Shown here piece by piece: positions 1 to 20,051 of a stretch of 20,051 nucleotides of DNA. The stretch's first letter is position 1. Each line of letters starts with the position of its first letter. Made by a program: the position numbers and the translations under genes. This DNA is from a virus. The stretch is from positions 1-20,051 of IMG/VR virus record IMGVR_UViG_3300006810_006100, one strand, 5' to 3'. The notes below the pieces were generated by a model. That model saw only the letters and a program-made list of their open reading frames with translations. It had not been told where the DNA came from and made no database searches.

Positions 1-468
1 AACACCACCAATCACAAAGTTTGCTTCACCACGCAGTTTGGTAGTGGTGGAAAACTGGGTTGCCTCAAGTTCACTAACTTGTGCTTCCAGACCATCTACA
101 CGACCCTTAAGAACAGCAAGTTCTGCTTCAAACTCTTTGAGCAGTTTCTTGAGTTCGTCGGTAACTTCAGTTACACGGTCAAGGCAAGCATTAAGAAGTG
201 CTGCAGCTTCATAACGAGTTAGGGCACGAGCACCACGGAAAGTGCCGTTAGGATAACCAGCAACGCAACCATAACGTTCTACGAGACTGCTGAGTGCTTG
301 ATATGCCCAATCGGTTGGTTGGACATCAGAAAATTGAGTAACACTTACTACCTGTTCTTGGGATGCATATTGGTTGACTTCATTCATATTAAGGTCTGCG
401 GCCATCGCAGCAGGAGCAACCATTCCCAGAGCAACAGGTGCAAGCATCAGTTGTTGAAAGGATTTCAT
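1..468 (-). CDS. SLH-domain cyanobacterial outer-membrane porin (SomA/SomB-like, iron-uptake porin type), 3'-truncated
   Basis: The reading frame is open from ATG at 468 to the window edge, giving 156 residues of an incomplete protein. It begins with a signal peptide (MKSF, hydrophobic core, APAAMA-AD at about residue 24). An S-layer homology domain follows (about 45-100: QFSDVQPTDWAYQAL, YGCVAGYPNGTFRG, ALTRYEAAALLNACLDR). Next is a coiled-coil linker (about 100-137, DELKKLLKEFEAELAVLKGR) and the first beta-strand-like residues (FSTTTKLRGEANFVIGGV). This order is that of cyanobacterial outer-membrane porins, in which the SLH domain binds peptidoglycan and the barrel follows. It is preceded by its own consensus promoter and lies after the glycan operon. 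Taking the window as phage, this is a host-derived gene that would place a porin in the infected cell's outer membrane. Whether a full barrel follows cannot be seen here. Confidence 0.85.
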   Translation of the reverse strand, partial: MKSFQQLMLAPVALGMVAPAAMAADLNMNEVNQYASQEQVVSVTQFSDVQPTDWAYQALSSLVERYGCVAGYPNGTFRGARALTRYEAAALLNACLDRVTEVTDELKKLLKEFEAELAVLKGRVDGLEAQVSELEATQFSTTTKLRGEANFVIGGV

Positions 469-536
469 AGATTGTTGTTTGTTTGTACTATAGGACAAAG
501 ATTAAGAATTACAACAGAATTCTTAAGTACTTATTT

Positions 537-565
537 AGTATAAGGGATGACTTCAAAGGTGTCAA
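537..565 (-). promoter_or_regulatory. sigma70-type promoter for the porin gene
   Basis: On the minus strand the -35 box TTGACA (560-565) and -10 box TATACT (537-542) are separated by exactly 17 bp. The -35 box overlaps the stop codon of the upstream GT25 gene (562-564). The start codon of the porin gene lies about 70 bp downstream. It closely resembles the tRNA promoter at 17590-17618: both share TTGACACCT, a 17-bp spacer and TATACTAAA. Confidence 0.8.
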
Positions 566-1350
566 GTGTTTACGGTACTCTCTACCACTCTTCCAAGATA
601 AGGATCATAATTCATCAACTCTTCCACAGATAATTGAGCTCCTTTTTGACTCCAGAAATTCATCTGTCCATCATAATTTCCACGATGGAATGCATCAATA
701 TGTTCCGGATGAATAGAGGAACCCAATTCAATGCGATAAAGAAGAAGAGGGACACTATAAGTATTTCCCGAATTGTAAATTAGATCATCAGCAACAGGAC
801 GAGGTTTTACTCCATTATCAAGTTTATACTTATCATCACGAACATGAAGTTTTAATAGTTTTTCTGCATGGTGACGAGTGATAATATAGCAAGCAGTAGA
901 GAACTCATTTACAAATCTCTTGTGAACTTTAACGTGAATATCTCCTGTACAAATGATGGCAATCTGAACTACATCCCAGTCATATGGAATACGACAATAG
1001 AAATCATCCCAAGTAAAGTTCCAGAACTTAACAAGATCTAAGTTGCAATCATCTTCCATGATAACTGCATAAGGACTATCAGAAGTTTCATACCAGTGTT
1101 TGATAGCCTTAAGGTGAGAAGTGACACAACCAATCTCACCAGAAGTCATCATCTCGGGATAACGACCTTTGATGATGTCACTCAGATCATCTTCTCTACC
1201 ATCATATGCAGAGATACAAGTATAGTTTTCAATCTCCCAGTACTTAAACTGGTTCTCCATATACTCTCTCCTCTCTGGTTGTCCATCCAGATTAAGATAG
1301 TAGATGGGTCCAAAGTTCTTAAGTTTAAAAGTTGATTTATTTTTATCCAT
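562..1350 (-). CDS. Glycosyltransferase family 25 (LPS biosynthesis type)
   Basis: This 262-aa protein has the GT25 hallmarks. The N-terminus reads IYYLNLDGQPERREYM (about 16-31), a central block reads GEIGCVTSHLKAIKHW (71-86), and the metal-binding motif is VIMEDDCNLD (about 96-105). The family transfers hexoses (galactose or glucose) to lipooligosaccharide or protein acceptors in the cytoplasm. The start codon overlaps the stop of the preceding GT15 gene by one base (TAATG), so translation is probably coupled. It is the last gene of the glycan operon, and the next gene has its own promoter. The exact sugar and linkage cannot be told from sequence. Confidence 0.85.
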   Translation of the reverse strand: MDKNKSTFKLKNFGPIYYLNLDGQPERREYMENQFKYWEIENYTCISAYDGREDDLSDIIKGRYPEMMTSGEIGCVTSHLKAIKHWYETSDSPYAVIMEDDCNLDLVKFWNFTWDDFYCRIPYDWDVVQIAIICTGDIHVKVHKRFVNEFSTACYIITRHHAEKLLKLHVRDDKYKLDNGVKPRPVADDLIYNSGNTYSVPLLLYRIELGSSIHPEHIDAFHRGNYDGQMNFWSQKGAQLSVEELMNYDPYLGRVVESTVNT

Positions 1351-2138
1351 TATACTGTATAAACTGCACCGTGCTGATATGTAAAACCTTGTACTGGAAT
1401 AACGTGCTCTGGTTCCATAAGAAGATTTACACCAAGATATTTAATAGGAGCATCACCCCATCTCTTAGTATAAAATCCACCAGTTTTATCCAACTCATTA
1501 TAAAATCTCATGTACTCACTTGTCAAGAACCATGATACTTTACCCAACTCAAAGTTAGTATAGAACATCATACCTTCTCCAATAAAGTTTTCTGGTATTA
1601 GTTCATTAACTGTTTGCCAAAGTCCTTCGATTACTTTTGGATTATCTTTCTGAATAGCAGGAGCAATAAACCCATAGTAACATCCAACATCCTCTGCCCA
1701 CTTAAAGATATCGTAATTAAGTGGAGTATGTATAAAAGAATCCGTATCTAATCTCAAATAATAATTATATTCTTTTATAACACTATTATTATATAATTCC
1801 CCAGAGAAAAATCTACACATGTGACGATATCCCATCGTAAATCCCGGATGTCCCCAGGCTACAGGACCATTACCATGAGTAGGGTGTGGGAAGAACTCGG
1901 GAATCTGATCTAGAATTTCTTTGGGATAATCAGGAACTTTAAACTCAATAGTTTCATATCTAAGATTTAAACTAGTATTAACCTTAGATTTGTATTCATC
2001 AAAAGACTCTTCACAGAATACTAATACATCAGTACCAGTAGTATATGGTATAAGATTTTCTTCTACTAATCTTAAAGACTTATTAAAATCTTCTACATCT
2101 TGGTCAGAAGATCTTACAAGATAAAGGATACAGTTCAT
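1350..2138 (-). CDS. GT15-like (Kre2/Mnt1-type) mannosyltransferase
   Basis: This is a 262-aa protein. The ATG at 2138 is chosen because it overlaps the upstream stop as ATGA; a GTG four codons earlier also exists. Visible motifs are a GT-A type DTD in YNYYLRLDTDSF (about 125-135), PHPTHGNGPVAWGHPG (about 84-99), RHMCRFF (about 105-111) and RWGDAP (226-231). The tyrosine-rich block before the acidic motif and the late RWGDAP are typical of GT15 alpha-1,2-mannosyltransferases, which are best known from fungi and use GDP-mannose. This fits an operon built around GDP-mannose derivatives. There is no N-terminal membrane anchor, unlike the fungal Golgi enzymes, so it is probably a cytoplasmic soluble enzyme. 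Confidence 0.8.
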   Translation of the reverse strand: MNCILYLVRSSDQDVEDFNKSLRLVEENLIPYTTGTDVLVFCEESFDEYKSKVNTSLNLRYETIEFKVPDYPKEILDQIPEFFPHPTHGNGPVAWGHPGFTMGYRHMCRFFSGELYNNSVIKEYNYYLRLDTDSFIHTPLNYDIFKWAEDVGCYYGFIAPAIQKDNPKVIEGLWQTVNELIPENFIGEGMMFYTNFELGKVSWFLTSEYMRFYNELDKTGGFYTKRWGDAPIKYLGVNLLMEPEHVIPVQGFTYQHGAVYTV

Positions 2139-3523
2139 AACATTTGCCACTCTTTATATGGAATCATATTGTCACTATGAGTTTGTGTAAATGACTTCGG
2201 ATAAATTACCTTATCATTTGGTTGATTTGAATCTAAGAATGCTGCCCAAAAACTAAAGGTAGATACATGCAAAATATGATACTCACATTCTACCATCTTC
2301 TTAAGTGATTGGAAAGCATCTCCAACAAAGATCTCAAAGTTCTGATTAAAGTTCTGACGGAACCAACTGAGTTTATTCTTTGCCATCTTATTGTCGTCAG
2401 AGAAGATATAAACCGTAGAGTCCTGAGGAATCATCATCAGAGCCTTTTCATAAAACTCATCATCAACATAACCATTCACATGATCATCTGCGGGACGAGT
2501 GCAAAATCTAAGATGAAGTGATGCTGTATTTGGATTTGTTTTAGTTCCTACAGATAGTTTTTCCCTTACACAATCAAGATTTTCTGCAGTAGAAAATCTG
2601 AACATATCATTTATAATAAACTTGGTATCAAAGTTTGCCTTAAGATTACCTTGCCAATTTAGATTTGGAAAGCAAGAAGTAATATCCCTATGTGATCCAT
2701 CATGACCACCAAGTAATCTATCGCAATTATATGATGATGGATACTTACCACCACCATTCCATAAGTCCCAAGTTCCAAACTTTGGTTCTGGAAGATTAAA
2801 CTTCTTACAGAAAGAGATTACTTCTGCCATTTGGAAAAGATTATTCCCAAGTCCACCATGAAGTGAAGTAGTGATAGTTTCTTCTTTAAAATCAACTGGA
2901 AGTTGAAGTGCTTTAGGAGAACTACTCACACTCACATCAATACCAAAGAATCCCATTATACACAACTGATATTCAGTATTATAAAAGAACTCTGGAGAAT
3001 CAACAATCAGAAAGTTATCTGGATACTTTTCTTGAAGATCATTTGCAATCTTGTAATACTCATCCCAATATTTTTCTGTAGCCTCGAATTCATCTTTAGA
3101 AGAACTTAGGTTTGGAAACTGATCAACTGCATATCGATTATGTCCTATACCAAGAGACCTATCTTTGACATAGCAAGGATTACGATAACCCCACGAAGTT
3201 GCAAGAGATTTAATAGAGTGTTCTCTCCTTCCCCTCAAACACAAAAATTTCATATCAGAATGTAGTTCAAGAAATTCTGGAACATATTTCAGATATGAAT
3301 GAGTAATATTTGTAGTGGTATCATGTAAGGAAACTCTTCTTAATCTTTCTTCTTTAGATAAAGATTCTGAATTCCAAATTAATCCATCACTATTCCAGGT
3401 CTCAAAACTATTTTGATATTTGGGGCCTCCACCTTTATATTTGATTGGCATATGGTTCTTAAGAATGTAATGAATTCTCAAAAATCCACATGCTCCAGAT
3501 CCAATAATATGAAACTTACTCAT
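2135..3523 (-). CDS. Fusion protein: sulfotransferase-like domain plus divergent GT11 (fucosyltransferase-like) domain
   Basis: This 462-aa protein has two parts. Residues 1 to about 210 look like a P-loop sulfotransferase: HIIGSGACGFLRIHYIL at the N-terminus resembles the PAPS 5'-phosphosulfate loop, and MKFLCLRGRREHSIKSL (about 91-107) resembles the 3'-phosphate site. Residues from about 217 onward are GT11-like: TTSLHGGLGNNLFQMAEV (about 218-234), SLHLRF (335-340), VYIFSDDNKMAKNKLSW and STFSFWAAFLDS. The usual GT11 donor motif HxRRGD is altered to HLRF, so donor choice may differ or activity may be reduced. It overlaps its neighbours by 8 bp upstream and 4 bp downstream. The GT11 part is well supported; the sulfotransferase assignment is an inference from motif shape. 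Confidence 0.7.
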   Translation of the reverse strand: MSKFHIIGSGACGFLRIHYILKNHMPIKYKGGGPKYQNSFETWNSDGLIWNSESLSKEERLRRVSLHDTTTNITHSYLKYVPEFLELHSDMKFLCLRGRREHSIKSLATSWGYRNPCYVKDRSLGIGHNRYAVDQFPNLSSSKDEFEATEKYWDEYYKIANDLQEKYPDNFLIVDSPEFFYNTEYQLCIMGFFGIDVSVSSSPKALQLPVDFKEETITTSLHGGLGNNLFQMAEVISFCKKFNLPEPKFGTWDLWNGGGKYPSSYNCDRLLGGHDGSHRDITSCFPNLNWQGNLKANFDTKFIINDMFRFSTAENLDCVREKLSVGTKTNPNTASLHLRFCTRPADDHVNGYVDDEFYEKALMMIPQDSTVYIFSDDNKMAKNKLSWFRQNFNQNFEIFVGDAFQSLKKMVECEYHILHVSTFSFWAAFLDSNQPNDKVIYPKSFTQTHSDNMIPYKEWQML

Positions 3524-4331
3524 AAGATAATCCTCTCAGTTCATACTCCCAACGAACATCAGTGTTCATTCTTGGTTTTCCATCTGCCTCAATAATCTGT
3601 CCCACAAATATTCCATACTCCATAGGTTCATGTTCAGGAAAAGGACGACTATCTTGATGAGTTGGATAGATTTCTCTATGAATATTATAAACATCCCTTT
3701 CAACATAGTTAATCAACCCAACACCATAAGCATCTTCCCAACTAACATGGTCTCCAGATTGATACGTTAGTTGTCCCGTGACTTTTGAATGTCTCCAGTG
3801 ATCGTGGCATAAGTGATCAAACTTAATCACAGGCCAAATTAAATTGTGAAGAACTTTTTGATCATCCTCTCGATTGATTGCTGATGGATTATCTAAATCA
3901 ATCTTACCATAACGTTCGTGAAAAAGTTTATTATTAACACCAAACATTCCTGCCATAATACTATATCCATGATTATGACAATCTCTCATCAAATGAACGG
4001 ATTTATCGGATTGCATCCATTCATCAACTGCTCTGCGTTCTCTCCAACTTAAACGACTATCACAATCTCTACTGATCCAGAAATCTACACAGTCATCGAT
4101 GAATGGACGAAACCTCCAGTTCAATCCATCATAAGAGTTATTCCTACGACAAATAAAAACCTCAGCATCATGGTCCTTGAGTTGGTGAACATACTCTTCA
4201 GGAACATCTTCCGCAACATAAAATCTTACAATCCAATCTGGATAGATTTCTTTTGCAAGACGTGCGTTTTCTACTGCACCAACACAATAAAGAGGATTAT
4301 CACCAAATAAACTAAACGTTATCAGATGCAT
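3516..4331 (-). CDS. Putative glycosyltransferase of unassigned family (RDCDSR motif)
   Basis: This is a 271-aa protein. The frame is open farther upstream, but the ATG at 4331 (MHLITFSLFGDNPLYC) is the natural start, because the upstream extension overlaps the real C-terminal coding of the methyltransferase in another frame. The layout is that of a GT-A enzyme: a short beta strand at the start, a stretch ending AEVFICRRNN (about 56-65), then FWISRDCDSRLSWRERRAV (84-102), in which DCD is a plausible metal-binding DxD. MRDCHNHGYSIMAGMFG follows, as in enzymes whose acceptor loop carries a second histidine. I cannot place it in a numbered family. It overlaps the next gene by 8 bp, and its operon position supports a sugar-transfer role. 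Confidence 0.65.
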   Translation of the reverse strand: MHLITFSLFGDNPLYCVGAVENARLAKEIYPDWIVRFYVAEDVPEEYVHQLKDHDAEVFICRRNNSYDGLNWRFRPFIDDCVDFWISRDCDSRLSWRERRAVDEWMQSDKSVHLMRDCHNHGYSIMAGMFGVNNKLFHERYGKIDLDNPSAINREDDQKVLHNLIWPVIKFDHLCHDHWRHSKVTGQLTYQSGDHVSWEDAYGVGLINYVERDVYNIHREIYPTHQDSRPFPEHEPMEYGIFVGQIIEADGKPRMNTDVRWEYELRGLSYE

Positions 4332-4530
4332 ACCAAGTTCCATAATAACAATCAGCACCATGGAATCCCTTTTCAGATCCACCTTTGTAAATCTTACCAA
4401 AATCACCAAGAACATCCGTAAATGTTTCTTTTGTAATTACATGAGGATGTGCTGTGTCTGCTGGCCAGTTAATACTTTCAAAAACACGAATGACTCTAGA
4501 TGTTTTCTTTGCCAGTTCAATTGTTCTTTT
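4312..4530 (-). pseudogene. Out-of-frame C-terminal part of the methyltransferase (-1 frame continuation)
   Basis: Reading the minus strand in the -1 frame from the A4 run at 4527-4530 to a TAG at 4312-4314 gives a coherent peptide. It includes IELAKKTSRVIRVFES, INWPADTAHPHVITKE, FGKIYKGGSEKGFHG and ADCYYGTWYASDNV. The HPH, GGS..GFH.ADC and YG.W blocks are what follows the VxxHVxDP motif in this type of methyltransferase. The 0-frame instead runs into an unrelated tail and stops at 4437. Joined across a -1 shift the protein would be about 198 aa and would overlap the next gene's ATG (4331) by 20 bp, in keeping with the rest of the operon. Either a one-base loss (A5 to A4), programmed slippage at CCA_AAA_G, or a sequence error explains it. 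Confidence 0.8.
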
Positions 4531-4907
4531 GGATCTATGACATGCTGAACAACATTAAAAAACCAAGTTTCGTCAACTTGCTCATCAATCTCTAGATTTT
4601 CATACGGAGCATCAACAATTTCTACCCCAATATCTTCATAATCCTTTCTGATCTCAGCAGGCCAACGATCAATCAAAGGTTCTACGAGAATGCCTCTCTT
4701 AAAGTTTCCTTTAGTGTGAAGAATAGAACCTCTAGGTCCCCCACCAACTTCTACAATTACCTTATCTTTAAAATCGTCCTCATAGTTAATCTCAAGATAT
4801 CTTTCAATAATTCGAGAAGCATGACTATATGCTTCTAATCTAAGATCTTGATGATGTGTAAATTCTGTGTCTTGAGCAAGTTGCCAACGATCCAAATCAA
4901 TTTTCAT
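4437..4907 (-). CDS. SAM-dependent methyltransferase, N-terminal part, frameshifted
   Basis: This is a 156-aa frame starting at ATG 4907, which overlaps the GT2 stop by one base. The SAM-binding motif is VIVEVGGGPRGSI (about 50-62), with an acidic strand end in ILVEPLID (about 73-80) and a later VDETWFFNVVQHVIDP, the post-motif II region of class I methyltransferases. After about residue 126 the 0-frame gives a tail (LNWQRKHLESFVFLKVLTG) that fits no family pattern, while the -1 frame continues the family pattern to 4312. In this operon the enzyme would methylate a sugar or glycan terminus. As it stands the product lacks its C-terminal third unless ribosomes slip at the A4 run near 4527-4530. 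Confidence 0.8.
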   Translation of the reverse strand: MKIDLDRWQLAQDTEFTHHQDLRLEAYSHASRIIERYLEINYEDDFKDKVIVEVGGGPRGSILHTKGNFKRGILVEPLIDRWPAEIRKDYEDIGVEIVDAPYENLEIDEQVDETWFFNVVQHVIDPKEQLNWQRKHLESFVFLKVLTGQQTQHILM

Positions 4908-5719
4908 TAAATCAATTCCCTATTTTCAATAATTCTTCGAGTATTTATTAGATCCTTATGACGATCATAAAAGATCTTTGTATTCTTATGATGTGCTTTC
5001 AAAAGCCATGAAGCAGGAGATCCAGAAACTCTTGTTTCTCCCCAAGAATCTTCACTTTCATAATCAATCCAATAAGCACCAACTACCTTTCCAAGTTCTT
5101 TATATGCACGATAACAAAGATCATGATCATCCATATCTTGAGGAACAAACACTTCATCAAGATAGTTTAGTTTTTTAAGATCTTCATGATCAATCATTAA
5201 AGGTCCACGATTAACTGAACAACGAACTGCAAACACATCTCTAGGTAAAGTATGTTTCCTATCAGCATGGTCTACATGATCAAGAATATCACACCAACAA
5301 TTATCAAGGTCATCAACTATCCCAAGATGTTTTGAGTTTGGATTCAAAGTCCAGTTATGAGCAGTTCTTGAAGTCACCGCAAAAACATCGTCAAATGCTT
5401 TGAATGGTTTTTCCATTCTTACATTCCAACCTTTCTCTTTGATAACCATATCATCTTGAACGATGATAATCTTATTACCATTCGAAGATTTCATTCCAAG
5501 ATTATTTGCAGTTGTCTCAAAGACATTAGGAGCATAAAGAATCTTTTTATTAACAGGAGTTCCGCTCAAAGTGTCCCAAATAACTTTTTCAGAGTTATCA
5601 GTACACCCATCAATAACTACAATAAGTTCGTAAGGTTCTAGAGTATTTTCAACTATACCCCGAATTACCTTATCAATCAACCACTCTTTATTATGAACTG
5701 TAAGTACAATACTATGCAT
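4907..5719 (-). CDS. Glycosyltransferase family 2
   Basis: This 270-aa GT-A protein begins directly with the nucleotide-binding strand MHSIVLTVHNKEWLIDKV. It carries ELIVVIDGCTDNS (31-43) and the DxD-type site IIIVQDDMVI (about 84-93). A later EVFVPQDMDDHDLCYRAYK (about 190-208) matches the catalytic ED-like region of family 2 enzymes. No membrane segments are seen, so it is a soluble cytoplasmic transferase rather than a processive synthase. It overlaps the preceding gene by 8 bp and touches the methyltransferase start. The donor sugar is unknown. Confidence 0.88.
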   Translation of the reverse strand: MHSIVLTVHNKEWLIDKVIRGIVENTLEPYELIVVIDGCTDNSEKVIWDTLSGTPVNKKILYAPNVFETTANNLGMKSSNGNKIIIVQDDMVIKEKGWNVRMEKPFKAFDDVFAVTSRTAHNWTLNPNSKHLGIVDDLDNCWCDILDHVDHADRKHTLPRDVFAVRCSVNRGPLMIDHEDLKKLNYLDEVFVPQDMDDHDLCYRAYKELGKVVGAYWIDYESEDSWGETRVSGSPASWLLKAHHKNTKIFYDRHKDLINTRRIIENRELI

Positions 5720-6446
5720 CTCTAATACTGATTAAGAACGAATCAATTTCTCTACCATAACCTCTAGCACCTCTTTCGTACCAGTAATCATAATCACATT
5801 CAATATAATTTCTATATTCTGAACCAGACACAGATAATCCTTCACGAATAGCAAGATTAGTTAGAACACTTTGATCGTTTCTATGTGCAATAAATCCAGG
5901 AAGTTCATTACCAAGAGTGCTCGGATCATTATTGATAATTTTGGAATTTTTACAAAACTCCAACCATTCAGATACTACTTTGATTGATTCATCACAAACT
6001 TTCCAAACCATAAATCCAGCTTCAAGTTGAGTTGAGTTGTGATAATCATCCTCATCACAGTTCATCTCAATAAAACAATCTCTCTTTGTATACTTTTTAT
6101 TCTTGTCATTTCCTAGAAGAAGTAAACAAATATCTTCAACAGAAACTGTTGCTTCAACGTATGATTGTAATCCAGGAGAGAACATGTCACCACAATCACA
6201 ATAAGCCACAAAGTCACCTTCATTACTATTTTTCATAGTATCTAAGATAACATAAGGTTTCCAGATCCACCAACCAGCACCTTTAGAATCATCCAGAATA
6301 TTTTGATTTTCTTTATAAAAATCTGTAGATACTATCCACTCTCGATTATATGGATGATGAATAAATTTCTCCTTATGTGTCTGATGAAGAAACTGTTGCT
6401 TTTTCTTAAAATTTTCATCAGAATATGTAACTAGATGCCAGTTCAT
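5712..6446 (-). CDS. Putative glycosyltransferase (GAGWWIWKP / DCGD protein)
   Basis: This 244-aa protein begins MNWHLVTYSDENFKKKQ. Two blocks stand out. GAGWWIWKPYVI (56-67) resembles the G-YG-W-WKP segment found in GT32/capsule-type transferases, and FVAYCDCGDMFSPG (79-92) contains a DCGD that could bind the metal and nucleotide. A later NDPSTLGNELPGFIAHRNDQSVLTNL segment resembles the 'H.R.DQS.L' element of the same enzymes. Its start overlaps the preceding stop (ATGA). A glycosyltransferase role is likely from these motifs and from context; family and substrate are not certain. Confidence 0.65.
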   Translation of the reverse strand: MNWHLVTYSDENFKKKQQFLHQTHKEKFIHHPYNREWIVSTDFYKENQNILDDSKGAGWWIWKPYVILDTMKNSNEGDFVAYCDCGDMFSPGLQSYVEATVSVEDICLLLLGNDKNKKYTKRDCFIEMNCDEDDYHNSTQLEAGFMVWKVCDESIKVVSEWLEFCKNSKIINNDPSTLGNELPGFIAHRNDQSVLTNLAIREGLSVSGSEYRNYIECDYDYWYERGARGYGREIDSFLISIRDA

Positions 6447-7324
6447 TCAATTCTCTCCTTTACATAATCTTGATTTTCATAATATTCAATCAATTGTTCT
6501 TTGGATAGTGTCTTTAGATAATCCCACAAATGATTATTGTTCTGCATATGTGGATTATGGAACCAAGAGTTTTGTGTTCTTTGGTGTTCCAAATGGTATG
6601 CATAGTTATCAACTCTACCAACATTATAACCTAAAACTTTCCATCTGTGATGTCTTTCTATATCTTCTGGCGCATAAGCAATAAACCCCTCATTCTCAAG
6701 ATAACCGTCAATATAAACCTGACGATTAAAGAATTGAACCATTCCATACTCTGCCCATCCAGCACCTTGATTGTGAGGATAGTAGAAGAAACGATCATCA
6801 AAACATACAGGACTATAATATGAACTTACGAATCGAGATACAAACTCTCCATTCTCAAAGTTATCCATATCTTCTTGAGTATCAATAGTAAATCCAAGGT
6901 TTACTTTTCTCTCACCATGAGTTCCAAAACGATAGGGATATACAACATCAAAATCACCTTGGAGCATATCAACTGCTTGAGTATAAGAATCTAAGGGAAG
7001 GATAATATCAGTATCATAGTTAACTACGATTTCTGTAGATGCCTCCATTATCATATCATTCAAAACTTTAGTACGATGAAATGCATCATCAGTACGAGTT
7101 TCATCCTCAAAAATATGACGAAGATTACTTATATCAACCAATCTTTTAATGATTGGTAATGCATATTCTTCAAACCTATGTTCAGAATCAACTTCTTTGA
7201 TAATCACATTAGTATCAAAATGATGAAGGAGATATGATGTTGTAAGGATTATATTTCTAAGTCTATCTCCAGTATCAATCCTCAAAGGAATAATAAAAGT
7301 TGTATTTTTCAAATCAGTTTTCAT
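6443..7324 (-). CDS. Galactosyltransferase-like GT-A glycosyltransferase (GT2/GT7 C-terminal type)
   Basis: This is a 293-aa protein. It opens with a family 2-like strand (TTFIIPLRIDTGDRLRNI) and has VVNYDTDIILP with the DxD at 104-106. The C-terminal block GFIAYAPEDIERHHRWKVLGY (213-233) followed by YAYHLEHQR (about 241-249) is the acceptor-side signature shared by the N-terminal half of chondroitin polymerase-like enzymes and beta-4-galactosyltransferases. It overlaps the preceding fucosyltransferase gene by 11 bp and the next gene by 4 bp. Likely a soluble hexosyl- or N-acetylhexosaminyl-transferase in the same pathway. Confidence 0.78.
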   Translation of the reverse strand: MKTDLKNTTFIIPLRIDTGDRLRNIILTTSYLLHHFDTNVIIKEVDSEHRFEEYALPIIKRLVDISNLRHIFEDETRTDDAFHRTKVLNDMIMEASTEIVVNYDTDIILPLDSYTQAVDMLQGDFDVVYPYRFGTHGERKVNLGFTIDTQEDMDNFENGEFVSRFVSSYYSPVCFDDRFFYYPHNQGAGWAEYGMVQFFNRQVYIDGYLENEGFIAYAPEDIERHHRWKVLGYNVGRVDNYAYHLEHQRTQNSWFHNPHMQNNNHLWDYLKTLSKEQLIEYYENQDYVKERIE

Positions 7325-8123
7325 TAATCATTCTCCACTCTTCAGGAAACAAATCTTTAGTAGATTTATCTAGGTTATTTGGACCAAACCACTTATCAGG
7401 GTAAACTACGGTCTTATTTTTATTATGCGATAACCAAGCTCCCCACCAAGAGAATGTGGAGTTTGCAATAATATAATCAGAACACAAGGTCATTAAGCAC
7501 ATATCTACATAAGGGTTTCCAGTTTCAACAACTAAAAATCTATCATCTTCAAATAATTTTTGTTCTTTACACCATTTAGGATCATCGGAAAATATGATAA
7601 CCTGTCTATCTTTATCAAATTCTCTCAATGCATTTTCATAATAACTCATTGAAAGATTATGATGATTTTTATGATTGATAATAAAATCCCCTCTACGAAT
7701 ATGTAAAGCAACAGGATTATCTAGAAGTGGTTTTGCTTCCTCACAAGCATCATAATACTCTTTCTTAAAAGTAAAATCTTTTCGAATATCATCTTCAATA
7801 TGTTTGAAATATTTTTCACTTTGGAAATATCCTACGAGTGAAACTCCATCTGGACAATTATTAAGAATATCTTCATCAAAGGTAAAATCCTTTTCACTTC
7901 GGACACCATCAGCCAAAAGAAACCCAACACCATCTGGTTGGATTTCAAATGCATCAAACAATTCAATTCTCAGAGTGTTCCCCAAAGAATCTTTAATAGC
8001 ATTATCGTGTTGTGGAATAGTAAACTCATATCTCCTATTCTTAGCAACTCCTTTTACTGCAGCATATTGGAACATCTGGTTGCCCAGTTGTCCCATCCTA
8101 CCAAGATAGTTTAATCCAATCAT
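7314..8123 (-). CDS. GT11 alpha-1,2-fucosyltransferase-like protein (second copy)
   Basis: This is a 269-aa protein starting at the ATG at 8123; the frame also opens at a GTG five codons earlier. The ATG is preferred because its N-terminus MIGLNYLGRMGQLGNQMFQY matches that of the upstream paralogue. Family motifs are GQLGNQMFQYAA (11-22), ALHIRRGDF (139-147, the GDP-fucose binding HxRRGD), IIFSDDPKWC and STFSWWGAWLS near the C-terminus. It would transfer fucose from GDP-L-fucose, the product of Gmd and Fcl in the same operon. It overlaps the paralogue upstream by 26 bp, consistent with tandem duplication. Confidence 0.9.
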   Translation of the reverse strand: MIGLNYLGRMGQLGNQMFQYAAVKGVAKNRRYEFTIPQHDNAIKDSLGNTLRIELFDAFEIQPDGVGFLLADGVRSEKDFTFDEDILNNCPDGVSLVGYFQSEKYFKHIEDDIRKDFTFKKEYYDACEEAKPLLDNPVALHIRRGDFIINHKNHHNLSMSYYENALREFDKDRQVIIFSDDPKWCKEQKLFEDDRFLVVETGNPYVDMCLMTLCSDYIIANSTFSWWGAWLSHNKNKTVVYPDKWFGPNNLDKSTKDLFPEEWRMINEN

Positions 8124-8952
8124 CGGGAATAATATCACTAGAATCTATATTTGCGGAAGGTCCAAACCAATAATTTGGAGCAACAACTTTCTTATTTTTG
8201 TTTTTAATCAACCAAGCACCCCACCAACTGAAAGAACTATTTGCTATTATACCATCGGAACAAAGAGACATCAAGCACAAATCAGTATAAGGAATCAATG
8301 AATTTCTTAACTGACCGTCAGCATCTTTATGTAAATGAGAATATCTTTCATTATTTTCTGAGAGATAAAATCTATCACCAGAAAAGATCTCTTGTTCAGA
8401 ACACCAAGAAATATCATCAGAGAATATAAGAACTGGATAATCTTCAGGAAACTCCTCTAGTGCTCTACGATAATAATCAATCCCACAAGTAGGATGATAG
8501 TTTTGAAGATTTAAATAATCTCCCCGACGAACATGAAGAAAGACTACCTTTCCCTCAAACTGATCGATAAAGTCCTTACATGGATTAAAATACTCATCTA
8601 TAAATTCAAAATCAGATATAATGAGATCTTCTACTGGTTTGAAATATTTTTCACTTTGAAAATAATCTTCAAGATTACAATTATCTGGACACTGATCTAT
8701 AAGTTCTTGATTGAAAGTAAATGTGGGTGATTTGAATGTTGGAAATCCAGAAGGAACAAATCCCAAATTCTTTTCTTTTACACTTGACATCTTGAAGCAA
8801 TCAAAGAGTCCATAATTTGCTTCATACTTACTTGTAGGGGGAGGAATCACCCAATCATATCCGTGCTTTTCGGTTATGCAACGAAATCCTGCATACTGAA
8901 ACATTTGATTTCCGAGTCTACCATTAGACCCAAGACGATTATATCCAATCAT
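8098..8952 (-). CDS. GT11 alpha-1,2-fucosyltransferase-like protein (first copy)
   Basis: This is a 284-aa protein. The start at 8952 overlaps the dehydrogenase stop as ATGA. It contains GRLGNQMFQYAGFRC (11-25), FLHVRRGDYL (138-147), VLIFSDDISWCSEQ and NSSFSWWGAWLIKNKNK. These are the three conserved blocks of GT11 inverting fucosyltransferases, which act on terminal galactose with GDP-L-fucose as donor. It is clearly paralogous to the next gene, which shares the N-terminal pattern, the QSEKYFK block and the C-terminal PD-WFGP region. An extra segment around residues 185-200 (SENNERYSHLHKD) is not in the second copy. Confidence 0.9.
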   Translation of the reverse strand: MIGYNRLGSNGRLGNQMFQYAGFRCITEKHGYDWVIPPPTSKYEANYGLFDCFKMSSVKEKNLGFVPSGFPTFKSPTFTFNQELIDQCPDNCNLEDYFQSEKYFKPVEDLIISDFEFIDEYFNPCKDFIDQFEGKVVFLHVRRGDYLNLQNYHPTCGIDYYRRALEEFPEDYPVLIFSDDISWCSEQEIFSGDRFYLSENNERYSHLHKDADGQLRNSLIPYTDLCLMSLCSDGIIANSSFSWWGAWLIKNKNKKVVAPNYWFGPSANIDSSDIIPDDWIKLSW

Positions 8953-10103
8953 AAATTTACAACAAAAAACGGTTCAGTTATATTTTCTGTATTATCTACA
9001 AATTTTACTCTATCTCCATAAGAAGTAATCATATTATCATAAATTTGGTCGGTTACTTTCTTATCGTTACGAATGTAAACAACATAACCACGATCAAGAA
9101 GATCTAAACATAGACGATATTGTTGACTTTCAGTAAGAATATCTGTTCCCTTTTTATAGGTGATAGAATCAAAATAGAATGGTTTCTTATTTGAATTCAT
9201 CTTCTCAAAATAATCACATACAAATTTAGCATGTTGAGTATTGATTTCATCGGTTACTGTTCCAAGATTATATTCCAATCCAACTTTTTTAGCAAAAGAT
9301 GCAAAAGATCGATTATCTCTAGGAAGACATGGACCACCATAACCAAATCCATATCCCAAATACTTTCTTCCAATACGACTGTCAGTTCCTATTGCAGAAA
9401 GAACTGAAGTCACTTCATCACCACATCCAGCCTGGTGGAGAACATCTCCAAGCATATTTGCATAACTGATTTTAGTGGTCAAGAAGCAGTTAATGGCAAT
9501 CTTAGTAATTTCTGCTGCAGTTGTTGACATTGAGCAGACAATAGCACGAGTTGTTTGAATTTTTTCATACAACTTTCTAATTTCAGAAATAACATTATCA
9601 TTATCTGCGAAAGGATCTGCTCCAAGTAAAACCATATCAGCAATACGGAGATCATTAATGATCGATCCTTGTGCGATAAATTCTGGATTATAAAAAACTT
9701 TTACATTATTTGGAAGTTGTTTTTTAAAGTTATTGCAGTCACCGGGATTAGTCGTACATCCAACTACAAAATATTTTTTATTAGTTACATTCTGAAAATC
9801 TTCAACAACTTTCCATACATTAGATACATCATAAGAACCATCTTCAAGAGATGGAGTTGCAACAAGTGTATAGATGAGATCACACTCATCAATAACTTCT
9901 TTATTGTTTGTAGTTGCTCTGAAGTTCTTAGCAACTTTAAGAAGATTTTCTACTTCTGGTTCATTTGTCTTGATCTTTCTTTGATTCAAGTCATTCACAT
10001 AATCCTCTAGGATATCTGAAACGAGAACATCATATCCCGCTGCTTCGCACAACAGAGCAAAACAAATACCAAGTCTACCAGCACCAATTACACCAATTTT
10101 CAT
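8949..10103 (-). CDS. UDP-glucose / GDP-mannose dehydrogenase family protein
   Basis: This is a 384-aa NAD-dependent nucleotide-sugar dehydrogenase. The Rossmann motif is IGVIGAGRLG (3-12). The central region includes VVGCTTNPGD (113-122), FYNPEFIAQGS (137-147) and TTAAEITKIAINCF (194-207, with the conserved lysine). The catalytic cysteine is in GFGYGGPCLPRD (252-263, Cys259). These enzymes oxidise the sugar C6 alcohol to a uronic acid with two NAD+, so UDP-glucuronate or GDP-mannuronate is expected. The last about 100 residues are the nucleotide-binding C-terminal domain and look shorter and more divergent than in bacterial Ugd, so the substrate nucleotide is uncertain. It is translationally coupled (ATGA) to the NAD+ synthetase upstream. 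Confidence 0.88.
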   Translation of the reverse strand: MKIGVIGAGRLGICFALLCEAAGYDVLVSDILEDYVNDLNQRKIKTNEPEVENLLKVAKNFRATTNNKEVIDECDLIYTLVATPSLEDGSYDVSNVWKVVEDFQNVTNKKYFVVGCTTNPGDCNNFKKQLPNNVKVFYNPEFIAQGSIINDLRIADMVLLGADPFADNDNVISEIRKLYEKIQTTRAIVCSMSTTAAEITKIAINCFLTTKISYANMLGDVLHQAGCGDEVTSVLSAIGTDSRIGRKYLGYGFGYGGPCLPRDNRSFASFAKKVGLEYNLGTVTDEINTQHAKFVCDYFEKMNSNKKPFYFDSITYKKGTDILTESQQYRLCLDLLDRGYVVYIRNDKKVTDQIYDNMITSYGDRVKFVDNTENITEPFFVVNL

Positions 10104-10840
10104 AGTTTGAATGTAGGAATAGGATTCATTTTATGTTGATTCATTTGACTGAACTTAAGAAGTGCTTCAAGTCCTGGTCCCGAGCCAGTTTCCATAGCTT
10201 CTTCAAGCTCAGCATAAGAAGCACCGATTTGATCTTCATCAGTTCTTCCATCATCCCATAATCCATCAGTAGGAGAGGCATCAATAATGCGTTGATCTAC
10301 ACCAAAATGTCTGCCAAGTTCCCAAACTTCAGTCTTATAGAGATCTGCGATAGGAGCAATATCAACTCCACCGTCACCATATTTAGTATAAAACCCCACA
10401 CCATAATCTTCAACCTTGTTACCAGTACCGACAACAATACCACCAACAGAAGTAGCAACCTGATAAAGAGTCACCATACGAAGACGTGAGCGACTATTGG
10501 CAAGTGCATGTTTGTCATGTCCCAATTCACACATCGTAAACTGGAAGGTATCAAATACTTTAGAAAGATCAAACTTATTAACAATCACATTACTAAAGTT
10601 TGATTCAAGCCATTCTAGATGTGCATCAGAAAGACTTTCTTGATCTTCTTTCTGGTGAATAGGCATACCTAAAGCATAAACGGGAAGACCTGTTTTGGCA
10701 GCAAGAGTTGATGATACTGCAGAATCAATACCACCAGAAACTCCAATAACAAGTGAATTAATATTATTTTGAATTGTATAATCTTTTATCCAAGAAACGA
10801 TACGAGTTTCAAGTTCAAAATAGTCAGAGATGCGATTCAT
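10100..10840 (-). CDS. nadE: NAD+ synthetase (NadE)
   Basis: This is a 246-aa ammonia-dependent type NAD synthetase. It has the ATP pyrophosphatase loop VIGVSGGIDSAV (31-42), NSRSRLRMVTLY (about 115-126), VVGTGNKVEDYGVGFYTKYGDGG, IADLYKTEVWELG and SPTDGLWDDGRTDEDQIG. These are the ATP, NaAD and P2-loop regions of the family. It has no glutaminase domain, so it would use free ammonia. It sits between the epimerase gene (3 bp gap) and the dehydrogenase (4 bp overlap), which suggests it supports NAD+ supply to the nucleotide-sugar oxidoreductases. A changed substrate is possible, because some NadE-like proteins in glycan clusters act as amidotransferases. Confidence 0.88.
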   Translation of the reverse strand: MNRISDYFELETRIVSWIKDYTIQNNINSLVIGVSGGIDSAVSSTLAAKTGLPVYALGMPIHQKEDQESLSDAHLEWLESNFSNVIVNKFDLSKVFDTFQFTMCELGHDKHALANSRSRLRMVTLYQVATSVGGIVVGTGNKVEDYGVGFYTKYGDGGVDIAPIADLYKTEVWELGRHFGVDQRIIDASPTDGLWDDGRTDEDQIGASYAELEEAMETGSGPGLEALLKFSQMNQHKMNPIPTFKL

Positions 10841-10843
10841 TTT

Positions 10844-11914
10844 TCAGACAGAATGATATTTTACTGTTACCGGACTTACTTGTTGTTTAATCCAGGAATA
10901 TGTCTTAGAAATGCCTTCTTCAAGAGTCATGGTATAATCCCACCCCAACTCTTTTCGAATCAAATCGTTGTTACTGTTACGACCACGAACACCAAGAGGT
11001 GCATCAAGTTTATGAGTTTTCTTAACAGGAATACCAGCAACATTTGCTGCAATATCTACAAGTTTATTAATAGTGACCATTTCCTCAGAACCAATATTTA
11101 CTGGCCCGATAAAATTAGAATCCATCATACGACGAGTTGCTTCAATACACTCATCAATAAACAGGAATGAACGAGTCTGTTCTCCATCACCCCATACTTC
11201 AATTGTTCCACCAACATCAGGAAGTTCTGCTACTTTCCTGCAAATAGCTGCAGGTGCCTTTTCCCTACCACCAGTCCAAGTTCCTTCTGGTCCAAAAATA
11301 TTGTGGTATCGAGCAACACGTACAGGAATACCATAGTTGCGATGATAAGCAAAATACAAACGTTCTGAAAAGAGTTTTTCCCAACCATATTCGGAATCTG
11401 GGTTAGCAGGATATGCAGACTCTTCACGACAATCAGGATTGTCTGGATCAAGTTGGTTATGCTCCGGATACATGCAAGCAGAACCAGAGTAGAAGATCTT
11501 TGTTACATTCTTGCCAAGAAAATCATTAAACTTTCTTACAGACTCAAGTACATTCAGATTAATTGACACTGAGTTGTGCATGATGTCAGCATCATTCTCA
11601 CCAGTAAATACAAATCCTGCACCTCCCATATCGGCAGCAAACTGATAGATTTCATCAAATGCCTGAAGATATCGTGAAGGAACAAACTTATAAAAGTTTC
11701 CACGATCACCTTTATATTGAATAACTCTTTCAACAAAAGCAACATCCCTAAGATCTCCAACAATAAACTCATTTGCTTGAGTTTTAGAAAACTCAGGTTT
11801 TTTAAGATCCACACCACGAACCCAATATCCTTCTGCTCGCAGTCTCTTTACCATATGACTTCCAATAAAACCACCAGCACCAAGTACAAGTGCCTTCTTT
11901 ACATACTGTTCCAT
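10844..11914 (-). CDS. GDP-mannose 3,5-epimerase (plant GME-like)
   Basis: This is a 356-aa short-chain epimerase. The NAD motif is VLGAGGFIGSHM (about 10-21). The blocks AADMGGAGFVF, FYSGSACMYPEHNQL, the catalytic YxxxK in EYGWEKLFSERLY, YHNIFGPEGTWTGGREKAPAA, WGDGEQTRSFLFIDEC, GPVNIGSEEMVTIN and GVRGRNSNNDLI all match plant GDP-mannose 3,5-epimerase, including the active-site cysteine in the SSAC.YP-like segment. The enzyme converts GDP-D-mannose to GDP-L-galactose and GDP-L-gulose. It lies 19 bp after the fucose synthase gene, with AAGGAG upstream of its ATG. In a phage operon it would supply an L-hexose donor rather than ascorbate. Confidence 0.9.
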   Translation of the reverse strand: MEQYVKKALVLGAGGFIGSHMVKRLRAEGYWVRGVDLKKPEFSKTQANEFIVGDLRDVAFVERVIQYKGDRGNFYKFVPSRYLQAFDEIYQFAADMGGAGFVFTGENDADIMHNSVSINLNVLESVRKFNDFLGKNVTKIFYSGSACMYPEHNQLDPDNPDCREESAYPANPDSEYGWEKLFSERLYFAYHRNYGIPVRVARYHNIFGPEGTWTGGREKAPAAICRKVAELPDVGGTIEVWGDGEQTRSFLFIDECIEATRRMMDSNFIGPVNIGSEEMVTINKLVDIAANVAGIPVKKTHKLDAPLGVRGRNSNNDLIRKELGWDYTMTLEEGISKTYSWIKQQVSPVTVKYHSV

Positions 11915-11933
11915 AAAAACTTTTTACTCCTTA

Positions 11934-12869
11934 TTATGTAGATTGATTTTCTTTGTACCATTCATATGTAGATCGAATACCATCTCTCAAATTTATCGTT
12001 GGTTTCCAACCAAGAGATTTAATCTTATCTACATTTAGAACTTTACGTGGAGTGCCATTTGGTTTCGTTACATCCCAATTAATATTTCGATTGTATCCAA
12101 CAATATCTGCGATTGTTTCAGCAAGTTCTTTGATTGTTACATCTCCACCAGTTCCAACATTAATATGATCACTATCCTCATAGTGTTTCATACAAATATA
12201 ACATGCTTCTGCAAGATCGTCAACATGAAGAAACTCTCTCATAGAAGATCCATCTCCCCAAAGTTTGACTTCATAATGATCACTATGATTAAGGGCAGCA
12301 TGAAACTTTGCAATCATCGCAGGAAGAACATGTGAAGTTACTAGATCAAAGTTATCGTTAGGTCCATAAAGATTAGTTGGCATCAAAGAGATTGCATTAA
12401 ATCCATATTGTTCTTTATATGCCTGGCACATTTTAATTCCAGCAATTTTTGCAATAGCATATGCATCATTTGTTGGTTCCAGTGGACCAGTCATCAACTG
12501 ATCTTCTGCAATAGGTTGAGATGCAAACTTAGGATAAATGCAAGAAGACCCAAGGAATAAAAGTTTTTTTATACCAAAGTTATAAGATTGCTGAATAAGA
12601 TTAGTTTGAATTTGTAGGTTCTCTGTCAGAAACTCTGCTTTATGGTTGTTGTTTGCCATAATGCCACCAACTTTGGCTGCAGCAACAAAAACATATTCTG
12701 GTTCTTCGGAAGAAAAGTATCTTTCAGTTTCTTCTTGATTTGTAAAGTCAACATCACTACGTGTTCCTCTAATAATATTAGAGTATCCTTTACTTTCAAG
12801 ATTTCTCACGATTGCCGATCCTACCATTCCATTAGCACCAGCAACTAGTACTTTACTATCTTTGTTCAT
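11934..12869 (-). CDS. fcl: GDP-L-fucose synthase
   Basis: This is a bifunctional GDP-4-keto-6-deoxymannose 3,5-epimerase/4-reductase. The motifs are [15 protein letters not shown] near the N-terminus, [22 protein letters not shown], the catalytic YxxxK in [42 protein letters not shown] and [15 protein letters not shown]. It uses NADPH to complete GDP-L-fucose from the Gmd product. The start is ATG 12869 (MNKDSKV). A GTG two codons upstream (12875) has better spacing from the AAGGA at about 12881-12885 and could be used instead. It overlaps gmd by 14 bp. Confidence 0.93.
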
Positions 12870-13860
12870 TAACACACATATCCTTTACTAATTGGTCAAA
12901 AGATGTCTTTGGATACCACCCAAGTTTTGTTCTTGCTTTTGTAGAATCTCCAAGAAGAGTTTCTACTTCTGCTGGTCTGAAATATCGATCACTTACACGA
13001 ATGATAACACGATTAGTATTTGTATCGATGCCAACTTCATCTAAATCTTCACCTTCCCATCGAATATTCATTCCAAAATAAGGAGCACATTTTTCAACAA
13101 ACTCTCTCACAGAATGTTGTTCATTTGTGGAAACAACATAATCATCTGCCTCATCCTGTTGAAGCATCATCCACATAGCCTCAACAAAATCTGCAGCATG
13201 TCCCCAATCTCGAAGAGCATTTAAGTTGCCAAGATACAAACAATCTTGCTTTCCGATATAAATGGCAGCAAGACCCATGGTAATCTTACGAGTTACAAAA
13301 GTTTCACCTCGTCGTGGAGATTCGTGATTGAAAAGAATTCCTGAACTTGCATGAATATCATATGATTCACGATAGTTCTTAGTGATCCAGTGTCCATATA
13401 ACTTTGCCACCCCATATGGAGAACGAGGATAAAACGGAGTAGTTTCTTTCTGAGGAATCTCTTGAACAAGACCAAACATTTCGGAAGTTGATGCTTGATA
13501 AAAACGAGTTTTATTTTGGAGACCAAGAATACAAATGGCATCGAGAAGACGAAGAGTTCCTAGAGCATCTACCTCTCCAGTATACTCTGGCATCTCAAAT
13601 GAAACCTTCACATGACTTTGCGCTGCCAAGTTATAGATTTCCGTTGGTTGAACTTTCTGAATAATCTTAAGAATGTTTGTAGAGTCATTCAGATCTCCAT
13701 AATGAAGTTTGATCTTATCAAAGATATGATCAATACGATGAGTATTGATCAAAGAACTTCTTCTAACAATACCATGAACTTCATACCCTTTACTCAACAA
13801 AAACTCGGCAAGATAAGATCCATCTTGTCCTGTGATTCCTGTGATCAATGCAATACCCAT
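12856..13860 (-). CDS. gmd: GDP-mannose 4,6-dehydratase
   Basis: This is a 334-aa protein from the ATG at 13860 ([20 protein letters not shown]); an in-frame TTG two codons earlier is less likely. Motifs are the dinucleotide loop GITGQDG (8-14), [12 protein letters not shown], the catalytic [22 protein letters not shown] with the Yxxx[19 protein letters not shown], and [19 protein letters not shown] near the C-terminus. It removes water from GDP-D-mannose to give GDP-4-keto-6-deoxymannose, the precursor for Fcl. It is the first gene of the operon, about 20 bp after the -10 box at 13880-13885. Confidence 0.95.
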
Positions 13861-13879
13861 ACACAATATCTTTTTTTCT

Positions 13880-13908
13880 ATTATACAAAAAAAGAGGGGT
13901 CTTGTAAA
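13880..13908 (-). promoter_or_regulatory. sigma70-type promoter of the glycan operon
   Basis: On the minus strand there is a TTTACA -35 box (13903-13908) and a perfect TATAAT -10 box (13880-13885) with a 17-bp spacer. The first gene (gmd) starts at 13860, so the leader is very short. The spacer contains the right half and U-tract of the terminator at 13886-13915, so promoter and terminator share the same bases. Confidence 0.8.
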
Positions 13909-13915
13909 CCCCTCT
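13886..13915 (-). terminator. Rho-independent terminator embedded in the operon promoter
   Basis: On the minus strand an 8-bp stem (13908-13915 with 13893-13900, AGAGGGGT/ACCCCTCT) and a 7-nt loop are followed by seven T residues (13887-13893). It would end transcription coming from the small genes to the right, just before the glycan operon begins. Confidence 0.82.
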
Positions 13916-14115
13916 CAAGAAACTCAGGCTCGCCACTTGTTTTGAGTACGAGAAAACAAGAAACTCGGCGGGAGTAACCTCCATCCGCACCAACGGCATT
14001 TTAGAGATGACGTAAACTCATAGGGGTCATTTGACTCCACCAGTACTTTTAAAGTCTATCCGTGACATAAGGGGTTTTGCTCCCGACCAGGGCAAGTTTT
14101 AAGTCTATCCGAGAC
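13916..14115 (-). repeat. Array of about 50-nt degenerate repeats, noncoding
   Basis: No convincing gene is seen here. On the minus strand the clearest copies are two 19-20 nt stretches, ttttaaagtctatccgtgac (14047-14066, plus strand) and its near copy at 14097-14115, 50 nt apart. Each is followed on the minus strand by TGGT..GGAG....ACCCC and then TATG(AG). A third, weaker unit (about 13965-14020) has TCTAAAATG, TTGGTGCGGATGGAGG and ACTCCCGCC. Two further GAGTTTCTTG copies lie at about 13956-13965 and 13916-13925. Each unit could form a short GGAG/CTCC-type hairpin. The function is unknown; a structured leader RNA or decayed gene copies are both possible. Confidence 0.5.
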
Positions 14116-14340
14116 TCACAGTCTACCATCAGAAAGTTTCTCAATATTATTCTTAGGGTTTGTCTTTAGAACAGAAATTAAGGTTTCTAATTTGATTTCC
14201 AATTCTACTACCTTTGTCTCCAATTCTACTACCTTTGTCTCCAATTCTACTACCTTTGTCTCCAATTCTTTAGTGTTAGTTGAAGAAATTGTAGATACAG
14301 TTGCAGAAACTGGTGTTGAAGTAGTCTTTTTGATTACCAT
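14116..14340 (-). CDS. Small coiled-coil protein with exact heptad repeats
   Basis: This is a 74-aa protein from the ATG at 14340 (MVIKKTTSTPVS); an in-frame TTG ten codons earlier is unlikely. A Ser/Thr-rich N-terminus (about 5-23) is followed by ELETKVVELETKVVELETKV, a perfect three-copy heptad with L and V in a/d positions, then LEIKLETLISVL. This predicts an oligomeric coiled coil. At DNA level the heptads are exact 21-bp tandem copies. A late-promoter octamer (GATAAATA) lies 21 bp before the start. No family recognised; a small structural or oligomerisation protein is plausible. Confidence 0.7.
   Translation of the reverse strand: MVIKKTTSTPVSATVSTISSTNTKELETKVVELETKVVELETKVVELEIKLETLISVLKTNPKNNIEKLSDGRL
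14198..14269 (-). repeat. Exact 21-bp tandem repeat (3 copies plus a partial) inside the coiled-coil gene
   Basis: The plus strand shows tccaattctactacctttg-tc repeated at 14198-14218, 14219-14239 and 14240-14260 without a mismatch, and a fourth copy is begun (tccaattct). Each unit is one heptad (LETKVVE). Identical synonymous codons mean recent slippage or duplication. Confidence 0.93.
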
Positions 14341-14360
14341 TTTTAAAAGAAGTTTTGATT

Positions 14361-14368
14361 TATTTATC
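14361..14368 (-). promoter_or_regulatory. T4-type late promoter octamer (GATAAATA)
   Basis: The minus strand reads GATAAATA, matching the NATAAATA late consensus used by T4-like cyanophages. It is 21 bp before the coiled-coil gene start and overlaps the stop codon of the preceding gene. The match is short and AT-rich, so it is only suggestive. Confidence 0.45.
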
Positions 14369-14612
14369 AATCATCTTTTACATAGCAAGGAACTCGATCT
14401 GGATCTAACCAACATGTATAATCATAATCTTCCATAGCAGTCATTAACTGCATTTCATTATCACAAAGATACATGTCACGGTATCGTCCAGTGTAAGAGT
14501 CTATCTTTTGAATACGATAATCAGGTTTCCCATTGATTTCCAAGGTGCCAACTTGGACATAACGATAAGGGAACCTTTCCATAATAACAGTAGGTTTCCT
14601 GATTACTTTCAT
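14367..14612 (-). CDS. Hypothetical protein, 81 aa
   Basis: The ATG at 14612 overlaps the upstream stop (TGATG), so translation is coupled. The protein (MKVIRKPTVIMERFPYRY...) is soluble, rich in Tyr and Asp, and ends CYVKDD. It contains QVGTLEINGKPDYRIQKID and a YDYTCWLDPDRVP segment. I do not recognise a family. The regular beta-like pattern in the first half suggests a small globular fold. Confidence 0.75.
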   Translation of the reverse strand: MKVIRKPTVIMERFPYRYVQVGTLEINGKPDYRIQKIDSYTGRYRDMYLCDNEMQLMTAMEDYDYTCWLDPDRVPCYVKDD

Positions 14613-14827
14613 CACGCAACCTCAACAGATTCAAGATCTTGATAGACATATTCCATAAGCATTTCATAATCATCCAAAGGATCACCAGAGAACACTACAC
14701 CTTCACTTTCATAGTACCGACGAACTTTTTTGTAGAGTTTCGGATTCTTTACATCAAGATAAAATTCACCGTTTGCTGCACCACGAAGAGTTTGGATGTC
14801 TTTCTTGAATTTTGCTGTAAGAGTCAT
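14612..14827 (-). CDS. Hypothetical protein, 71 aa
   Basis: The start at ATG 14827 (MTLTAKFKKDIQTL) is chosen because it lies 23 bp after a consensus -10 box; the frame is open farther upstream but runs through the promoter and hairpin. The protein has FKKDIQTLRGAANGEFYLDV, then KLYKKVRRYYESEGVVFSG and an acidic C-terminus (DDYEMLMEYVYQDLESVEVA). It is soluble and no family is assigned. It starts a three-gene operon with the 81-aa and coiled-coil proteins. Confidence 0.78.
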   Translation of the reverse strand: MTLTAKFKKDIQTLRGAANGEFYLDVKNPKLYKKVRRYYESEGVVFSGDPLDDYEMLMEYVYQDLESVEVA

Positions 14828-14849
14828 TGTTTTGAATGTTGACCTTAGT

Positions 14850-14878
14850 ATTATAAGGGTTTGACTTGGAGAAGTCAA
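14850..14878 (-). promoter_or_regulatory. sigma70-type promoter of the three-gene small operon
   Basis: Minus strand TTGACT (14873-14878), a 17-bp spacer and TATAAT (14850-14855). It lies directly before the 71-aa gene. Confidence 0.8.
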
Positions 14879-14881
14879 GGT

Positions 14882-14901
14882 GGACAGAAGAGTTTCTGTC
14901 C
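14882..14901 (-). terminator. Perfect 8-bp hairpin after the tRNA segment
   Basis: The arms ggacagaa (14882-14889) and ttctgtcc (14894-14901) form an 8-bp stem with a 4-nt loop. No T-run follows on the minus strand, so it may be a weak terminator or an RNA-processing or stabilising hairpin at the 3' end of the tRNA transcript. Confidence 0.5.
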
Positions 14902-14904
14902 TAG

Positions 14905-14980
14905 TGCTCCTTGCGTGGATCGAACCCATCCTTCGCGGAATTATGAGTTTTGAGCATTCTACCAGATTGCTAAACCTGCA
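14905..14980 (-). pseudogene. Degenerate tRNA-like sequence, Met(CAU)-type anticodon loop
   Basis: This is a 76-nt stretch immediately after tRNA-Ile. It has a good D-arm (AGCA / TGCT with CTGGTAGA in the loop), a perfect CTCATAA anticodon loop and a TTCGATC T-loop. The anticodon stem has two A-C mismatches (CAAAA/TTCCG). The acceptor ends (TGCAGGT and AAGGAGC) pair poorly and the T-stem is mostly unpaired. It therefore looks like a decaying elongator tRNA-Met. A strongly divergent functional tRNA cannot be excluded. Confidence 0.45.
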
Positions 14981-14983
14981 AAG

Positions 14984-15055
14984 TGGTTCTGCGGAGAATT
15001 GAACTCCGTTCAGACACTTATAAGGTGTCGGCCTTAACCAATAGGCGACAGAACC
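14984..15055 (-). tRNA. tRNA-Ile(UAU)
   Basis: Acceptor GGTTCTG/CAGAACC, D-arm GCC/GGC, anticodon arm GACAC-CTTATAA-GTGTC with anticodon UAU, and T-arm CGGAG-TTCAATT-CTCCG all pair fully. The discriminator is A and CCA is not encoded. It would read the rare AUA codon. Confidence 0.9.
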
Positions 15056-15061
15056 ATGAAA

Positions 15062-15082
15062 ATCACGAACCCTCTTCGTGAT
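15062..15082 (-). terminator. 8-bp hairpin at the end of the antitoxin gene
   Basis: The arms atcacgaa (15062-15069) and ttcgtgat (15075-15082) with a 5-nt loop span the last codons of the Phd-like gene. A short T-run (TTTT) follows on the minus strand, then tRNA-Ile. It may act as a weak terminator or as a processing signal ahead of the tRNA. Confidence 0.45.
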
Positions 15083-15290
15083 CAGTGTGAATGAGTATTA
15101 TATCCTCACTCACACCACATTCTTCAAAGACATGTACCACTTCTTTATATGGCACCATAACTGAGCTGCCGTGCTCACTCGTTATGATAAATGATTCTCC
15201 TTGTTCTACTCTATTCATAAGATTGTCAAAGTCATTTTGAAACTCTTCTACTGTGAATGATTTAAGTTCAGAAATCTCTTGCATTTTCAT
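15063..15290 (-). CDS. Phd/YefM-like antitoxin
   Basis: This is a 75-aa protein; start at ATG 15290 (MKMQEISEL), with a second ATG two codons later. The body LKSFTVEEFQNDFDNLMNRV, EQGESFIITSEHG, SSVMVPYKEVVHVFEE is the prevent-host-death fold: a short strand, two helices, then the GE.FIIT..G..V.V..Y.E signature. The acidic C-terminal tail would be the toxin-binding arm. No toxin gene is next to it, so it could neutralise a host toxin or serve as a DNA-binding regulator. It sits between tRNA-Pro and tRNA-Ile and is probably co-transcribed with them. Confidence 0.82.
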   Translation of the reverse strand: MKMQEISELKSFTVEEFQNDFDNLMNRVEQGESFIITSEHGSSVMVPYKEVVHVFEECGVSEDIILIHTDHEEGS

Positions 15291-15307
15291 AAAGTGAGTT
15301 TTATGAG

Positions 15308-15379
15308 TCGGGGTGACTGGTATCGAACCAGCGTCTTCTTGCTCCCAAAGCAAGCCGTCTACCTCTGACTTACACCCCG
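15308..15379 (-). tRNA. tRNA-Pro(UGG)
   Basis: Acceptor CGGGGTG/CACCCCG, D-arm GTC/GAC, anticodon arm CTTGC-TTTGGGA-GCAAG (anticodon UGG) and T-arm around GGTTCGATACC all pair well. CCA is not encoded. It lies 22 bp after a consensus -10 box. Confidence 0.92.
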
Positions 15380-15493
15380 TTATTTGTTTTTGTGTACAAT
15401 CATTATACCTAAGATTGGAACCATTGTCAAGAGGTAGCAAAGTATTCCAAGAAACACATTATTATTTAATAGATTTACGACAAGGTGATTCAT
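15380..15493 (-). CDS. 37-aa membrane mini-protein
   Basis: The reading frame starts at ATG 15493 and overlaps the preceding stop as ATGA. AAGGA lies five bases before the start. It encodes MNHLVVNLLNNN and one strongly hydrophobic helix (VFLGILCYLLTMVPILGIMI) followed by VHKNK, as in a single-pass protein with a basic tail. It ends one base before tRNA-Pro, and the tRNA promoter lies inside its coding sequence. No family is recognised. The good ribosome binding site, stop/start coupling and clear membrane helix argue that it is real. Confidence 0.6.
   Translation of the reverse strand: MNHLVVNLLNNNVFLGILCYLLTMVPILGIMIVHKNK
15402..15430 (-). promoter_or_regulatory. Perfect sigma70 promoter for tRNA-Pro and the antitoxin
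   Basis: Minus strand TTGACA (15425-15430), 17 bp and TATAAT (15402-15407): a perfect match to the bacterial consensus. It is placed within the 37-aa gene and 22 bp before the mature tRNA-Pro 5' end. Confidence 0.88.
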
Positions 15494-15669
15494 TTTTCCT
15501 TAAGTAACTCCTCTATTCTACGACGCATATCTTCGGATTCTTTTTTGTCTATCTCACAGTGCTTATAACCTCTTTGTCCTTTAATAATCATTGTTCCCTG
15601 GTAAAACATTGTAGCACCAAAGACCAATAAAAGCAAGCAACCAATCAGTTCAATGTGATTTTGAGCCAT
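15490..15669 (-). CDS. 59-aa membrane protein with charged helical tail
   Basis: Starts at ATG 15669 (MAQNHIELIG), inside the end of the preceding gene. One hydrophobic segment (IGCLLLLVFGATMFYQGTMI, about 9-28) is followed by a basic then acidic helix (DKKESEDMRRRIEELLKEK). The shape is of a small bitopic membrane protein with a coiled-coil-like tail. No family is recognised. It is coupled at both ends to other tiny genes. Confidence 0.7.
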   Translation of the reverse strand: MAQNHIELIGCLLLLVFGATMFYQGTMIIKGQRGYKHCEIDKKESEDMRRRIEELLKEK

Positions 15670-15845
15670 GGTAATAATGGCGGTATTACTCCAATAAGTC
15701 GAAGCAGACCCTCAGCAAAAAGAGCAAGAACAACCCAACCAACACACATTGAAATAATCGAAGCATTACGATTATGTCTTCGTATGGCATCATCAATCAT
15801 CTCCTGCACTTCAGTTCTAGTAATAAATTCATCATGAGGTTCCAT
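15645..15845 (-). CDS. 66-aa membrane protein
   Basis: Starts at ATG 15845, overlapping the preceding stop (TGATG). It has an N-terminal acidic helix (MEPHDEFITRTEVQEMIDDA, then IRRHNRN) and a long hydrophobic C-terminal half (ASIISMCVGWVVLALFAEGL, then LRLIGVIPPLLPWL) that could form one or two membrane helices. Function unknown. It overlaps the 59-aa gene by 25 bp in another frame. Confidence 0.7.
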   Translation of the reverse strand: MEPHDEFITRTEVQEMIDDAIRRHNRNASIISMCVGWVVLALFAEGLLRLIGVIPPLLPWLKITLN

Positions 15846-15994
15846 CACTTCTCATCTCCAAGAAACTTTGCTAGAGGATCTCTTCTTGTCTTAACTATCT
15901 CTACTGCTCTCTTATAAAACATGTTATCTGTATTACCAGATGTTTCAAATGTTTCCTTTATACGGACCCAATTATTATAAGTATGTTGGTCCAT
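15845..15994 (-). CDS. Hypothetical protein, 49 aa
   Basis: Starts at ATG 15994 (MDQHTYNNWVRIKETFETSG) and ends KTRRDPLAKFLGDEK. It is small, soluble and helical, with the start preceded by CACGGAA. It is the first gene after the promoter-like sequence at 16014-16046 and is coupled to the next gene. Not recognised. Confidence 0.65.
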   Translation of the reverse strand: MDQHTYNNWVRIKETFETSGNTDNMFYKRAVEIVKTRRDPLAKFLGDEK

Positions 15995-16013
15995 TTCCGT
16001 GATGCGTATTACT

Positions 16014-16046
16014 ATTATATACTAATCAAGAGTTTTCCAAAGTCAA
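16014..16046 (-). promoter_or_regulatory. Possible promoter for the small membrane-protein genes
   Basis: The minus strand has TTGACT (16041-16046) and TATAAT (16014-16019), but the spacing is 21 bp. An AGTATA box at 17 bp is an alternative. The position, 20 bp before the 49-aa gene, is right. Confidence 0.4.
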
Positions 16047-16073
16047 CTCAATGTCAGCATTTTGTAACAATAC

Positions 16074-16109
16074 GATACAGAAAACCGAATAAAATTTTAA
16101 ATCTGTATC
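16074..16109. repeat. Inverted repeat between tRNA-Ser and the 49-aa gene
   Basis: The arms gatacaga (16074-16081) and tctgtatc (16102-16109) are perfect 8-bp inverted copies around 20 AT-rich bases. It could end or punctuate the tRNA-Ser transcript. The rest of 16047-16123 holds nothing recognisable. Confidence 0.4.
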
Positions 16110-16123
16110 TTATGTAACTAAAA

Positions 16124-16210
16124 CGGTAGCGACTGGATTTGAACCAGTGGAGGTGTTACCCTCATTTGTTTTCAAGACAAACGCAATAAACCGGACTCTG
16201 CCACGCTACC
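16124..16210 (-). tRNA. tRNA-Ser(UGA)
   Basis: An 87-nt class II tRNA with acceptor GGTAGCG/CGCTACC, anticodon arm TTTGT-CTTGAAA-ACAAA (anticodon UGA), a long variable arm (GAGGGTAACACCTC) and T-arm ACTGG-TTCAAAT-CCAGT. The discriminator is G. Confidence 0.93.
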
Positions 16211-16219
16211 AATAAAAGA

Positions 16220-16465
16220 TCAACGAATCTCAAAGTCCAGTTTACGAACCTTGCGTTGTCTTCTTGCTTCCTGAAAAGCAAGATCTTGAGAAGTCAGAAC
16301 ATTTCTTTGTTCTTTCTCTGTAGAGTTTACCATAACTACTCTACTTAAGTCAAGTGCTGAAACACTATCACCTTTGACGGTCATCATATTCTGACAACCA
16401 CACACTTGAGTTTTATTCGTGCTTGCTATCTCCCTGTTGCAATCCTTGCATCTCACGATTAACAT
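16220..16465 (-). CDS. Hypothetical zinc-ribbon-like protein, 81 aa
   Basis: Starts at ATG 16465 and overlaps the preceding gene by 53 bp in a different frame. The N-terminus has paired cysteines, VRCKDCNRE and QVCGCQN (about residues 6-9 and 22-24), a likely zinc-binding knuckle. A helical basic C-terminus follows (AFQEARRQRKVRKLDFEIR). This could suggest nucleic-acid or protein binding, but no named family is recognised. Confidence 0.7.
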   Translation of the reverse strand: MLIVRCKDCNREIASTNKTQVCGCQNMMTVKGDSVSALDLSRVVMVNSTEKEQRNVLTSQDLAFQEARRQRKVRKLDFEIR

Positions 16466-16586
16466 CTTGCAATAATCTCCTAATCTCTAATAGTTCCAAC
16501 TTAATAATATCAAGTTCTTCATGAATATCTTGGTGGTGAAACCTCAAAGGTTTTTGAATCAGTTTGTTAAAGGTTTTCTTTTTCAT
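16413..16586 (-). CDS. Hypothetical helical protein, 57 aa
   Basis: The start at ATG 16586 overlaps the dps stop (ATGA). The protein is MKKKTFNKLIQKPLRFHHQD, then a long amphipathic helix (ELDIIKLELLEIRRLLQDVN) that could be a coiled coil. No family. The large overlap with the next gene makes one of the two starts less certain. Confidence 0.6.
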   Translation of the reverse strand: MKKKTFNKLIQKPLRFHHQDIHEELDIIKLELLEIRRLLQDVNREMQGLQQGDSKHE

Positions 16587-17017
16587 TGGGTAAAGGATCT
16601 TAACATCCAAATATGCTTACCATGTGCTTCATTTAAATCATCAACAAGATTAATAGTACCTTTTGATTTCTTTGACTCTGCTTCCTCTGATACTTGATTA
16701 AGAAGGTCAACAATCTTTTGGTGTCCTTCCATCAGATCACGAACCATTCCCATAGTATCTAGTCCACTATTTGCTTCTGTAATATGAGATACTTCAGTAA
16801 TTCTAGAAAGAGTAGGAACTGGTTTTATATTTAAGTATCTCATATGTTCAGTGATTCTGTCAATCTCACCAAACATTGCTTCATATTGTTCTCCGAACAA
16901 ATCATGGAACTGTTTGAAGTCATCACCAACAACGTCCCAATGATACAACCAAGTCTTTTGAAAGAGAACAAAAAGACTTGCTTGAGTATCAGATAGTAGT
17001 TTATAAAGTGATTCCAT
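16583..17017 (-). CDS. dps: Dps-like ferritin (DNA-binding protein from starved cells)
   Basis: This 144-aa protein has the Dps four-helix pattern. KTWLYHWDVVGDDFKQFHDL carries the ferroxidase histidine (YHW) and the H..F block, followed by FGEQYEAMFGEIDRITEHMR with the acidic ligands. Then come the BC helix region (MVRDLMEGHQKIVDLL) and the final helix (LNEAHGKHIWMLRSF). Dps stores iron and protects DNA from peroxide. It lacks the Lys-rich DNA-binding N-terminal tail. A perfect late promoter octamer (TATAAATA) is 17 bp upstream. It is followed, coupled, by the 57-aa and 81-aa genes. Confidence 0.82.
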   Translation of the reverse strand: MESLYKLLSDTQASLFVLFQKTWLYHWDVVGDDFKQFHDLFGEQYEAMFGEIDRITEHMRYLNIKPVPTLSRITEVSHITEANSGLDTMGMVRDLMEGHQKIVDLLNQVSEEAESKKSKGTINLVDDLNEAHGKHIWMLRSFTQ

Positions 17018-17033
17018 TATACTCTTTTTGGAG

Positions 17034-17041
17034 TATTTATA
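17034..17041 (-). promoter_or_regulatory. T4-type late promoter octamer (TATAAATA) before dps
   Basis: The minus strand reads TATAAATA, identical to the T4 late promoter core, placed 17 bp upstream of the dps start and just after tRNA-Val. Confidence 0.65.
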
Positions 17042-17045
17042 TAAG

Positions 17046-17118
17046 TGGGAGCAGAGGGATTCGAACCCCCGACATTCTGCGTGTAAAGCAGACGCTGCTA
17101 CCGCTGAGCTATGCTCCC
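17046..17118 (-). tRNA. tRNA-Val(UAC)
   Basis: Acceptor GGGAGCA/TGCTCCC, D-arm GCTC..GAGC-like, anticodon arm TCTGC-TTTACAC-GCAGA (anticodon UAC) and T-arm GGGGG-TTCGAAT-CCCTC. Discriminator A; CCA not encoded. Confidence 0.93.
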
Positions 17119-17143
17119 GAAAGGTGATGAGTGCCCACCACCA

Positions 17144-17187
17144 GCATCAGACACTTGATGCGATTTTCACTGCATTAGATGGCAGTG
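17144..17187 (-). repeat. Two hairpins between tRNA-Asn and tRNA-Val
   Basis: A 6-bp stem gcatca/tgatgc (17144-17161, 6-nt loop) and a 6-bp stem cactgc/gcagtg (17168-17187, 8-nt loop) fill the spacer. They may be processing signals for the multi-tRNA transcript. Confidence 0.4.
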
Positions 17188-17189
17188 AA

Positions 17190-17261
17190 CTCCCCAACCT
17201 CGATTCGAACGAGGGACAGCAAAATTAACAGTTTTGAGTTCTACCACTGAACTATTGGGGA
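17190..17261 (-). tRNA. tRNA-Asn(GUU)
   Basis: Acceptor TCCCCAA/TTGGGGA, anticodon arm CAAAA-CTGTTAA-TTTTG (anticodon GUU), T-arm CCTCG-TTCGAAT-CGAGG. Discriminator G. All arms pair. Confidence 0.93.
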
Positions 17262-17267
17262 ATATGT

Positions 17268-17285
17268 GTAGGTGAACCAACCTAC
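17268..17285 (-). repeat. Hairpin between the degenerate tRNA and tRNA-Asn
   Basis: The arms gtaggt (17268-17273) and acctac (17280-17285) form a 6-bp stem with a 6-nt loop. The remaining spacer (17286-17317) shows nothing recognisable. Confidence 0.35.
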
Positions 17286-17317
17286 AGTTTAGAGATTACT
17301 CTCAAGGTCTTTTATGT

Positions 17318-17390
17318 GCCTCTGGTTGGGAATCGAACCCAATTTCCAACTCCCTTATCGGGGTGTCCTTACCAATAGACTACGCAGAGG
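17318..17390 (-). pseudogene. Degenerate tRNA with faulty anticodon arm (possibly Ile(GAU)-like)
   Basis: A 73-nt tRNA-shaped sequence in the correct place and orientation within the cluster. The T-arm (TTGGG-TTCGATT-CCCAA) is perfect, the D-arm (GTC/GAC with TTGGTAAG) is good, and the acceptor pairs in six of seven positions (C-C mismatch at the seventh). The anticodon arm does not fold normally. The best stem is CACCC/GGGAG with an A-A mismatch and a six-base loop CGATAA, as if the invariant U33 of a CTGATAA (GAU) loop had been lost. Either a tRNA pseudogene or an unusual tRNA. Confidence 0.55.
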
Positions 17391-17392
17391 AG

Positions 17393-17463
17393 AGCGAAAT
17401 ACGGGATTCGAACCCGTGACACCAACTTGGAAGGATGGGATGTTACCACTACACCAATTTCGC
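17393..17463 (-). tRNA. tRNA-Gly(UCC)
   Basis: Acceptor GCGAAAT/ATTTCGC, anticodon arm CCATC-CTTCCAA-GTTGG (anticodon UCC, with one U-U mismatch in the stem), T-arm ACGGG-TTCGAAT-CCCGT. Discriminator U. Confidence 0.9.
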
Positions 17464-17500
17464 ATAAGACAATCATAAACTATTTAAGTCTGATTGTCAA

Positions 17501-17572
17501 CAGGCCCACCAGGATTCGAACCTGGGATGATCGCTTAGAAGGCGAGAGTTATATCCCCTTAACTATGGGCCC
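17501..17572 (-). tRNA. tRNA-Arg(UCU)
   Basis: Acceptor GGGCCCA/TGGGCCT (terminal G-U), anticodon arm with TCGC-CTTCTAA-GCGA (anticodon UCU), T-arm CCAGG-TTCGAAT-CCTGG. Discriminator G. First tRNA after the promoter at 17590-17618. Confidence 0.9.
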
Positions 17573-17589
17573 TTGTTGTTTACTTGTTT

Positions 17590-17618
17590 AGTATATCACT
17601 CCTCTTTACAGGTGTCAA
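17590..17618 (-). promoter_or_regulatory. sigma70-type promoter of the tRNA cluster
   Basis: Minus strand TTGACA (17613-17618), 17 bp, TATACT (17590-17595). It overlaps the last codons and stop of the 136-aa gene and lies 17 bp before tRNA-Arg. Confidence 0.85.
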
Positions 17619-18006
17619 GCCATGGAGAACAGATTCTCATTTCTCCTCCGAGTTTTTTACACTCTTCAGAGTAACACAAAGCTTCATCTGGAGCTTTCTC
17701 TATCAACCGTGGCAAAGGTACTCTAGGTGGTTCTGAGTCCTTTGTCAAGTCCTCATATTCTCTTATGGCTCTGTCTACATCTCTCTTGACTCTGCTCTCC
17801 ACCACAGCAGGGTCTTTAAGCAGGACATCGTTGATAATGGTCTGTGGGAACAGAGTCCTCTGTACCTCGTCTAGGAGGTCCCACAGGGTCTTCTGGGACA
17901 CTCCTGTGCATTGGGAGAGGGTTGCTACGATACCGCTGAGTACGATGCCTATAAGGATTATCTGCTTCTTATCTGGTTTCTTCTTACCGAAGTTAAAATT
18001 GAACAT
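17596..18006 (-). CDS. Hypothetical membrane-anchored protein, 136 aa
   Basis: The start at ATG 18006 directly follows the T-run of a terminator, so no normal ribosome binding site is seen. The N-terminus is basic (MFNFNFGKKKPDKKQ) and leads into one membrane helix (IILIGIVLSGIVATLSQCTG, about 16-35). A soluble part then has charged helices (VVESRVKRDVDRAIREYEDL) and a Cys-containing C-terminus (CYSEECKKLG, ICSPWLDTCKEE) that could form disulfides outside the cytoplasm. Not recognised. GC and codon use look higher in G+C than the neighbours. Confidence 0.75.
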   Translation of the reverse strand: MFNFNFGKKKPDKKQIILIGIVLSGIVATLSQCTGVSQKTLWDLLDEVQRTLFPQTIINDVLLKDPAVVESRVKRDVDRAIREYEDLTKDSEPPRVPLPRLIEKAPDEALCYSEECKKLGGEMRICSPWLDTCKEE

Positions 18007-18035
18007 AAAAAAAGGGGAGTAGCAACCACTCCCCT
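18007..18035 (-). terminator. Rho-independent terminator after the RlpA-like gene
   Basis: On the minus strand an 8-bp stem (aggggagt at 18013-18020 with actcccct at 18028-18035) and a 7-nt loop are followed by a seven-T run (18007-18013, one base shared with the stem) that runs straight into the ATG at 18006. Confidence 0.82.
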
Positions 18036-18036
18036 G

Positions 18037-18044
18037 TATTTATT
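18037..18044 (-). promoter_or_regulatory. Possible late promoter octamer (AATAAATA)
   Basis: The minus strand AATAAATA fits NATAAATA and lies just before the terminator at 18007-18035. Transcripts from it would have to pass that terminator to express the 136-aa gene, so its use is doubtful. Confidence 0.3.
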
Positions 18045-18058
18045 ATTCTATTAATGTA

Positions 18059-18421
18059 TCAAACTTCAGTGTAACAAACTTTTACAACACCTTGCCCTGG
18101 AGGAGCAATAGTAGAGAAAGCACCATAAGACAGGTCAAGGTCTCTGTTACCAACATAAGGTCCACGATCATTTACACGCACAATCACCGACTTACCATTT
18201 CGTTGATTTGTAACTTTAAGTCGTGTACCAAATGGCATCCATCGATGTGCTACAGAATTTCCATAAGCATTGTACCGTTCACCGTTAGCAGTGGTCTGTC
18301 CATGATAACCATCACCAACTCCATAATGTGATGCGAGGGTACAACCACTCGCTGCTTTTGCTGTTACGGGTGCCAGACCGACAAGACCAAAAGCAAGAAT
18401 TGAAAGTGTTTTAAAAAGCAT
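18059..18421 (-). CDS. RlpA-like secreted double-psi beta-barrel protein
   Basis: This 120-aa protein has a signal peptide (MLFKTLSILAFGLVGLAPVT, then AKA-AS). The body is an RlpA-like domain: ASHYGVGDGYHGQTTANGER, then NSVAHRWMPFGTRLKVTN, VIVRVNDRGPYVGNRDLDLS with the catalytic-type aspartate in NDRGP, and a final VVKVCYTEV. RlpA enzymes are lytic transglycosylases that cut naked glycan strands; some relatives only bind peptidoglycan. In a cyanophage this could help wall passage or lysis. A sigma70-type promoter lies about 130 bp upstream, and the leader between is rich in short hairpins. Confidence 0.85.
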   Translation of the reverse strand: MLFKTLSILAFGLVGLAPVTAKAASGCTLASHYGVGDGYHGQTTANGERYNAYGNSVAHRWMPFGTRLKVTNQRNGKSVIVRVNDRGPYVGNRDLDLSYGAFSTIAPPGQGVVKVCYTEV

Positions 18422-18519
18422 TAAAATTAGTTGAACTCTACATCCGTATAAGCAAAGGAGAAGTTCCCCTTCTCAGGGGCAGTGCCCACGGCTCTAAATC
18501 AAATCAAAGTCTCATAACA
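18422..18519 (-). promoter_or_regulatory. Structured 5' leader of the RlpA-like gene
   Basis: No gene is seen. On the minus strand it contains GGGCACTGCCC, then CCCCTGAGAAGGGG, then GAGAAGGGGAACTTCTC. The last two share GAGAAGGGG, so they cannot form at the same time. This could make the leader switchable or may be chance in a short GC-rich patch. Confidence 0.35.
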
Positions 18520-18548
18520 AAAATCCCACCCTTTTGGAGTGGGATTTT
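18520..18548. terminator. Bidirectional-type hairpin next to the RlpA promoter
   Basis: The arms aaaatcccac (18520-18529) and gtgggatttt (18539-18548) form a 10-bp stem with a 9-nt loop and T-runs on both strands. It would end the transcript of the endonuclease genes. It lies just downstream of the -10 box at 18551-18556, so the start of the RlpA transcript falls in it. Confidence 0.75.
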
Positions 18549-18550
18549 GC

Positions 18551-18579
18551 ATAATAAGTTAATATTTAGTAAAAGTCAA
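18551..18579 (-). promoter_or_regulatory. sigma70-type promoter for the RlpA-like gene
   Basis: Minus strand TTGACT (18574-18579), 17 bp, TATTAT (18551-18556). It follows the stop of the 72-aa gene by ten bases. Confidence 0.65.
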
Positions 18580-18588
18580 GTGTTTGGT

Positions 18589-18807
18589 TTACCGAATATC
18601 AACTTCTTGATCTCCCCAACCTTCTTCTTCCAAGCAAAGATAATCAAGCTCCTGAGTTCCCTCAGGAATGTTGATCCACTCATCAAACTCTTCTGCAAGA
18701 GCAACTGCATTAAATTGATCCTCTACTCCACCATGATCTGCAAGGTGATGGATTCGATCAATACACCACTCCCTCACATAAGGAACTGGTTCAATCTGTG
18801 TTTCCAT
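18589..18807 (-). CDS. Hypothetical acidic protein, 72 aa
   Basis: The ATG at 18807 (METQIEPVPYVREWCIDRIH) is chosen because the longer open frame upstream is the antisense shadow of the endonuclease gene. The protein is strongly acidic, with VALAEEFDEWINIPEGTQEL and a C-terminal CLEEEGWGDQEVDIR. It is soluble, probably helical, and not recognised. It overlaps the endonuclease gene by 17 bp. Confidence 0.7.
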   Translation of the reverse strand: METQIEPVPYVREWCIDRIHHLADHGGVEDQFNAVALAEEFDEWINIPEGTQELDYLCLEEEGWGDQEVDIR

Positions 18808-19234
18808 AGTAGTCTTTTCGGAAATATCTGGAGAGGACATTGGAATTGTAGAATGCTGGTTCTCCTGTGTCAAGTGCTTCTGTGAGGACATTGTTGACGA
18901 AGAGTTGTCTGGTCTCCTCATAGTTTGTTTTGCCCTTTGTTTTATGTAATGATAAGATAGTTCTACTAAAATTTTCTCTGCCAAATTTGTCAATGTCTTC
19001 TTTAAGTTCCGGACAAGACCCATAATAGTTTTTCCAATCAGATTCCGATTTTACTTTTCTTTTTTTACCTTTAGGAGTTCTGAACTGCCACAGATATTTC
19101 CTCCCAATGTATTTTCTGTTGTTGGTCTTATTGGTAATGAGATAAACAAAACCAAAGTTGTCCCCAATATCAGCACTGGTAAAAGGAACCTCATTATACA
19201 TCCAAGGGTTTTCATAGTCAATATCTATACTCAT
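18791..19234 (-). CDS. GIY-YIG family endonuclease (Seg-like)
   Basis: This is a 147-aa protein from the ATG at 19234; an in-frame TTG lies one codon earlier. The GIY-YIG core appears as FVYLITNKTNNRKYIGRKYL (about 29-48; VYL and YIG), followed by an insert rich in Lys, then SDWKNYYGSCPELKEDIDKF and a helix ending FVNNVLTEALDTG. These small free-standing nucleases in T4-like phages cut DNA and can act as homing enzymes or in DNA processing. The predicted catalytic Arg is in the RKYL segment. It is coupled to the 51-aa gene upstream (17 bp overlap). Confidence 0.78.
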   Translation of the reverse strand: MSIDIDYENPWMYNEVPFTSADIGDNFGFVYLITNKTNNRKYIGRKYLWQFRTPKGKKRKVKSESDWKNYYGSCPELKEDIDKFGRENFSRTILSLHKTKGKTNYEETRQLFVNNVLTEALDTGEPAFYNSNVLSRYFRKDYYGNTD

Positions 19235-19373
19235 CAATTATATCAAGGACTTCGTTCAGATATTTATGAGCAAGTCCTTTGGCATCCCAACTCGGTTGGT
19301 CTTTATATAATCTATCTTTTAATTTTAACACACGAACTTTTATTTCGTCTTTTGTAAGTTGATTTTTGGGCAT
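19218..19373 (-). CDS. Hypothetical protein, 51 aa
   Basis: Starts at ATG 19373, right after the T-run of the nrdB terminator, and has no clear ribosome binding site. The protein (MPKNQLTKDEIKVRVLKLKD ... WDAKGLAHKYLNEVLDIIDE) looks like two helices with a charged surface. Not recognised. It overlaps the endonuclease start by 17 bp. Confidence 0.65.
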   Translation of the reverse strand: MPKNQLTKDEIKVRVLKLKDRLYKDQPSWDAKGLAHKYLNEVLDIIDEYRY

Positions 19374-19374
19374 T

Positions 19375-19397
19375 AAAAAAAGGGAGATCTCTCTCCC
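19375..19397 (-). terminator. Rho-independent terminator after nrdB
   Basis: Minus strand stem GGGAGA/TCTCCC (19392-19397 with 19382-19387), a 4-nt loop, then a seven-T run (19375-19381). The next start codon is one base further on. Confidence 0.78.
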
Positions 19398-19422
19398 CTA
19401 TCTATAAAGATTTTTTATATTA

Positions 19423-20051
19423 TTACAGTTTGAAACCACTAAATGTGTCCTTTTTCACATCTTGTTTGATTCCACCAACTACATAACTTTCGACTTCCGT
19501 TTCCTGGGGTGCCACCTGGAGACCTTTAGAGGAAATCCAGTGCTGAGTCCAAGGTAATGGATTATTGTTTGCTGAAATATCGTATTGGGGCTTTAACCCA
19601 ATTGCCTTAAGTCTTCTATTTGCAATCCACTCTACGTATTGTTGAAGAAGTTTATCATTCAGACCAATCATACTGCCATCTTTGAACAGATAATCTGCCC
19701 ATTTCTTTTCTTCGTTTACAGCACGATCAAACATTGCATAAACCCACTCTTCTTCTTCTTTTGCAATCTGTTTCATTTCTGGATCATCACCATCTCTCCA
19801 CTTATTCAGAATGTTCTGAGTAATGGCTAGATGTTGGTTTTCGTCTCTTGCGATAAGAGAGATGATTTTAGCGGATCCCTCCATAAGCTTAAGTTCACCG
19901 AATGCGAAACTACAAGCAAAACTAACGTAGAACCTAATACCTTCAAGAATGTTAACGTTTGCGACTGCTCTATAGAGTTTGCGTTTGACATCTTTGATCT
20001 CCCATTGTGCTGATGGCGAATCTTTAAAGTCTGCCTGCCACATGCTACCAT
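19423..20051 (-). CDS. nrdB: Class I ribonucleotide reductase small subunit (NrdB), 5'-truncated
   Basis: The C-terminal about 209 residues are in the window; the frame runs off the right edge. It contains SFACSFAFGELKLMEGSAKI and the metal-ligand motif LIARDENQHLAITQNIL (ExxH), followed by EEEEWVYAMFDRAVNEEKKW and YVEWIANRRLKAIGL, and ends DTFSGFKL. The subunit carries the di-metal/tyrosyl radical centre and works with NrdA to make dNTPs for phage replication. T4-like cyanophages commonly carry it. The gene ends in a strong terminator. Confidence 0.93.
   Translation of the reverse strand, partial: GSMWQADFKDSPSAQWEIKDVKRKLYRAVANVNILEGIRFYVSFACSFAFGELKLMEGSAKIISLIARDENQHLAITQNILNKWRDGDDPEMKQIAKEEEEWVYAMFDRAVNEEKKWADYLFKDGSMIGLNDKLLQQYVEWIANRRLKAIGLKPQYDISANNNPLPWTQHWISSKGLQVAPQETEVESYVVGGIKQDVKKDTFSGFKL

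Follow-up and report, generated by a model that had tools for sequence, protein, structure and literature searches.

A one-base frame break private to one viral contig in a probable methyltransferase gene of a glycan cassette

In one gene of the viral contig studied here, the two parts of a conserved protein lie in different reading frames. Did the virus lose a base, did the assembled sequence lose one, or does the frame change serve to control expression of the gene? The initial annotation had left four options open: a one-base loss, phase variation, programmed -1 slippage, and a sequence error. The window analyzed (20,051 bases) spans an entire virus record of IMG/VR. Its gene for the small subunit of ribonucleotide reductase has 91% identity to those of the Synechococcus phages S-SM2 and SynMITS9220M01, which suggests that the window most probably represents a piece of a T4-like cyanophage; searches for DNA matches between the window and named phages returned none in either near or distant mode. 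The gene in question sits within a long run of glycan genes on the minus strand (about 562-13866), which includes glycosyltransferases of Pfam families 2, 11, 15, and 25 together with genes resembling sugar-nucleotide enzymes by sequence.

The initial annotation placed a SAM-binding N-terminal half in one frame and a conserved C-terminal third in the -1 frame, and our analysis confirmed this arrangement. The 0-frame ORF (4907-4437; Table 1) encodes the SAM-binding part to about residue 129; about 26 residues read out of frame follow before the stop. In the -1 frame no stop interrupts the stretch between 4554 and the TAG at 4314-4312, and the last 69 codons of this frame hold the conserved HPH, GGS..GFH.ADC, and YG.W positions. 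The peptide encoded by these 69 codons shares as much as 83% identity with intact relatives over their C-terminal part, and the frame change is therefore not a chance reading. Equally sound was the observation that the joined protein would overlap the next gene by 20 bp: an ATG lies at 4331, and the overlap is kept in the 22 closest relatives, where its DNA is nearly invariant in both reading frames.

Table 1. Features of the methyltransferase locus, in window positions.
Feature	Position	Strand	Evidence
0-frame ORF, 156 aa, stop TAA at 4439-4437	4437..4907	-	ORF and alignment
Conserved C-terminal third, 69 aa plus stop, -1 frame	4312..4521	-	alignment with relatives
Zone with both frames open, to which any rescue by -1 slippage is confined	4439..4554	-	frame scan
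One-column gap, third position of codon 130	4518..4519	-	DNA alignment with intact relatives
A4 run, not the lesion	4527..4530	-	shared with intact relative L009
20-bp overlap of methyltransferase end and next gene's start (ATG at 4331)	4312..4331	-	conserved in the 22 closest relatives
Upstream glycosyltransferase family 2 gene, intact	4907..5719	-	ORF, Pfam, comparison with relatives
Downstream cassette gene, 271 aa, without Pfam family, intact	3516..4331	-	ORF, Pfam, comparison with relatives

Eleven close relatives were found in IMG/VR through the N-terminal part, and an alignment of these brought the set to 33. In all 33 the gene occupies a single open frame of 193-199 codons, and in each of the 22 closest it has exactly 198. 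None is frameshifted, and none ends at the 0-frame stop, whereas an ending there in all homologues was what the initial annotation had named as a refutation. The 198-aa homologues in the cyanophage-like contigs L013-L034 have the same neighbor genes and the same 20-bp overlap as the window, and the window's N-terminal part is 76-93% identical to its eleven closest homologues; however, the L013-L034 homologues are each in one open frame while the frame of the window copy breaks at codon 130. No other viral contig matched a degenerate pattern built for the shifted joint, so that the existence of the allele receives no independent support. Patterns for two stretches specific to the window (the NWPADTAHP codons and a 27-mer around motif I) were also without a match, and there was thus no copy from the same strain to compare.

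To locate the break we used a DNA alignment of the window and 11 close relatives (609 columns). The sole gap in the window row is at column 390, between bases 4519 and 4518. The initial annotation had set the joint at an A4 run, near CCA_AAA_GAA (4525-4533), and this has to be corrected: the missing column falls eight bases past the run (4530-4527). Moreover, the intact relative L009 carries the stretch GATCCAAAAGAACAATT, identical to that of the window, which shows the A4 run to be native rather than the lesion. In practice, frame changes should be placed by alignment with homologues and not at the nearest run of A.

What does the broken gene encode? Modeled with AlphaFold2 (pLDDT 79, pTM 0.80), an intact relative has a Rossmann-type fold with seven strands in class I order (residues 50-54, 71-75, 95-98, 111-117, 137-146, 171-174, and 186-193). 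The best PDB matches of this model are SAM methyltransferases (top Z 13.5, 3.4 A, 172 residues). They include UbiG (4kdr/5dpm), NodS (3ofk), NovO (5mgz), and PH0226 (1ve3), which share the fold with Z of 12-13.5 over 172-182 residues; these named class I enzymes are only 10-12% identical to the family, and their substrates are not transferable to it. Motif I is present after strand 1 as the glycine-rich VEVG[GAS]GP at 52-58, in the form VEVGGGP, and the end of strand 2 carries an acidic residue, the invariant E76 of an EPL at 76-78. Pfam gave no family at its cut-off, with only weak matches to Methyltransf_11/23 (E 0.05-0.11), and NCBIfam gave nothing useful; matching a curated family makes annotation easier but does not define the class I fold. 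From the model and the motifs, the gene probably encodes a small class I SAM-dependent methyltransferase, and its position among glycan genes points to a sugar or glycan as the substrate.

The PHROG family phrog_3603, whose function is unknown, matches over residues 48-191 (E 3.6e-18), and hypothetical proteins of Synechococcus phage ACG-2014f are 31% identical over residues 51-192. These proteins are distant and unannotated, and they are uninterrupted across the matched stretch. The C-terminal part matched nothing in named phages, and the family alignment, run against bacterial and archaeal genomes, found no relative, so that no host source is indicated.

The break, at residue 130, falls ahead of strand 5 in the modeled structure of the intact relative. 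The 0-frame product is therefore missing beta-strands 5-7 as well as the invariant positions of the C-terminal part, including the HPH and FHxxDCYYG region. Judged by the strands missing from the model, this truncated product should be inactive.

We propose that one base was lost within codon 130 of the window copy, relative to every intact homologue, and that translation would then continue for 26 codons out of frame to the stop at 4437. Among the sequences searched the break is private to this contig, and the loss would be recent. We infer a biological rather than a technical origin for the frame break, and slightly favor a genuine recent deletion that left a pseudogene allele (probability about 0.5) over an error in the consensus.

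That error, a base dropped in sequencing or assembly from the consensus of a 20-kb metagenome contig while the gene of the virus itself is intact, is a serious contender to which we give somewhat less than even odds. In agreement with it, the break is a singleton against 33 relatives, the shifted joint occurs in no other contig, and all of the neighboring genes are intact. The codons after the break are also still constrained: their mean pairwise dN/dS is 0.168 for pairs that include the window and 0.149 for pairs of intact relatives. Because these values are close, they show no clear decay, and the break is either recent or not real, that is, an error in the assembled sequence. Private changes in the window number 9 in the 68 codons after the break compared to 6 in the 129 before it. 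This excess may be a weak hint of relaxed constraint, but it is confounded by the divergence of the window from all relatives, which climbs already before the break. The closest relative shifts along the gene, from 99% identity to L003 at the 5' end to about 75-80% around the lesion. We considered recombination at the lesion but do not claim it, as the local drop in identity begins ahead of this point and the searches turned up no donor.

Antonov et al. (2013; PMC3711429) attributed singleton frameshifts to recent indels or sequencing errors, and expected errors over genuine indels where homologues confirm the frame, as for singleton frameshifts of conserved genes. Their singletons resemble the window in that the break is supported by homologues and is not conserved in a cluster; on the other hand, they came from complete prokaryotic genomes and the window is a metagenomic virus contig. 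Two observations argue against an error. Indel errors usually arise in long homopolymers, and the site is not one; and none of 280 homologous gene-locus pairs was broken in comparable IMG/VR contigs, a count that could overlook a break close to the end of a gene and that includes some nearly duplicate contigs. Since the other cassette genes of the window were likewise all full length where compared with relatives, such breaks, real or technical, are rare in this group, and errors of this kind are rare in this type of data. A consensus error and a real deletion fit about equally well and, of the four options in the initial annotation, these are the two that are supported, though indistinguishable here; phase variation and programmed slippage are not.

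Compensated or programmed -1 frameshifting, in which ribosomes slip at CC_A_AAA_G and make some full-length enzyme, is very unlikely. The A_AAA (4530-4527) fits the Z_ZZN tetranucleotide pattern and is correctly in register, it lies upstream of the lesion, and the direction needed is indeed -1; tetranucleotide slippage and compensated indels have been reviewed (PMC5009743). However, none of the 33 relatives needs a shift, and the tetranucleotide also occurs in the intact gene of L009. An in-register X_XXY_YYZ heptamer is absent between 4554 and 4439. The downstream stem-loop that the initial annotation proposed to look for did not appear, as the RNA there folds worse than most shuffles (z = +1.16) and forms no stable hairpin. 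Slippage at the A4 run would also alter residues 128-130, and Q129 and L130 are invariant in the close family. A slimmer chance still is that the frame break is real but leaky, so that weak -1 slippage on A_AAA yields a little full-length enzyme and the phage-encoded glycan methylation is tuned down rather than lost.

Phase variation would switch a glycan modification on and off reversibly through strand slippage. Genes for surface glycans, among which this one is found, are a typical phase-variable class. Nevertheless we regard this reading as exceedingly improbable: the lesion is outside repeats, the nearest run is the unaltered A4, no tandem repeat was found near the lesion, and no relative among the 33 is in an off state. 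The notion that the gene has been split into two, the halves being made as separate subunits, has a negligible probability despite the conserved sequence of both halves, as all relatives are fused and the C-terminal frame lacks any ATG, GTG, or TTG start, which also disposes of an internal restart in that frame.

With no relative shifted, no repeat at the lesion, and no start in the C-terminal frame, what remains is a one-base loss private to the contig, in the virus or in the assembly. The finding thus amounts to an ordinary singleton break in the frame of an uncharacterised phage methyltransferase and not to a hidden control switch.

Several other features of the window were observed. An exact 21-bp tandem repeat at 14198-14269 (3.4 copies, 100% match) lies within a small ORF (14116-14370) and encodes repeated ETKVVEL; length variation is more plausible here than at the A4 run. 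At 11934-13866 two genes resemble GDP-mannose dehydratase and GDP-fucose synthase. This pair has no match at the same place in the close relatives with the same cassette (L013, L014, and L016-L019), and close copies (74-79%) occur only in L037 and L038. We claim no tie between these fucose-type genes and the frame break, as the methyltransferases of L037 and L038 are intact and more distant. A putative fucosyltransferase-type gene at 8098-8952 is 56% identical to the relatives' copies, compared to about 90% for its neighbors, and this suggests a local gene replacement. ARAGORN made eight tRNA calls in 14983-17572 (Ile, Pro, Ser, Val, Asn, one undetermined, Gly, and Arg), several of which overlap spurious plus-strand ORFs. 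At the contig end, an ORF at 1-498 with a signal-like N-terminus and a segment like the S-layer-homology domain resembles cyanobacterial porins and is about 85% conserved across 11 related contigs.

Taken alone, a private one-base loss in a single gene of the phage's glycan cassette is of little importance. Were the break real, translation would end about 105 bases short of the start of the next gene and the overlap would be lost, and coupled translation of the gene at 3516-4331 could drop too. The window would then carry a natural null allele, and the methyltransferase step would be dispensable in this cassette, which holds a conserved, uncharacterised methyltransferase family that has no Pfam model.
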